Source: Candidatus Ventrenecus stercoripullorum
GTDB lineage: Bacteria > Bacillota_I > Bacilli_A > RF39 > UBA660
NCBI GenBank assembly: GCA_018712835.1
Contig: DVGF01000061.1
Coordinates: 1 to 51,007, forward strand
Direction: 5' to 3'
DNA: 51,007 nt
Below, one piece after another: positions 1 through 51,007 of the stretch. Below the pieces are notes generated by a model. That model was given only the letters and a program-made list of their open reading frames with translations, was not told the origin of the DNA and searched no databases. Made by a program: the position numbers and the translations under genes. The first letter of the stretch is position 1, and each line of letters begins with the position of its first letter.

Positions 1-171
1 GTCATTTGTAACTTTCATCATTTATACCACTATCCTTAACTATTACTATTTTCTCATATATAACTGAAAAAAAGCAGCATCGTTGACACTACTTTTTACA
101 CTTTATTTTTTTTCAAAGTCTGAATAGTTACATTTTTTTAGTAAAGAATTGTCTAGTAAGGTTCTTTTCTA
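1..171. other. intergenic sequence at window edge
   Basis: No coding sequence can be supported here. The stretch is A/T-rich and stops run through all frames. It separates the opuC-like operon from whatever lies upstream of the window. A weak inverted repeat around 70-97 (AAGCAG against CTACTT) could be a degenerate terminator for an upstream gene, but it has mismatches. Confidence 0.4.
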
Positions 172-199
172 TTGATTTTCTTTTAGGCTATGCTATACT
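172..199 (+). promoter_or_regulatory. sigma-A type promoter of the opuC-like operon
   Basis: TTGATT at 172-177 and TATACT at 194-199 are separated by 16 bp, and TGC directly precedes the -10 as an extended -10 element. The first gene of the operon starts 25 bp downstream. Confidence 0.6.
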
Positions 200-224
200 T
201 ATAAGGTAGGCTGGTGGTAAAAGA

Positions 225-1346
225 ATGATTGTGTTTAAAAATGTTTCAAAATCTTTTGGTAATCATAAGATTTTAGATAATATTAATATAGAGTTTGCTG
301 ATAATACGATTACCTGTTTGATAGGAGAAAGTGGATGTGGTAAAACAACTCTTTTAAAAACAATTAATCGTCTTATTGAACCTACAACAGGTAGTGTATT
401 TATTAATGGAAAAGATATTTCGAAAGAGAATGTCATTGATTTAAGAAGAAGTCTTGGATATGCGATTCAACAAACTGGTTTATTTCCGCATATGACCATT
501 CGTGAAAATATTGAAATTATTTTAAAACTTACTAAGAAAAAGAAAGAAGCAATTGCGAATAGAACATTAGAGCTTATGGATATGGTTGGGTTAAATGCTT
601 CTGAATATTTAGATCGATATCCTTCGGAGCTTAGTGGTGGTCAACAACAAAGAGTGGGTATCGCTCGGGCATTTGCCACTGATCCTGATATTATTTTGAT
701 GGACGAACCTTTTAGTGCTCTTGATCCGATGACAAGAAGTGCTTTGCAAGATGAATTAATACGAATTCAAAGTCGTTATAAAAAGACAATTATTTTTGTG
801 ACGCATGATATGAATGAAGCAATTAAGATAGCAGATAAAATAGCGATTTTAAATGAAGGGCATGTTATTCAGTATGATACACCTGAGAAAATTTTAAAAA
901 ATCCTGCTAATGATTTTGTGAAGAATTTTGTTGGTCCTAAAAAGATATGGTCTTCTCCTGAATTTATTAAGGTCAGCGACATTATGATAGAACATCCTGT
1001 TACTTGTAATCCTGAGTATTCTATTTTCTATTGTCTTAATAAAATGAGAATGGCTAAAGTAGACACTTTAATGGTTGTGGATGATAAAAATGTTTTATTA
1101 GGTATTTTGTATGCAGATGTATTTACTAATGTTTCCTATGAGCATAAAAAAGCAAAAGATTTTATTGAAAAAGATTTTTTGGTAACGCATCCAGAGGACT
1201 CTATTGTTGATTTGTTAGACTTGATTGATAGAGAAAAGATTACTACGATGCCAGTGGTAGATGGTAAAGGACATTTAAAAGGGCTTATTACACGAAGTAC
1301 TTTGTTAACCTATATGAGTCAACAATTTATAAAGGGGGATGAATGA
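225..1346 (+). CDS. opuCA: glycine betaine/choline ABC transporter ATP-binding protein (OpuCA/ProV type)
   Basis: ATPase of an osmoprotectant importer of the quaternary-amine uptake family; it acts at the inner face of the membrane with the downstream permease. Visible motifs are Walker A GESGCGKTT (34-42), signature LSGGQ (136-140) and Walker B IILMDEP (156-162). Two CBS repeats follow the ATPase domain (about 248-370), which in OpuA/OpuC-type ATPases sense ionic strength or nucleotides. The 373-residue length is normal for the family. The stop overlaps the next start by 4 nt (ATGA), so the pair is translationally coupled. The exact substrate (betaine, carnitine or choline) cannot be read from the sequence. 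Confidence 0.93.
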   Translation: MIVFKNVSKSFGNHKILDNINIEFADNTITCLIGESGCGKTTLLKTINRLIEPTTGSVFINGKDISKENVIDLRRSLGYAIQQTGLFPHMTIRENIEIILKLTKKKKEAIANRTLELMDMVGLNASEYLDRYPSELSGGQQQRVGIARAFATDPDIILMDEPFSALDPMTRSALQDELIRIQSRYKKTIIFVTHDMNEAIKIADKIAILNEGHVIQYDTPEKILKNPANDFVKNFVGPKKIWSSPEFIKVSDIMIEHPVTCNPEYSIFYCLNKMRMAKVDTLMVVDDKNVLLGILYADVFTNVSYEHKKAKDFIEKDFLVTHPEDSIVDLLDLIDREKITTMPVVDGKGHLKGLITRSTLLTYMSQQFIKGDE

Positions 1347-2911
1347 TGAATTTTATTACTTATATGAGTGCAAATATGGATCAAATCCTCTCTTTATTAG
1401 TAGAGCATATTGAACTTACATTCTTAGCTGTAGCAGTCGCTATTTTGATAGGTGTTCCAATAGGTATTCTTATTAGTTATGTAAAAAAACTTGGTAAACC
1501 AGTGCTAGCTCTTGCCAATGTTATGCAGGCGATTCCTTCGATGGCATTGTTAGGTTTTATGATACCATTTTTAGGAATTGGAACGAAACCTGCAATTGTT
1601 ATGGTAGTCTTGTATTCTTTGCTTCCTATTATTAAAAATACTTATATTGGAATTCAAAATATTAATGCAGATATGTTAGAAGCGGCTCGAGGCATTGGTC
1701 TTACAAAATGGCAAATTCTTGTAAAGGTGCAAATTCCACTGGCTTTACCAGTGATTATGGGTGGTATTCGTATTTCGGCTGTTAGTGCGGTTGGTCTTAT
1801 GACTTTGGCTGCCTTCTGTGGAGCAGGAGGGCTAGGATACTTAGTTTATGCTGGTATTCGTTCTATTAATAATGCTCAAATTTTAGCAGGGGCTATTCCA
1901 GCTTGTATCTTGGCTTTATTCTTTGATTATATTTTGGGTATTGTGGAAAACTTAGTAACACCAAAATATAAGAAACAAGGAAAGGTATCGTTCTTTAAAA
2001 GAAGGGGATTTCAAGTTAGTGTATTAATACTTACTATTTTGGCTTTTCTTTGTCTGATAATTTACCCAGTGTTCCAAGGAGAACAAGCTAAAAAACAGAT
2101 TACTATTGGTAGTATGGATTTTACAGAACAAGAAATTTTGTCTTACATGATTAATGATATCATTGAAGATAGAACAGATATTACGGTAAATCAAAGGCTT
2201 TCTTTAGGTTCTTCCACTATTGTTTTGTCGGCATTAGAGCAAGATGATATTGACATGTATGTAGATTATACTGGAACGATTTATGGTAGTGTTTTAAAAC
2301 ATGAACCTAATTCTAATGTTGAGGAAGTTTATAATATTTCTAAAAAAGAAATGAAAGAAAAGTATGATGTCAATGTTTTGGATGATTTAAATTTTAATAA
2401 TACTTATACTTTAGCTGTTCGAAGAGATACAGCAGAACAATATAACTTAAAAACTATTAGTGATTTAAGTGCGGTATCAAGTGAACTTGTTTTTTCACCC
2501 ACTCTCACATTTATGGAAAGAAATGATTGCTTTCTAGGCTTGCAACAAGTTTATCCAATAGCTTTCCGGGATGTCATGCCAATTGATGGAGCTCCTAGAT
2601 ATGTGGCTTTAACCAATCATGAAAGTGATGTCATTGATGCTTATTCAACGGATGGTCTTTTGAAAAAATATGATTTAGTTGTTTTGGAAGACGATAAAGG
2701 ATTTTTCCTTCCATATCACGCAATTCCAATAGTGAATAATCGAGTTTTGGAGGAGTTTCCTGAAGTTGTTCCAATTCTAGAAGAACTTTCAAATTATTTA
2801 AGTGATGACGTGATGCGTGAACTTAATTATAAGGTTGATGAAGAACAACAAAGACCGGAAGATGTGGCAAGGGACTTTTTAATTCAAAATAGTTTAATTA
2901 CTGAAAAATAG
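1343..2911 (+). CDS. fused permease/substrate-binding protein of the osmoprotectant ABC transporter (OpuCB-OpuCC type)
   Basis: The N-terminal ~215 residues are a hydrophobic BPD-type permease; the EAA loop (EAARGIG, about 113-119) couples to the ATPase. After a further membrane segment (about 224-243), residues from about 251 (ITIGSMDFTEQE) form an OpuAC/ProX-like type II periplasmic-binding domain exposed outside the cell. Tethering the binding domain to the permease is a known arrangement in Gram-positives (BusAB, OpuF types). The start is the first of two adjacent ATGs, 4 nt into the preceding stop, with AAAGGGGG just upstream. It is the last gene of the operon and is followed by a terminator. 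Confidence 0.93.
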   Translation: MMNFITYMSANMDQILSLLVEHIELTFLAVAVAILIGVPIGILISYVKKLGKPVLALANVMQAIPSMALLGFMIPFLGIGTKPAIVMVVLYSLLPIIKNTYIGIQNINADMLEAARGIGLTKWQILVKVQIPLALPVIMGGIRISAVSAVGLMTLAAFCGAGGLGYLVYAGIRSINNAQILAGAIPACILALFFDYILGIVENLVTPKYKKQGKVSFFKRRGFQVSVLILTILAFLCLIIYPVFQGEQAKKQITIGSMDFTEQEILSYMINDIIEDRTDITVNQRLSLGSSTIVLSALEQDDIDMYVDYTGTIYGSVLKHEPNSNVEEVYNISKKEMKEKYDVNVLDDLNFNNTYTLAVRRDTAEQYNLKTISDLSAVSSELVFSPTLTFMERNDCFLGLQQVYPIAFRDVMPIDGAPRYVALTNHESDVIDAYSTDGLLKKYDLVVLEDDKGFFLPYHAIPIVNNRVLEEFPEVVPILEELSNYLSDDVMRELNYKVDEEQQRPEDVARDFLIQNSLITEK

Positions 2912-2937
2912 TGAACTGTTAGAGTCCACTATTTTTT
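2906..2937 (+). terminator. rho-independent terminator after opuC operon
   Basis: Stem AAATAGTGAACT (2906-2917) pairs with AGTCCACTATTT (2923-2934) with one mismatch, followed by a run of six T. It overlaps the stop codon. Confidence 0.8.
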
Positions 2938-3235
2938 GCCTTTTATTTCTTAAGAATATTTTTATTACATTATGTATAGCTAAAAATACTGAAAGAGTAA
3001 TTTTCTCCATCGTTCCAAATACCATTTAAATTACAATATGTTAAGATTGAAATTCGAAGCATTACTCTTTTTGAATAATTTTATAACAAAAATATAACAT
3101 ATTTTATTATAAATGACTATTATTACTTGGCATTTTTCTAAAATTTGTGTGTCGATTGCCTAGTAATTTTACAAGATTTAGGACTATCAAATTTAGCAAG
3201 ACATTACTTTTATCCGTAATTTTCTTGCTTTTTTT
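2938..3235. other. non-coding gap before the Wadjet remnant
   Basis: About 300 bp with no credible gene. It holds an inverted copy of the ~31-bp repeat (3022-3052) and very A/T-rich sequence with stops in every frame. Recognisable JetC coding similarity begins only near 3236, so this is where the 5' part of the Wadjet operon was lost. Confidence 0.6.
3022..3052 (-). repeat. ~31-bp island repeat, copy A (inverted)
   Basis: Its reverse complement reads TTTCAATCTTAACATATTGT followed by AATTTAAATGG. It matches copies at 4940-4970, 7110-7140 and 7176-7206; the shared core is ATAnnGTAATTTAAAT. Confidence 0.75.
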
Positions 3236-3589
3236 GAATTAACTGATAAAATATTTTCGGTGTTTAGTGGTGGAGAAAAAGCTAAAACTATGTATGTTCC
3301 TTTATTTGCAAGTGTCTATGCAAAGCTTGATAGTGCCGCGGTTTTTGCACCACGTCTTATTGCCCTAGATGAAGCTTTTGCTGGGGTCGATGAAAAAAAT
3401 ATAGAGGAGATGTTTGCTTTATTAGATAGTTTTGAATTAGACTATATTTTAACAAGTCAGGCTTTATGGTGTGATTACAAAGAAATTAAAGAGATTTCTA
3501 TCTGTGAGCTTATTAAGGCACGTGATGCATCGAGTGTGGCTGTCCGTAGATATCGTTGGAATGGGCTAGTAAGAGAGGTCTTAAATTAA
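3236..3589 (+). pseudogene. jetC: C-terminal remnant of Wadjet type II SMC-like protein JetC (TIGR02680 type)
   Basis: JetC is the SMC-like ATPase of the Wadjet anti-plasmid complex and is normally over 1000 residues. Only about 118 codons remain. The reading frame enters after a stop at 3194, and similarity begins near ELTDKIFSV at about 3236. The fragment keeps the ABC signature FSGGEKA and Walker B (LIALDEAFAGVD), but the Walker A half and the entire coiled coil are gone. A GTG at 3260 could start a 109-residue peptide, but with half the ATPase missing it cannot hydrolyse ATP in the SMC manner. Its TAA overlaps the jetD ATG by one base, the normal operon arrangement. I see no jetA or jetB. 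Confidence 0.8.
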
Positions 3590-4818
3590 TGAGTTACACA
3601 GAATATTTTCAAAGTAAAGAAGGTTTCGCTCGCTTTTTTTACCTTTGTTTAGAAAAGTATCAACGCTCTGGTAAAGTCGTAGGACTTGTTCGTTTGCCAA
3701 ATATTTCTGAAGTAGAAGCTCAAGCATTTACTAGTTTTTTTGCTAGAAAATTTTATGCTGGGAAAGATTACACTATATCCGTAAAAGAATTTTTAAAAAT
3801 TTTAGGAAAAGGACGGTTTTCTGATTTTGATTTTCTTACTTATTTTAGTTGTGTTTATGATGGCTTTACTCTTGAAACAAACAAGGAAAAGAGAAATAAA
3901 AAATTAGAAGCTTATTATTCTTTTTTATCTGATATCATTAAAAAATTTCACTATCGGCCATTGCAAATATTTTTGAGTGAGCAACTTACTTCGAAGACAC
4001 AAACAATGAATTTGATAAAAAGAAAGTATTCTAAAAGCCAAAAACAATGTGAAAAAGAACTTTTAAATATTGATAGGCTATTGACTCATATTCCTAAAGA
4101 AATTACATTTTTACCAATTTATGCCTCTCTTACAGGAAATCCCCATTATTTAGATTTGAATAGTAGTGAAGGGAATTTATTTTATCGTATACTCGCTCAT
4201 ATTTTAGAAGAAGATGTTCCAAAAACAATTGAAGATAAAATGCATTTACTAGAAGAGATTAATGTTTATACGGATCCTTTGAGTAACTTTGTGATTGTAC
4301 ATCATTTGATTTATTCTTTTGATATTCCTTTTAAAACTATGAACTTAAATATGGAAAATATTCATCAATTAAATGAAGTGCATGGGTATAAAAATTGTAT
4401 TTTTGTATTTGAAAATCCTTCTATTTTAAATCATTTGAAAAGTTTAAATCTTGCTGTTTCTGTGATTATTACTTCTGGTAATTTAAATCTTTCTTTTTAT
4501 AAGCTTTTAGAGAAAATAAAGGATGATACAATGATTTATTATAATGGAGATTTTGATCCAGAAGGGTTATTGATTGCTGAGAAGTTAAAGAAGAAAAGAA
4601 GTGATATTATCTTTTTTGGTTATGATAAAGAAAACTATTTGATGACTCATCCTGTGAAAGATGTTAGCCAAAAACGGCTTCATAAGCTTGAACATGTGAC
4701 AAGTAAAGAATTTCAAGAGGTAAAAAAGTGTATTTTGGAAAGTCATAAGGCAGGTTATCAAGAAAATCAATTAAAATATATTGAAGAGTATGTGAGAAGT
4801 GTTGTAGAACAGATTTAA
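3589..4818 (+). CDS. jetD: Wadjet type II nuclease subunit JetD (TIGR02679 type)
   Basis: JetD is the topoisomerase-VI-A/Toprim-like subunit that cleaves circular plasmid DNA extruded by JetABC. This copy is 409 residues, full length for the family. Near the C-terminus (about 319-325) it has the Toprim-like motif GDFDPEG, preceded by a strand ending YYNG, as in DUF2399 domains. I place the start at the ATG overlapping the jetC stop (TAATG); the longer frame from 3556 would run through the jetC tail. JetD looks intact while its partners are lost, so the complex is probably non-functional. A terminator follows directly. Confidence 0.8.
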   Translation: MSYTEYFQSKEGFARFFYLCLEKYQRSGKVVGLVRLPNISEVEAQAFTSFFARKFYAGKDYTISVKEFLKILGKGRFSDFDFLTYFSCVYDGFTLETNKEKRNKKLEAYYSFLSDIIKKFHYRPLQIFLSEQLTSKTQTMNLIKRKYSKSQKQCEKELLNIDRLLTHIPKEITFLPIYASLTGNPHYLDLNSSEGNLFYRILAHILEEDVPKTIEDKMHLLEEINVYTDPLSNFVIVHHLIYSFDIPFKTMNLNMENIHQLNEVHGYKNCIFVFENPSILNHLKSLNLAVSVIITSGNLNLSFYKLLEKIKDDTMIYYNGDFDPEGLLIAEKLKKKRSDIIFFGYDKENYLMTHPVKDVSQKRLHKLEHVTSKEFQEVKKCILESHKAGYQENQLKYIEEYVRSVVEQI

Positions 4819-4845
4819 AAATAAGCTTTCGGACTTATTTTTTTG
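4817..4845 (+). terminator. terminator after jetD
   Basis: Hairpin AAATAAG (4819-4825) with CTTATTT (4834-4840), followed by a T run to about 4844. Confidence 0.7.
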
Positions 4846-4877
4846 CAGTTAAAATTTTTTAGAATATTAGAAATGGC

Positions 4878-4902
4878 AACTTATACTATGTTTAGATTAA
4901 AA
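4878..4902 (-). repeat. ~31-bp island repeat, partial diverged copy E (inverted)
   Basis: Its reverse complement starts TTTTAATCTAAACATA, the same as the first half of the copy at 7176-7206, then diverges. It lies 38 bp from, and in opposite orientation to, copy B. Confidence 0.55.
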
Positions 4903-4939
4903 CGTTGTAGTAAGGGGATATTATGAATCTATGAATAAG

Positions 4940-4970
4940 TTTTAATTTTAACATAATGTAATTTAAATTT
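4940..4970 (+). repeat. ~31-bp island repeat, copy B
   Basis: TTTTAATTTTAACATAATGT followed by AATTTAAATTT. It sits immediately upstream of the degraded permease frame. Confidence 0.75.
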
Positions 4971-5197
4971 ATAAAATTGGAATACCTTTTGTGATTTCAC
5001 TTATATTTGTTGTATTAGCAATTATTTTAATGGAGCTTATCTCTCATATACCTTATCTTTCTTGGATTGATGGAGTTGTTTTTAGTGATTTATAAAAACA
5101 AATACCTATTTTAATAATTGGATTGCTATTGTTTATCTTCATTAATATATTAACTTATAAAAAAGCTACCCAAAACTTTGAAAAAGTTGATTTATAA
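4967..5197 (+). pseudogene. degraded C-terminal end of an ABC-type multi-spanning permease
   Basis: Read through one in-frame stop (TAA at 5093-5095), the frame encodes two strongly hydrophobic segments and ends YKKATQNFEKVDL. That ending is typical of the last membrane segment of lantibiotic/antimicrobial-peptide-type ABC-2 permeases. Everything upstream is missing: the frame opens after a stop at 4964, next to repeat copy B. There is no start codon with a ribosome binding site, so it is a relic. Confidence 0.55.
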
Positions 5198-5211
5198 AAA
5201 TTAAATATTAA

Positions 5212-5271
5212 AGAGCTACAGTTGTGAAGTGAACCCAAAAAGTTTGGGTTCACTTCATTTCTAGTAGCTCT
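5212..5271. other. long nested hairpin between convergent genes
   Basis: A perfect 14-bp inner stem (GAAGTGAACCCAAA at 5226-5239 with its complement at 5243-5256, 3-nt loop) is enclosed by a second 8-bp inverted repeat (AGAGCTAC at 5212-5219, GTAGCTCT at 5264-5271). It lies just past the end of the minus-strand endonuclease gene, where it may terminate transcription: on the minus strand it runs into TTTAATATTTAATTTTT. Confidence 0.7.
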
Positions 5272-5323
5272 CTATCGAAAATAAAAGGGGATGTTTCATA
5301 GTCTTTTGAACTTTTATATTTTC

Positions 5324-6256
5324 TCAGATAATTATGTTTTGTTTAACAAATTCTACTTCTTTTTCGTATGTATTACAAGTGTATGGGATTTTAATTAAAG
5401 GTATATTACGTTTATCAGCATAATTTAATTTTAATTTATCATTTTCTATCTGATGTTCAAACTGTGAACTACCTCCAAATTCTTTTACTGGTTCATAATG
5501 TTGTTTTCCCTGACATTCAACTAAGTATTTAATACTACCATTGGAATTATATATTGCAAAATCATACCTTAATAACTTAGTACTTCCCATTAAATCTGGA
5601 AAAGATACTTCCACTTTATATTTTATATTATTTTCCTCAAAAATTTTTATAGTTCTCCATTGGAAAGAAGATATTTTATGACAATCACAATACGCATTAC
5701 TATAATAACCTTTTGTTGCATTTCTTCCAAATTCATCATTTTTAATTTCAAAATCTAATGCACTAAATATATGTTCCCTATTACACATATAGCATACACA
5801 TCTATATTTTTTATCTATTTTTATGTGTTTTATTCTATTTTTTCGTGTTTTCTTAATATATGAATCATATTCATATTTTTCATCTATACATTCTAATATA
5901 TTTAGTGACTCATGAATGGTATTAGTAAAATCTATATCATAATTTTTACTTTTATCAAATTCAACATCAGTATAACACTCTTCACTACAATATCTAGGCT
6001 TTTTCATTAGCAAAATATCTTTCCGTATAAAATATTCTTTTCCACATTGACATTTACATATATAGTATTCTTTCACTTTAAAATTTTTTGGTAATTCTTC
6101 ATCCTTAATTTTTTGCTCAATATTATTTTGTTTCTTTAAATTAGCTATTACACACGGATCAGTTATTGGTTCTTTAGGATATGATTTATTATCTCCAATT
6201 ATTGTAAAGCAACCATATTTAGTTCCTATAGTTAATTCTTGTTGCTTTTTATTCAT
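5324..6256 (-). CDS. zinc-ribbon protein with C-terminal PD-(D/E)XK (Vsr/EDxHD-like) endonuclease domain
   Basis: 310 residues. The N-terminal two thirds carry two Cys clusters that look like zinc ribbons: C67/C69/C71 with C90/C94, and C153/C155/C158 with C190/C192/H193. The C-terminal ~100 residues resemble Vsr-like nucleases: E216, D232 (YDFAI), E247 and Q249 (LVECQGKQHY), H253 and D273. This fits the EDxHD arrangement described for phage-borne homing endonucleases such as I-Bth0305I. GGAGG 6 nt before the ATG supports the start. No intron, methylase or phage gene is adjacent, so it may be a free-standing mobile nuclease. The substrate is unknown. Confidence 0.65.
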   Translation of the reverse strand: MNKKQQELTIGTKYGCFTIIGDNKSYPKEPITDPCVIANLKKQNNIEQKIKDEELPKNFKVKEYYICKCQCGKEYFIRKDILLMKKPRYCSEECYTDVEFDKSKNYDIDFTNTIHESLNILECIDEKYEYDSYIKKTRKNRIKHIKIDKKYRCVCYMCNREHIFSALDFEIKNDEFGRNATKGYYSNAYCDCHKISSFQWRTIKIFEENNIKYKVEVSFPDLMGSTKLLRYDFAIYNSNGSIKYLVECQGKQHYEPVKEFGGSSQFEHQIENDKLKLNYADKRNIPLIKIPYTCNTYEKEVEFVKQNIII

Positions 6257-6302
6257 CTCTAACCTCCAAATTGCAATTTGTTTTTAAATATATTATCATA
6301 AA

Positions 6303-6331
6303 AGCAAGTGCTTATCAACTAACCACTTGCT
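6303..6331 (-). terminator. terminator of the minus-strand permease gene
   Basis: Inverted repeat AGCAAGTG (6303-6310) / CACTTGCT (6324-6331). Read on the minus strand it is followed by TTTTAT, just after the permease stop. Confidence 0.6.
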
Positions 6332-6336
6332 CAACT

Positions 6337-7081
6337 TTATTGTTCCCATTTAAAGGATTTAACTGATATTACAATATACACTACAAAAATTAAAATCATA
6401 AGAATAATAGGAAATATTATATTGTCTATTGGTAATCCAAGTATTGAAGCCTTTAAAATTTTAATTCCTTGTGTTAATGGTAATACATCTACTATTTTTT
6501 GCATTATTCTTGGCATAACTTCATAAGGAAATGTTGCTCCAGAAAAAATTAGCATTGGAAAATATAAAATGCTTGCTATACTTTTTGCTGATTTACTATT
6601 TTTAGCGATTCCATCTACCATTAGTCCAATACTAAACATTGATAACATTACTAAAAAATATGTCTCTAAAATTTGTAGTATATTTCCTTTTATACTAAAA
6701 TTCCAAAATACTTTTTCTACAATAAATATCAAAGCTAAAGATATTACAGAATATATCGTATAAATAATTAATTGAACTGCTAAAAGCATAACTGGACTTA
6801 CTGGTGTAACTTTTAATCGCTTTAATATTTTTTTCTCTATATCCAGATAGAACTAAAGGAAAGCCCATTAAACCTCCTGCACATATTGCTATTGTTGATA
6901 TTGCTCCAAAAGATTGGTCTAAAAATGTATAACCAGCTCCCTCAAAAGCTGGATTATTACCATTTATAATTCCTATTAATACCAAGATTATTACAGGCAT
7001 ACATATTGCAAAAATAAATATATCTATCCCTCTAAATGATAACTTTAATTCTGTTTTCAAAAATGTGCTAAATGCTTTCAT
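6337..7081 (-). pseudogene. ABC-2 type transporter permease, frameshifted
   Basis: The two halves overlap in different frames. The N-terminal part (start at 7081 with AGGAGAGGAGG upstream) begins MKAFSTFLKTELKLSFRG, has several membrane segments and loses frame after SGYREKN. The second frame resumes as KILKRLKVTPVSPVMLL and continues through the rest of the permease to FKWEQ. The switch falls at a run of seven A on the coding strand (T7 at 6828-6834). Removing one base restores a single frame of about 247 residues, the usual length. No ATP-binding partner gene is adjacent. It is either a real indel, a sequencing/assembly indel, or a slippage-rescued gene. Confidence 0.75.
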
Positions 7082-7109
7082 CTGATTCCTCCTCTCCTGA
7101 ATACCAAAG

Positions 7110-7140
7110 TTTTAATTTTAATATAGTGTAATTTAAATAT
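7110..7140 (+). repeat. ~31-bp island repeat, copy C
   Basis: TTTTAATTTTAATATAGTGT followed by AATTTAAATAT; located in the region upstream of the minus-strand ABC-2 permease. Confidence 0.75.
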
Positions 7141-7175
7141 TGGAAAATACTATCTAATTGAAAGCAAGGCACCTG

Positions 7176-7206
7176 TTTTAATCTAAACATATTGTAATTT
7201 AAATTG
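7176..7206 (+). repeat. ~31-bp island repeat, copy D
   Basis: TTTTAATCTAAACATATTGT followed by AATTTAAATTG; 66 bp from and in the same orientation as copy C. It marks the right edge of the island. Confidence 0.75.
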
Positions 7207-7216
7207 GATATGTAAA

Positions 7217-7252
7217 TAAAAATAGCGATTTTTTTTCTAATCACTATTTTTT
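7217..7252 (-). terminator. terminator of the UbiB-type kinase gene
   Basis: On the minus strand AAAATAGTGATT pairs with AATCGCTATTTT (one mismatch) around an A-rich loop, followed by ATTT. It overlaps the stop codon at 7244-7246. Confidence 0.65.
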
Positions 7253-8776
7253 AGCTTTTATAACAATGTATATTGTATTGATAATAAAACAAACTAGGAA
7301 AAGAATACTTAATGTTTTAGAAAATTCTGAAGTTCCTAGGCTACTTATTGCACAAGCTATGATAAGAGCAATATCTATTAAAGTGCATACTAATAGATTT
7401 AATCGATTGTTTTTTTCCGTTTTGTATGGATTACTTTCTTTTATTTTTAGTTCTAACGCTCCATTATTAATTGTTTTACACATGGTAAGTATTTCTTCTG
7501 GAATGTTTTTTAAATCACGAGTGTTTTTGATAAAAGAAAGAATGTATTTTTCTATGTTTTCTTTAGAGAATATAGAACTTAATTGCCATTCGCTTTTTAA
7601 AGCGTCTAGTAGATTCATTTCTGGTGCTATGTCTTCTAATACACCTTCTAATACGATAATTCCTCGCATGAGTAGGGTGATATCTTTGGGTATTTTTATG
7701 TGATGTTTTTGAATGATGGAAATTAGAGAAGGGGCAAACTCCTTTAAATCGATATCGCCTAGACCTGTTGTTAGATATGTATCTAATAGTTTTTGTAAAT
7801 CTGTTTCTAGAGCACGTTCATTCACTGGACTTGTAGTACCAAATAGTAAGATATTATGTGTTAGATTTTCATAATCTCTTAAGATGATATTCATCATGCA
7901 ATCTTTCATGATTTTTTTATTTGCAGCATTAAGTCTACCCATCATTCCAAAGTCTAAGTAGACAATTTGGTTATTTAATACTTTTAAGTTGTCTGGGTGA
8001 GGATCTGCATGATAAAATCCATCATCTAAGGCTTGCTTGATATAGTTTTGGGATAACTTCATGGCAATGTCATGAGGATTATAGCCTAAATATTTTAAGG
8101 CTGTGACATCATTTATTTTTACGCCGTCAATATATTCCATGACGATTAGATGATGGGTTGTGTATTTTTGGACAACTTTGGGAATTCTTATATATGGGAC
8201 ATCTTTGTTATATTCTTGAAATTCTAACATGTTTTTTTCTTCTTCTTGAAAGTTCATTTCTTTTTTGGCACTGGCAAGTAATTCATCTAAAAATGCATTG
8301 ATGTCTATATTTAAGTTTTTTATTTTTTGAAGAGGAAGAGATTTGATAATTTTCTTTAATAAGTAAATGTCTATTTCCATTAAGTCTTCAATGTTTTCTC
8401 GTTCGATTTTAATGACTACGGATTGGTTATCTAGTCTTGCTTTATGGACTTGGGCTATGGATGCAGAGCCAATTGGGTTTTGGCTAATATAAGTAAAGTC
8501 ATAGTATTTTAGTTTTAGTTCTTTTTTTAAAATTGTTTTTACTACATGGCTTGGCATAGGCGCTACTTGGCTACGAAGTTTTCTTAGTTCGTTACAATAA
8601 TCTTCACTTAGCATGTCTTCGCGGTCGGCCATGATTTGTCCCAGTTTAATAAATGTTGGTCCTAGGCTTTCAAAGGCATATCGTAAGTTTTCTGGAGACA
8701 TATGTGTTAATAGATGATATTTTTTGATGGCTGTGATAATTTCTTTTAATCGTTTCACATAATTTATCTTTTCCAT
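7244..8776 (-). CDS. UbiB/AarF/ABC1-family atypical protein kinase (ATPase)
   Basis: Family hallmarks are present: the KxGQ motif (K44-LGQ47 in FIKLGQ), the Ala-rich nucleotide loop GSASIAQVH (103-111), the conserved Lys in VVIKIERE (K123), HADPHPDN (256-263) and LDFG (274-277). UbiB proteins are membrane-associated ATPases that support quinone/isoprenoid lipid biosynthesis. No ubiquinone or menaquinone gene is in this window, so the pathway is open. Two C-terminal hydrophobic segments (about 455-505) should anchor it. AGGAGG lies upstream of the ATG. It is divergent from the SNF2 gene across about 120 bp. 510 residues is typical. Confidence 0.9.
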   Translation of the reverse strand: MEKINYVKRLKEIITAIKKYHLLTHMSPENLRYAFESLGPTFIKLGQIMADREDMLSEDYCNELRKLRSQVAPMPSHVVKTILKKELKLKYYDFTYISQNPIGSASIAQVHKARLDNQSVVIKIERENIEDLMEIDIYLLKKIIKSLPLQKIKNLNIDINAFLDELLASAKKEMNFQEEEKNMLEFQEYNKDVPYIRIPKVVQKYTTHHLIVMEYIDGVKINDVTALKYLGYNPHDIAMKLSQNYIKQALDDGFYHADPHPDNLKVLNNQIVYLDFGMMGRLNAANKKIMKDCMMNIILRDYENLTHNILLFGTTSPVNERALETDLQKLLDTYLTTGLGDIDLKEFAPSLISIIQKHHIKIPKDITLLMRGIIVLEGVLEDIAPEMNLLDALKSEWQLSSIFSKENIEKYILSFIKNTRDLKNIPEEILTMCKTINNGALELKIKESNPYKTEKNNRLNLLVCTLIDIALIIACAISSLGTSEFSKTLSILFLVCFIINTIYIVIKAKK

Positions 8777-8840
8777 GCTAGCCTCCTATTATAAGTATTA
8801 TATCATGAAATTTAGAATTTGTTTTTAAAACTTTTCTTTC

Positions 8841-8869
8841 TTGCAATACGAATGTATGTATATTATAAT
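8841..8869 (+). promoter_or_regulatory. promoter of the SNF2 helicase gene
   Basis: TTGCAA (8841-8846), a 17-bp spacer and TATAAT (8864-8869), 25 bp before the ATG. Confidence 0.75.
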
Positions 8870-8894
8870 AGTTCTTGTTTTAGGAGGGTTTTAA

Positions 8895-11800
8895 ATGATT
8901 AACTCTATTACTGAAGAGATTTTAAAACACGTTAAAAAAAGTGATTACCAAAAAGGAAGTCAATATGATGAAGATTATATTCAATATATTGGCGTTACTA
9001 AGGTTGACAAAAATAAACGTCATCAATTTTTGGTAGAGTCAGAGTCAAGTTATCGTAAATATATGGTTCAAGTTGAAATGTGTCAAAATAAGATAGAGTC
9101 TACTTATTGTACATGCCCACAGTTTGAAATAGCTGACTCTTGTAAACATGTTGCTGCTTGTTGTATTTTATATTCTGATAAATTATTTTCTTTTTTAAAT
9201 GAACAAGATATTGAATATAAATCACAGTATATTTTGAAAAAAATTAATGATCAATTAAAGAAAAGTTATCAAAAGAAACAAGAAGTTTTTCTAACGCCAA
9301 TGTTAGCTATTGAAGATGGTTATTATCGTAATTATGTTTCTTTAAAAGTTAAAATTGGAATTGGTAAAAAGTATTCTTTTTTAGGAAAATATTCTGGATT
9401 TATGTCAGCTTATCAATATCATGAACCTTTTACTTTTGGTTCGAGTTTTACTTTTGATCCAGATGAACATTATTTTAGTGAACAAAGTTTAAGATTGTTG
9501 GATTTGATTGATCAAATAAGAAAGTATTCTAGAATTAATGGAAATACTGCTTATTTAAACGAACGAAATATCAAAGATTTATTTCATATTTATCCTGATG
9601 GTATTACATCAGCTTCTTCTGAAGCTTTTATGCCTCTTATTCAAGATTTTCCTGTTCAAGTAAATTTTTCTAAAAAAGATAGTAAATATAAAATGATTTT
9701 TCCAGATGATCTTGGAGATATATTTCCCTTGACTAGTGATTTAGAATATGTTCTTTATCAACAAAAAATTTATCGTTTAAATCCTCAACAGCAATTATTT
9801 TTAAGAGAATGCATGGAAAGTGATTTACAAGAATTAATTTTTCCTGAAAGTCAATTTTCTGAATTTCAAAAAACAGTAATTCGAACTTTAAAAGATCATT
9901 TGGTTTTAGATGAAAGTACAAAAGATGTGATTATTGATACAAAACCAGAGGTTTCTTTCTATTTTGATTTAAATGAAGATGATATTACGTGTGTTCCTAA
10001 ATTTCAGTATAAAAATAAAGAGATTTCTTACTTTGATGAAGTGCCTGATTTAGTAAGAGATGTTGATTATGAAGAAGAAGCAGTCAATGAATTATATACT
10101 TATGGATTTCATAAAATGAGTCATTTCTTTTTATTGGATGATTTTGATTTGGTTTGTGAGTTTATGGATGGGGGCTTAGATGAGATTAGTGAAAAGTATT
10201 CTGTGTTTACATCGGAGAAGTTAAAAGACACTCATATTTTAAAGAAAAATACTATTACTACTACATTTCATATTGGTCAGGATCATATTTTACATTATGA
10301 CTTTGATTTAGGGGCTATTTCTAGTGATGAAATTGATAAGATAATGAATTCGTTAAATCAAAAAAAGAAGTATTATCGGTTAAAAAGTGGTGATATTTTG
10401 TCTTTGGAAGAAGAGTCTTTAAAGGAACTTCATGATTTATCGGAAGACTTAGAGCTATCTTTAAGTGATATGAAAGAGGGAAGTGGAGTGCTTCCTAAAT
10501 ATCGGGCATTATATTTGGATTCTTTGAAACAAAAAAAATATGGAATTATTAAGACTGATTCGATGTTTCAACAGTTTATCAAGCAATTTGAAGAATATCA
10601 AAATGTAGAACTTTCTTTTTCGAAAGAAGAATTAGATGTTTTAAGAGATTATCAAGTCGATGGAGTACGGTGGCTTTATACTATTTGTAAATGTGGTTTT
10701 GGTGGTATTTTAGCTGATGAAATGGGGCTTGGAAAATCGATTCAAACGATCATTTTCTTTAAAAAGTTATTAGAAGAAGATAAAGATGCCAAGTTCTTAA
10801 TTGTTTGTCCTACTTCTCTTGTTTATAACTGGGAAAATGAATTTCAAAAGTTTGCACCTGATATTTCTCATGAAGTGTTTTCAGGAGTACGAGATGCTAG
10901 AAGACGGTTATTAGATGATTACCAGGGAAGTGTTTATATTACTTCTTATGGACTTTTAAGGGAGGACGCGGACTTCTATCAAGCAATGAATTTTAAAGTG
11001 TTTGTGATTGATGAAGCTCAAAATATAAAAAATCCGACGACTGGGCTTACCAAGGTTGTAAAAAGTATCCTTGCTGAAACGAAGATGGCACTTACTGGAA
11101 CACCGATTGAAAACTCAATTGTAGAGTTATGGAGTATTTTTGATTTTATTATGCCAGGATTTTTATCGTCTTTAGTGAAATTTCAAACGAAATATAAAGT
11201 AAAAGAATTTGATGAAGAAACAAACCAATTGTTAGATCGTTTAAGAATGCAAGTAAAACCGTTTATTTTAAGAAGAAAGAAAAGTGATGTGGTAAAAGAC
11301 TTGCCAGCAAAAATTGAAAATAACATCTATATTGATTTGAATGAAGAACAGAAAAAGATTTATGCTGCTGAGGTAAAATATGTGAATGAGCAGATGGATC
11401 AAATGATCAAACAGGGAGGATTCACAAAAAATAAAATGCTTATTTTGAGACTTTTGACTCGTCTTCGTCAAGTTTGTATTGATCCTGCTATTTTGTTTTC
11501 AGAGTATCATGGAGGTAGCAGTAAGATTGAAAATTTAATTAAAGTGATTAAAGAAGTAGTTTCTAACGGTCACAAGATATTGTTGTTTACTAGTTTTAAA
11601 ACTGCGTTGGAAATTGTCAAAGATGCTTTAGATGAAGAGGATATTTCTAATTATACGATTGCTGGAGATGTTCCAAGTAAGAAAAGGCAGATGCTTGTTG
11701 ATGCTTTTAACAAAGATAATACGAATGTGTTTTTAATTATGTTAAAGAGTGGGGGAACAGGTCTTAATTTAACAAGTGCTGATGTGGTTATTCATCTAGA

Positions 11801-12050
11801 TTTATGGTGGAATCCTCAAGCAGAAAATCAAGCAACTGATAGAACACACCGAATTGGTCAAACAAAAACTGTAGAAGTAATTAAATTAATTTGTAAGGGA
11901 ACAATTGAAGAGAAGATTTTGGATTTACAACAAAAGAAAAAGATTCTAAGTGATAAGATATTAGAATCTGAATTAGATGATTCACAGTATTTGAAACAGC
12001 TTACTGAGAAGGATATTCGTTCTTTGCTTGCCTATGAAAATGAAGATTAG
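8895..12050 (+). CDS. SWIM zinc-finger SNF2-family DNA helicase/translocase
   Basis: A 1051-residue Swi2/Snf2 ATPase. An N-terminal SWIM finger (CTCPQFE...CKH, about 70-85) precedes a long middle region without obvious motifs (about 100-580). The two RecA-like helicase lobes follow: Walker A DEMGLGKS (about 606-613), DEAQ box (about 706-709) and the C-terminal motif TDRTHRIGQTK (about 981-991). Such proteins remodel or translocate along DNA, and in Bacillota they are usually chromosomal, stand-alone genes (YwqA/HepA-like). AGGAGGG precedes the ATG. The stop overlaps the convergent tspO-like gene by a few bases, with no visible terminator between them. Confidence 0.93.
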   Translation: MINSITEEILKHVKKSDYQKGSQYDEDYIQYIGVTKVDKNKRHQFLVESESSYRKYMVQVEMCQNKIESTYCTCPQFEIADSCKHVAACCILYSDKLFSFLNEQDIEYKSQYILKKINDQLKKSYQKKQEVFLTPMLAIEDGYYRNYVSLKVKIGIGKKYSFLGKYSGFMSAYQYHEPFTFGSSFTFDPDEHYFSEQSLRLLDLIDQIRKYSRINGNTAYLNERNIKDLFHIYPDGITSASSEAFMPLIQDFPVQVNFSKKDSKYKMIFPDDLGDIFPLTSDLEYVLYQQKIYRLNPQQQLFLRECMESDLQELIFPESQFSEFQKTVIRTLKDHLVLDESTKDVIIDTKPEVSFYFDLNEDDITCVPKFQYKNKEISYFDEVPDLVRDVDYEEEAVNELYTYGFHKMSHFFLLDDFDLVCEFMDGGLDEISEKYSVFTSEKLKDTHILKKNTITTTFHIGQDHILHYDFDLGAISSDEIDKIMNSLNQKKKYYRLKSGDILSLEEESLKELHDLSEDLELSLSDMKEGSGVLPKYRALYLDSLKQKKYGIIKTDSMFQQFIKQFEEYQNVELSFSKEELDVLRDYQVDGVRWLYTICKCGFGGILADEMGLGKSIQTIIFFKKLLEEDKDAKFLIVCPTSLVYNWENEFQKFAPDISHEVFSGVRDARRRLLDDYQGSVYITSYGLLREDADFYQAMNFKVFVIDEAQNIKNPTTGLTKVVKSILAETKMALTGTPIENSIVELWSIFDFIMPGFLSSLVKFQTKYKVKEFDEETNQLLDRLRMQVKPFILRRKKSDVVKDLPAKIENNIYIDLNEEQKKIYAAEVKYVNEQMDQMIKQGGFTKNKMLILRLLTRLRQVCIDPAILFSEYHGGSSKIENLIKVIKEVVSNGHKILLFTSFKTALEIVKDALDEEDISNYTIAGDVPSKKRQMLVDAFNKDNTNVFLIMLKSGGTGLNLTSADVVIHLDLWWNPQAENQATDRTHRIGQTKTVEVIKLICKGTIEEKILDLQQKKKILSDKILESELDDSQYLKQLTEKDIRSLLAYENED

Positions 12051-12490
12051 TTTAAAAGGAAGATACCAATATTTAGATAGGTTGCATAAATGCTCCAAAT
12101 GAGGTAAGGAATTAGTAAATATGCTGAAATTTTTCGTCTTTCTTGCCATTCAAGAATTAAGCGATAGATTAAATAGTTTAAAATAAATAACCAGATTATA
12201 GATAAAAAGCGTAAATTTAAAGTAAAGAATAGAATTGGCCAAAGTAAGTTTATGCCTAGTTGTAGATAATAAAGATAATTTTTTTCGTTTTTTTGGCGAT
12301 AGAAAAAGTAGCTGATACCCATTAATAAGTAAAGAAAAGACCAGATAATAGGAAAGAATATATTTGGTGGAGAACCTGGTGGGTGATTTAGAGAATTGTA
12401 GTCTATATTAGAATGAATGATTAGGCCAATTAGAGTTCCTAAAAGTATTGGAGAGGCTATTTGTAATATTTTAAGAATTTTTTCTTTCAT
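12047..12490 (-). CDS. TspO/MBR family membrane protein
   Basis: 147 residues forming about five transmembrane helices. TspO signatures are visible: PPGSPPNIFFPIIWSFLYLL after the first helix and QLGINLLWPILFF in the third. TspO proteins bind porphyrins and lipids and have been linked to oxidative stress and tetrapyrrole handling. GAAAGGAA upstream of the ATG supports the start, and a TATAAT on the minus strand (12512-12517) could be its -10. It ends convergently into the SNF2 gene with a 4-nt overlap. Confidence 0.88.
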   Translation of the reverse strand: MKEKILKILQIASPILLGTLIGLIIHSNIDYNSLNHPPGSPPNIFFPIIWSFLYLLMGISYFFYRQKNEKNYLYYLQLGINLLWPILFFTLNLRFLSIIWLFILNYLIYRLILEWQERRKISAYLLIPYLIWSIYATYLNIGIFLLN

Positions 12491-12563
12491 TCTATTATTC
12501 CTTTCTATATCATTATAGTTTTTTCTTTTCTTTTTTATGATATGATATAGGGGAGGTTTTTCT

Positions 12564-12824
12564 ATGAAAGAAGAAGATTTAGAGCAAGAATTTTTAAATG
12601 AAGTGCAAAAACAAAAGTTACAGAAAGTAACAGAAAATCTTTATTTGACTGAGTATCAAGCAGATGTGTTAGAACGGTTTCATGTTCCTTATAGAGAGGT
12701 CAAAGATACGAGGGAGCTTCTTTATTATTTATCGGATATTGTAGATGAGGAAGAATATGATGAATTAGAAGAAGTGGCTAGGGAGATTAGTGATTATTAT
12801 TACTATCATGAAATGAAAAAATAA
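12564..12824 (+). CDS. small acidic protein of unknown function
   Basis: 86 residues, rich in Glu/Asp/Tyr and predicted mostly helical, with no membrane segment and no family I recognise. GGGGAGG 8 nt before the ATG and a tight position ahead of the Spx-like gene support it as real. The C-terminus is unusual (EISDYYYYHEMKK). It may be co-transcribed with the downstream gene, though a TATAAT at 12859-12864 suggests that gene could also have its own promoter. Confidence 0.7.
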   Translation: MKEEDLEQEFLNEVQKQKLQKVTENLYLTEYQADVLERFHVPYREVKDTRELLYYLSDIVDEEEYDELEEVAREISDYYYYHEMKK

Positions 12825-12885
12825 GAGTAGAATGCTAGTAAAAATGAAGATTTTCCTTTATAATGGTTTGTAGGAAGTGATTTCT

Positions 12886-13230
12886 ATGAACCTTTTTTTG
12901 TGTTATTCTAAATGTAGTACTTGTAAGAAAGCAAGAGAATTTTTAAAAGAACATGGTATTCCTTTTCAAGAAAGGGATATTAAAGAAAATCGCCCAAGTA
13001 AGAATGAGTTGGAAAAATGGATAACCCTTAGTGGGGAGTCTCCTAGAAAATTTTTTAATACAAGTGGTCTTGTTTATAAATCTATGAATTTAAAAGATAA
13101 GTTAGACTCTATGACAAGAGAAGAACAGATTCTACTTCTTAGTAGTGATGGAATGCTTGTAAAAAGGCCTTTGCTTATTACAGATGATAAGGCTTATATT
13201 GGGTTTAAGCATTATGAGGAGTTATTATGA
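12886..13230 (+). CDS. Spx/ArsC-family thioredoxin-fold protein
   Basis: 114 residues. The N-terminus MNLFLCYSKCSTCKKAREFL has the ArsC/Spx active-site loop, and the C-terminal part contains VKRPLLI, the conserved Arg-Pro segment of ArsC-like reductases. Two families fit: glutaredoxin-dependent arsenate-reductase-like proteins, or Spx/MgsR-type RNA-polymerase-binding stress regulators. Lack of the CxxC spacing at residues 10-13 of Spx (here C6, C10, C13) leans toward the YffB/ArsC-like side. I prefer the ATG at 12886, 8 nt after AGGAAG, over the GTG at 12877. The stop overlaps the next start by 4 nt. Confidence 0.85.
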   Translation: MNLFLCYSKCSTCKKAREFLKEHGIPFQERDIKENRPSKNELEKWITLSGESPRKFFNTSGLVYKSMNLKDKLDSMTREEQILLLSSDGMLVKRPLLITDDKAYIGFKHYEELL

Positions 13231-13898
13231 AGACGGTGCTTGTGACAGGAGCTAATGGGGGATTAGGTTTTTCTCTTACAAAGGCTTTATTGGAACAAGG
13301 TTATTTTGTGGTTGCTCATTATCATATTCATAAAGATTTGTTAGAAAGTTTACAAGAAAAGTATTCTGAGTCTCTTTATTTCTTGCAAGGAGATGTTTCT
13401 TTAGAAAGTGATGTTCTTCAGATGAAAGCAGAGTGTGAAGCAGCGGGGATAAAAGTTGATGCTTTGGTGAATAATGCAGCGATTGATAGTCTTAGTGAGT
13501 TAGAAGACAAAAATAAGGAAAGTTTTCTTCGGGTATTTGAAGTTAATACAGTTGGTCCATTTTTGATGATGAAAGCGTTTGGTAGTGAAATTAATGAGAG
13601 ATGGGGAAGTATTGTAAATATTTCTTCTGATAATACGATTGATTATTATGATATGGTATCTCTAGAGTATGACGTTTCAAAAGCGGGACTTAATTTGATG
13701 ACTAAGACGTTTGCTAATTATTTTAGGCAGGCTCATGTGAATGCAATTTTGTTTGATTGGCTTGATACCCCGATGAATGATTTTACAGAAGAAGAAAAAA
13801 AATACATTTCTTTTGTACCGATGGAACGGGCGGTTGCTAAAATACTAGAAATGATAGAGACTACGGAAACAGGAAGATTGGAGTTGATGAAAGAATGA
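13227..13898 (+). CDS. short-chain dehydrogenase/reductase (SDR, FabG-like)
   Basis: 223 residues with a classical SDR layout: the nucleotide loop TGANGGLG (7-14), NNA (82-84), a catalytic Ser in NISSD (about 134) and YDVSK giving Y148 and K152. It should catalyse NAD(P)(H)-dependent oxidoreduction of a carbonyl or hydroxyl; the substrate is not readable. It overlaps both neighbours by 4 nt (ATGA junctions), so it belongs to a coupled operon with the Spx/ArsC-like protein and the YnbB-type enzyme. Confidence 0.85.
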   Translation: MKTVLVTGANGGLGFSLTKALLEQGYFVVAHYHIHKDLLESLQEKYSESLYFLQGDVSLESDVLQMKAECEAAGIKVDALVNNAAIDSLSELEDKNKESFLRVFEVNTVGPFLMMKAFGSEINERWGSIVNISSDNTIDYYDMVSLEYDVSKAGLNLMTKTFANYFRQAHVNAILFDWLDTPMNDFTEEEKKYISFVPMERAVAKILEMIETTETGRLELMKE

Positions 13899-15160
13899 AA
13901 GATTTCTTAGATTTGGAACAAGAAACTTGGGAGTTGTATGATGAAGCAAAGAACGCACTTGCTCCTATATTTTCAAAAGTTGACGAAACTGTGGAGTATA
14001 ATACAGCAAAAGTAATGCATGCGTTTTGGAAAAATCATGTGAGTGAGTCTTGTTTTTCTTCGACGACAGGATACGGGTATAATGATTTAGGACGAGATGT
14101 GATTGAGCGCGTTTATGCAAGTGTTTTTAAAACGGAAGATGCGTTGGTGCGTTCACAGTTTATTTCTGGTTCTCATGCTTTAGCTAAAACACTTTTTGGA
14201 ATTTTAAGACCAGGCGATTTGTTACTTTCTATTTCAGGAACACCTTATGATACGTTACACGAAGTGATTGGAATTGTTGATAATCCAAGTTCTTTAAAAA
14301 GTTTTGGTGTTTTGTATAATGAAATTTCTTTAAAAGACAATGATTTTGATTATGAGGCGATTGAAACTTATTTGAAAGAGAATTCTGTTAAGTTAATTGA
14401 AATTCAAAGAAGTCGAGGGTATTCTTTAAGGGAAACGATTAATCTAGAAAAGTGTAAGAAAGTCATTGACCTTATTAAAAAAGTAAGTCCAAGTACGATT
14501 GTTATGATTGATAATTGTTATTGTGAACTAGTTTCCACTCATGAACCAAGTGAAGTTGGAGCTGATATTGTGGTAGGTTCTTTGATTAAGAATTTAGGTG
14601 GAGGACTTGCTCCTAATGGGGGTTATGTCGTTGGAAAGAGTGAGTATATAAGGTTAGTTAGTGAGGCTTTAAATTTACCGGGAGAAGGGAAAGATGTTGG
14701 ACCGACGCTTGGTATGAATAAAGCAATTTTGCAAGGTCTTTATTTTGCTCCATCGGTTGTGGGAAGTGCTTTAAAAACTTCTATTTTAGCTAGTTTTCTA
14801 TTACAGAAACTGGGATATACGGTAAATCCTTTACCAGATGAGGAACGAAGTGATATTGTAGAAACGATTACGTTTCATAATGCAAACGATTTGTGTAGTT
14901 ATTGCGAAGGAATTCAAAGCGGTAGCCCAGTGGACTCTTTTGTAACGCCAGTTCCTGTTGATATGCCAGGATATCAAGATCAAGTGATTATGGCAGCTGG
15001 AGCATTTACGCAAGGAAGCAGTATTGAGATTAGTTGTGATGGGCCAATTCGTGAGCCATATGTTGCATATCAGCAAGGAGGTCTTACTTATGACTCTGGA
15101 AAACTTGCCGTATTAAAAGCAGTGAATGAAATTATAAAGAAAAGAAAGGAAGTGGTTTAG
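13895..15160 (+). CDS. YnbB-type PLP-dependent enzyme (methionine gamma-lyase/aluminium-resistance family)
   Basis: 421 residues matching the conserved Bacillota family annotated as cystathionine beta-lyase-like protein involved in aluminium resistance (B. subtilis YnbB). The N-terminal segment has SSTTGYGYNDLGRD, a family signature. A fold-type I PLP site is visible with Lys at about 232 in GSLIKNLGGG, preceded by D in VMIDNCYCE. The start overlaps the SDR stop by 4 nt. The physiological reaction is unsettled for the family, but C-S lyase activity is the usual inference. The next gene starts immediately after the stop. Confidence 0.88.
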   Translation: MKDFLDLEQETWELYDEAKNALAPIFSKVDETVEYNTAKVMHAFWKNHVSESCFSSTTGYGYNDLGRDVIERVYASVFKTEDALVRSQFISGSHALAKTLFGILRPGDLLLSISGTPYDTLHEVIGIVDNPSSLKSFGVLYNEISLKDNDFDYEAIETYLKENSVKLIEIQRSRGYSLRETINLEKCKKVIDLIKKVSPSTIVMIDNCYCELVSTHEPSEVGADIVVGSLIKNLGGGLAPNGGYVVGKSEYIRLVSEALNLPGEGKDVGPTLGMNKAILQGLYFAPSVVGSALKTSILASFLLQKLGYTVNPLPDEERSDIVETITFHNANDLCSYCEGIQSGSPVDSFVTPVPVDMPGYQDQVIMAAGAFTQGSSIEISCDGPIREPYVAYQQGGLTYDSGKLAVLKAVNEIIKKRKEVV

Positions 15161-15409
15161 ATGCCAGAAAAATTTATATTAGATACGGATGAAGGTTCTT
15201 TTGAATGTCGTATTTTAACAAGTTTATATCATGAGGGAAGGAAAAAGCATTATTTAGTGTATGAATATGTAGATAATAGTAATGATGATATTTATGTATC
15301 TGAGTATGATCCTGATAGTGAGGAAGATGACTATATTTTGAATGATGTGAGTGATCCACAGGAACTAGAAGAAGTCTCAAAGTTATTTGAAGAATTTATG
15401 GAGCAGTAA
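15161..15409 (+). CDS. DUF1292 family protein
   Basis: 82 residues, acidic, with the DUF1292 pattern: an N-terminal strand reading DTDEGSFECRILTSL, then YLVYEY and a segment of the type DIYVSEYDP. DUF1292 proteins (YrzB-like) are small cytosolic proteins of unknown role, widespread in Bacillota. The ATG follows the previous TAG without a gap, with AGGAAG upstream. Confidence 0.85.
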   Translation: MPEKFILDTDEGSFECRILTSLYHEGRKKHYLVYEYVDNSNDDIYVSEYDPDSEEDDYILNDVSDPQELEEVSKLFEEFMEQ

Positions 15410-15410
15410 T

Positions 15411-16721
15411 ATGGGAGTTTGTAGAATTTCGGTTGATTTCTTAAAACAACATCCAGATTTTTTTCTAGTTATGAAAATTTTAAGGGACTACTACGGTTTT
15501 TCTTTTCCTGATGATACTTTGGTTGATTTAGAACATTCTAGTTTTATTATTCACGGGGAACGTTATTCTTATAAGTTGTATGAACGAGATGGTAAGATAC
15601 AAATTTTATTGTGTACCCAAAAGGGTGAGTATCATTGTATTGTGCCAAACTCTGAAGTGTATGTTTCATATTCTAAAAAACATGGTTCTCATTTTAAAAC
15701 AAATCATGGAAGAATTAAAAAAGCTCCTGTAGTGCAACTTGGTATTATGGCAGCAGCTTTATTTTTAGTTTCTTCTAGTCTTAATCGAGAGTCAGTAGAA
15801 TTACCACATTATCCTGAGACTAGTATTGAAACTACGTCGGAAGTAGATGAGGAAGAGTCTTTGGATACTGATGTTTCTTTTCAAACTGAAAATGAAGTAA
15901 TTTCTGAGTCTTCTTCATTGGAAGAAGTTTCTATGGAAGAGACACCCTATATTTCTTCTACGGTTGTTATAACGGCTGATCCAGTAATTACAAATCCTAA
16001 TAGAGAAGCAAAGCGGGCCGAGACAGATGAATTGTATGGTGATTATATTTTAGAATATAGTACTCGTTATGGACAACCTTATGCTTTAGTAGCATCGCTT
16101 CTTACTCAAGAACGAAGTGACAATCCAAATGACGATTTAAGAGTTCGCCAAAATATAGGACAGTTAACTACTACGGCTGTTTGCGGCGAAAAAATTGTGG
16201 CTCCAGTTTTTTCTAATGGGGTGCTTCAAGGATATGACAAGATTTATGTTTTGCCACCTTGTTATGATGATTATCCTTTAGAAGATTTGGAGACAATGGG
16301 ACATTTTCCTAGTTTTAGTGAAGAGGAGCAGCAGAAAATTCAAGAAGCAATTCGTTTAAAAAAGGAAGGATATCAAATTTATCGGCGTTGTGATGCTTTT
16401 TATGAAGCAGAAAATAATGTTAAAATATCGACAGCGATACTAGCTTATGTAGGAAATATGAAACACGATTTGGTAAAAGAAGTTATGAGTTATCATGCTG
16501 GCTATGTGAAAGTGGCAAATGATGTATCTAATGATACTATTTTAAATGGTCAGTTGGATGCCGAAGACCCTGATTATGTTGGGCATGTTTTACAGTATTT
16601 TAGACCAGATGAGTTAGAACAACTGGAAATTTATTTTACAGATGGAATGAATACTTGGGTAGTAAGCTATGAAATTCAACTTAGTGAGGTTTTAAATGAA
16701 GAAACTGGATATCATTTATGA
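15411..16721 (+). CDS. membrane-anchored protein with lysozyme/lytic-transglycosylase-like domain
   Basis: 436 residues from the ATG at 15411, one base after the preceding stop and with GGAG upstream; a TTG 24 nt earlier is possible but inside the upstream gene. Residues 1-105 are cytosolic and about 106-125 form one membrane segment. An acidic Ser/Thr/Glu-rich linker (about 130-195) leads to an extracellular domain with a lysozyme-like layout: ALVASLLTQERSD with a candidate catalytic Glu near 234, NIGQLT, then a helical region with AYVGNM and MSYHAG. It may cleave peptidoglycan glycan strands. Assignment rests on motif layout only. The C-terminus overlaps the pseudouridine synthase gene by 26 nt. 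Confidence 0.6.
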   Translation: MGVCRISVDFLKQHPDFFLVMKILRDYYGFSFPDDTLVDLEHSSFIIHGERYSYKLYERDGKIQILLCTQKGEYHCIVPNSEVYVSYSKKHGSHFKTNHGRIKKAPVVQLGIMAAALFLVSSSLNRESVELPHYPETSIETTSEVDEEESLDTDVSFQTENEVISESSSLEEVSMEETPYISSTVVITADPVITNPNREAKRAETDELYGDYILEYSTRYGQPYALVASLLTQERSDNPNDDLRVRQNIGQLTTTAVCGEKIVAPVFSNGVLQGYDKIYVLPPCYDDYPLEDLETMGHFPSFSEEEQQKIQEAIRLKKEGYQIYRRCDAFYEAENNVKISTAILAYVGNMKHDLVKEVMSYHAGYVKVANDVSNDTILNGQLDAEDPDYVGHVLQYFRPDELEQLEIYFTDGMNTWVVSYEIQLSEVLNEETGYHL

Positions 16722-17352
16722 AGATAAAAATTTGTTGGTTCTTAATAAACCAGCTAAATTACTTACGATTGGTACGGATAAGGTAAAAGAACATACTTTA
16801 CAATATATGGCAAGTGAATATGTAAAAAAGCAATATCCTAAAAATAAAGTATTTATTGTAAATCGCTTAGATAAGGATACTTCAGGGTTAGTTGTTTTTG
16901 CCAAGAATGAAACATTTAAAAAGAATTTGCAAAATCATTGGAATGAATGGGTAGAAAGATGGTATGTTGCTATATTGGAAGGTCGTGTTTTAAGGAGTAA
17001 AGGGACCATTAAAAATTATTTGTGGGAGGATAAGACTTTGATGGTTCATGAAACAGATAATCCTAAAAAAGGAGATCTTTCTATTACCCATTATCAAGTA
17101 GTAGAGAGAAAAAAAGGATATACTGTCGTTCATATTAAGATTGATACAGGGCGAAAAAATCAAATTCGGGTGCATATGTGTGGAATGGGGCATCCGATTA
17201 CTGGTGATAAAAAGTATGGAGCAAAGAAAAATCCAATTGGACGATTAGGACTTCATGCAAATCGATTAAAAATTTGTATTCCACATTATAAAGATTTGAC
17301 TTTGGAATGTAAATTACCAAAAGAGTTTCAATATTTTATGAAGGAAAGTTAG
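16696..17352 (+). CDS. RluA-family pseudouridine synthase
   Basis: 218 residues. The catalytic motif NRLDKDTSGLVVFAKN places the nucleophilic Asp at 59, and the C-terminal RKNQIRVHMCGMGHPITGD is the second RluA signature. It has no S4 domain, so it resembles the short RluA/RluC-like enzymes. These isomerise uridine to pseudouridine in 23S rRNA or tRNA; the target site cannot be assigned. The start lies 26 nt inside the previous gene, with GAGG upstream. Confidence 0.9.
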   Translation: MKKLDIIYEDKNLLVLNKPAKLLTIGTDKVKEHTLQYMASEYVKKQYPKNKVFIVNRLDKDTSGLVVFAKNETFKKNLQNHWNEWVERWYVAILEGRVLRSKGTIKNYLWEDKTLMVHETDNPKKGDLSITHYQVVERKKGYTVVHIKIDTGRKNQIRVHMCGMGHPITGDKKYGAKKNPIGRLGLHANRLKICIPHYKDLTLECKLPKEFQYFMKES

Positions 17353-17372
17353 ATATACGAGGAGGGAATTAC

Positions 17373-18086
17373 ATGGAACGTTTACAAAAAGTAATTGCAA
17401 ATTCTGGGTATTGTTCTAGACGGAAGGCAGAAGAATATATTCAGAATCGTAAAGTTTACGTCAATGGCAAGTTGGTTACTGAAATGGGAATGAAGGTACA
17501 TTATGACGATGAAATCGTTGTGAATGGAACTCTTTTGAATTCTAAAGAAGATAAGGAATATTATTTACTTTACAAACCAGAAGGTGTCATTACAAGTGTC
17601 AAGGATGAAAAGATGCGTCAAACAGTTGTCGATTTAGTTGAGGCGACTGCGCGGATTTATCCGGTTGGTAGACTGGATTATAACACTACAGGATTATTAC
17701 TTCTTACGAATGACGGCGAACTTGCCAATATTTTGATGCATCCATCTCATCAAGTAGAAAAGCTTTATTTGGCTAAAATAAATGGAATTTTAACACCAGG
17801 GGAGTTTATGCGTTTGAAAAAGGGAATTGTTATTGATGGGAGAAAAGTTGTTCCTAGTTATTTAAAAGTAAAAAAGGAAAATCGAGAGTCTAATACTTCT
17901 AGTATCTTAATTGGAATTACGGAAGGTCGTAATCATATTGTCAAAAGGATTTTTGAACATTTTTCTTATAAAGTAATCCATTTAAAAAGAGAAACATATG
18001 CATTCTTGGATTTACAAGGGTTGAAACCAGGAGAATATCGACGTCTTAGTATTAAAGAAATAAAAAAACTTTACGCATTGAAGTAA
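17373..18086 (+). CDS. rluB: RsuA/RluB-family pseudouridine synthase
   Basis: 237 residues: an S4 RNA-binding domain (1 to about 60, with RLQKVIANSGYCSRRKAEE) followed by an RsuA-type catalytic domain with GRLDYNTTGLLLLTNDG, nucleophile D102. Enzymes of this group modify 23S rRNA (RluB, U2605 in E. coli numbering) or 16S rRNA (RsuA); in Bacillota the single copy is usually called RluB. GAGGAGGG precedes the ATG, 20 bp after the RluA gene. It is the last gene of the operon. Confidence 0.9.
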   Translation: MERLQKVIANSGYCSRRKAEEYIQNRKVYVNGKLVTEMGMKVHYDDEIVVNGTLLNSKEDKEYYLLYKPEGVITSVKDEKMRQTVVDLVEATARIYPVGRLDYNTTGLLLLTNDGELANILMHPSHQVEKLYLAKINGILTPGEFMRLKKGIVIDGRKVVPSYLKVKKENRESNTSSILIGITEGRNHIVKRIFEHFSYKVIHLKRETYAFLDLQGLKPGEYRRLSIKEIKKLYALK

Positions 18087-18096
18087 AGTTTTTTCT
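18065..18096. terminator. bidirectional terminator between rluB and ferredoxin gene
   Basis: Perfect 10-bp stem AAAACTTTAC (18065-18074) / GTAAAGTTTT (18083-18092) with an 8-nt loop, T-rich on the right and A-rich on the left, serving the convergent genes. Confidence 0.85.
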
Positions 18097-18097
18097 T

Positions 18098-18391
18098 TTA
18101 AGCAGCTTTTTCTTCGTCGTCAGTTTCTTCTAGAGAAATGACATTGTCTGTTTGTTTTTCTTCTGTTTCCTCTAAAGAAGTGACATTATTTTGCTCTTCT
18201 TCCGTTTCTTCTAGAGAAATTACTTGTACTGGGCAAGCTGCGATTGCATCTTGAATAGCTGAACTATCTAGGTTCTCTTCACTAATAACATGAGAAAGTC
18301 CATCTTCATTGAAGTCAAAGTGTTCTGGATCGATACCAACACATGCTCCGCATCCAATGCAACCTTCTGTGTTTACAATTAATTTTTTCAT
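18098..18391 (-). CDS. fer: ferredoxin with acidic repeat tail
   Basis: 97 residues. The N-terminal ~58 residues are a single-cluster bacterial ferredoxin: C11, C14 and C17 in CIGCGAC plus C53 in AACP, ligating one [4Fe-4S] as in Bacillus-type ferredoxins. The rest is an unusual acidic extension of three near repeats, each starting V(I/T)SLEET. I start at the ATG at 18391, with AAGGAG 7 nt upstream, rather than a TTG at 18409. It is a cytosolic electron carrier; the partner enzyme is not evident nearby. Confidence 0.9.
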   Translation of the reverse strand: MKKLIVNTEGCIGCGACVGIDPEHFDFNEDGLSHVISEENLDSSAIQDAIAACPVQVISLEETEEEQNNVTSLEETEEKQTDNVISLEETDDEEKAA

Positions 18392-18494
18392 TTTTTCTCT
18401 CCTTTTCAAGAATATTATACCTGAAAAGTGAAAATAAATTCAATCATTTTGTTATTTTGTGTTAGAATATATTTACGTTTTTTGGGAGGTTTGG

Positions 18495-19901
18495 ATGATG
18501 GAAGTAAAAAATGAATTTTTAAAGCAGTCTGCTTTAAAGATAGAAATTTCCCGTATTTTTGAAGAATATCGTTTTGCGTTGTTTTCTAAACAAGAATTTC
18601 AATCATTTGTTTTTGATGCATATCAAATTTTTCAACAGAAAGTTATAGAGGAGAATACAGGAACATTATATCAAAAGTTTCTTTTGTTTTTCCGAAAGTA
18701 TTTAGATAAGATGGTAGTTCAGAAATTAGAACAGGAAGAAACAGCTTGTTTGATTATTTTAGAATATGTGAAAGAACATGTGGTTTTTCAAAATAATTAT
18801 GAAAGTGCTTTGCAAGCGATGAATGGTTTTTTAGAATTTTTTCAATCTTATCAAATGAAGTTTTCTGTTGATTTTTGTGAACTTCTTTTAGCTAAAAGTA
18901 AGGATTTGAAGAAATTGGTAAAAATTCTTTATGAAAAACATTGTACAGATTGTTTGGGTAAGACAGATTTTGGTGATTTTCCGGGTGAAACGATAGAGCT
19001 TTTTTTAGAGGCGTATTTGTTTGTCACGAATGCCCCGTTGTCTTATGAAGAGTCTGAATCATATGTTGGTAGTAGTTTAAAGATGTATCTCAGTGAAATT
19101 AATAAGCCTTTACTTTCTTTTGAAGAAGAGCAAGCAGCTTTTCAAAGGTTGGCGGAAGGAGATGAGAGTGCAAAAAAGTTGTTATGTGAAAGAAATTTAA
19201 GATTAGTTGTTAGTGTTGCTAAGAAATTTACGGGGCATGGTGTAGAACTTTCGGATTTAATTCAGGAAGGAAATATCGGTCTTATGAAAGCAATTGATCA
19301 GTTTGATTTTAAGAAAAACTTAAAGTTTAGTAATTTTGCTTTTTGGAAAATTTCTGGTGCTATTCAAAGAGCAATTGAAAATCAGGGGCGATTAATTCGT
19401 ATTCCTGTTTATAAATTGGAGCAAATTCGTTCTTTACGTAAGACAGAGAGGTTTTTATTTATGAAAAATCAAAGAGAACCTACTTTGGAAGAATTGGCGA
19501 GTGCTTTGATGATTTCTTTGAGTGATGTAAAAGAATTGTTCGAATTATCTGAGGAGATTGTTAGTTTAAACTCTGAGGTAAAAGAAAATAGTCATTCTAC
19601 CAAAAAGGATACTTTAGAAGAGTTTGTGGTTGATTATAAAAAGTCTTTAGAAGAGGTAGTGGTAGAACACGAATTGGTTCGAGAAGTAAGAAATTTATTG
19701 GAAAATAAAATTTTGACGGAGAGACAACGTTATGTTTTGGAACATTATTTTGGGATTTCTGATATTTTTCCAGAAACATTAGAAGGGATTGGAAAACATT
19801 TTGGAACTTCTAAAAAAAGTATTGGTAATACTAAAACGGCGGCTTTACTGAAGTTAAGGAAAGTATGTGACCATCAAGGTTTAGAAGAATTTTTAGCATA
19901 G
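18495..19901 (+). CDS. sigma-70 family factor with novel N-terminal domain (first of a tandem pair)
   Basis: 468 residues. Residues 1 to about 190 form a helical domain not seen in standard group 1 or 2 sigma factors. From about 191 the sigma regions follow: region 1.2 (SSLKMYLSEINKPLL), region 2 (ERNLRLVVSVAKKF, DLIQEGNIGLMKAI), region 3 and region 4 at the C-terminus. Key positions depart from RpoD: the -10 melting helix reads FSNFAFWKISGAIQRAI instead of FSTYATWWIRQAI, and the region 4.2 helix reads GTSKKSIGNTKTAALLKLR. It is therefore an alternative sigma, possibly of narrow specificity. GGGAGG precedes the paired ATGs; I use the first. An extended -10 (TGTTAGAAT, 18460-18468) lies upstream. 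Confidence 0.85.
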   Translation: MMEVKNEFLKQSALKIEISRIFEEYRFALFSKQEFQSFVFDAYQIFQQKVIEENTGTLYQKFLLFFRKYLDKMVVQKLEQEETACLIILEYVKEHVVFQNNYESALQAMNGFLEFFQSYQMKFSVDFCELLLAKSKDLKKLVKILYEKHCTDCLGKTDFGDFPGETIELFLEAYLFVTNAPLSYEESESYVGSSLKMYLSEINKPLLSFEEEQAAFQRLAEGDESAKKLLCERNLRLVVSVAKKFTGHGVELSDLIQEGNIGLMKAIDQFDFKKNLKFSNFAFWKISGAIQRAIENQGRLIRIPVYKLEQIRSLRKTERFLFMKNQREPTLEELASALMISLSDVKELFELSEEIVSLNSEVKENSHSTKKDTLEEFVVDYKKSLEEVVVEHELVREVRNLLENKILTERQRYVLEHYFGISDIFPETLEGIGKHFGTSKKSIGNTKTAALLKLRKVCDHQGLEEFLA

Positions 19902-19920
19902 AAGAGGGTAGTGGTTGTAG

Positions 19921-21882
19921 ATGAAAGATTTAGATTTTTTTCATTGTTCTATCGAAGAGTTATATCGATACTTTGAAAATGATGTTCATGATTTTTATCA
20001 AAAAAATTTTTTGTTTTTTCTGCCATTTTCTGATTTTCAAGTTTGGGTTATGACAGCACTTCAAGAAGCTCAAGTACATTTTGTGAGTGCGAAGGACAAA
20101 AATAAAAATAATTATTTTTTTAAAAAGATTTGTTATTATGTAACACAGAAACTTCATTTGTTGTTTCAACAAGAAGAGTATTTTCAGGCTTTTTTGGTTG
20201 GTGTTTTCAAAGAGAAAGCACAGGAAACATCAAGTTATACTAAGGCAAAGAAATCATTGTGTCTTTTGGGAGATTTTTTAAAGCCTTATTTTGAATTTTT
20301 GACTTTTGATGTTGTTATGTATTTGTTAGATGAAGTGCCATCTTTTGAACATCTAGTGCAAATTGTGGTTTCTCAAAATCTAGATTATTTAAAACATAGG
20401 GATATAGATTCTTTATTTGAAAATTCTATTGTGAAAATGTTTGTGGAAACTTATTGTGTAAAATATGATATTGAATATGATAATAACAATGAGGTTTTAG
20501 AAATAGAAGAATTGAAAGATTTAGATTGCTATCAACTTTATTATCGTGATATTAATCTTCCTTTGTTAACAAAAGAGGAAGAAAAGGAATTGGCTTATCG
20601 TATTTCTTTAGGAGATAGTGAAGCTAAAAATACTTTGTGTGAACGAAATTTAAGATTAGTGGTTTCTGTTGCAAAGCGTTATCAAGGACGAGGAATAGAT
20701 TTGAATGATTTAATTCAAGAAGGAAATTTGGGGCTTTTAGCGGCTGTTTCTAAATATGATTATCAAACGTCGTTTCGTTTTAGTACTTATGCTAAGTGGT
20801 GGATACGGCAAGCTATTACTAAAGCTATTTATAATCATGGGCGGACGGTTCGCTTGCCAATTCATGTCACGGAACAAATTCGAAAAATGAATAACATTCG
20901 TGATCAATGGTTTTTGCAGTATGGAACGTTTCCATCTGTAGAGGAGCTTGCCTGTCAGATGAATTGTTCTGTCCAGAAAATAAAAGGGTATTTAGTAAAT
21001 GAACGAGATGTTGTTAGTTTGAATGAAGAAATTCCCAAGGATGGAATAGATGGTGGGGAAAGGCTTGATTTATTAAGTGCTGATACACCAACACCAGAAG
21101 AGGAATATGTTCATGTTGATTTGCAAAATCTTTTACAGGAAATTCTTACAAAAAGTCATTTGACGGAGCGTGAGAAAACTGTGGTACTTTTGCATTGTGG
21201 TTTTAAAGATCAAACCCCTCAAACGTTTGAGGAAATAGGTGAGAAGTTTGGGGTAACTAGACAACGCGCTCAGCAAAATTTTACCAAGGCTATTCAAAAA
21301 ATTCGTAGTAGTTCTAAGGTGTTTGACGTTATTTCTTTTTTAGGTGATGCCCAAGAAGGAACAGAAACAATTTTACGTTATCGTGAAAAATACCGAGAGA
21401 AATATCAAGAAAAATACGTTTCAGAAAACGAGAACGTTTCTGCGAAGCAGAACTCTAGTAAAAAAGTAAAAGTTAAATCCAGAAGTAATCATGGTAAACA
21501 AGAAGTTCTTTTCCCTAAAGTTTCTTCTTTTTCGGAAATGGAAGCTTTTTTGGAAGATAAGGTTGTGTCTAATAATGGCAGTTCTATCGTTTCGTCACAT
21601 CTTTTGAAAGTTCATGCTTTTATGGAAACTATTTCTTTTGAGGTTTTTTGGGAACAATTTAAGCCTTTTGAGGTAGAGGTTCTTTGTTTGCGGTTTGGTT
21701 TTGTAAGAAATCAATATTTTGAACCAAAACAAATTTCTTCTTTGTTAAATTTAGATTTAAATAAAGTATTAGCTATTCTTCGTAAGGGACTTGGTGTTTG
21801 TAAGAGTCAAATAAAGCTTATTTTGGAACAAGAAACGCAGGAGTTAGAAAAAGCAAGTCTTTTGAAATTATCACATTCTTAA
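19921..21882 (+). CDS. sigma-70 family factor with N- and C-terminal extensions (second of a tandem pair)
   Basis: 653 residues, far longer than a normal group 2 sigma. The N-terminal ~198 residues align in character with the N-terminal domain of the preceding paralogue. Residues from about 199 carry canonical regions 1.2-3: YYRDINLPLLTKEEE, ERNLRLVVSVAKRY, and FSTYAKWWIRQAI, which keeps the tryptophans for -10 melting. Region 4 (about 414-460) ends GVTRQRAQQNFTKAIQKIR, where RERIRQIE is expected. A Lys/Glu-rich linker (about 475-525) leads to a further ~130-residue helical domain. It starts 20 bp after the first sigma gene, so the two are probably co-expressed. Confidence 0.87.
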   Translation: MKDLDFFHCSIEELYRYFENDVHDFYQKNFLFFLPFSDFQVWVMTALQEAQVHFVSAKDKNKNNYFFKKICYYVTQKLHLLFQQEEYFQAFLVGVFKEKAQETSSYTKAKKSLCLLGDFLKPYFEFLTFDVVMYLLDEVPSFEHLVQIVVSQNLDYLKHRDIDSLFENSIVKMFVETYCVKYDIEYDNNNEVLEIEELKDLDCYQLYYRDINLPLLTKEEEKELAYRISLGDSEAKNTLCERNLRLVVSVAKRYQGRGIDLNDLIQEGNLGLLAAVSKYDYQTSFRFSTYAKWWIRQAITKAIYNHGRTVRLPIHVTEQIRKMNNIRDQWFLQYGTFPSVEELACQMNCSVQKIKGYLVNERDVVSLNEEIPKDGIDGGERLDLLSADTPTPEEEYVHVDLQNLLQEILTKSHLTEREKTVVLLHCGFKDQTPQTFEEIGEKFGVTRQRAQQNFTKAIQKIRSSSKVFDVISFLGDAQEGTETILRYREKYREKYQEKYVSENENVSAKQNSSKKVKVKSRSNHGKQEVLFPKVSSFSEMEAFLEDKVVSNNGSSIVSSHLLKVHAFMETISFEVFWEQFKPFEVEVLCLRFGFVRNQYFEPKQISSLLNLDLNKVLAILRKGLGVCKSQIKLILEQETQELEKASLLKLSHS

Positions 21883-21917
21883 ATTATTGTTTCTGTGACA
21901 AAATTTGACAAAGTTTG

Positions 21918-21945
21918 TTGCAAAATGTGTAAAATATGGTATCAT
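21918..21945 (+). promoter_or_regulatory. promoter upstream of the tail-anchored acidic protein
   Basis: TTGCAA (21918-21923), 16 bp, TATCAT (21940-21945). An overlapping TTGACA at 21905 with TAAAAT at 21930 has a poorer 19-bp spacing. An ATG lies only 5 nt past the -10 (21951) and a better ribosome-bound ATG at 21969. Confidence 0.5.
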
Positions 21946-21968
21946 TTAGTATGAAAGGATATCAGAAT

Positions 21969-22859
21969 ATGAGGACAAGGTTGGATAAATATATGAATGA
22001 TACTGATGACGCGCCAAAAAGAACGAGAAAAAATAATGAGTTATATGAAGAAATTAAACATAGTGAGATTTCTAATTTTAATATTGGTAGTAATGCTAAA
22101 GTAATTGGTGAGAATAAAAATCAAATTGATATTGATAAATTAAAAGATATTTTAGAAAAAAATTATCAGGAACAACCAAAAAGAAGGTCTGTGAAGTTTG
22201 AACTTCCTGAAGAAGAGGAAGTAGAATTAGAAAAGACTCGAGAATATGATATCAATGCTATTTTAGAGAAAGCAAGAGCTGAAAAAGAAGTGGATTATGA
22301 AGAGGAACGGCTTAAAAAAATAAGAGATACTCAGTATGATATTTTGAAAAATTTGGAAGTTGATTCTGAAACAGAAGCGAAGGCTGCGAATGAAAAAACG
22401 AAAGAAGAATTGTTAGATCTTATTAATACAATTACGCTGAATGAAAAGCAAAAAAGAGCTATTGATGAAGAAATTCCTGAAGAGAAAATGGACGAGGATG
22501 ATGATGAGGATACTGGAGAGTTAGATCCTTTGGATATCTTGAGTGATTTAAGGGGTGATGAGAATACTGTAGTTGCCGGTGCCAAAGAGTTTACAGAGCA
22601 AATAGAAGAAGAGGAAGAAGCATTAAATAAAAAAGAGAAGGCAGAAAAAGAGATTAAAGAGGCTTTGGACGAAGATGTAGATGATTCTTTCTATACGAAC
22701 AGTATGTCTTTTAGTAAAAAAGATTTTGATTCTTTTGATGATGATGAGTCTGGCGTGGGTTCTGTGATTGTTAAGATTTTGATTGTTATAGTATTTATTG
22801 CCATTATTGTGGGAGTCGTTATCTTTTTAAATGAATTTTTGAATTTAGGTTGGTTTTAA
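21969..22859 (+). CDS. acidic tail-anchored membrane protein of unknown function
   Basis: 296 residues from the ATG at 21969, chosen because AAGGAT lies 8 nt upstream; an in-frame ATG at 21951 would allow a leaderless start. The cytosolic part (1 to about 262) is highly charged, Glu/Asp/Lys-rich and probably coiled-coil, with an Asp/Glu cluster around 180-190. One C-terminal membrane segment (about 266-292) is followed by a very short outside tail. No family is recognised. Placement straight after the sigma pair and before the yunB-like gene suggests a structural or scaffolding role at the membrane. Confidence 0.75.
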   Translation: MRTRLDKYMNDTDDAPKRTRKNNELYEEIKHSEISNFNIGSNAKVIGENKNQIDIDKLKDILEKNYQEQPKRRSVKFELPEEEEVELEKTREYDINAILEKARAEKEVDYEEERLKKIRDTQYDILKNLEVDSETEAKAANEKTKEELLDLINTITLNEKQKRAIDEEIPEEKMDEDDDEDTGELDPLDILSDLRGDENTVVAGAKEFTEQIEEEEEALNKKEKAEKEIKEALDEDVDDSFYTNSMSFSKKDFDSFDDDESGVGSVIVKILIVIVFIAIIVGVVIFLNEFLNLGWF

Positions 22860-22892
22860 AACAATTTTTAGTAAAATAGAAATTGTTTTTTT
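22860..22892 (+). terminator. terminator after the acidic tail-anchored protein
   Basis: ACAATTT (22861-22867) pairs with AAATTGT (22880-22886), followed by a T run. The next gene's -10 starts 4 bp later. Confidence 0.65.
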
Positions 22893-22895
22893 TCA

Positions 22896-22901
22896 TATAA
22901 T
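22896..22901 (+). promoter_or_regulatory. -10 element 5 nt from the yunB-like ATG (leaderless candidate)
   Basis: TATAAT ends 5 nt before the ATG at 22907 and no Shine-Dalgarno sequence is present, so transcription would begin at or next to the start codon. No good -35 is visible at 17 bp. Confidence 0.5.
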
Positions 22902-22906
22902 TTAGT

Positions 22907-23629
22907 ATGAAAACGCATTTTCGGACGAAAAAAATAAACTTTTCTATGCAAGTAGTAATCGTGGTTGGCCTGGTAGTTTTTTTGGTAGGATATTTTTTTG
23001 TGTGGTTTTCTTTTAGGGCAACGCCTAGACTTGTCCATATTGCTGAGTTAAATATTTCAGAATATATAGACCGAGTTGCCAGTGACTTTAAAATGTATTC
23101 TCTTCCTAAAAATTCGTCTGATGAATTTTTGATTGTGTCAGAAAATAGTGAGGGAAAAATCACATCTGTCGATTATGATATGGAGCATATTTATGAATTG
23201 GCAGGAGATTTTACGGAGTTTATTCAATCTTCTTTACAGGAAAGTATGTCTGTTTTACCTTATCAAAGTTTTGATATGGCAGAAGAAGTTGTTGATGGAA
23301 TTGTTCTTGCTATGCCATTAGGAGTTGTAAGTGATTCTGTTTTTCTTACAAACCTAGGACCTAAAATACCGGTGTATATTCATTTTATTGATAGTGTACT
23401 TACACAAGTAAAAACGAAAGTTACTGATTATGGAATTAATAATGTGTTATTAGAAGTTTATTTAAATGTCAAAATTTCTTATGAAATTATTAGTCCTGTT
23501 ACGGAAGAAGAAAAAACGCTTGAGTATCAACTATTATTGGATTCTAAAGTGATTCAGGGAAGTGTTCCTAATTGGTATTCTTCGCCATATGAGAGTAAAA
23601 CGACATTCTTTGAAGTTTATTTTCCATAA
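22907..23629 (+). CDS. yunB: YunB-like protein (sporulation protein YunB family)
   Basis: 240 residues. One N-terminal membrane segment (about 12-34) is followed by an extracytoplasmic domain with the YunB family course: an amphipathic helix, then a segment like SEGKITSVDYD, a MPLGVVSDSVFLTNLGPKIPV region, DYGINNVLLEVYLNV and a C-terminal VIQGSVPNWY. B. subtilis YunB is a SigE-dependent sporulation protein of unknown biochemistry, about 250 residues. Here it sits upstream of YutD and an M23 hydrolase, as in the B. subtilis yutD-lytH(yunA)-yunB neighbourhood, which strengthens the call. Whether this host sporulates is not shown. Confidence 0.75.
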   Translation: MKTHFRTKKINFSMQVVIVVGLVVFLVGYFFVWFSFRATPRLVHIAELNISEYIDRVASDFKMYSLPKNSSDEFLIVSENSEGKITSVDYDMEHIYELAGDFTEFIQSSLQESMSVLPYQSFDMAEEVVDGIVLAMPLGVVSDSVFLTNLGPKIPVYIHFIDSVLTQVKTKVTDYGINNVLLEVYLNVKISYEIISPVTEEEKTLEYQLLLDSKVIQGSVPNWYSSPYESKTTFFEVYFP

Positions 23630-23663
23630 ATTTTGTGCTATACTTATCATAGGAGAGGATTGT

Positions 23664-24494
23664 ATGATAGGAAATGTGTTTATTAATGAAGTTTTTTCAC
23701 GTGCCATAGAATTGTATTTAAAGTATAAAGATAAACCAAATGAGCCTGAATATCATCGATTTTTAGTCATGGCTATTCGGACCCTTGTTTCTATTTATGG
23801 AGAGTTAGATATCATCAATCCTTATATTACTCAAAATGAACATAATATGGGTGGATTTGACAGTAATTTGACAAAATTTGGATTTCCTAAAAGTGACTTG
23901 GAAGATTTTAAAAAACAATTTTTGATATTTTTTGAAGAAGCTAAAAATGCAAAAGTGCCTAATTCTGGTTTTGTTCAAATTGAAAAATATTTTATTGATA
24001 TGTTTTTTTGCAAGAAAAAATCTATGAATTTATCTGATGAAGACGTTTTGAAATTTCAAGAGTATTTATATATTCCTAGTAATACGGATCCTTATATTCA
24101 AAATGATATGAATCGTTTTTTAAGCGATAAGAATGTGCTTGCTCTTTATTTTGAAAGTAAACAGTTTGAAAGTGAACATGAATTTACTTTAGAAGAAGTT
24201 CAAAGAGATATTTTAAGTGCGGATGCTTATCAAGTATTAGGATATTCTATGGAACAAGTTTATAACTTTACAGATCAAGATTTACAGGCAGTGAATGGTC
24301 GAGTTTATCAGTTTTTCCATGTAAATCCTATGGAACCAAATAAAGCTGAATTGTTAGATAAAGCTGTGAATTATTATAAACGTTATGGAAATCGTGTGAC
24401 AACGGGAAATGGGTATGTAGATTTTTTGCTGTTTGCTAGTGTTTTGGCAACTGCTGTGTTTATTACTACTTTATTTGTTTTAGGATATTTATAG
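23664..24494 (+). CDS. tail-anchored protein of unknown function
   Basis: 276 residues from the ATG at 23664, preceded by AGGAGAGG; the longer frame starting at 23562 overlaps the yunB-like gene and lacks a ribosome site. The cytosolic portion is helical without recognisable motifs, and a single hydrophobic segment occupies the last ~20 residues (about 254-274). An extended -10 (TGCTATACT, 23636-23644) precedes it. Sandwiched between YunB-like and YutD genes, it may serve the same envelope process; no family recognised. Confidence 0.7.
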   Translation: MIGNVFINEVFSRAIELYLKYKDKPNEPEYHRFLVMAIRTLVSIYGELDIINPYITQNEHNMGGFDSNLTKFGFPKSDLEDFKKQFLIFFEEAKNAKVPNSGFVQIEKYFIDMFFCKKKSMNLSDEDVLKFQEYLYIPSNTDPYIQNDMNRFLSDKNVLALYFESKQFESEHEFTLEEVQRDILSADAYQVLGYSMEQVYNFTDQDLQAVNGRVYQFFHVNPMEPNKAELLDKAVNYYKRYGNRVTTGNGYVDFLLFASVLATAVFITTLFVLGYL

Positions 24495-24503
24495 GAGGAG
24501 TTT

Positions 24504-24791
24504 ATGCCTAGATATATTACAGTAAATAATCAGAAGTATTTAGTTATGCGAGAAGAAAGAGATGCGATTGATTTAGAACAATTAGAGAAAGGTTTGACCG
24601 ATTATTTTTTGGATTTTGATTATGTTGTAGGCGATTGGTCTTATGGACGACTTCGTTTAAAAGGGTTTAATAGTAAGACAAATCCACGTTTTAAAGAAAT
24701 TAATGATATTGATAAAGTAGATGATTATTTGCGGGATTTTTGTGCTTATGGATGTCGTTATTTTATTATTGGGAAAGAGAATGATAAGTAA
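24504..24791 (+). CDS. yutD: YutD-like family protein
   Basis: 95 residues. The YutD signature FDYVVGDWSYGRLRLKGF is in the centre, and the C-terminus has the CAYGCRYFII motif matching the family's conserved Cys/Tyr cluster. Function is unknown; the family is cytosolic and nearly universal in Bacilli. AGGAGG lies 6 nt upstream of the ATG, 10 bp after the preceding gene. In B. subtilis it is also near yunB and lytH. Confidence 0.85.
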   Translation: MPRYITVNNQKYLVMREERDAIDLEQLEKGLTDYFLDFDYVVGDWSYGRLRLKGFNSKTNPRFKEINDIDKVDDYLRDFCAYGCRYFIIGKENDK

Positions 24792-24794
24792 TCG

Positions 24795-24824
24795 TTGGAC
24801 TTTGTTTTTATAATTTGATAGAAT
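24795..24824 (+). promoter_or_regulatory. promoter of the M23/lysozyme hydrolase gene
   Basis: TTGGAC (24795-24800), 18 bp, TAGAAT (24819-24824), with TGA before the -10. Confidence 0.5.
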
Positions 24825-24848
24825 ATTAATTGAATTGGTGGTGGTCTC

Positions 24849-26894
24849 ATGAATGGTAATGAAAATGATGCATTAGAACAATCAGAAAATGAGTCCATCC
24901 CAGAAGGTGTCCAAGAGGAGTTAGATAGTCAAGCCGAGAATCCACAAACTCCAGCTCAGAATCCTGTTTCTATGGTTTTAGATACTGCTGGAAAAGAAGC
25001 AGTGGTGAGTGGATCTAAGAAAGCAATTGCTATGTTATTAAAAAAGAAGTTTCTTTTTGTTGCATTGATTGCTGGAGGAGCTCTTATTTTAATTATTATT
25101 CTTTTTGCTGTTATGGATTCTTCTGGTGTTGATGATTATGTTTTTCAAGAACCGTTGTGTGAAACTGTGACAGTTCATTATGATCCTTATGGTCCAGGAG
25201 AAGAAGAGACGTTTACAATGGATTTGGAGGATTATGTTAAGTCTGCTGTTTATGCTTACACAAGAGATTTAACCACATCTACTGCTAGTACGTATCATTT
25301 GTATTTTTCGTTATCTGTTGCACTTAGAAACGAAGCAATGACACATGATTGTGAAGTCACGTATCGTAATATGGAAATTCCAAGAACGGTTGGAGAAGTA
25401 GATTATTATTTTGATACAGCCATTGAAAATTCTTATGGAATTGCTATGGTCGATGAAAATGAAGAGTTTATTGAAACTACTGTATCTAGTTTTTGTTGGA
25501 GTAGTCAGGGTACGGTGACAGATATTTTTGAAGAAGAAATGCCTGGCTATACTTTATATCAACCTGGAGGTATGGGAGTTCCAAATGATTTTGTGGCACC
25601 TTATTTTGATAATCCTGTTTATCAGAATTGTGAATGTAATTTAGATACAGGAGTAGAAACGATTACAGAGCGTGAGTATAATAATCAAGATCAATGTTAT
25701 ATGTACTGGTATACGGAGGAAGAACTAGAAGATGGTTCGATTCAGTATCATTATTACCGGGAATATCAACACCAAGATCATGCTGATCCCGTTGGATATA
25801 GTTTGTATGCTGCTAATTATTTACTTCGTACTGGAAGTAATTATACACAGATACTTAAGTATTTTTATGGAGAAGATATTTTGCTTCGAACAACGCAAGA
25901 AGAAAATACGGAGCCGGATGGAGATTGGAATTCTTTTAATAATAGTAGTTGTATGTGGTGGCCAATTGGAAGTAATGAAACTACACGAGTTGATGGATCA
26001 TTAGTTGCTAATGGTACACCGGCTACGGTTAGAATTACAAGTGATTATGGACCACGTGATGCTCCAACTGCGACTGCAAGTAGTTATCATTATGCAATTG
26101 ATATAGGTGGAGGAGTAGAAGGACAAACTAATATAATTGCCGCGGCTTCTGGTACAGTGGTTGCAGCAAATAATGTTTGTGTTGCTGGGCATAGCGAATG
26201 CGGGGGACGTTTAGGAAATTATGTAAGAATCATGCATAGTGATGGAACTATTACTCGGTATGGACACATGCAAGATGTTTATGTCAATGTTGGAGATAAT
26301 GTTATACAAGGGCAAGTGATTGGAACTATGGGGAATACCGGAGATTCAACTGGGCCACATTTGGATTTTCAAGTTTTAGTTAATGGAGAGGCAGTGAATC
26401 CTTTGGATTATGTTGATCCTAGTAATCCACGTAAATTGTGTGTACCAATTATAGCTAATGGTGAAGGTGATCAACAAACAGTTTGTTTAAATTTATTATC
26501 TTATGGTAGTGGTTATTCTATTAATGCTCTTACGGGAATTCTAGCCAATATACAAGCTGAAAGTGGCTTTAATCCACAAGCTCTAAATTCTAGTAGTGGA
26601 GCATATGGTTTAGTACAATGGTTAGGTGGTAGAAAAACTGGAGTTATGAATGCTTGTGGAGCTAGTTCTTCTAATGAAGAATATATTAGTTGTCAAGTAA
26701 GTTATATTTTCCAAGAGTTATCATCTTCAGAACGAAATGCTAATTCCTATTTATTACGTGATGCATCTGCATCCGATATGGCTTATTACTTCTGTCAATA
26801 TTATGAGCGACCTGAAGAGGGAGTTTGTTCTTCTGGAACACGGCAGGGTTATGCTAATGATTTATTACCTTATGTAACCAATGGTTGTCAATAA
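24849..26894 (+). CDS. membrane-anchored multi-domain cell-wall hydrolase (SpoIID-like + M23 + phage-tail-type lysozyme)
   Basis: 681 residues. A cytosolic head (1-72, Gln/Glu-rich) precedes one membrane segment (about 73-95). A SpoIID/LytB-like region (about 100-345) follows, ending in GYSLYAANYLLRTGSNYTQI and a Tyr-rich IL-KYFYG motif. Next is an M23/LytM-type peptidase (about 395-525) with H414 and D418 in HYAID and a central YGHM. Last is a lysozyme-like domain (about 545-678) with NIQAESGFNPQAL, as in phage tail lysozymes and conjugative CwlT-like proteins. The HxH motif of M23 reads H504-L-D506, so one usual zinc ligand is Asp. The layout suits local wall opening for a trans-envelope machine. 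Confidence 0.8.
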   Translation: MNGNENDALEQSENESIPEGVQEELDSQAENPQTPAQNPVSMVLDTAGKEAVVSGSKKAIAMLLKKKFLFVALIAGGALILIIILFAVMDSSGVDDYVFQEPLCETVTVHYDPYGPGEEETFTMDLEDYVKSAVYAYTRDLTTSTASTYHLYFSLSVALRNEAMTHDCEVTYRNMEIPRTVGEVDYYFDTAIENSYGIAMVDENEEFIETTVSSFCWSSQGTVTDIFEEEMPGYTLYQPGGMGVPNDFVAPYFDNPVYQNCECNLDTGVETITEREYNNQDQCYMYWYTEEELEDGSIQYHYYREYQHQDHADPVGYSLYAANYLLRTGSNYTQILKYFYGEDILLRTTQEENTEPDGDWNSFNNSSCMWWPIGSNETTRVDGSLVANGTPATVRITSDYGPRDAPTATASSYHYAIDIGGGVEGQTNIIAAASGTVVAANNVCVAGHSECGGRLGNYVRIMHSDGTITRYGHMQDVYVNVGDNVIQGQVIGTMGNTGDSTGPHLDFQVLVNGEAVNPLDYVDPSNPRKLCVPIIANGEGDQQTVCLNLLSYGSGYSINALTGILANIQAESGFNPQALNSSSGAYGLVQWLGGRKTGVMNACGASSSNEEYISCQVSYIFQELSSSERNANSYLLRDASASDMAYYFCQYYERPEEGVCSSGTRQGYANDLLPYVTNGCQ

Positions 26895-26914
26895 TTGGAA
26901 GAGGAGAGAAATTT

Positions 26915-27805
26915 ATGACTAGAGAATCAAAAGTAAAAACTGGTATAGTAATTGGAGTTATGATTTTTCTTGTTGCAATATGTATTGTGGTTATCGTCTT
27001 TCAAAAGGAACCAACTGTACAAGAACCTAATTTTGGACCAACTAGTCCACTGTCTATGTCTTTAGTGGATGAATATAGCACTTTTTTTGCTTTAAGTCGG
27101 GATGTCAATCAATATTTTACTTATGTTAGAGAAGCAAATAGCGAGGCAGTGTACTCGATGCTTTATTCACGATATATTGATGAAAATCAATTGACAGAAT
27201 CTAATGTATTAGACACTGTTACGTTAGAAAATCCAGATCAATATTTTCAAGCTAAAAATATTTATTATCAGGAATTTAATGGTAATTATTTATATTTAGT
27301 AGAAGGGGTTTTAATTGTCAATGAATTTGAAAATAATGTAGTTATTAATGATGATTATCAAATTTTTGTTATTGCTGATTATAATACTTTTTCTTTCGCA
27401 GTTTATCCTATTTTAAATACAGAAGAAATTACGAATCCTTTGGTAGAAGATCGTATTTCTATCCCTGTTAATAATTATAATAAATTGTTGACTACTGGGG
27501 TTATTAGTAGTGAGTATGTTTGCAATTTATATTATTCTAATTTTATTAGTCAAGTTTTTGAAAATGTAGGAGAGACTTATGATTTGTTATCTAGTTCTTT
27601 TAAAAATCAATATAACATAAATTCTTATACTAGTTATATGAGTGAGAGATTGTCGTTTATTTCTACAGAAGTTTCGAATTGTGATGTACATCTTGAAAAC
27701 GAAAAAAGAGTTTATACTGTTACTGATACAAATTCAAATCAATTTGTCTTTCGAGAAAAATCTATTATGAATTATGAAGTAGAATTTTCTTTCAATGCGG
27801 GATAA
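26915..27805 (+). CDS. membrane-anchored protein of unknown function, possibly VirB8/TcpC-like
   Basis: 296 residues from the ATG at 26915 (AGGAGAG upstream); a longer frame from 26885 overlaps the hydrolase. One N-terminal membrane segment (about 9-31), then an extracytoplasmic region of alternating helices and strands that could be two similar ~110-residue lobes, the second beginning near residue 190. That architecture resembles TcpC/VirB8 proteins of Gram-positive conjugation systems, which carry tandem NTF2-like domains. This is by layout only, with no sequence motif. Position between a wall hydrolase and a VirD4 ATPase supports a role in the same complex. Confidence 0.6.
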   Translation: MTRESKVKTGIVIGVMIFLVAICIVVIVFQKEPTVQEPNFGPTSPLSMSLVDEYSTFFALSRDVNQYFTYVREANSEAVYSMLYSRYIDENQLTESNVLDTVTLENPDQYFQAKNIYYQEFNGNYLYLVEGVLIVNEFENNVVINDDYQIFVIADYNTFSFAVYPILNTEEITNPLVEDRISIPVNNYNKLLTTGVISSEYVCNLYYSNFISQVFENVGETYDLLSSSFKNQYNINSYTSYMSERLSFISTEVSNCDVHLENEKRVYTVTDTNSNQFVFREKSIMNYEVEFSFNAG

Positions 27806-27843
27806 TTTATAGTATAATAGTTAGGAATTGGGAGGAATTAGCT

Positions 27844-30075
27844 ATGAAATTTCGTGTTTCTTCAAAAGATTTTATTATATTTGTTCTCTTTTGTATTTTT
27901 CTACTTTATTTATGTGCAATTGCTGTTTTGAATTTTTCATCTTTTGCGGATGATGGAACATTTTATGGCTTAAATCCATTTCTTGCATTTACGGGTGATT
28001 ACATTTTACTTACTTTGTTTATGTTTGCGATTGCTCTAGTTATTATATTTTCTAGTGTTTCTTCTTATATTTTTGATAAAGATAAAAGTTCTAAGAAATT
28101 TTTGACGATTGGAGAAAAAGAAGAAAAAGGATATTCTAGATGGGCAAAGGATAAAGAAATTAAGGAATCAAAGGATGTTGTTCATGTAAAAGCTATTGAT
28201 CAACATGTAGAAGGTGCAGGAGTTCCTTTAATTAATAATGGGACAGATATTTGGGTAGATAATTCTGAGTATCATACAATGATTATTGGTTCTACTGGTT
28301 CTGGTAAAACAGAATGTATTGTTAAACCAATGGTAAATCTTTTGGCTAAAAAAGGTGAGAGTATGATTATCAATGACCCTAAGGGGGAATTATACAAGTA
28401 CTGTGGCGATTATTTAAAAGGTCAAGGATATAATATAGTTGTTTTAAATTTCCGTGATCCGGATGAAGGAAATTCTTGGAACCCGCTTACGATGCCTTAT
28501 TATTATTTTAAAAATGGAAATTTGGATAAGTCTACGGAACTTTTAGAGGATATCGCTAATAATATTTTGGTGGATCCTAAGAATAAAGACTCTGCGTTCT
28601 GGGAAAAATCTGGTGCTGATTATTTTTCTGGATTAGCATTAGGATTGTTTCGAGATGGTAAAGAAGAAGAAATCAATTTAAACTCGATTAATTTAATGAG
28701 TACGGATGGAGAAGATAGACTAGGAGCTAAAACTTTTATTCAGGAATATTTTAATTTGAAAGGTTCAACTTCTCCAGAGTATATCTTTGCGTCTACGACA
28801 TTTAATGCTCCTAATGAAACCAAGGGTGGTATTTTATCTACTTTTAGGCAGAAAATTCGTATTTTTGCTTCTCGTGAAAAACTTTCTGAAATGCTTTCTT
28901 ATAGTGATTTTGATATGCGAAGTATTGGAGAAAAAAAGACAGCTGTTTTCTTAATTATTCATGATGAAAAAACTACTTATCATAGTCTACTTACTGTATT
29001 TTTAAAGCAATGTTATGAAACTTTGGTTGAGGTTGCTCAGTCAAATGGGGGGAAGCTTACTTATCGAACTAACTTTATTTTGGATGAATTTGCAAATATG
29101 CCTCCTTTATCTGATGTGGATGCGATGGTATCTGCTGCTCGTAGTAGAAATATAAGATTTTCTTTTATCATTCAAAACTTTGCTCAATTAAATGATGTTT
29201 ATGGAAAAGAAGTTGCGGCTACCCTTCGTGGTAACTGTGGTAATACTATTTATTTGATTAGTACTGAAATGGCAGCGTTAGAGGAGATTAGTAAGATGTG
29301 TGGAGAAGTGAAAAGTAAGGAAAAAGATAAGACGGCTTCGACACCACTTGTTACAGTTACTGATTTACAGAAAATGAAACTTTTTCAAGCTATTATTATG
29401 CGTATTCGTATGAGTCCATTTAAAACCCAATATGAACCAGATTTTAAAATTAATTGGGGAATTGATAGAAAGGAACTAGCTTTTCCACATCGTGAACATC
29501 GGCCAATTGCTATGTTTGATTTGAAAACTTATGTTTCTGAGGCGAAGAGAAAACAAATGATGGAAAATGCCTCAAATGGTTCGGGTGGTATGGATAATTC
29601 TTTCAATCCATTTATGCCTAATTCTATGTCGGGAATGAGTAATCCGTTTCTTGGAGGAATGGGTGGTATGAATTCCATGAATCATATGGGGCCTGGAAGT
29701 ATGAGAAATCCTATGTCTTCTAATTCTATGGATATGCCTCAGAAGCCACTTTCTAGCTTAACGAATGATGAAATTGATAAAATGATTGCAGATATTGATA
29801 AAAAGTTAAAAGAGTTAGATGAAGAAGAAGCAAGAGAAAAGGCTAAATTAGCTGAGAAGAAGTCTATGGAGTTACCAAAGATGGATGAGTCTGTTTCTAC
29901 GATACCAGCTACGGCGTCTTCTAGTATTATGAAAGAGCCAAAGGAAATTGAGACTCCAAAAGTTATCGAGGAAGAAAAACCAAAAATTAATGTGGATCGT
30001 GATTCCATTGTCATGAATGATAATATGATTACTGATGATGAATTTTTCGATGATTTCTTCGGCGATGATGAATAA
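27844..30075 (+). CDS. VirD4/TraG-type coupling protein ATPase
   Basis: 743 residues. Two N-terminal membrane segments (about 11-32 and 52-75) precede a hexameric RecA-like motor with Walker A GSTGSGKT (149-156), NDPKGE and Walker B ILDEFANMPPL (D414, E415). This is the type IV coupling-protein family, which recruits DNA or protein substrates to a secretion channel. After the motor comes a Met/Asn/Gly/Pro-rich low-complexity stretch (about 575-635), then a charged coiled-coil and an acidic C-terminus, unusual for TraG. TATAAT at 27813 and GGGAGG upstream of the ATG suggest its own promoter. No relaxase or VirB4 is in the window. A terminator follows. Confidence 0.88.
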   Translation: MKFRVSSKDFIIFVLFCIFLLYLCAIAVLNFSSFADDGTFYGLNPFLAFTGDYILLTLFMFAIALVIIFSSVSSYIFDKDKSSKKFLTIGEKEEKGYSRWAKDKEIKESKDVVHVKAIDQHVEGAGVPLINNGTDIWVDNSEYHTMIIGSTGSGKTECIVKPMVNLLAKKGESMIINDPKGELYKYCGDYLKGQGYNIVVLNFRDPDEGNSWNPLTMPYYYFKNGNLDKSTELLEDIANNILVDPKNKDSAFWEKSGADYFSGLALGLFRDGKEEEINLNSINLMSTDGEDRLGAKTFIQEYFNLKGSTSPEYIFASTTFNAPNETKGGILSTFRQKIRIFASREKLSEMLSYSDFDMRSIGEKKTAVFLIIHDEKTTYHSLLTVFLKQCYETLVEVAQSNGGKLTYRTNFILDEFANMPPLSDVDAMVSAARSRNIRFSFIIQNFAQLNDVYGKEVAATLRGNCGNTIYLISTEMAALEEISKMCGEVKSKEKDKTASTPLVTVTDLQKMKLFQAIIMRIRMSPFKTQYEPDFKINWGIDRKELAFPHREHRPIAMFDLKTYVSEAKRKQMMENASNGSGGMDNSFNPFMPNSMSGMSNPFLGGMGGMNSMNHMGPGSMRNPMSSNSMDMPQKPLSSLTNDEIDKMIADIDKKLKELDEEEAREKAKLAEKKSMELPKMDESVSTIPATASSSIMKEPKEIETPKVIEEEKPKINVDRDSIVMNDNMITDDEFFDDFFGDDE

Positions 30076-30107
30076 CCTAACGTATGTGGTGATGTTAGGT
30101 TTTTTTT
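30074..30107 (+). terminator. terminator after VirD4-type gene
   Basis: AACCTAAC (30074-30081) pairs with GTTAGGTT (30094-30101) and is followed by a run of T. Confidence 0.85.
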
Positions 30108-30177
30108 CTTCTCCTTTTTTGGGATATATATTATATGCAAAATAAAAAAAAGTGCATACTTTATCATAGGTGGTTGT

Positions 30178-30432
30178 ATGAAGAAGATTAAGTTACAAGA
30201 TTATAGTAAAAGTATGGGTACTTTGATTGATCTATCTAGTATGAATGATTTTTTGTTTGAGCATCATCCAGATGCAATTAATATTCCTTATCAGAGATTT
30301 ATGTTATACTATGATCGATATTTAACCAAGGACAAGGCTTATTATATTACTTGTTCTAAAGGAGTACATAGTGCACGGATGGTTAGTATGCTTGAATATT
30401 TTGGGTATAATGTGACCCAAGCTGTAAAATAG
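30178..30432 (+). CDS. small rhodanese-like domain protein
   Basis: 84 residues comprising a single minimal rhodanese module: LIDLS, INIPYQRF, then the active-site loop CSKGVHSAR with Cys at 59 and Arg at 67. It should carry sulfur as a persulfide, or simply transfer it, in the cytosol. AGGTGG precedes the ATG and the stop lies inside the following terminator, so it is monocistronic. It is shorter than GlpE (about 108), missing an N-terminal strand. Confidence 0.8.
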   Translation: MKKIKLQDYSKSMGTLIDLSSMNDFLFEHHPDAINIPYQRFMLYYDRYLTKDKAYYITCSKGVHSARMVSMLEYFGYNVTQAVK

Positions 30433-30451
30433 ATGAAAATCTATTTTTTTT
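30425..30451 (+). terminator. terminator after rhodanese gene
   Basis: AAATAGAT (30427-30434) with ATCTATTT (30439-30446) around GAAA, followed by T8. Confidence 0.8.
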
Positions 30452-30459
30452 CTGCTTAA

Positions 30460-30503
30460 AAAAAGGAAATTTGATTTTTTTTTGTAATAATTATAATAGA
30501 TGG
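30460..30503 (+). repeat. direct repeat / promoter cassette, copy 1
   Basis: Shares AAAAAAGGAAATTTGATTTT and GTAATAATTATAATAG with 31540-31583. It contains TTGATT (30471-30476), 15 bp, TATAAT (30492-30497) and drives the DUF1016 gene. Confidence 0.8.
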
Positions 30504-30511
30504 AGGAAAGT

Positions 30512-31555
30512 ATGAAACAAGAATTAATTTATGATGAAGTCAAATTTCAAGAAGTTTTTTCGGATATTAAGGAATTGGTTATTCATAGTCGGAATAAGGT
30601 TTATTCTACGGTAAATATAGAAATGCTTCATTTATATTGGAATATTGGCAAAATTATTATGAGTATCCAAAAAGGGAATGATAGAGCTTCTTATGGCGAA
30701 GCGTTACTTGATAAGCTATCTTTAAAATTAACTCAGGAATTTGGTAAAGGATTTTCATCAAGAAATTTGAGGACAATGAGAAAATTTTATGCTACATATC
30801 CAATTTGGAAGACAGTGTCGTCCAAATTGAGTTGGTCTCATTATTTAGAACTTATTAAAATTGATGAACAAGCTAAAAGAGATTTTTATTTTCATGAATG
30901 TATTGAAACGAGATGGAGTGTTCGAGAACTTCAAAGACAAATTGCTTCTTTATTATATGAACGGTTGGTATTATCTTCTGATAAAAAGAATGTTTTAGAG
31001 TATTCTAAACAAGGTCAACAATTACAGTCTAGCGCAGATTTAGTGAAAGATCCGTTTGTATTAGAGTTTTTAAATATAAAAGAGAATACTTCCTATTTAG
31101 AGACTGATTTGGAGAAGGAGATTTTAAATCATTTGAAAGAATTTTTATTGGAATTAGGAAAAGGATTTATGTTTGTGGGGTCTCAAGTTAGGATTACACT
31201 TGGAGAAGATCACTTTTATCCTGATTTAGTGTTTTATAATCGGTTATTGCATTGTTTTGTTATTATGGATTTAAAAATTGGTAAAGTAACTCATCAAGAT
31301 ATAGGGCAAATGCAGATGTATGTAAACTACTATGATAGAGAAATTAAGAAAGAAGATGAAAATTCAACTGTGGGTATTCTTCTTTCAACATCTCAAAACA
31401 AAACCATAGTAAAGTATACGTTACCAGTAAATAATCAAACTATTTTTTCTTCTACCTATAAACTACATTTGCCTACTGAAGAAGAACTTGTCGCAGCGAT
31501 TGAAGAAGAAAAGAAAAATTATGAATTAAATTGCATGATAAAAAAGGAAATTTGA
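30512..31555 (+). CDS. DUF1016/YhcG-family PD-(D/E)XK nuclease
   Basis: 347 residues from the ATG at 30512; the frame's earlier ATG at 30500 overlaps the GGAGG ribosome site. The N-terminal half is the DUF1016 helical domain (HLYWNIGKIIM, SSRNLRTMRKFY, LSWSHYLELI). The C-terminal half is a PDDEXK nuclease with FYPDLVFYN (Asp near 239) and IMDLKIGK (D-x-K near 254-256), then DIGQMQMYVNYYD. Such proteins occur in mobile and restriction-like contexts; the role of YhcG itself is poorly defined. The last six codons (MIKKEI) fall within the second copy of the direct repeat. Confidence 0.88.
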   Translation: MKQELIYDEVKFQEVFSDIKELVIHSRNKVYSTVNIEMLHLYWNIGKIIMSIQKGNDRASYGEALLDKLSLKLTQEFGKGFSSRNLRTMRKFYATYPIWKTVSSKLSWSHYLELIKIDEQAKRDFYFHECIETRWSVRELQRQIASLLYERLVLSSDKKNVLEYSKQGQQLQSSADLVKDPFVLEFLNIKENTSYLETDLEKEILNHLKEFLLELGKGFMFVGSQVRITLGEDHFYPDLVFYNRLLHCFVIMDLKIGKVTHQDIGQMQMYVNYYDREIKKEDENSTVGILLSTSQNKTIVKYTLPVNNQTIFSSTYKLHLPTEEELVAAIEEEKKNYELNCMIKKEI

Positions 31556-31583
31556 TTTTTTTTCGTAATAATTATAATAGGAG
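31540..31583 (+). repeat. direct repeat / promoter cassette, copy 2
   Basis: Second copy of the 30460-30503 repeat, with one extra C before GTAATAATTATAATAG. TTGATT (31552-31557), 15 bp, TATAAT (31573-31578). It begins inside the DUF1016 coding sequence and serves the RhuM-Fic gene. Confidence 0.8.
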
Positions 31584-31618
31584 GTATTGATCTTCTTAGA
31601 AAGGAATGGAATTTATCT

Positions 31619-32551
31619 ATGAAAAATGAAATTGTAATATTTGAAAATCAAGAAGTAAAACTTGAAGTGAATATGAAAGATGAAACTGTATGGCTTAATC
31701 GTGAACAATTAGCTACTTTATTTGATAGAGATATCAAAACAATCGGAAAACATATTAATAATATTTTAAAAGAAGAATTAGATGATTCAGTTATCGCAAA
31801 ATTTGCGACAACTGCTTCTGATGGAAAAACTTACCAAGTGGATTATTATAATTTAGATATGATAATAAGTATAGGTTATCGAGTAAAATCACAAAATGGT
31901 ATTATTTTTAGAAAATGGGCAACAAAAATCTTAAAAGATTTTATGATTAAAGGTTATGCTGTTAATGAACAACGATTGCATTATTTAGAGAAAACGGTTC
32001 AATTATTAGATATTGCAAATCGTGGTTATGAAAATACTGATTCTAAAGATAGTAAGGAAATATTAAGGGTTATCACAGAGTATACCAAAGCTCTTGATAT
32101 GCTTGATGATTATGATCATCGTTCTTTTAAGAAAATAAAAGGCAGAAAAAGTAGTGATATGATTACTTATCAAGAATGTTTGGATATTATTACTGATTTA
32201 CGGTTTCATGAGGAAAGTGATTTATTTGCTTTAGAAAGAAATAAAGGGTTAGAAGCAATTATTTGTAATATTTATCAAACCTTCAATGGCAATGATGTGT
32301 ATCCTACATTAGAAGAAAAAGCATCTAACTTTTTATATATGATAGTTAAAAATCATGTGTTTATAGATGGTAATAAAAGAATTGCCGCAACTTTATTCAT
32401 TTATTTTTTACAGTATTATGGCATGCTTTATGTTAATGGTATGCAGATTATTGATAATAATACATTAACGGCGTTGACACTTTTAATTGCAGAAAGTAAT
32501 CCAAAAGAAAAAGAAGTACTTATCGATTTAATTATGAATTTTTTAAATTAG
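31619..32551 (+). CDS. RhuM-like/Fic fusion protein
   Basis: 310 residues. The N-terminal ~115 residues are a RhuM-type DNA-binding-like domain (VWLNREQLATLFDRD, GYRVKSQNGIIFRKWA). After a helical linker, a Fic/Doc domain carries HVFIDGNKR at 246-254. The Fic consensus is HxFx(D/E)GNxR. The Lys before Arg, as in Doc (HxFxDANKR), could mean phosphotransfer rather than AMPylation. Fic enzymes modify hydroxyls on target proteins and often act as toxins. No separate antitoxin is obvious, so RhuM may be regulatory in cis, or the next gene may be a partner. AAAGGAATGG lies upstream of the ATG. Confidence 0.85.
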   Translation: MKNEIVIFENQEVKLEVNMKDETVWLNREQLATLFDRDIKTIGKHINNILKEELDDSVIAKFATTASDGKTYQVDYYNLDMIISIGYRVKSQNGIIFRKWATKILKDFMIKGYAVNEQRLHYLEKTVQLLDIANRGYENTDSKDSKEILRVITEYTKALDMLDDYDHRSFKKIKGRKSSDMITYQECLDIITDLRFHEESDLFALERNKGLEAIICNIYQTFNGNDVYPTLEEKASNFLYMIVKNHVFIDGNKRIAATLFIYFLQYYGMLYVNGMQIIDNNTLTALTLLIAESNPKEKEVLIDLIMNFLN

Positions 32552-32565
32552 GAAAGGAGATTTTT

Positions 32566-33156
32566 ATGGGAAGATATATTGGAAATGGACTTGCGACGAC
32601 CATTAGTATTAAAGGGCGTATGCCTGATTTTAAAATTTTAAATTATAAAAAGGAAATATTGGATGCCATGAGTAAAGTGATCGATTTAAATTTGTATGAT
32701 GTCACTGAATATACCTGTGGTATTGAGTTACATTTAAAAGTAGATTTGATAAATCAGTATTTAAAGGATTTATTAAGAGAGGTTTCTTTTAATGAAGAAC
32801 ATATTAATATTTTATTGCAATCTTATGAATATCAGAATCTTAATCAAATTGATTCTTTTTGGGATTGTGATTTTTCGGTTGCATTAGATAAAAATCAATA
32901 TTATGAATTAAAAGCGAATGGGTTAGAATTAGCGAAAGAAGAATGTTTATTACAAGAATGTTTTAACCAAGTTTATTTAAGAAATTGTAAAGATGATTTA
33001 CCAGTTAATATATCTGTTTGTCTTCTTCCTTTTGGAATGGACTATAGTAAAATAATAATGGAAGACGAAACATATTTGCTTTATCTTTTAAATATGGATT
33101 TAAAACGTTATCAAAATCCTTTATCTACTGCTTTTATTTATGGAATCATTGGTTAG
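32566..33156 (+). CDS. unknown protein following RhuM-Fic
   Basis: 196 residues, cytosolic, with no recognised domain. It begins MGRYIGNGLATTISIKGRMP and has several hydrophobic-aromatic helices. AGGAAAGGAG is 7 nt before the ATG, and it lies 14 bp after the RhuM-Fic stop, so it is probably in the same transcript. Antitoxin, immunity or modifying partner are all possible; nothing in the sequence decides. A short hairpin follows. Confidence 0.65.
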   Translation: MGRYIGNGLATTISIKGRMPDFKILNYKKEILDAMSKVIDLNLYDVTEYTCGIELHLKVDLINQYLKDLLREVSFNEEHINILLQSYEYQNLNQIDSFWDCDFSVALDKNQYYELKANGLELAKEECLLQECFNQVYLRNCKDDLPVNISVCLLPFGMDYSKIIMEDETYLLYLLNMDLKRYQNPLSTAFIYGIIG

Positions 33157-33178
33157 GTTTACAAAAATCTAACCTTTC
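33151..33178 (+). terminator. terminator after the unknown gene
   Basis: GGTTAG (33151-33156) with CTAACC (33169-33174), extended by a TTT/AAA pair; T-tract short (TTTC). Confidence 0.6.
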
Positions 33179-33236
33179 TTAATGAAAAATGTAAAAAACA
33201 ATAGTATAATAAGATTATGTTTAGCGGGTGATTATA

Positions 33237-34340
33237 GTGGAATATATTATTATTGGATTATTAATTATTATGATACTTTTGATTGTTGTTCTTATTTTTA
33301 AATTAAATAAAAATACTAGAAGTGATCAGGAAGTCTCTGAAAAACTATTTAGTTTTCAAAATTCTTTGACGAAAGAAATAGGAGATTTTAAGTATGAGTT
33401 TTCTGATAAGTTGACCAAAGATTTTGAGTCTTTAAATGATCGGATGGAACAACGTTTAATGCTGATGAATGAAAAAGTAAATCGAAGATTGGATGAAAAT
33501 TTCGAAAAGTCGAATAAAACATTTACGAATGTTTTGGAGAGACTTTCTAAAATTGATGAAGCTCAGAAAAAAATTGATAGTTTGTCTAGTGATATTGTTT
33601 CTTTACAAAGTGTTTTAACAGATAAAAAAACAAGAGGTATTTTTGGAGAAGTAAATTTAAATTATATTTTATCTAGTGTCTTTGGAGAAAAAAATGACTC
33701 TCTTTATCATTTACAATACAAATTATCTAATGGAGCGATTGCAGATGCAATTTTACATGCTCCGGAACCCCTTGGAAATGTCTGTATTGATTCTAAGTTT
33801 CCACTTGAAAATTATGAGAGAATGACAAACCGAGATAATTCTAAAGAACAAAGAGAAATGGCTATGAAACTTTTTAAAGCTGATGTGAAAAAGCATATAG
33901 AAGCAATTCATAGTAAATATATTATTCCAGGAGAAACTGCTGATCAAGCTATTTTGTTTCTACCAGCAGAAGCTATTTTTGCAGAAATTAATGCTTATCA
34001 TCCAGATTTATTAAAAGAAGCCTATCAAAAGAGGGTATGGATTACATCGCCGACTACTTTGATGAGTACTTTAACGACTATTTATATGATTATTAAAAAT
34101 ATGGAAAGAGATAAGTATGCCAAAGTTATTCAAGAAGAACTTGGAAAACTAGCTTTGGAATTTCAAAGATATAAAGAACGTTGGGATAAGTTATCAAGAA
34201 GTATTGATACAGTAACAAAGGATGTTAAAGATATTACGACAACAACAGATAAAATTACGAAGCGATTTGATTCTATTAATCAAGTAAAAATAAAGGAATT
34301 AGGAACGAAAGAGGAAGCTTATGAGACACTTACAGATTAA
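33237..34340 (+). CDS. rmuC: DNA recombination protein RmuC
   Basis: 367 residues from GTG at 33237, 5 nt after GGGTGAT; GTG at 33228 is the alternative. An N-terminal membrane segment (about 5-24) precedes a coiled-coil (about 35-120). The RmuC nuclease-fold domain follows, with RGIFGEVNLNYILSSVF, VCIDSKFPLENYERM and ILFLPAEAIFAEI. RmuC limits recombination between inverted repeats and has been linked to defence against foreign DNA. TATAAT at 33205-33210 could be its -10. The 3' end overlaps a small membrane peptide gene. Confidence 0.9.
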   Translation: MEYIIIGLLIIMILLIVVLIFKLNKNTRSDQEVSEKLFSFQNSLTKEIGDFKYEFSDKLTKDFESLNDRMEQRLMLMNEKVNRRLDENFEKSNKTFTNVLERLSKIDEAQKKIDSLSSDIVSLQSVLTDKKTRGIFGEVNLNYILSSVFGEKNDSLYHLQYKLSNGAIADAILHAPEPLGNVCIDSKFPLENYERMTNRDNSKEQREMAMKLFKADVKKHIEAIHSKYIIPGETADQAILFLPAEAIFAEINAYHPDLLKEAYQKRVWITSPTTLMSTLTTIYMIIKNMERDKYAKVIQEELGKLALEFQRYKERWDKLSRSIDTVTKDVKDITTTTDKITKRFDSINQVKIKELGTKEEAYETLTD

Positions 34341-34467
34341 AAGTTATAAAACGGTATTAGTTTTGGCAGTTTTTATTACAGGGGTTTGTATTTATTTTTG
34401 TATTCCACATTTTATTGAAAAAGAAAAAATTGATGAATTAGTGGTTAGAATGCAAGATTATTTATAA
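34321..34467 (+). CDS. 48-residue single-TM membrane peptide
   Basis: Short frame overlapping the last 20 nt of rmuC. AGAGGAAG is 5 nt before the ATG, inside rmuC. It encodes a basic N-terminus, one membrane segment (about 11-30) and a charged amphipathic tail (FIEKEKIDELVVRMQDYL). The layout fits a translationally coupled microprotein acting with RmuC, but no homologue is recognised. Confidence 0.55.
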   Translation: MRHLQIKSYKTVLVLAVFITGVCIYFCIPHFIEKEKIDELVVRMQDYL

Positions 34468-34699
34468 TAAGATTTCTTTAGGCATGTTCTTGTTTTTGTG
34501 TTCTAATAAAAACTTGATTCGACAAAATTTTTAAAATTTTGCCTAATTTAATATTTTGGTATGTTTACAACATACAGATTTTATATAATTGGTATACTAA
34601 TTTTGAAAATCTGCAAGAAAAAGTTTTCTAAAGTACCTAAATTGGTCATTTGACCATCCCTTTTTTCTATGTTTTAATGCTGGTGGAAAGGAGGCCAAA
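34468..34699. other. palindrome-rich non-coding region
   Basis: No gene. It contains several inverted repeats: CAAAATTTT-T-AAAATTTTG (around 34525-34543), TATGTT-TAC-AACATA (34559-34573) and GGTCATTTGACC (34645-34656). These may be remnants of the mobile unit that carried the adjacent Rpn-type gene. Confidence 0.5.
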
Positions 34700-35571
34700 A
34701 TGACAAAACATAATACATCTTCAAGTGAATTTCTTTTTGACCCGATGAATGATGCTGCCTTTAAAAGTTTAGTAAGAGCCGAAGAAACTAGAGAATTTAT
34801 GGTTGGGGTTCTTGCAGATTTAACTCATATACAATCAATATTTTAAATACTTCTGAATTTATTGGTGGAGAGCTTCCTAAAGAGATCTTATCAGAAAAGG
34901 GAAAAAGCTCTGATGTTATTGTAAGAGTCGAAAACAAAAACAAAATTATTATTGAAGATAACCGCCAGTATAGTACAAACCTTTTTGAGAAGAATGCTTC
35001 TTATGGGTTTAAAAATAGTTATATGGAGTCAAACATTGGTCAAAATGAATATCAGTCTATCTTTATTGTAAATGTTGATAATTTTAATCATTATCATACC
35101 AAAAGACCTATTCTTACTTTTAAGCCTACCGATGAAGAGGGACATATTGAACATGGTTTATATACATCTTTTCATCTTGTTCTTGAAAACTTTGATAATC
35201 CTCAGTATACTATAAGTGAGAGAGTTAGGAAATTCATGGAATTTATGGGGAATAAGCCTGATACAATTTCTAACTTAAAAGAAAAGTATAAGGATGGTGA
35301 TATCATGGCATTTGCTAAAAAAGCAGAAGAATTATCCAAAGATACAAGATTTATCAACTACTATAACATCGAAGAGATGCATGAAGCAGAGAAACAAGAC
35401 TTTTATAACACCGGCAGGGAAGATGGCGAAAAAGAAGGTAGACAAGAAGAAAAAATTATGATTGCTAAAAACATGCTAGACTTAGATATTGACATCGATA
35501 AAATTGTAAAAGCAACCGGTTTATCAGAAGAAGAAATCAATAATCTAAAAGATACATCAAAAGAAGAATAA
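34700..35571 (+). pseudogene. Rpn/PD-(D/E)XK-family transposase-like nuclease, frameshifted
   Basis: The 5' frame starts at ATG 34700 (AAAGGAGG upstream), reads DPMNDAAFKSLVRAEETREF and stops at 34844-34846. One frame over, the protein continues as LNTSEFIGGELP, then SSDVIVRVENKNKIIIEDNR (nuclease core) and runs to 35571. Adding one T to the T4 run at 34841-34844 would rejoin the frames into about 290 residues. The C-terminal third is charged and helical (NTGREDGEKEGRQEEKI), typical of the family, which promotes RecA-independent recombination. An internal ATG at 35023 would give a 182-residue fragment lacking the catalytic core. Confidence 0.75.
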
Positions 35572-35592
35572 TTGAAATCGATTATTCTTTTT
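35564..35592 (+). terminator. terminator after the Rpn-type pseudogene
   Basis: AAGAATAAT (35564-35572) pairs with ATTATTCTT (35581-35589), followed by T-rich sequence. Confidence 0.75.
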
Positions 35593-35661
35593 TACTTATC
35601 TATTTTTTGTTTGGGGGTATGCGTTCTTTTTTTAAGTTAATCCAAGCAAATTAACTCATTG

Positions 35662-35689
35662 AAATTGTATCCATGTTGTGATACAATTT
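35662..35689 (+). promoter_or_regulatory. perfect 10-bp inverted repeat (operator candidate) before the pilus operon
   Basis: AAATTGTATC (35662-35671), 8 bp, GATACAATTT (35680-35689), directly upstream of a -10-like TATTAT (35690-35695) and 28 bp before the first ATG. It is placed where a dimeric repressor or activator would contact the promoter. Confidence 0.6.
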
Positions 35690-35716
35690 TATTATGAATG
35701 AATTAGAGGTGGGCTT

Positions 35717-36484
35717 ATGAGAAAAAGGAAATTGGCTAGTATACTCATTCTTACATTATGTATTTGCTTTTCACCAGTAGCAAATGCAGCGTGTGATTAT
35801 GAAACTCAAGTACAGCTAGCTACAGAAGCATCTAATGTAAACGCAAATTATGAGATATCAGAAGTGGTTTATAATATTGATACAGGTGAAGAAGTTACAG
35901 GAATTTCGGAAGAAGAAATTGCGAAAGATGAAAATCCTTATATCTACCGAAATAAAGTCACAGTTTATATTTATAATTTGACTGAGAATTTAAGTGTGAC
36001 TATTAGCGGAGATAACGGATATGAAGACACATTTACGTTTCAGGAATCTGATAATGGTATGATTACTTTTAGTGGAGATTATGCAGAGGAAATAGTTCAC
36101 TATACTATCCAAGTTTTATCTGCTAATCCAGATTGTACTGGTGATGAACTTCGGACAATTAATTTAACAACTCCAAAGGAAAATGAATACTATTATTATT
36201 CTGCTTGTGAAGGTGTTGATGAATATTTTTGCCAACAATTTATTGATTATGATTTAAATATGACAGAAGCAGAGTTGCTTGAAAGAGCAAATGCTGCACG
36301 AAATAATAATAATCAAGAAGAAGCTTCACAGGAGGAAGAGGAAAAAAACTGGTGGGATAACATAAAAGAATATTTGAACAATAATCCGTGGGTAATTTAT
36401 GTTACGATTGGTGGAATTATTGTGATTGCAGGGGTTGCTACTGCCGTGATTGTGGTCAAAAAACGGAGGAGTAAAGTATTATGA
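35717..36484 (+). CDS. secreted, C-terminally membrane-anchored protein (first gene of the Tad-like locus)
   Basis: 255 residues. Signal peptide 1-25 (cleavage near ANA|AC), an extracellular beta-rich domain (about 30-165) with a few Cys, and a helical Asn/Gln/Glu-rich stalk (about 180-215). One membrane segment (about 227-247) and a basic tail KKRRSKVL finish the protein. It could be a cell-surface assembly or anchoring factor for the pilus. GAGGTGGG precedes the ATG. The stop overlaps the next start by 4 nt (ATGA), tying it to the operon. No known family. Confidence 0.75.
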   Translation: MRKRKLASILILTLCICFSPVANAACDYETQVQLATEASNVNANYEISEVVYNIDTGEEVTGISEEEIAKDENPYIYRNKVTVYIYNLTENLSVTISGDNGYEDTFTFQESDNGMITFSGDYAEEIVHYTIQVLSANPDCTGDELRTINLTTPKENEYYYYSACEGVDEYFCQQFIDYDLNMTEAELLERANAARNNNNQEEASQEEEEKNWWDNIKEYLNNNPWVIYVTIGGIIVIAGVATAVIVVKKRRSKVL

Positions 36485-39400
36485 GAAAGAAAATATCAAC
36501 TTTATTATTTGTTTTAATAGGAATTTTATTATTTCCTAGTATTGCTAATGCAGAGCTTGCTTGTGAAGGCGTTAGTTATAATATTTTTAGAGACAATGGG
36601 GGGAATGCATATCCATTACACTTAAACGATAATGTTTCTTATGGTATGTATACTTATGGTGTTTCTGGATATGAGAGGAATGTTAAAGCGTATTGTATTG
36701 ATCCGTTAAAAAGAAGTGGTACCGGTGATTCTCAATGCGTTCATCGGGTGGATCCGTCTAGTACAGCTAATGATGGATATCGTCAATTTGATATTGCCGT
36801 CACAAAAGCATATCAAATGTTAGTAGAACGTGGTCGTAATGGTGTTGGTGTGGAAGATAGAGTTCTTGGAGAAGTTATATTTCGTTGGATCAATAACCGC
36901 TACGGGTTGATGTCTGGATCAATTGGTTCTACGAACAATGGTGGCATTACAACTTCCGGTTCTGATATAAGGTCAATTTTTTATGGAGGATCTGTTGGTG
37001 ACAATTATAGTTCTTATGAGGCTAACTTTAATAGGTATTGGGCTCATTCTAGTTATGGTGAAGCTGCAACAGCACGAGAAATTTTCAGAGAAGCTACCAG
37101 AGTTGCAGAACTTGGAAAATCTTATGAAGAATTAGTTAGAGATGGAGATATATGGGGAGATACTTATACTGTGAATTCGGCAACTCAATCTACTGTTGGT
37201 AGCAATGTTGAACAAATTGTTATTAATTTGAGTGCTGGAAGCAGTAGTGCTCAAAATATTTATTGGGATGAATTTACTGGTGGTTGTGATAATACTGGTG
37301 TAATTTGTACAACTGAAAGTGTTCAACCAACAGGTAATGGAGTACAAATTACTATTAATGTTACAAGACAACCTGGATATAATGGACAAGATTATAAAGT
37401 TTATGTACAGAGTTCTATTTATGATACTAGATCTTCTTCATCTAATATGATTATTGTTACACCTAAAACAGGGTTCAGACAAAATATGTTGTTGGTTACA
37501 GACAGCACGATTCAATTTTTACATGGTGGAAGTAAAGTTTATATTGAAACTACTCCTGGACCAGGTACTGGTGGAGGAAGTTGTCAAATTATAGGAGATC
37601 AACATTATTGTAGTGACGGTCAACCTTGTAGTGAACCTGAATATCGTAAAGATTGTGAAGATATTGATTGTACACCAATTATAGATATGCCTGGTGATTG
37701 TAATAACTTTGATGTAGAAGATACTGCAACTGGTATTATTAGTGATATTAATGAGGTATCAGGAAATAGTTGTAATCCAGATGTTAATCAAGTTAAACAA
37801 TGTGTTCTTGGTCATGATGATTTAACTGATACTTCTTATGAGTCTACCTTAGAACTTAATAATAATCCTTATTGTAAAGTTTATTGTAAAGAAAAATATG
37901 AGTTTGGTGTTCCTACTGCTCAAATTACAAGAAGTGGTGGATACTTTACTCTATCTGCTACTATTAGTGCAGATAGAGATTGTTATGTAGCAAGTAATAA
38001 AGGTACTGATGAAGGAATTAATACTGCACAATTTAAAGCGGATTTAATAGCGGCTTCACATGCTATTGTAGATGCTTATAATGAATATAAATATTATAAA
38101 GATGCGTCGAAAGTGCAATCCACTCTAGATAATGATGGCTGCGGTTATGAAGGACATTGTTCTGCTACAGAATCTGTTTATACTAGATCTTGGAGTGGGA
38201 CAGTTTATGATTATAACGGAAATGCACATTCTTATGGCGGAGAGAATAGCTTTACACAAAATGAAGTGACCTATAATGGTTCTTATACTAGTGGTACTAC
38301 AGCTTCATGTTCATCTAGTGGAGGATCATCAAGCTGGACTGATCCTGAAACGGGTATATCTTATCCTGGTTCTTCTCCAACTTATACATGTAAGAATGGT
38401 ACTGCAGGAACTGATTTAGATACCGATACTAAAATGAAAGACGCTATTGAAGATTTGGAAGAAGCTGTAGATAAATTAAATCAAATTATCTTGAATTATA
38501 ATAATTGTTCTGGTGCTATTTCTAATGAAGAGTTAAGATCGTTTACTTCTGTTATGACGAATGTTGACGTTAATCCTACTTCTTCTGATACTACTAGTTG
38601 GACAAATGATATGAAATTTGATCCTAAAGTGACTTATAATTATAATCAAGACTATATGGAACGGTTAACCGGCGAAATGAAGCAAACTTCTTCGTCTGGT
38701 CCTAGTGCTACTACTATTATGTATTGTGATGGCGGTATAGATAATCAGTATGGTTGTACAGGTTCTTCAAGTTCTACTCTTTCTGGAAATTTATTAGGAA
38801 CAGAGGCAGTTACCGTTTGTGCTGCAGTTATCAATGATGAAGGAAATTTTGATTATGGTTGCAAAAATATGAATGTTAGAGTTAGTAAAGCAGACTATGT
38901 TCAGAAATCTAAACATGCTGAAGCATCTTATGCTCCAGATACAGAATTTTCAACATATACTCAGTACGGTACTATAAAGTTTAAGCATGATGCTTGTAGT
39001 GGTAATGATTGTTTATGGAGTAACCTTCCTGAAAGTGCTTTGCCAGTATCTTTAATTACACAAACTGGTGTATTCCCATTTGTTATTAATTATGAGAATA
39101 TTGGTCAAGATAATAATAGTGGGGCTCTAGGTAGACTTGCTGGTAATCAAAATAGTGTATTAAATGCTTATAATGAGCTTCCTGCTGGTCTTAGATGTAC
39201 AGGTTCTGTTGGAAATGATTATTTAACTCAAGATGCTGGATATGTATGTCATTATTTAACAAACTGTAATGATGAAGAACATTGTGACTTTACTTGTGAT
39301 GATGAGAATAACTGTGAATTTACTGAGATTGATTGTACAGATGATCACTGTACTATGACTTGTGAAAACTGTATCTTTGATGGTGAGACTAATAACTTTA

Positions 39401-39903
39401 GTTATCGTACAATTACATTAAATAATTTGAATCCTAATGAACGTAGTCTAGGATTTAACTGGAGTAATGTTAAAGGTCAAGCTACTCAAAAGGCTGTAGA
39501 AGATGATGGTGAGACTATTTATGAAACGCCACAATATTCTTATACATTAACACCTAGTAATTTAAGTAAAATTCGTGAATATAATAATCAAGCTGGTTCA
39601 TATACAAATGCTTATATTCCTGATGAGTATGCTAGTCGAGTAGGAAATACTTCTTTATCTTGTCAGACTATGTCATATAATGGAGAAGATATTGGATTAA
39701 ATTATAATTGTCGAAGTAATTTCTTGGAGTTAATTGAAGTTAGTGGTAATGAATTTGCTACAGAATCTTATCGCATCACTAGTGATAGTGAAGAAGGAAC
39801 TGATGCATTTGAATCATTCTCTGGATGTAGTAATGGATACGGTAATGGAGAGTGTCAGTATGTTGGACCTTCATGGAGAATTAGAACTAGGGAGGTTTCA
39901 TAA
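36481..39903 (+). CDS. very large secreted Cys-rich surface protein
   Basis: 1140 residues with a signal peptide (1-24, IANA|E). The N-terminal region contains VKAYCIDP followed by a helical segment, reminiscent of thioester adhesion domains, but I see no clear TQxA motif. The middle is rich in Ser/Thr/Gly with many paired Cys, including CxDxxxC clusters at about 930-965 (NDEEHCDFTCDDENNC). No LPxTG motif and no C-terminal membrane segment are present, so it must be held by another component, plausibly as a pilus tip or fibre-associated adhesin. TAATG overlap with the following pilin-like gene. Confidence 0.75.
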   Translation: MRKKISTLLFVLIGILLFPSIANAELACEGVSYNIFRDNGGNAYPLHLNDNVSYGMYTYGVSGYERNVKAYCIDPLKRSGTGDSQCVHRVDPSSTANDGYRQFDIAVTKAYQMLVERGRNGVGVEDRVLGEVIFRWINNRYGLMSGSIGSTNNGGITTSGSDIRSIFYGGSVGDNYSSYEANFNRYWAHSSYGEAATAREIFREATRVAELGKSYEELVRDGDIWGDTYTVNSATQSTVGSNVEQIVINLSAGSSSAQNIYWDEFTGGCDNTGVICTTESVQPTGNGVQITINVTRQPGYNGQDYKVYVQSSIYDTRSSSSNMIIVTPKTGFRQNMLLVTDSTIQFLHGGSKVYIETTPGPGTGGGSCQIIGDQHYCSDGQPCSEPEYRKDCEDIDCTPIIDMPGDCNNFDVEDTATGIISDINEVSGNSCNPDVNQVKQCVLGHDDLTDTSYESTLELNNNPYCKVYCKEKYEFGVPTAQITRSGGYFTLSATISADRDCYVASNKGTDEGINTAQFKADLIAASHAIVDAYNEYKYYKDASKVQSTLDNDGCGYEGHCSATESVYTRSWSGTVYDYNGNAHSYGGENSFTQNEVTYNGSYTSGTTASCSSSGGSSSWTDPETGISYPGSSPTYTCKNGTAGTDLDTDTKMKDAIEDLEEAVDKLNQIILNYNNCSGAISNEELRSFTSVMTNVDVNPTSSDTTSWTNDMKFDPKVTYNYNQDYMERLTGEMKQTSSSGPSATTIMYCDGGIDNQYGCTGSSSSTLSGNLLGTEAVTVCAAVINDEGNFDYGCKNMNVRVSKADYVQKSKHAEASYAPDTEFSTYTQYGTIKFKHDACSGNDCLWSNLPESALPVSLITQTGVFPFVINYENIGQDNNSGALGRLAGNQNSVLNAYNELPAGLRCTGSVGNDYLTQDAGYVCHYLTNCNDEEHCDFTCDDENNCEFTEIDCTDDHCTMTCENCIFDGETNNFSYRTITLNNLNPNERSLGFNWSNVKGQATQKAVEDDGETIYETPQYSYTLTPSNLSKIREYNNQAGSYTNAYIPDEYASRVGNTSLSCQTMSYNGEDIGLNYNCRSNFLELIEVSGNEFATESYRITSDSEEGTDAFESFSGCSNGYGNGECQYVGPSWRIRTREVS

Positions 39904-40349
39904 TGAGAGAATCATATTGGGGTTATTGGATAATCTTACTTGGAATATTTGTAATTGTTATTTTGATGTTAGTATCGAATGTGACAACGACAAATACACA
40001 AGATTATTATTTAATTAAAGAAGTTACGGAAGCTTCTATGGTAGATGCTGTAGACTTAGGTTACTATCGTACTACTGGAGAGCTTAAGATTAATTCTGAT
40101 AAGTTTGTAGAAAGTTTCTTGAGAAGATTTGCTGAAAATGTAGAACTTAATACTTATCAAATTGATTTTTATGGAATTTACGAGGCTCCTCCTAAGGTCA
40201 GTGTAAAAGTTACAACTAAGAGTGCTACTTATAATGTAGCGTCTGATTCTACTTCATTTGATATTACTAATAGAGTAGATGCTATCTTAGAATTGAATGG
40301 TGTCGTAGAGTCTAGTGATTCACAAGATAATAATTTATCGCCTAGATAA
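39903..40349 (+). CDS. TadE-like minor pilin/pseudopilin candidate
   Basis: 148 residues. The N-terminus MRESYWGYWIIL leads straight into one membrane helix (about 9-26), then a soluble domain with an alpha-beta course (VTEASMVDAVDLGYYR, ELNTYQIDFYGIYEAPPKVSVKVTTKS). This is the TadE/pseudopilin layout: short positively charged leader, hydrophobic spine, small globular head. It overlaps the upstream stop by one base and is followed 18 bp later by the SAF genes. Confidence 0.65.
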   Translation: MRESYWGYWIILLGIFVIVILMLVSNVTTTNTQDYYLIKEVTEASMVDAVDLGYYRTTGELKINSDKFVESFLRRFAENVELNTYQIDFYGIYEAPPKVSVKVTTKSATYNVASDSTSFDITNRVDAILELNGVVESSDSQDNNLSPR

Positions 40350-40367
40350 TATAAAGGAGGAATGAAT

Positions 40368-41258
40368 ATGGGGAATATTCTCGTAAAGATTAAAAGATTT
40401 TTAAGTAACAAGAATACTGTAACAATCCTATGTGTATTAGGAGGTATTCTTGTTCTTTATATTGGGTATAATTGGCGTGTTTCTTCGGCAACGGAACCAG
40501 TTCGTATTCCTTATGCTAAAAATACGTTGTCTTCTAGACAAGTGATTACTTCTGATGATATTGGATATATGGAAGTTGCTAGTTCCGTTGTTAGTAAAAT
40601 GCGGAATGTGATTCGTAATTCTGGGCAATTAGTTGGTCAAGAAGTTACTTATGGAAATGTTATTCAAGAAAATAGCTTCTTTTTCCAAGGTGATGTTGAA
40701 GATCCTTCTACGAATCAAGGTACTTCTGCATTACTTAGCAATATTGAAGATGGATATACCCTTGTTTATTTGGATGTAAATTTACATACTACTTTTGGTA
40801 ATGCAATTTATCCGGGAAATTATATTGATTTATGGTTTGAAGGAACTGATGAGAATCGTAGATTTATTTATGGTAAGTTTATTCAAAGTATCCGAGTTTT
40901 AGATGTTACAGATGAAGATGGTAATTCTGTGTTTGAAACTGGTGCTGAAAGTAGAACACCTGCTCAATTATTATTTGCTGTTCCTGATGAACTTAAATCT
41001 TTACTTGAAAAAGCAAAATTAGTTGGAGAGCTTGTTCCAGTTCCTCGAAATAAGAGTTATTCTGAAAATCCAGGGGCAACGGAAGTATCTAGTTCTTACT
41101 TAGAAAATTTCGTATTAGCTCAATCTGTAGTAGTTCCTGATGAAGGTACTTCTTCTGGAAACAATAACAATAATAGTAACAACAATAATAATGGCAATAC
41201 GAATAATGATAATACTTCAAATAATAATAACAATAATGATGTGACAGAGGAGGAATAA
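40368..41258 (+). CDS. cpaB: SAF-domain CpaB/RcpC-like pilus assembly protein (copy 1)
   Basis: 296 residues from the ATG at 40368, 7 nt after AAAGGAGG (an ATG at 40362 is too close). One membrane segment (about 19-38), then a SAF domain with IPYAKNTLSSRQVITSDDI, and a CpaB-type C-terminal region with LLFAVPDELKSLLEKAKLVG. The tail is a low-complexity Asn/Ser run (about 262-292). CpaB in Tad systems stabilises the secretin, but a monoderm has no outer membrane, so here it probably positions the fibre in the wall. Its neighbour is a paralogue. Confidence 0.82.
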   Translation: MGNILVKIKRFLSNKNTVTILCVLGGILVLYIGYNWRVSSATEPVRIPYAKNTLSSRQVITSDDIGYMEVASSVVSKMRNVIRNSGQLVGQEVTYGNVIQENSFFFQGDVEDPSTNQGTSALLSNIEDGYTLVYLDVNLHTTFGNAIYPGNYIDLWFEGTDENRRFIYGKFIQSIRVLDVTDEDGNSVFETGAESRTPAQLLFAVPDELKSLLEKAKLVGELVPVPRNKSYSENPGATEVSSSYLENFVLAQSVVVPDEGTSSGNNNNNSNNNNNGNTNNDNTSNNNNNNDVTEEE

Positions 41259-41259
41259 A

Positions 41260-42108
41260 ATGGGTAGTGGATTAACGAAAGTCAAACGTTTTATTGGTAA
41301 TAAAAATACAGTTACGATTTTATGTGTTGTAGCGGGTATTGCTGTGTTATATATTGGTTATAATTATCGTGTTTCTTCTGCTATTAATCCAACAACAGTT
41401 CCTTATGCAAAGAACACATTAGAAGCAAGACATGTTATTACTGTGGATGATATTGGATATATGGAAGTCAATAGTGATGTTGTTAGTAAATCGGATAATT
41501 TGATTACGAATGGTAATGAATTGGTTGGAAAAGAAGTTACATATGGTAATACAATTCAACAGAACAGCTTATTTTATGATGGAGATATTACTGAGCCTAA
41601 TTTATCACCAGATTATGTTTTAAGTGATATTGAAGATGGCTATACAGCATTTTCTTTGTCAGTTGATACTTATACTACTTATGGTAATGCCATTGCTAAA
41701 GGAGACTATATTGACCTTTGGTTTAATGGAGAAGATGATACTAATAAAATCATTTATACTAATTTAGTTAAGAGTATAAGAGTATTGGATGTGCGTGATT
41801 CAGCTGGTGTTTCTTTAGAGCATGCAAATAGTACAGGAGAACCTGCAGAGTTATTGTTTGCAGTACCAGATGATATGTATTCTTTGCTTGTAAAAGCTCA
41901 ACAAGTGGGGACATTAGAGCCTGTTCCTAGAAATCGTAATTATACAGCTGATCCTGGGGAAACTGAAGTTGTTAGTGAATATGTAGTACAGTATGTATTA
42001 TCAAAATCTGTGACTATTCCTGATGAAAATACTTCGTCTGGATCAAATTCAAATTCAACAACGAATAATACAAATTCTAATAATACAAATAATAATACAA
42101 CTAATTAA
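41260..42108 (+). CDS. cpaB: SAF-domain CpaB/RcpC-like pilus assembly protein (copy 2)
   Basis: 282 residues, a tandem paralogue of the preceding protein. Shared features are KNTVTILCVV-G--VLYIGYN in the membrane segment, VPYAKNTLEARHVITVDDIGYMEV in the SAF domain (shown with gaps of identity), LLFAVPDDMYSLL, and an Asn/Ser/Thr tail. It starts one base after the previous TAA. Divergence is enough to suggest an old duplication and possible heteromeric use. Role as for copy 1. Confidence 0.82.
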   Translation: MGSGLTKVKRFIGNKNTVTILCVVAGIAVLYIGYNYRVSSAINPTTVPYAKNTLEARHVITVDDIGYMEVNSDVVSKSDNLITNGNELVGKEVTYGNTIQQNSLFYDGDITEPNLSPDYVLSDIEDGYTAFSLSVDTYTTYGNAIAKGDYIDLWFNGEDDTNKIIYTNLVKSIRVLDVRDSAGVSLEHANSTGEPAELLFAVPDDMYSLLVKAQQVGTLEPVPRNRNYTADPGETEVVSEYVVQYVLSKSVTIPDENTSSGSNSNSTTNNTNSNNTNNNTTN

Positions 42109-42131
42109 TAAAGAATGTTTGGGGTGATAGA

Positions 42132-43256
42132 ATGAATGATGCTATTTTTTCTCAATTAGATTTTGGGCCTCTTGAAGAGTTTTTACGCGAGGACAATGTT
42201 ACCGATATTTCGTACACGAATGGTGGACAAGTTTGGCTTAAAACATTGGACAAAGGTGTATATCAAGTAGATCGCCCCGAGATTAATAATGCTTTAATGG
42301 AGAAATTGGCATTTCAATGTGCAAATGTTATGGGTAAGACATTTAATATGGCTCATCCAATGCTGGATGCTGAAAGTGCTGAATTGCGTATGAATTTTAT
42401 TCATGATTCCATTGCTACAAATGGTATTGCATGCGTTATTCGTAAAACTCCAGCAAAGATTCGTTTGAATAAGGAGAAGTTATTAAACGAAAAATATGTT
42501 ACTGCTTCTGTTCATGAATTTTTGATGCAATGTGTTAAGGGACATGCCAATATCATTGTTAGTGGAGAAACTGGTTCTGGTAAAACCGAGCTTGTTAAAT
42601 ATTTAGCAAGTCATATTGCCGAAAATGAAAAAATTATTACAATTGAAGATACTTTGGAATTACACTTGGATCGTATCTTTCCACATCGTGATATTGTGGC
42701 ACTTAAAACAAATAATATAGCTAGTTATAGTGATGTTTTGGTTGCTTGTATGCGTCAGAACCCAGTTTGGATACTATTATCCGAGGTTCGTAGTGCAGAG
42801 GCTGTTATGGCAGTTCGTAACTCTATTTCTTCTGGACACCATATTTTGTCTACTATTCACTCTGATAAAGCTAGTTTAATTCCAATGCGTATGTTTGCCT
42901 TAATTGAAAGTAATATTGATGTAGAACAATTCGTTACAACGATACATCGTTATGTACAAATTGGTATTTATGTTAAAGGTTATATGAGTAAAGAGCTTGG
43001 TCGATTCCAACGTGAGATTATGGAAGTTTGTGAATTTTATGTAGATGAAAATAACAAGCCACAAGTAAATATCATATATAAGAAGACTCTAACAGGAGAT
43101 ATTACTATGAATAATCCAACTAAATATTTGCGTGATTATTTAGGAATTAGTGGTGTTGTGTTAGAAGATGATATTTTTAAATTAGATGAGCAGGCCGGAA
43201 TAAAGCCAACACTCACCGAGGAAAGCAATACTGCTCCGGCAGTAGAGACTTTATAA
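42132..43256 (+). CDS. cpaF: CpaF/TadA-type secretion ATPase
   Basis: 374 residues. Hexameric motor of Tad pili; it powers fibre extension from the cytosolic face of the TadB/TadC platform. Walker A is GETGSGKT (145-152), followed by IITIEDTLELHL (Asp box), the Walker B region VWILLSEVRSAEAV (about 212-225) and the His box SGHHILSTIHSD. The N-terminal part (LEEFLREDNVTDISYTNGG) matches CpaF. GGGGTGATAG precedes the ATG. The length and N-domain are closer to CpaF than to GspE/PilB, and no zinc-binding C4 motif is present. Confidence 0.93.
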   Translation: MNDAIFSQLDFGPLEEFLREDNVTDISYTNGGQVWLKTLDKGVYQVDRPEINNALMEKLAFQCANVMGKTFNMAHPMLDAESAELRMNFIHDSIATNGIACVIRKTPAKIRLNKEKLLNEKYVTASVHEFLMQCVKGHANIIVSGETGSGKTELVKYLASHIAENEKIITIEDTLELHLDRIFPHRDIVALKTNNIASYSDVLVACMRQNPVWILLSEVRSAEAVMAVRNSISSGHHILSTIHSDKASLIPMRMFALIESNIDVEQFVTTIHRYVQIGIYVKGYMSKELGRFQREIMEVCEFYVDENNKPQVNIIYKKTLTGDITMNNPTKYLRDYLGISGVVLEDDIFKLDEQAGIKPTLTEESNTAPAVETL

Positions 43257-43269
43257 AGAGGTGATAGTC

Positions 43270-44166
43270 ATGATAGAATTAATTATATTAATTGCTTTAG
43301 CCGTTTTTGCACTTACTTATCGATTTAATAATGGGGAGAATGTCTATAAATTCTTTGTTACTTCTGTTGCAACTGCTTATGATAAGTATGCTCCTTATAG
43401 TTTTAAGGAAGTGCGTAAGAAAACGAAAGAGTTGGGGCAAGAGTATACGACAAGACAATATTTGACTCAGATTGCAGTATTTGCGATCGTGGCTTTTGGT
43501 ATTACTTATTTATATTTTTATAATATTATTATTTCGGCTATTTATGCTTTGATAGCAATTGCTTTTATTCCATATCTTGCATATTTACGTTGTCAAAAGG
43601 TATATAGCGAATTTATATTTGAACAAGTACAAATTTATACTACAAACGTTATTATGGAATTTAATACGACACAGAGTTTCGTAAAATCTTTGGAAGGTGT
43701 GCGAGATTCTGGAATTTTGGAAGACCCAGTATTACAAGATGTTAAAACCATGATTGATATGTCTTATCAAAATGGTACGATTGATGAATCTATTGAATTT
43801 TTTAATCATAAATATCCATTTTATATGGTAAAGAATATGAACCAATTGTTTTTGCAAATTACTAAAGAGGGTGCAAAGGACTCTGGACAAGCTCTTGAAA
43901 ATATGTCCATGGATATCGATGCCTTAGTAGAAGGGGTATATCGAGATCAAATTGACCGTAAAGAATTCCATAGACGATTTGTTACTTTCGGTTTAGCGCT
44001 TTTTTTGCTGGTAATGGCGATGCAGTTCTTACTTGGAACAGACTCTTATATTGAACTACTTGATATGTGGTATGTACAACTTATTCTACATGCGATTATT
44101 ATTATAAATTGTTTCTTCTTAATTAGTGGTGAGAAGTTCTACTATGAAGATGTGGGGGTGGAATAA
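43270..44166 (+). CDS. tadB: TadB-like membrane platform protein
   Basis: 298 residues from the ATG at 43270, since AGAGGTGAT lies 6 nt upstream (GTG at 43261 falls inside the ribosome site). There are hydrophobic segments near the N-terminus (1-20), at about 72-105 and two near the C-terminus (about 237-256, 268-290). The central region contains the T2SSF/TadB cytoplasmic helices (FNTTQSFVKSLEGV, ENMSMDIDALVEGVYRDQ). It pairs with TadC to form the inner-membrane platform contacted by CpaF. One-base overlap (TAATG) with the next gene. Confidence 0.85.
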   Translation: MIELIILIALAVFALTYRFNNGENVYKFFVTSVATAYDKYAPYSFKEVRKKTKELGQEYTTRQYLTQIAVFAIVAFGITYLYFYNIIISAIYALIAIAFIPYLAYLRCQKVYSEFIFEQVQIYTTNVIMEFNTTQSFVKSLEGVRDSGILEDPVLQDVKTMIDMSYQNGTIDESIEFFNHKYPFYMVKNMNQLFLQITKEGAKDSGQALENMSMDIDALVEGVYRDQIDRKEFHRRFVTFGLALFLLVMAMQFLLGTDSYIELLDMWYVQLILHAIIIINCFFLISGEKFYYEDVGVE

Positions 44167-44954
44167 TGTACTTTGAAGTTTTTGCCTTAGCAGCTATCTT
44201 ATTATTTGGTTTGAATTATACTGGTAAAATTAGTGCGAATCGTTTCGTTTCTGATAATGAGGTATATTTTAGAAAACTGAAAGAGAGTGATTGGGATTTT
44301 TATGTAAAAGCAAAGTATGGCGATACTGCAAATCCTGACTTCTTATTTAATAAAAGAGTAAAGAATGGCCTTTTAGCTATTGTAGTCATGTTGTGTTTCT
44401 TTATTTCTAATTTGACTTATATTACTGTTTTATTTAGTGTTTTAGCAGGCTATTTGGTTTTTAAAATGGATTATTCTAATATTAAAAAGTATTATAAGCG
44501 TCATTTAAATGAAATTGATGCAATGTTACCACATTATTTAAAGGGACTAGAAATTTTAATTCAGCATTATACTGTTCCAGTAGCGCTTGGTAAATCTATT
44601 GAAGATGCACCTCCTATTTTTAAAGAGGGGCTTCAAGAAATGATTAAGCAAATTAATGATGGTGATGATAGCATTAATCCTTATATGAATTTTGCTAAAA
44701 CGTATCCTGTTCGTGATTCAATGCGAATGATGCGTTTGTTATATCGTTTGTCTTTAGGACGTCAAGAGCATAAACAAGAGCAATTACTAACGTTTTCGAA
44801 AACCATTTCTAACTTGCAACAAAAGGCTCGAGAACTTAAGTATAAACAACGTTTAGAGAAGATGGAAAGTAAGACTATGAAGATGTTAATTACAACTGGT
44901 TTAGGTGTTATGGTCCTATTGATTTTCGCGGTGCTCATGTTAATGAATATGTAA
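44166..44954 (+). CDS. tadC: TadC-like membrane platform protein
   Basis: 262 residues. Hydrophobic segments at about 4-18, 67-100 and 241-260 bracket a cytoplasmic helical domain with HLNEIDAMLPHYLKGLEIL and TVPVALGKSIEDAP, the T2SSF pattern of TadC. It completes the TadB/TadC pair. A promoter for the downstream pilin genes starts just past the stop, so the pilins can be expressed separately from the assembly machinery. Confidence 0.85.
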   Translation: MYFEVFALAAILLFGLNYTGKISANRFVSDNEVYFRKLKESDWDFYVKAKYGDTANPDFLFNKRVKNGLLAIVVMLCFFISNLTYITVLFSVLAGYLVFKMDYSNIKKYYKRHLNEIDAMLPHYLKGLEILIQHYTVPVALGKSIEDAPPIFKEGLQEMIKQINDGDDSINPYMNFAKTYPVRDSMRMMRLLYRLSLGRQEHKQEQLLTFSKTISNLQQKARELKYKQRLEKMESKTMKMLITTGLGVMVLLIFAVLMLMNM

Positions 44955-44959
44955 AAATA

Positions 44960-44988
44960 TTGATATTTTATGAAAAAAAAGTTATAAT
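44960..44988 (+). promoter_or_regulatory. promoter of the pilin-like gene cluster
   Basis: TTGATA (44960-44965), 17 bp, TATAAT (44983-44988); a strong internal promoter that would give high pilin expression relative to the assembly genes. Confidence 0.8.
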
Positions 44989-45018
44989 AAAAAAGAAATA
45001 GATAGGAGGAGAGAGTTA

Positions 45019-45276
45019 GTGAAGGAAGCAACAGGTGAATTAAATATGACAGTTGTTACAGTAGTTGCAATTGCCGCTGTAGCTGCGTTCTTCTATGCAT
45101 TTGTTTGGCCTGCTATTCAAAGAAGTATTGAACAAAATACAAGATGTGCAGCCGCTCAAAATTGTCAATGTGACGGTGATACTTGTGATTGTCAATGGTT
45201 GAACGATGAAGGTACGTATGAAGATATTGAATGTCCAAACAACGATACAACTGGTAATACCCAAAATAACGGGTAA
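45019..45276 (+). CDS. small pilin-like protein (major pilin candidate 1)
   Basis: 85 residues, GTG start with GGAGGAGAG upstream. Short leader MKEATGELN, one hydrophobic helix (about 11-32, ending WPAI), then a Cys-rich head of about 45 residues (CAAAQNCQCDGDTCDCQ). Size and layout match Flp-type pilins, but the G-FTLxE or G-xxxxEY cleavage consensus is absent. It is paralogous to the next gene, sharing MKEATGELN-TV and FFY-x-x-WPAI. Placed first after the strong promoter, it is a good candidate for the fibre subunit. Confidence 0.7.
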   Translation: MKEATGELNMTVVTVVAIAAVAAFFYAFVWPAIQRSIEQNTRCAAAQNCQCDGDTCDCQWLNDEGTYEDIECPNNDTTGNTQNNG

Positions 45277-45291
45277 TAAAGGGAGGTAAAC

Positions 45292-45537
45292 ATGAAAGAA
45301 GCGACTGGTGAGTTAAATACAACAGTTATTGTGGTTATTATAGTGGCTATGCTAGTAGCTTTTTTCTATTTTACTATCTGGCCGGCCATTAAAAATAACA
45401 TGAATGCAAATAGTGCATGTGCGAAAGCGATTTGTCCTAGTGAAAATCGTAGTAGTGATGGACGGACTGTAGAATGTTATGTTTTGGATAAAAATGGCAA
45501 CAGGTCTGATACTTTTACATGCGTTTGGAAAGGTTAA
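45292..45537 (+). CDS. small pilin-like protein (major pilin candidate 2)
   Basis: 81 residues, ATG after GGGAGG. It shares the MKEATGELNTTV leader and a hydrophobic helix (about 11-32) ending IWPAIKN with the preceding protein. The head has four Cys in a different pattern (SACAKAICPS, ECYV, FTCVW). Tandem duplication with divergent heads suggests two alternative or co-polymerising subunits. Only 15 bp separates it from either neighbour. Confidence 0.7.
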   Translation: MKEATGELNTTVIVVIIVAMLVAFFYFTIWPAIKNNMNANSACAKAICPSENRSSDGRTVECYVLDKNGNRSDTFTCVWKG

Positions 45538-45552
45538 TAGAGAGGTGGTTAA

Positions 45553-46077
45553 ATGAGAGAAGCCATAGGTGGAACCTGGTTATTTCAAATTGTGATTGTG
45601 TTTATTTTACTATTCACAGGTTTTTTATGCTTGTCTATTAACCGTTCTAAAGCATTTAACGTGAAGGATCAAATTATACAAACGATTCAAAGTTATAATG
45701 GAATAGATTTGACAAGTGAATATGAAGATGGTGAAGAAGGGCCATTGGCAGATATTATTTCTTATATTTCTTCAAATTCTTATCGAACTACTGGTAATGT
45801 TCCAGAGCCAGAAAAAGTTGGAGATGATATTGTCGAATATGTATGCTATACACGTGATGGTAGAATTACAACATCTAATCCTGTTTTTTGTATTGCTCCA
45901 ATTCGTGTGGATAGCGAGGGGTGTGCAAGTGGAGAAACTTGTTTTAATGAACTTCCCGATATGACTTATTATCGTGTTGTAGTATTTTATCAGTTAGATT
46001 TACCAATTTTCCATGATTTATTTAATTTTAAGATTGTTGGAGATACTAAAACCTTGTTTGGAGGTGCTAGTGTATGA
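45553..46077 (+). CDS. minor pilin/pseudopilin-like protein 1
   Basis: 174 residues: leader MREAIGGTW, hydrophobic helix (about 9-28), a helical spine (SINRSKAFNVKDQIIQTIQS) and a globular head of about 110 residues with three or four Cys, ending in a beta-rich stretch (FKIVGDTKTLFGG). The head resembles the next protein's (DLPIFHDLFNFKIVGDTKT against SLPIIGDIFTFSVDGETVD), so the two are paralogues. It is probably an initiator or tip minor pilin. ATGA overlap with the next gene. Confidence 0.7.
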   Translation: MREAIGGTWLFQIVIVFILLFTGFLCLSINRSKAFNVKDQIIQTIQSYNGIDLTSEYEDGEEGPLADIISYISSNSYRTTGNVPEPEKVGDDIVEYVCYTRDGRITTSNPVFCIAPIRVDSEGCASGETCFNELPDMTYYRVVVFYQLDLPIFHDLFNFKIVGDTKTLFGGASV

Positions 46078-46544
46078 GACAAGCGATAGGTACGACATGG
46101 ATTATGCAATTAGTAATCATTTTTATGCTTATTTTTGTCGCATTTCTTGCATTAACTATTAATTATACAAAAGCGTTTAAAATGAAAAATGAACTTATTA
46201 CTTTTGTTGAAAAGAATGAAGGAATTAGCGAAAGAGAAGATGGGACCCTTGATTTAATCAATAACTATTTGGAGTATAATGGTTATAGTGTTCGAGGTGG
46301 GTGTCCTGAAGGTAGTTACGGGATAGATGATTTAAATGATCCTGTCTTAAAAGAAGCACAAGATGGTGAACGTTATTATTATTGTATTCAAAAGATTCCG
46401 ACTGCTGGACCTTCTACAATGGAACGAGCTAGATATCATGTGACAATATTTTTCCATTTCAGTTTACCAATTATTGGAGATATTTTTACATTTTCTGTAG
46501 ATGGTGAGACAGTGGATATTACGAATCCAGTTGACAGTTTATAA
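46074..46544 (+). CDS. minor pilin/pseudopilin-like protein 2
   Basis: 156 residues, paralogue of the preceding protein: leader MRQAIGTTW, hydrophobic helix (about 9-28), NYTKAFKMKNELI spine and a head with two Cys (GGCPEG, YYYCIQ). The start overlaps the previous stop by 4 nt, so the pair is translationally coupled and likely made in equal amounts. The CpaE-like gene follows 16 bp later. Confidence 0.7.
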   Translation: MRQAIGTTWIMQLVIIFMLIFVAFLALTINYTKAFKMKNELITFVEKNEGISEREDGTLDLINNYLEYNGYSVRGGCPEGSYGIDDLNDPVLKEAQDGERYYYCIQKIPTAGPSTMERARYHVTIFFHFSLPIIGDIFTFSVDGETVDITNPVDSL

Positions 46545-46560
46545 TAAAGGGGTGAATAGG

Positions 46561-47589
46561 ATGAACGTAAAAATTGTAAATAAGTATGCGTCTTTATTGG
46601 CTGATTTAGATATTGATTTTATTAAGAGCGTAGAAGGAGAATTTACTTCTGAAGAAATTATTATGCAATTTAGTAATTTTTTCTATAATAAAATGATTAT
46701 CGATATTACAGCAATTAAAGGGTATCAAGATATTACGAAAATTCAAGAATTATCTGTAAATATGGATATGAGTAAAGTCATTTTACTTCTTGATGATTCG
46801 GAGATTGTAAATAGTCCTAGATATTTATCTCAACTTGTTTCTATGGGAATTTATAATTTTACTAGAAATGTTGATGCCATTAAATTTTTAATTGATAATC
46901 CAAATACTTATAAGGATGTTGCTCAGTATCATCAATTAAATATGAATATGGTGGCTCCAACTGCAGAGGCAACTGATACAGATACGGGAGCTTTTGGTGG
47001 GTCTCCGACTATTGTATACGAACAAAGAGATTTGAGAATTATTGGTATTAAAAATGTTACTGAACATGCTGGTAGTACGACATTAACTTATTTGTTAAAG
47101 AAACAATTAGAAAAGAAATATAAAGTTGTAGCAGTAGAAGTAGATGATAATGATTTTATGTATTTGAATGATAAGACACTCAAACATACTAATCATATGG
47201 AATTACAAAATTTTATTGCGGCAAATTATACGGCTGATGTTATTTTAGTTGATTTAAATGATCATGGAGCGGTTTCTTCTTGTAATGAGGTTTTATACTT
47301 GATTGAACCTGGACTTATTAAATTAAATAAATTAATTCGTAAAGACCGTCATGCGTTTGAAAAGCTAAAAGGCGAAAAGATTATTTTAAATCGTAGTGTA
47401 TTAAATAATACTGATGTTGCTGATTTTGAATATGAGTCTCGTAGTAAAGTGTATTTTAATATTCCATATTTAGATGATAAATTAGATAATAATCATGTTT
47501 TAAATGAATTGTTGATTAAAATGGGATTTGCTCGTTTGGATGATGATAATTCTGAAAAGGGTGGCAAGTTGTTTAGTATTTTTAAATAG
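46561..47589 (+). CDS. CpaE/TadZ-like protein with degenerate P-loop
   Basis: 342 residues from the ATG at 46561 (AGGGGTGAATAGG upstream); the longer frame begins inside the preceding gene. An N-terminal receiver-like region (about 1-125) precedes a MinD/ParA-fold domain from about 155: IIGIKNVTEHAGSTTLTYLL, VVAVEVDDN, ADVILVDLND. CpaE/TadZ localises the Tad machine at the membrane. The deviant Walker A would read KGGxGKTT; here it is K164...G171-S172-T173-T174, so the catalytic Lys is Ser and ATP hydrolysis is doubtful. A scaffold role without hydrolysis, as proposed for atypical TadZ, is plausible. Confidence 0.78.
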   Translation: MNVKIVNKYASLLADLDIDFIKSVEGEFTSEEIIMQFSNFFYNKMIIDITAIKGYQDITKIQELSVNMDMSKVILLLDDSEIVNSPRYLSQLVSMGIYNFTRNVDAIKFLIDNPNTYKDVAQYHQLNMNMVAPTAEATDTDTGAFGGSPTIVYEQRDLRIIGIKNVTEHAGSTTLTYLLKKQLEKKYKVVAVEVDDNDFMYLNDKTLKHTNHMELQNFIAANYTADVILVDLNDHGAVSSCNEVLYLIEPGLIKLNKLIRKDRHAFEKLKGEKIILNRSVLNNTDVADFEYESRSKVYFNIPYLDDKLDNNHVLNELLIKMGFARLDDDNSEKGGKLFSIFK

Positions 47590-47612
47590 ACTAGAGATTT
47601 CTAGTTTTTTTC
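47590..47612 (+). terminator. terminator after the Tad-like operon
   Basis: ACTAGA (47590-47595), loop GATT, TCTAGT (47600-47605), T7. Confidence 0.8.
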
Positions 47613-47645
47613 TTTTCAGGATAGTAAATTTTTTTGCAATGCTTA

Positions 47646-47674
47646 TTGAAAGTTAAAATATTTTTTGATATAAT
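47646..47674 (+). promoter_or_regulatory. promoter of the repeat-protein gene pair
   Basis: TTGAAA (47646-47651), 17 bp, TATAAT (47669-47674) with TGA directly before the -10. Confidence 0.8.
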
Positions 47675-47700
47675 CTCTATAGAATAGCGAGGGGAATAAA

Positions 47701-47982
47701 ATGAAAGAAAAAGTGATATTAGCGCGTCCTAATGGTGAGATGGATGAAAAAGATGTAATTTGTCATTTCAAATCAGTAGATGATAGTCGTCCTAATATAA
47801 AGAATGTTCCTATTTTAGTAATCGATAAAAAAGAAACTAATAACGGGAATCAGGTTTTAGAGTTTTTTTGGGAAAAAGATGGTATTTATCAACCAATTTT
47901 AGATGATGCAGCATGGAGTGAAGTAAAAGGTGTTGTGGTTGATATTATTAAATCAAATGTTGAAGTGGCAGGTGTAGAATAA
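47701..47982 (+). CDS. small cytosolic protein of unknown function
   Basis: 93 residues, no membrane segment, no recognised domain. The sequence alternates strands and helices (KVILARPNGEMDEKD, NVPILVIDKKE, QVLEFFWEKDG) and could be a small alpha/beta module. GCGAGGGG is 6 nt before the ATG. Its TAA overlaps the following ATG by one base, so it is coupled to the Pro/Thr-rich repeat protein and may bind it. Confidence 0.65.
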   Translation: MKEKVILARPNGEMDEKDVICHFKSVDDSRPNIKNVPILVIDKKETNNGNQVLEFFWEKDGIYQPILDDAAWSEVKGVVVDIIKSNVEVAGVE

Positions 47983-48875
47983 TGGCAAAAGTAATTTTTT
48001 TAAATACACAAATTGGTGGAATTGAAACGTTACCAGCAGCTGTAGGGGATGGAAGAACTTTAGGCCTTAATCCAACACAGTTTGATACTTTAAAAAAGAA
48101 TGCAAGTACTGAAATTGTAGAATTTAGTTCTAAAGCTCAAGAACCAGCTTCACAAGCTCCTGTTGAGTCTATTACACCAGAACCAGAAGTTGTTCAAGCT
48201 CCTGTAACTCCAGTTGCTCCTGTGACACCTGAGGCACCAGTTATGCCTGATATAGCACCAAATGTGGGTGTTACTGGACCTACTGAAAATACGATTACAG
48301 AAGTGGTTCAACCAGTTGAACCAACACCAGTAATACCAGAACCAGTTGCTGTAGAGCCTCAAGTAGTTACTCCGGTTATTCCAGATGTAACACCTGTTTC
48401 TGTTACTTCGGAAATTCCAGCTGTAGATACTACTACACCAGTTATGAGTGATGTGACACCGAGTGTAGGAGTTGCTGAAGTACAAGAAAATACTGCTTCT
48501 GAGGTCGTTTCACCAGTTGAACCGACACCAGTTACACCAGTGATACCAGAGCCTGTTATTCAAGAAGAAGCTCCGGCACCGCTTCCTGGTCAAGTTGAAA
48601 TTGTATCTAACAATCCAGATAATACGGATTATGATAAATTAATGACTCAAATTGCTGATATTAATGCGAATTATGATAAGCAAATCGCTGAGTTAAATCA
48701 AAAAAGAACAGAAGAAATTAAACAGGCTTTAGAAGAAAATAAAAATAAAATCGTTGATTATGAAGCTAAGATTAAAGATTTACAAGGGAGAGCAGAAGAA
48801 CATTTAAAGAATGCTCAAGCTGCTGAGACAATTGCTACTATTGCTCAAGCTAATGCTCAAAAGACTCAAGGATAA
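47982..48875 (+). CDS. Pro/Val/Thr/Glu-rich repeat protein with C-terminal coiled coil
   Basis: 297 residues in three parts. A conserved-looking N-terminal module (1 to about 48) begins AKVIFLNTQIGGIETLP. An extended region (about 50-205) is very rich in Pro, Val, Thr and Glu and contains two long imperfect repeats, with the shared skeleton VM-D--P-VGV----EN---EVV-PVEPTPV. A charged coiled coil (about 215-297) closes the protein. There is no signal peptide or membrane segment, so the spacer is intracellular; it could act as a stiff linker or scaffold. No family recognised. Confidence 0.7.
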   Translation: MAKVIFLNTQIGGIETLPAAVGDGRTLGLNPTQFDTLKKNASTEIVEFSSKAQEPASQAPVESITPEPEVVQAPVTPVAPVTPEAPVMPDIAPNVGVTGPTENTITEVVQPVEPTPVIPEPVAVEPQVVTPVIPDVTPVSVTSEIPAVDTTTPVMSDVTPSVGVAEVQENTASEVVSPVEPTPVTPVIPEPVIQEEAPAPLPGQVEIVSNNPDNTDYDKLMTQIADINANYDKQIAELNQKRTEEIKQALEENKNKIVDYEAKIKDLQGRAEEHLKNAQAAETIATIAQANAQKTQG

Positions 48876-48893
48876 TAATTCTTGAGTTTTTTT
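48864..48893 (+). terminator. terminator after the repeat-protein gene
   Basis: ACTCAAG (48864-48870) with CTTGAGT (48881-48887), then T7; the next gene's -10-like TATAGT (48896-48901) follows at once. Confidence 0.8.
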
Positions 48894-48907
48894 CATATAG
48901 TGATACT

Positions 48908-49825
48908 ATGAAAGATATTTTATGGTATTCCTATCACATTTCTATCGATGATATCCAAGAATATCAAGAATATTCTGTTTTTTCGTTGTATGATAAGACG
49001 TATTATTTTACGAAAGTAAAGCGGAGTAAGGAAGAGTTTGAAGATTTATTACAAGTCTGTGAAGAACTAATGCAAAAAAATATTCCTGTGTATTCTTTTA
49101 TTCAGAATATTAACGGGTCTTTTATTACGATGGTTCAGGATAAACCTTATGTATTATTGGAGGTTCGTGATGCAAATTTTGAATATGGTATTTTGGAAAT
49201 GATTGAACGACTTCAATTAGTGAGATTAGTTCCTCAGAAACATGTTTTATATCGAAATGAGTGGGCGAGACTTTGGGGAGAGAAAGTAGATTATTTGGAA
49301 TATCAGGTTCATGAACTTGGCAAGAGTTATCCAGTGATCCTTTCTAGTTTTAGTTATTTTGTTGGCCTTGCTGAGAATGCTATTTGTTATGTTAATCACG
49401 TTCAAAAATTAATGCCTACGCAGAGTCTTGAATTAGTTTTGTCTCATCGCAGAGTTGCCTATCCTAACTATCGGTTAAATTTTGATAATCCTCTTAATTT
49501 TATTTTTGATATTGAGGTACGTGATATTGCTGAGTATTTAAAAAGTATGGCTTTACAAGAACCTAAATATGCTTTGATTGATTTGAAAACTTATTTGACA
49601 ATGCGTAAACCAGATATTTATCAAGCAAGTATGTTATATGCAAGACTTTTTTATCCTTCTTATTATTTTGATTATCATGAAAAAATTATAAATCAAAATA
49701 CTTCTGAAAATGTTTTGTTACCTATTCTTGATCGAGTTGATGAATATGAAACGTTTTTGAAAGATGCTTGGTATTTAATTCATGGGTTTGTTCCGATTGA
49801 ACCTATTCTTTGGATATTAAAATAG
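48908..49825 (+). CDS. degenerate kinase-fold protein (CotS/YsxE-like)
   Basis: 305 residues. The overall course resembles the aminoglycoside-phosphotransferase-fold spore-coat group (CotS, YsxE, YutH): an N-terminal lobe to about 95, LGKSYPVILSSFSYFVGLAENAI near the hinge, and a C-terminal lobe with FIFDIEVRDIAEYLKSM. The catalytic HGD motif expected around 178 is replaced by LSHRRV, so it is probably inactive as a kinase. No Shine-Dalgarno sequence precedes the ATG, and a TATAGT lies 6 nt upstream, so it may be leaderless. Fold assignment is tentative. Confidence 0.5.
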   Translation: MKDILWYSYHISIDDIQEYQEYSVFSLYDKTYYFTKVKRSKEEFEDLLQVCEELMQKNIPVYSFIQNINGSFITMVQDKPYVLLEVRDANFEYGILEMIERLQLVRLVPQKHVLYRNEWARLWGEKVDYLEYQVHELGKSYPVILSSFSYFVGLAENAICYVNHVQKLMPTQSLELVLSHRRVAYPNYRLNFDNPLNFIFDIEVRDIAEYLKSMALQEPKYALIDLKTYLTMRKPDIYQASMLYARLFYPSYYFDYHEKIINQNTSENVLLPILDRVDEYETFLKDAWYLIHGFVPIEPILWILK

Positions 49826-49850
49826 AGTTATAAATCGACGTTTATAACTC
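49825..49850. terminator. bidirectional hairpin between convergent genes
   Basis: Perfect 10-bp stem GAGTTATAAA (49825-49834) / TTTATAACTC (49841-49850), 6-nt loop, overlapping both stop codons; weak T-tract on either side. Confidence 0.7.
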
Positions 49851-50064
49851 CTTTGATTTCTGGTATTTCTTCTTGTAAATAAGATTCTACGGTCTCTTTT
49901 AATGTGATGTCTAGAAAACTGCAACCAGCACAGGCACCACTTAATTTTACATAGACATATCCATCTTCATATTTTATAAATTCGATGTCGCCACCATCCA
50001 TATTAATGAAAGCTTTGATATCATCGACTAGTTCTTGTATTTTTTTTGTTGTTTCTTCTTCCAT
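49828..50064 (-). CDS. NifU C-terminal domain (Nfu-type) iron-sulfur scaffold protein
   Basis: 78 residues consisting of a single NifU C-terminal domain: DGGDIEFIKYEDGYVYVKL then the cluster-binding CAGC motif and the TLKETVESYLQEEIP helix. It holds a transient [4Fe-4S] cluster between two subunits and delivers it to apo-proteins, one candidate being the ferredoxin encoded at 18.1 kb. The minus-strand ATG at 50064 has AGGAGG upstream. It is convergent with the kinase-fold gene. Confidence 0.92.
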   Translation of the reverse strand: MEEETTKKIQELVDDIKAFINMDGGDIEFIKYEDGYVYVKLSGACAGCSFLDITLKETVESYLQEEIPEIKGVINVDL

Positions 50065-50152
50065 AAATCCTCCTCTTTGTTCTTTTATTATAAAATTTAT
50101 TACTTAACAAGTAAAGTAAAATCATTTATAATGTTATTAGTGGTGAATTTTT

Positions 50153-50518
50153 ATGTGTAAAAAATATCAAAAAGGAGAGGTTGTAGAAGGCTGTGTTACC
50201 GGCATTGAAAAATATGGTATCTTTTTGTCGTTTGACGATGATTATATTGGGCTTATTCATATCTCTGAGTTAAGTGAACATTTTGTAAAGGATGTTACTT
50301 TGTATGCGACTGTAGGGGAGAAGGTTCCATGTGTCATTTTGGATGTGGATGAGGATACGAAACAATTAAAGTGTAGTATTAAAAATACAGATTATGGTCG
50401 TGAGAAAGATAGTCATATTGATCATGGTTTTGCACCTTTAAAGAAACAACTTCCGATTTGGATGGATGAAAAATTGAAAGAATATGGCGGATATTTTGAG
50501 GAAAATGAGGAAAAATAG
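50153..50518 (+). CDS. S1-domain RNA-binding protein (CvfD/YugI-like)
   Basis: 121 residues. The N-terminal ~75 residues are one S1 OB-fold: KGEVVEGCVTGIEKYGIFLSF, GLIHISELS and a closing VDEDTKQLKCSIK. The C-terminal tail has PLKKQLPIWMDEKLKEY, a segment shared with the general-stress protein 13/CvfD family (B. subtilis YugI). These proteins associate with ribosomes or small RNAs and modulate translation. The ATG has no strong AGGAGG, only GGTGAA 8 nt upstream. The tRNA cluster follows. Confidence 0.87.
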   Translation: MCKKYQKGEVVEGCVTGIEKYGIFLSFDDDYIGLIHISELSEHFVKDVTLYATVGEKVPCVILDVDEDTKQLKCSIKNTDYGREKDSHIDHGFAPLKKQLPIWMDEKLKEYGGYFEENEEK

Positions 50519-50559
50519 AAAATTTTTTCTTTTTTTGAAATTTTATGGTTCAAAAATAC

Positions 50560-50588
50560 TTGATTATTTTTGCTTTACATATTATAAT
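50560..50588 (+). promoter_or_regulatory. promoter of the tRNA cluster
   Basis: TTGATT (50560-50565), 17 bp, TATAAT (50583-50588), 31 bp upstream of the first tRNA. Confidence 0.8.
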
Positions 50589-50618
50589 GTAGGAGTCTTA
50601 TGTATTAAGACAGTGCCT

Positions 50619-50707
50619 GCCCGAGTGGCGGAATAGGTAGACGCACAGGACTTAAAATCCTGCGGGTGTAATAACCCGTGCCGGTTCAAGTCCGGCCTCG
50701 GGCACCA
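50619..50707 (+). tRNA. tRNA-Leu (UAA)
   Basis: Acceptor GCCCGAG pairs with CTCGGGC. Anticodon stem CAGGA/TCCTG encloses CTTAAAA with anticodon TAA at 50653-50655. A long variable arm (GCGGGTG...CCCGTG) marks class II, and CCA (50705-50707) is encoded. Confidence 0.96.
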
Positions 50708-50712
50708 TCTAT

Positions 50713-50805
50713 GGAGGAATACCCAAGTCCGGTTGAAGGGATCGGTCTTGAAAACCGAGAGGTCGTGAGAGCGGCGCAGGGGTTCGAATCCCTTTTCCTC
50801 CGCCA
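50713..50805 (+). tRNA. tRNA-Ser (UGA)
   Basis: Acceptor GGAGGAA/TTCCTCC. Anticodon stem TCGGT/ACCGA around CTTGAAA gives TGA (50749-50751). A long variable arm is present and CCA is encoded. It starts 5 nt after tRNA-Leu. Confidence 0.96.
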
Positions 50806-50814
50806 TTAAAATAT

Positions 50815-50891
<77 letters not shown>

Positions 50892-50892
50892 T

Positions 50893-50969
50893 GGTTCGTT
50901 AGTCTAGAGGCCTATGACGTCTGCCTGTCACGCAGAAGATCACGGGTTCGAATCCCGTACGAACCGCCA
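50893..50969 (+). tRNA. tRNA-Asp (GUC)
   Basis: Acceptor GGTTCGT/ACGAACC. Anticodon stem TCTGC/GCAGA around CTGTCAC gives GTC (50927-50929). CCA is encoded; one base separates it from the preceding tRNA. Confidence 0.95.
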
Positions 50970-50970
50970 T

Positions 50971-51007
50971 GGCTCCATAGCTCAGTCGGTAGAGCAGAGG
51001 ACTGAAA
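50971..51007 (+). tRNA. tRNA-Phe (GAA), truncated by window end
   Basis: 5' half only: GGCTCCATAGCTCAGTCGGT with D-arm, anticodon arm beginning GAGGA-CTGAAA, anticodon GAA at 51004-51006. The gene continues past the window. Confidence 0.88.

Follow-up and report, generated by a model that had tools for sequence, protein, structure and literature searches.

Four neighbouring genes on a contig of Candidatus Ventrenecus stercoripullorum (GTDB order RF39, family UBA660; GenBank assembly GCA_018712835.1, contig DVGF01000061.1; the window is the whole analysed stretch of 51,007 nucleotides) are best explained as coding for pilins and pseudopilins, the subunits of a Tad-like filament that a CpaF-driven machine would assemble. 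The Tad-like locus in which they lie is conserved throughout a large family of uncultured gut Bacilli. The removal of a leader peptide by a prepilin peptidase is regarded as a common step of bacterial type IV filaments. From the sequences compared here, we lean slightly, with a confidence just short of even, towards the view that the hexapeptide with which these subunits begin is retained as a cap and is not a classical leader, over its cleavage by a borrowed A24 prepilin peptidase.

The start M-[KR]-[EQ]-A-[IT]-G, followed by one hydrophobic helix of about 20 residues, is common to four open reading frames between 45019 and 46544, which form two families, one pilin-like (about 83 residues) and one pseudopilin-like (about 165 residues):

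45019-45276, + strand: pilin-like protein A, 85 residues, MKEATG-ELNMTVVTVV..., with a WP motif and a Cys-rich tail; candidate major subunit
45292-45537, + strand: pilin-like protein B, 81 residues, MKEATG-ELNTTV...; paralogue of A
45553-46077, + strand: pseudopilin-like protein 1, 174 residues, MREAIG-GTWLFQIVI...; predicted long N-terminal helix and alpha/beta head
46074-46544, + strand: pseudopilin-like protein 2, 156 residues, MRQAIG-TTWIMQLVI...; paralogue of pseudopilin-like protein 1 (39% identity)

The gene at 45019 starts with GTG and those at 45292, 45553 and 46074 with ATG, and a Shine-Dalgarno-like sequence is found at the usual distance upstream of all four. When the six frames of the window were scanned (open frames of at least 60 codons), the pattern M-[KR]-[EQD]-[AS]-x-G was found on five open frames, i.e., the four reported genes and one frame inside another gene, against 0.17 expected, which shows that the shared start is not due to chance. 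The four shared starts proposed by the initial annotation are thus borne out by the open reading frames, the Shine-Dalgarno-like sequences, the motif scan and the homologues described below. Each protein has a hydrophilic leader ending in Gly and then about 20 hydrophobic residues; the odd features of the hexapeptide are that no basic residue stands at −2 and that Glu is missing at +5, the latter, as the annotation had pointed out, if a cut fell after Gly6. The leader length of six residues, which had also been considered unusual, equals that of the Pseudomonas aeruginosa PilA leader (PMC4471445) and is therefore not unusual. Pilin-like protein A matched no Pfam or NCBIfam family above the cut-off, and the pseudopilin 1 of a genus-mate (G017) is 86% identical to that of the window.

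The locus around these genes spans 36481-47589 and contains, in addition to the four subunit genes, the following:

36481-39903, + strand: secreted Cys-rich protein, 1140 residues, heading the locus; possible adhesin
39903-40349, + strand: DUF5411 protein, 148 residues, MRESYWG... (PF17424, E=3e-58, 196 bits vs. a cut-off of 30); membrane-anchored subunit
40362-41258, + strand: CpaB/RcpC-like protein 1 (PF16976, E=3.7e-5, 24.1 bits, below the curated cut-off of 28.8)
41260-42108, + strand: CpaB/RcpC-like protein 2, paralogue of CpaB/RcpC-like protein 1
42132-43256, + strand: CpaF/TadA-type traffic ATPase (PF00437, E=8e-28; best PDB sequence match CpaF, E=4e-18)
43261-44166, + strand: polytopic membrane protein where TadB would be expected; taken as platform from its position and topology
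44166-44954, + strand: membrane protein where TadC would be expected; taken as platform from its position and topology
46561-47589, + strand: putative CpaE/TadZ-like protein, suggested by position and a degenerate P-loop GIKNVTEHAGSTTL, with no family match

Of the 62 loci compared, drawn from the genus and the family, 51 to 55 have each of these members: the pseudopilins, DUF5411, the CpaE-like and CpaB-like proteins, CpaF and the two membrane proteins; the small pilins were counted in only 39 loci owing to a 70-residue length filter. The 1140-residue protein, which has no Pfam or NCBIfam match, has relatives in 27 of the 62 loci. Neither tadV nor a candidate peptidase was found among the families conserved in these loci. 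The TadA and VirB11 models of NCBIfam score similarly against the CpaF-type ATPase, both below their cut-offs. The two membrane proteins have no Pfam T2SSF match, and their hhalign comparison with PilC gave low probabilities from shallow profiles; they are assigned as the platform on the basis of position, topology and a reported operon (PMC9523054) that is considered below.

DUF5411 was found in 196 of 232 genomes of the host family (at least 93% complete), and in a sample of the class outside this family only matches below the Pfam cut-off were obtained. The initial annotation noted a likeness between its start and those of the four subunits, of which the M-[KR]-E-[SA] part is indeed shared, but the remainder is not, since the Gly at position 7 is present in 66 of 83 sequences, with 12 changes, and is not conserved. 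As profile similarity to the subunits also ends after the first 20 residues, DUF5411 was rejected as a fifth pilin with the same signal.

The alignment of the subunit homologues at their start codons covered 210 distinct pilin-like sequences, 204 of them with Gly6, and 206 distinct pseudopilin-like ones, 188 of them with Gly6. In the pilin-like family, positions 2-9 are all nearly fixed (K in 205, E in 196, A in 205, T in 194, G in 204, E in 204, L in 203 and N in 197 of the 210 sequences), and Gly6 is conserved no better than Lys2, Ala4, Glu7 or Leu8, with 4, 4, 5, 6 and 4 changes, respectively, on one tree, where such change counts come from single approximate trees and have limited precision. 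The pseudopilin leader, on the other hand, is variable apart from Gly6, which changed 12 times vs. 28-53 times at the other positions from 2 to 12. State reconstruction, which took in seven further sequences, gave eight changes from Gly to Ser, three to Ala and one to Thr in the pseudopilins, followed by one from Ser to Thr and one from Ala to Asn, and three changes to Ser and one to Glu in the pilins. Gly6 has thus been lost at least 16 times independently, 11 times to Ser, three times to Ala and once each to Thr and Glu, whereas Asn is derived from Ala. The conservation of the Gly across homologues, on which the initial annotation made its idea of a signal depend, therefore holds only in part: it is the slowest position in the pseudopilins, but it has been lost repeatedly there and in the pilins, and it is not conserved in DUF5411.

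Since the loci L221-L300 were gathered with a pattern containing the pilin motif, the pilin counts from these loci are biased; the unbiased first set of 78 pilins (the window and L121-L173, found via pseudopilins or DUF5411) has Gly in 75 and Ser in three and gives the same picture. Position 11, which would be +5, is Thr or Ser in the pilin family and mostly Phe, Leu or Ile in the pseudopilin family, and no Flp-type Glu5-Tyr6 was found in the pilin-like homologues. A BLAST match between ‘KEDEIKKGQQ’ proteins and the pilin family was put down to the hydrophobic helix and not counted.

The same genomes also encode canonical type IVa prepilins (e.g., MKNNKG/FTLIELLAVIV), which resemble the Tad-like subunits in having a positive residue near the start and a Gly before the hydrophobic helix. 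The 27 distinct prepilin-type sequences found via the N_methyl family (including one from genome G210 that is unlikely to be a pilin) begin with leaders of 4-13 residues that are mostly basic, including at −2, and are followed by an FTLIE-like sequence with Glu5, and the Gly at −1 is invariant (27 of 27). In contrast, the Tad-like proteins have a fixed length of six, Thr or Ile at −2, Glu or Gly/Ser/Thr at +1, and no Glu at +5. The prepilin Gly at −1 has been described as invariable in bacteria and absolutely critical, and Glu5 as dispensable for processing (PMC4471445). Measured against the 27 canonical sequences, such invariance is not found in the hexapeptide families, with their 16 or more losses. 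The initial annotation offered two options, either that the pilins are of an unprocessed type or that a new signal directs their processing; the signal is conserved and differs from the class III leaders of the same genomes, but the repeated replacement of Gly6 counts against cleavage.

It was also stated that no prepilin peptidase is present, and this is true of the window; however, the search of the host genome that had been called for revealed exactly one A24 gene elsewhere in the same assembly (C39:23483-23812, E=8e-12), which carries an N-terminal A24_N domain and sits between the type IV pilus (T4P) genes PilB and PilC. The notion of a host genome devoid of prepilin peptidase was therefore rejected. 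Throughout the family, A24 was detected in 221 of 232 genomes, where it usually adjoins PilC, and both Asp motifs (D117 and G-x-G-D193) are invariant in 13 family A24 sequences, including the truncated ones described below. All eleven genomes in which A24 was not detected also lack PilC. Three of these (G015, G106 and G394) have PilB and 8-25 prepilins, so that their lack of A24 and PilC is probably a gap in the assembly. Taken at face value, the A24-less genomes are mostly weak evidence, because 11 of 232 is compatible with incompleteness, and only the pair G487 and G488 was kept as a real loss.

These two sister species, whose assemblies are 95% and 94% complete, keep every core Tad family, yet no PilC was found in them and no A24, either with Pfam or with a profile that includes the A24 of a congener; the same profile matches three congeners at E<1e-85. 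In G487, PilB and prepilins were not detected either. The Tad-like locus is under purifying selection in this pair: at dS values of 1.0 to 1.9, simple NG86 estimates put dN/dS near 0.08 in DUF5411, 0.2 in the pseudopilins and 0.4 in the pilin, ratios that are unreliable in size at such dS but clear in direction. The two species share the same pilin start, MKEAAGEANLTV, and residue 6 of pseudopilin 2 is Ala in both, vs. Gly in three A24-bearing congeners. No other single line of evidence speaks as strongly as this pair for A24 being unnecessary to the Tad-like system, although the pair amounts to one lineage and two draft metagenome assemblies.

A converse situation is found in nine genomes of the same genus that lack the T4P PilC, have only CpaF-level PilB matches or none, and yet keep an A24 with both catalytic Asp motifs together with a Tad locus. 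This could mean that A24 is kept for the Tad system. The orphan A24 of these genomes has about 215 residues, with the N-terminal domain missing. Such a form without the N-terminal (methylase) domain was seen at L043, L045, L047, L049, L056, L057, L059 and L060, and also at L119, a locus of another genus, where the truncated A24 still adjoins PilC. Six of the nine genomes keep a single canonical prepilin (MKNNKG/FSVVES) in a conserved housekeeping position; at L190-L195, this orphan prepilin (MKNNKG/FSVVESLIV, about 163 residues) lies beside an SDR gene, mostly followed by an endonuclease-IV-like gene, in genomes that lack PilB and PilC. In addition, G210 has an A24 gene (L216:7931-8749), whereas no pilus ATPase, PilC, credible prepilin or DUF5411 was detected in it. 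A24 retention without a visible substrate system, as in G210, shows that retention alone proves little, and the orphan A24 was therefore rejected as proof of a service to Tad, given also the orphan prepilin in six of nine genomes and the truncation beside PilC at L119.

A structure was predicted for pseudopilin 1 (mean pLDDT 84), which shows a helix over residues 3-47 and an alpha/beta head, i.e., the general shape of a pilin, with weak library matches; the model has no bearing on cleavage. Nothing significant was returned by Foldseek, whereas VIA listed weakly pilin-like rows amid unrelated ones, the best being the minor pseudopilin XcpV (Z 4.8), which tied with unrelated proteins and is not distinctive. 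No row of the fold library identified a Tad pseudopilin, an outcome with which a Tad pseudopilin is compatible. The DUF5411 model (mean pLDDT 67) was too poor for a fold search.

Taken together, the sequence data on the cleavage of the Tad-like subunits are divided. In the proposed mechanism, each subunit would be inserted N-in/C-out by its one hydrophobic helix, with the Cys-containing part outside the cell, and the CpaF-driven platform would pull the subunits into a single-membrane (monoderm) type IV filament. The hexapeptide M-[KR]-[E/Q/D]-[A/S]-x-G would then lie on the cytosolic face and stay on the subunit as a conserved cap, recognised by the assembly machinery or by neighbouring subunits, and a small residue, usually Gly, would be favoured where the helix enters the membrane. 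We favour this retention because the whole pilin leader is conserved alike from position 2 to 9, where canonical leaders vary in both length and sequence, because Gly6 is lost, because no basic residue stands at −2, and because one lineage lacks A24. To the reading that a bacterial type IV filament is assembled from pilins and pseudopilins with the hexapeptide attached, with no need for a prepilin peptidase, we likewise give slightly less than even credence. Bacterial type IV filaments are known to have processed pilins, and one system often borrows the peptidase of another. Together with the slow Gly6 of the pseudopilins, this makes it a real, though less favoured, possibility that the hexapeptide is a class III leader cut after Gly6 by the only A24 (PilD/ComC-type) of the genome, borrowed in trans, which would yield mature pilins lacking Glu5. 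The near-universal A24 of the family, with its three probable assembly gaps, and the orphan A24 of the nine T4P-less genomes also count for such borrowing and against retention, leaders of six residues with a final Gly are usual and processing does not require Glu5 (PMC4471445), the slow pseudopilin Gly6 is what a cleavage site predicts, and for MSH loci the use of another system's peptidase has been inferred (PMC6668835). However, borrowed cleavage is at odds with the intact locus of G487 and G488, with the repeated loss of Gly6, mostly to Ser, and with a leader that has an acidic residue inside it and no basic one at −2; moreover, six of the nine genomes have a canonical prepilin on which the orphan A24 could act instead, and G210 keeps its A24 with no apparent pilus substrate at all.

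Two further explanations seem improbable. The small proteins could be ordinary uncleaved bitopic proteins of a secretion apparatus, and not filament subunits, which we consider unlikely: the locus has T4SS-like genes close by, both in the window and in its relatives, the ATPase scores alike against VirB11 and TadA models, the homology of the platform is unconfirmed and the fold matches to pilins are weak, yet CpaF is the best PDB sequence match of the ATPase, CpaB/RcpC-like proteins are present, and each small protein has one N-terminal helix and, after it, either a small tail or an alpha/beta head. Slightly less probable again, in our view, is that an enzyme outside the A24 family recognises [KR]-[ED]-[AS]-x-G and cuts the leader, which would explain the conservation of Gly6, Glu3 and Ala4 and the Tad loci of A24-less genomes; no conserved uncharacterised polytopic peptidase candidate was found in the locus, and we know of no peptidase unrelated to A24 with such a recognition motif.

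The likeness of the locus to the Tad/Flp type IVc pilus lies in the CpaF-type ATPase, the two membrane proteins in TadB and TadC positions, the CpaB/RcpC-like proteins, one or two pilin-like proteins that are very small and have a single helix, and two pseudopilin-like proteins of TadE/F size. It differs in lacking TadV and the Flp Glu5/Tyr6 motif and in having a fixed six-residue start and DUF5411, while the homology to TadB and TadC is not confirmed. A DUF5411-CpaF-PilC/GspF operon has been reported as a predicted secretion system in Roseburia, Ruminococcus and Eubacterium, all Clostridia (PMC9523054, Nat Commun 2022). As that operon is described, it resembles the present locus in uniting DUF5411, CpaF and a PilC/GspF-like membrane protein, whereas it is clostridial, and the pilin-like proteins, leader motif and peptidase question do not figure in the description. 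Tad-like loci of Gram-positive bacteria in which no prepilin signal motif is apparent (PMC3244431, PLoS One 2011) are similar in that their Tad-type machinery has small proteins lacking the canonical motif; unlike any locus analysed here, these clostridial loci carry tadV. MSH pili (PMC6668835) are a parallel in that their loci have no peptidase of their own although the genomes do encode one, whereas in our family one lineage has no detectable A24 at all.

If the subunits are assembled uncut, prepilin peptidase would be dispensable, and the charge-pairing role of the free N-terminus and Glu5 would have to be filled by other means. If cleavage does occur, this is still a family-wide Tad-like system in uncultured gut Bacilli, with pilins off the canonical motif and reliance on a peptidase encoded elsewhere. 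DUF5411 is placed as part of a Tad-like apparatus, and congeners with and without A24 offer a natural comparison.

Some neighbouring genes were also recorded. Upstream of the Tad-like locus, the window contains an M23/phage-lysozyme-type protein and a VirD4/TraG-type coupling ATPase (24849-30075), and in the relatives L141 and L147, T4SS_pilin-like, TcpE-like and VirB4-like genes adjoin the locus, suggesting that the two kinds of apparatus, T4SS-like and Tad-like, may be linked. Near the T4P genes of the window's own genome, a collagen-like G-x-T repeat protein is encoded at L174:11922-12833.
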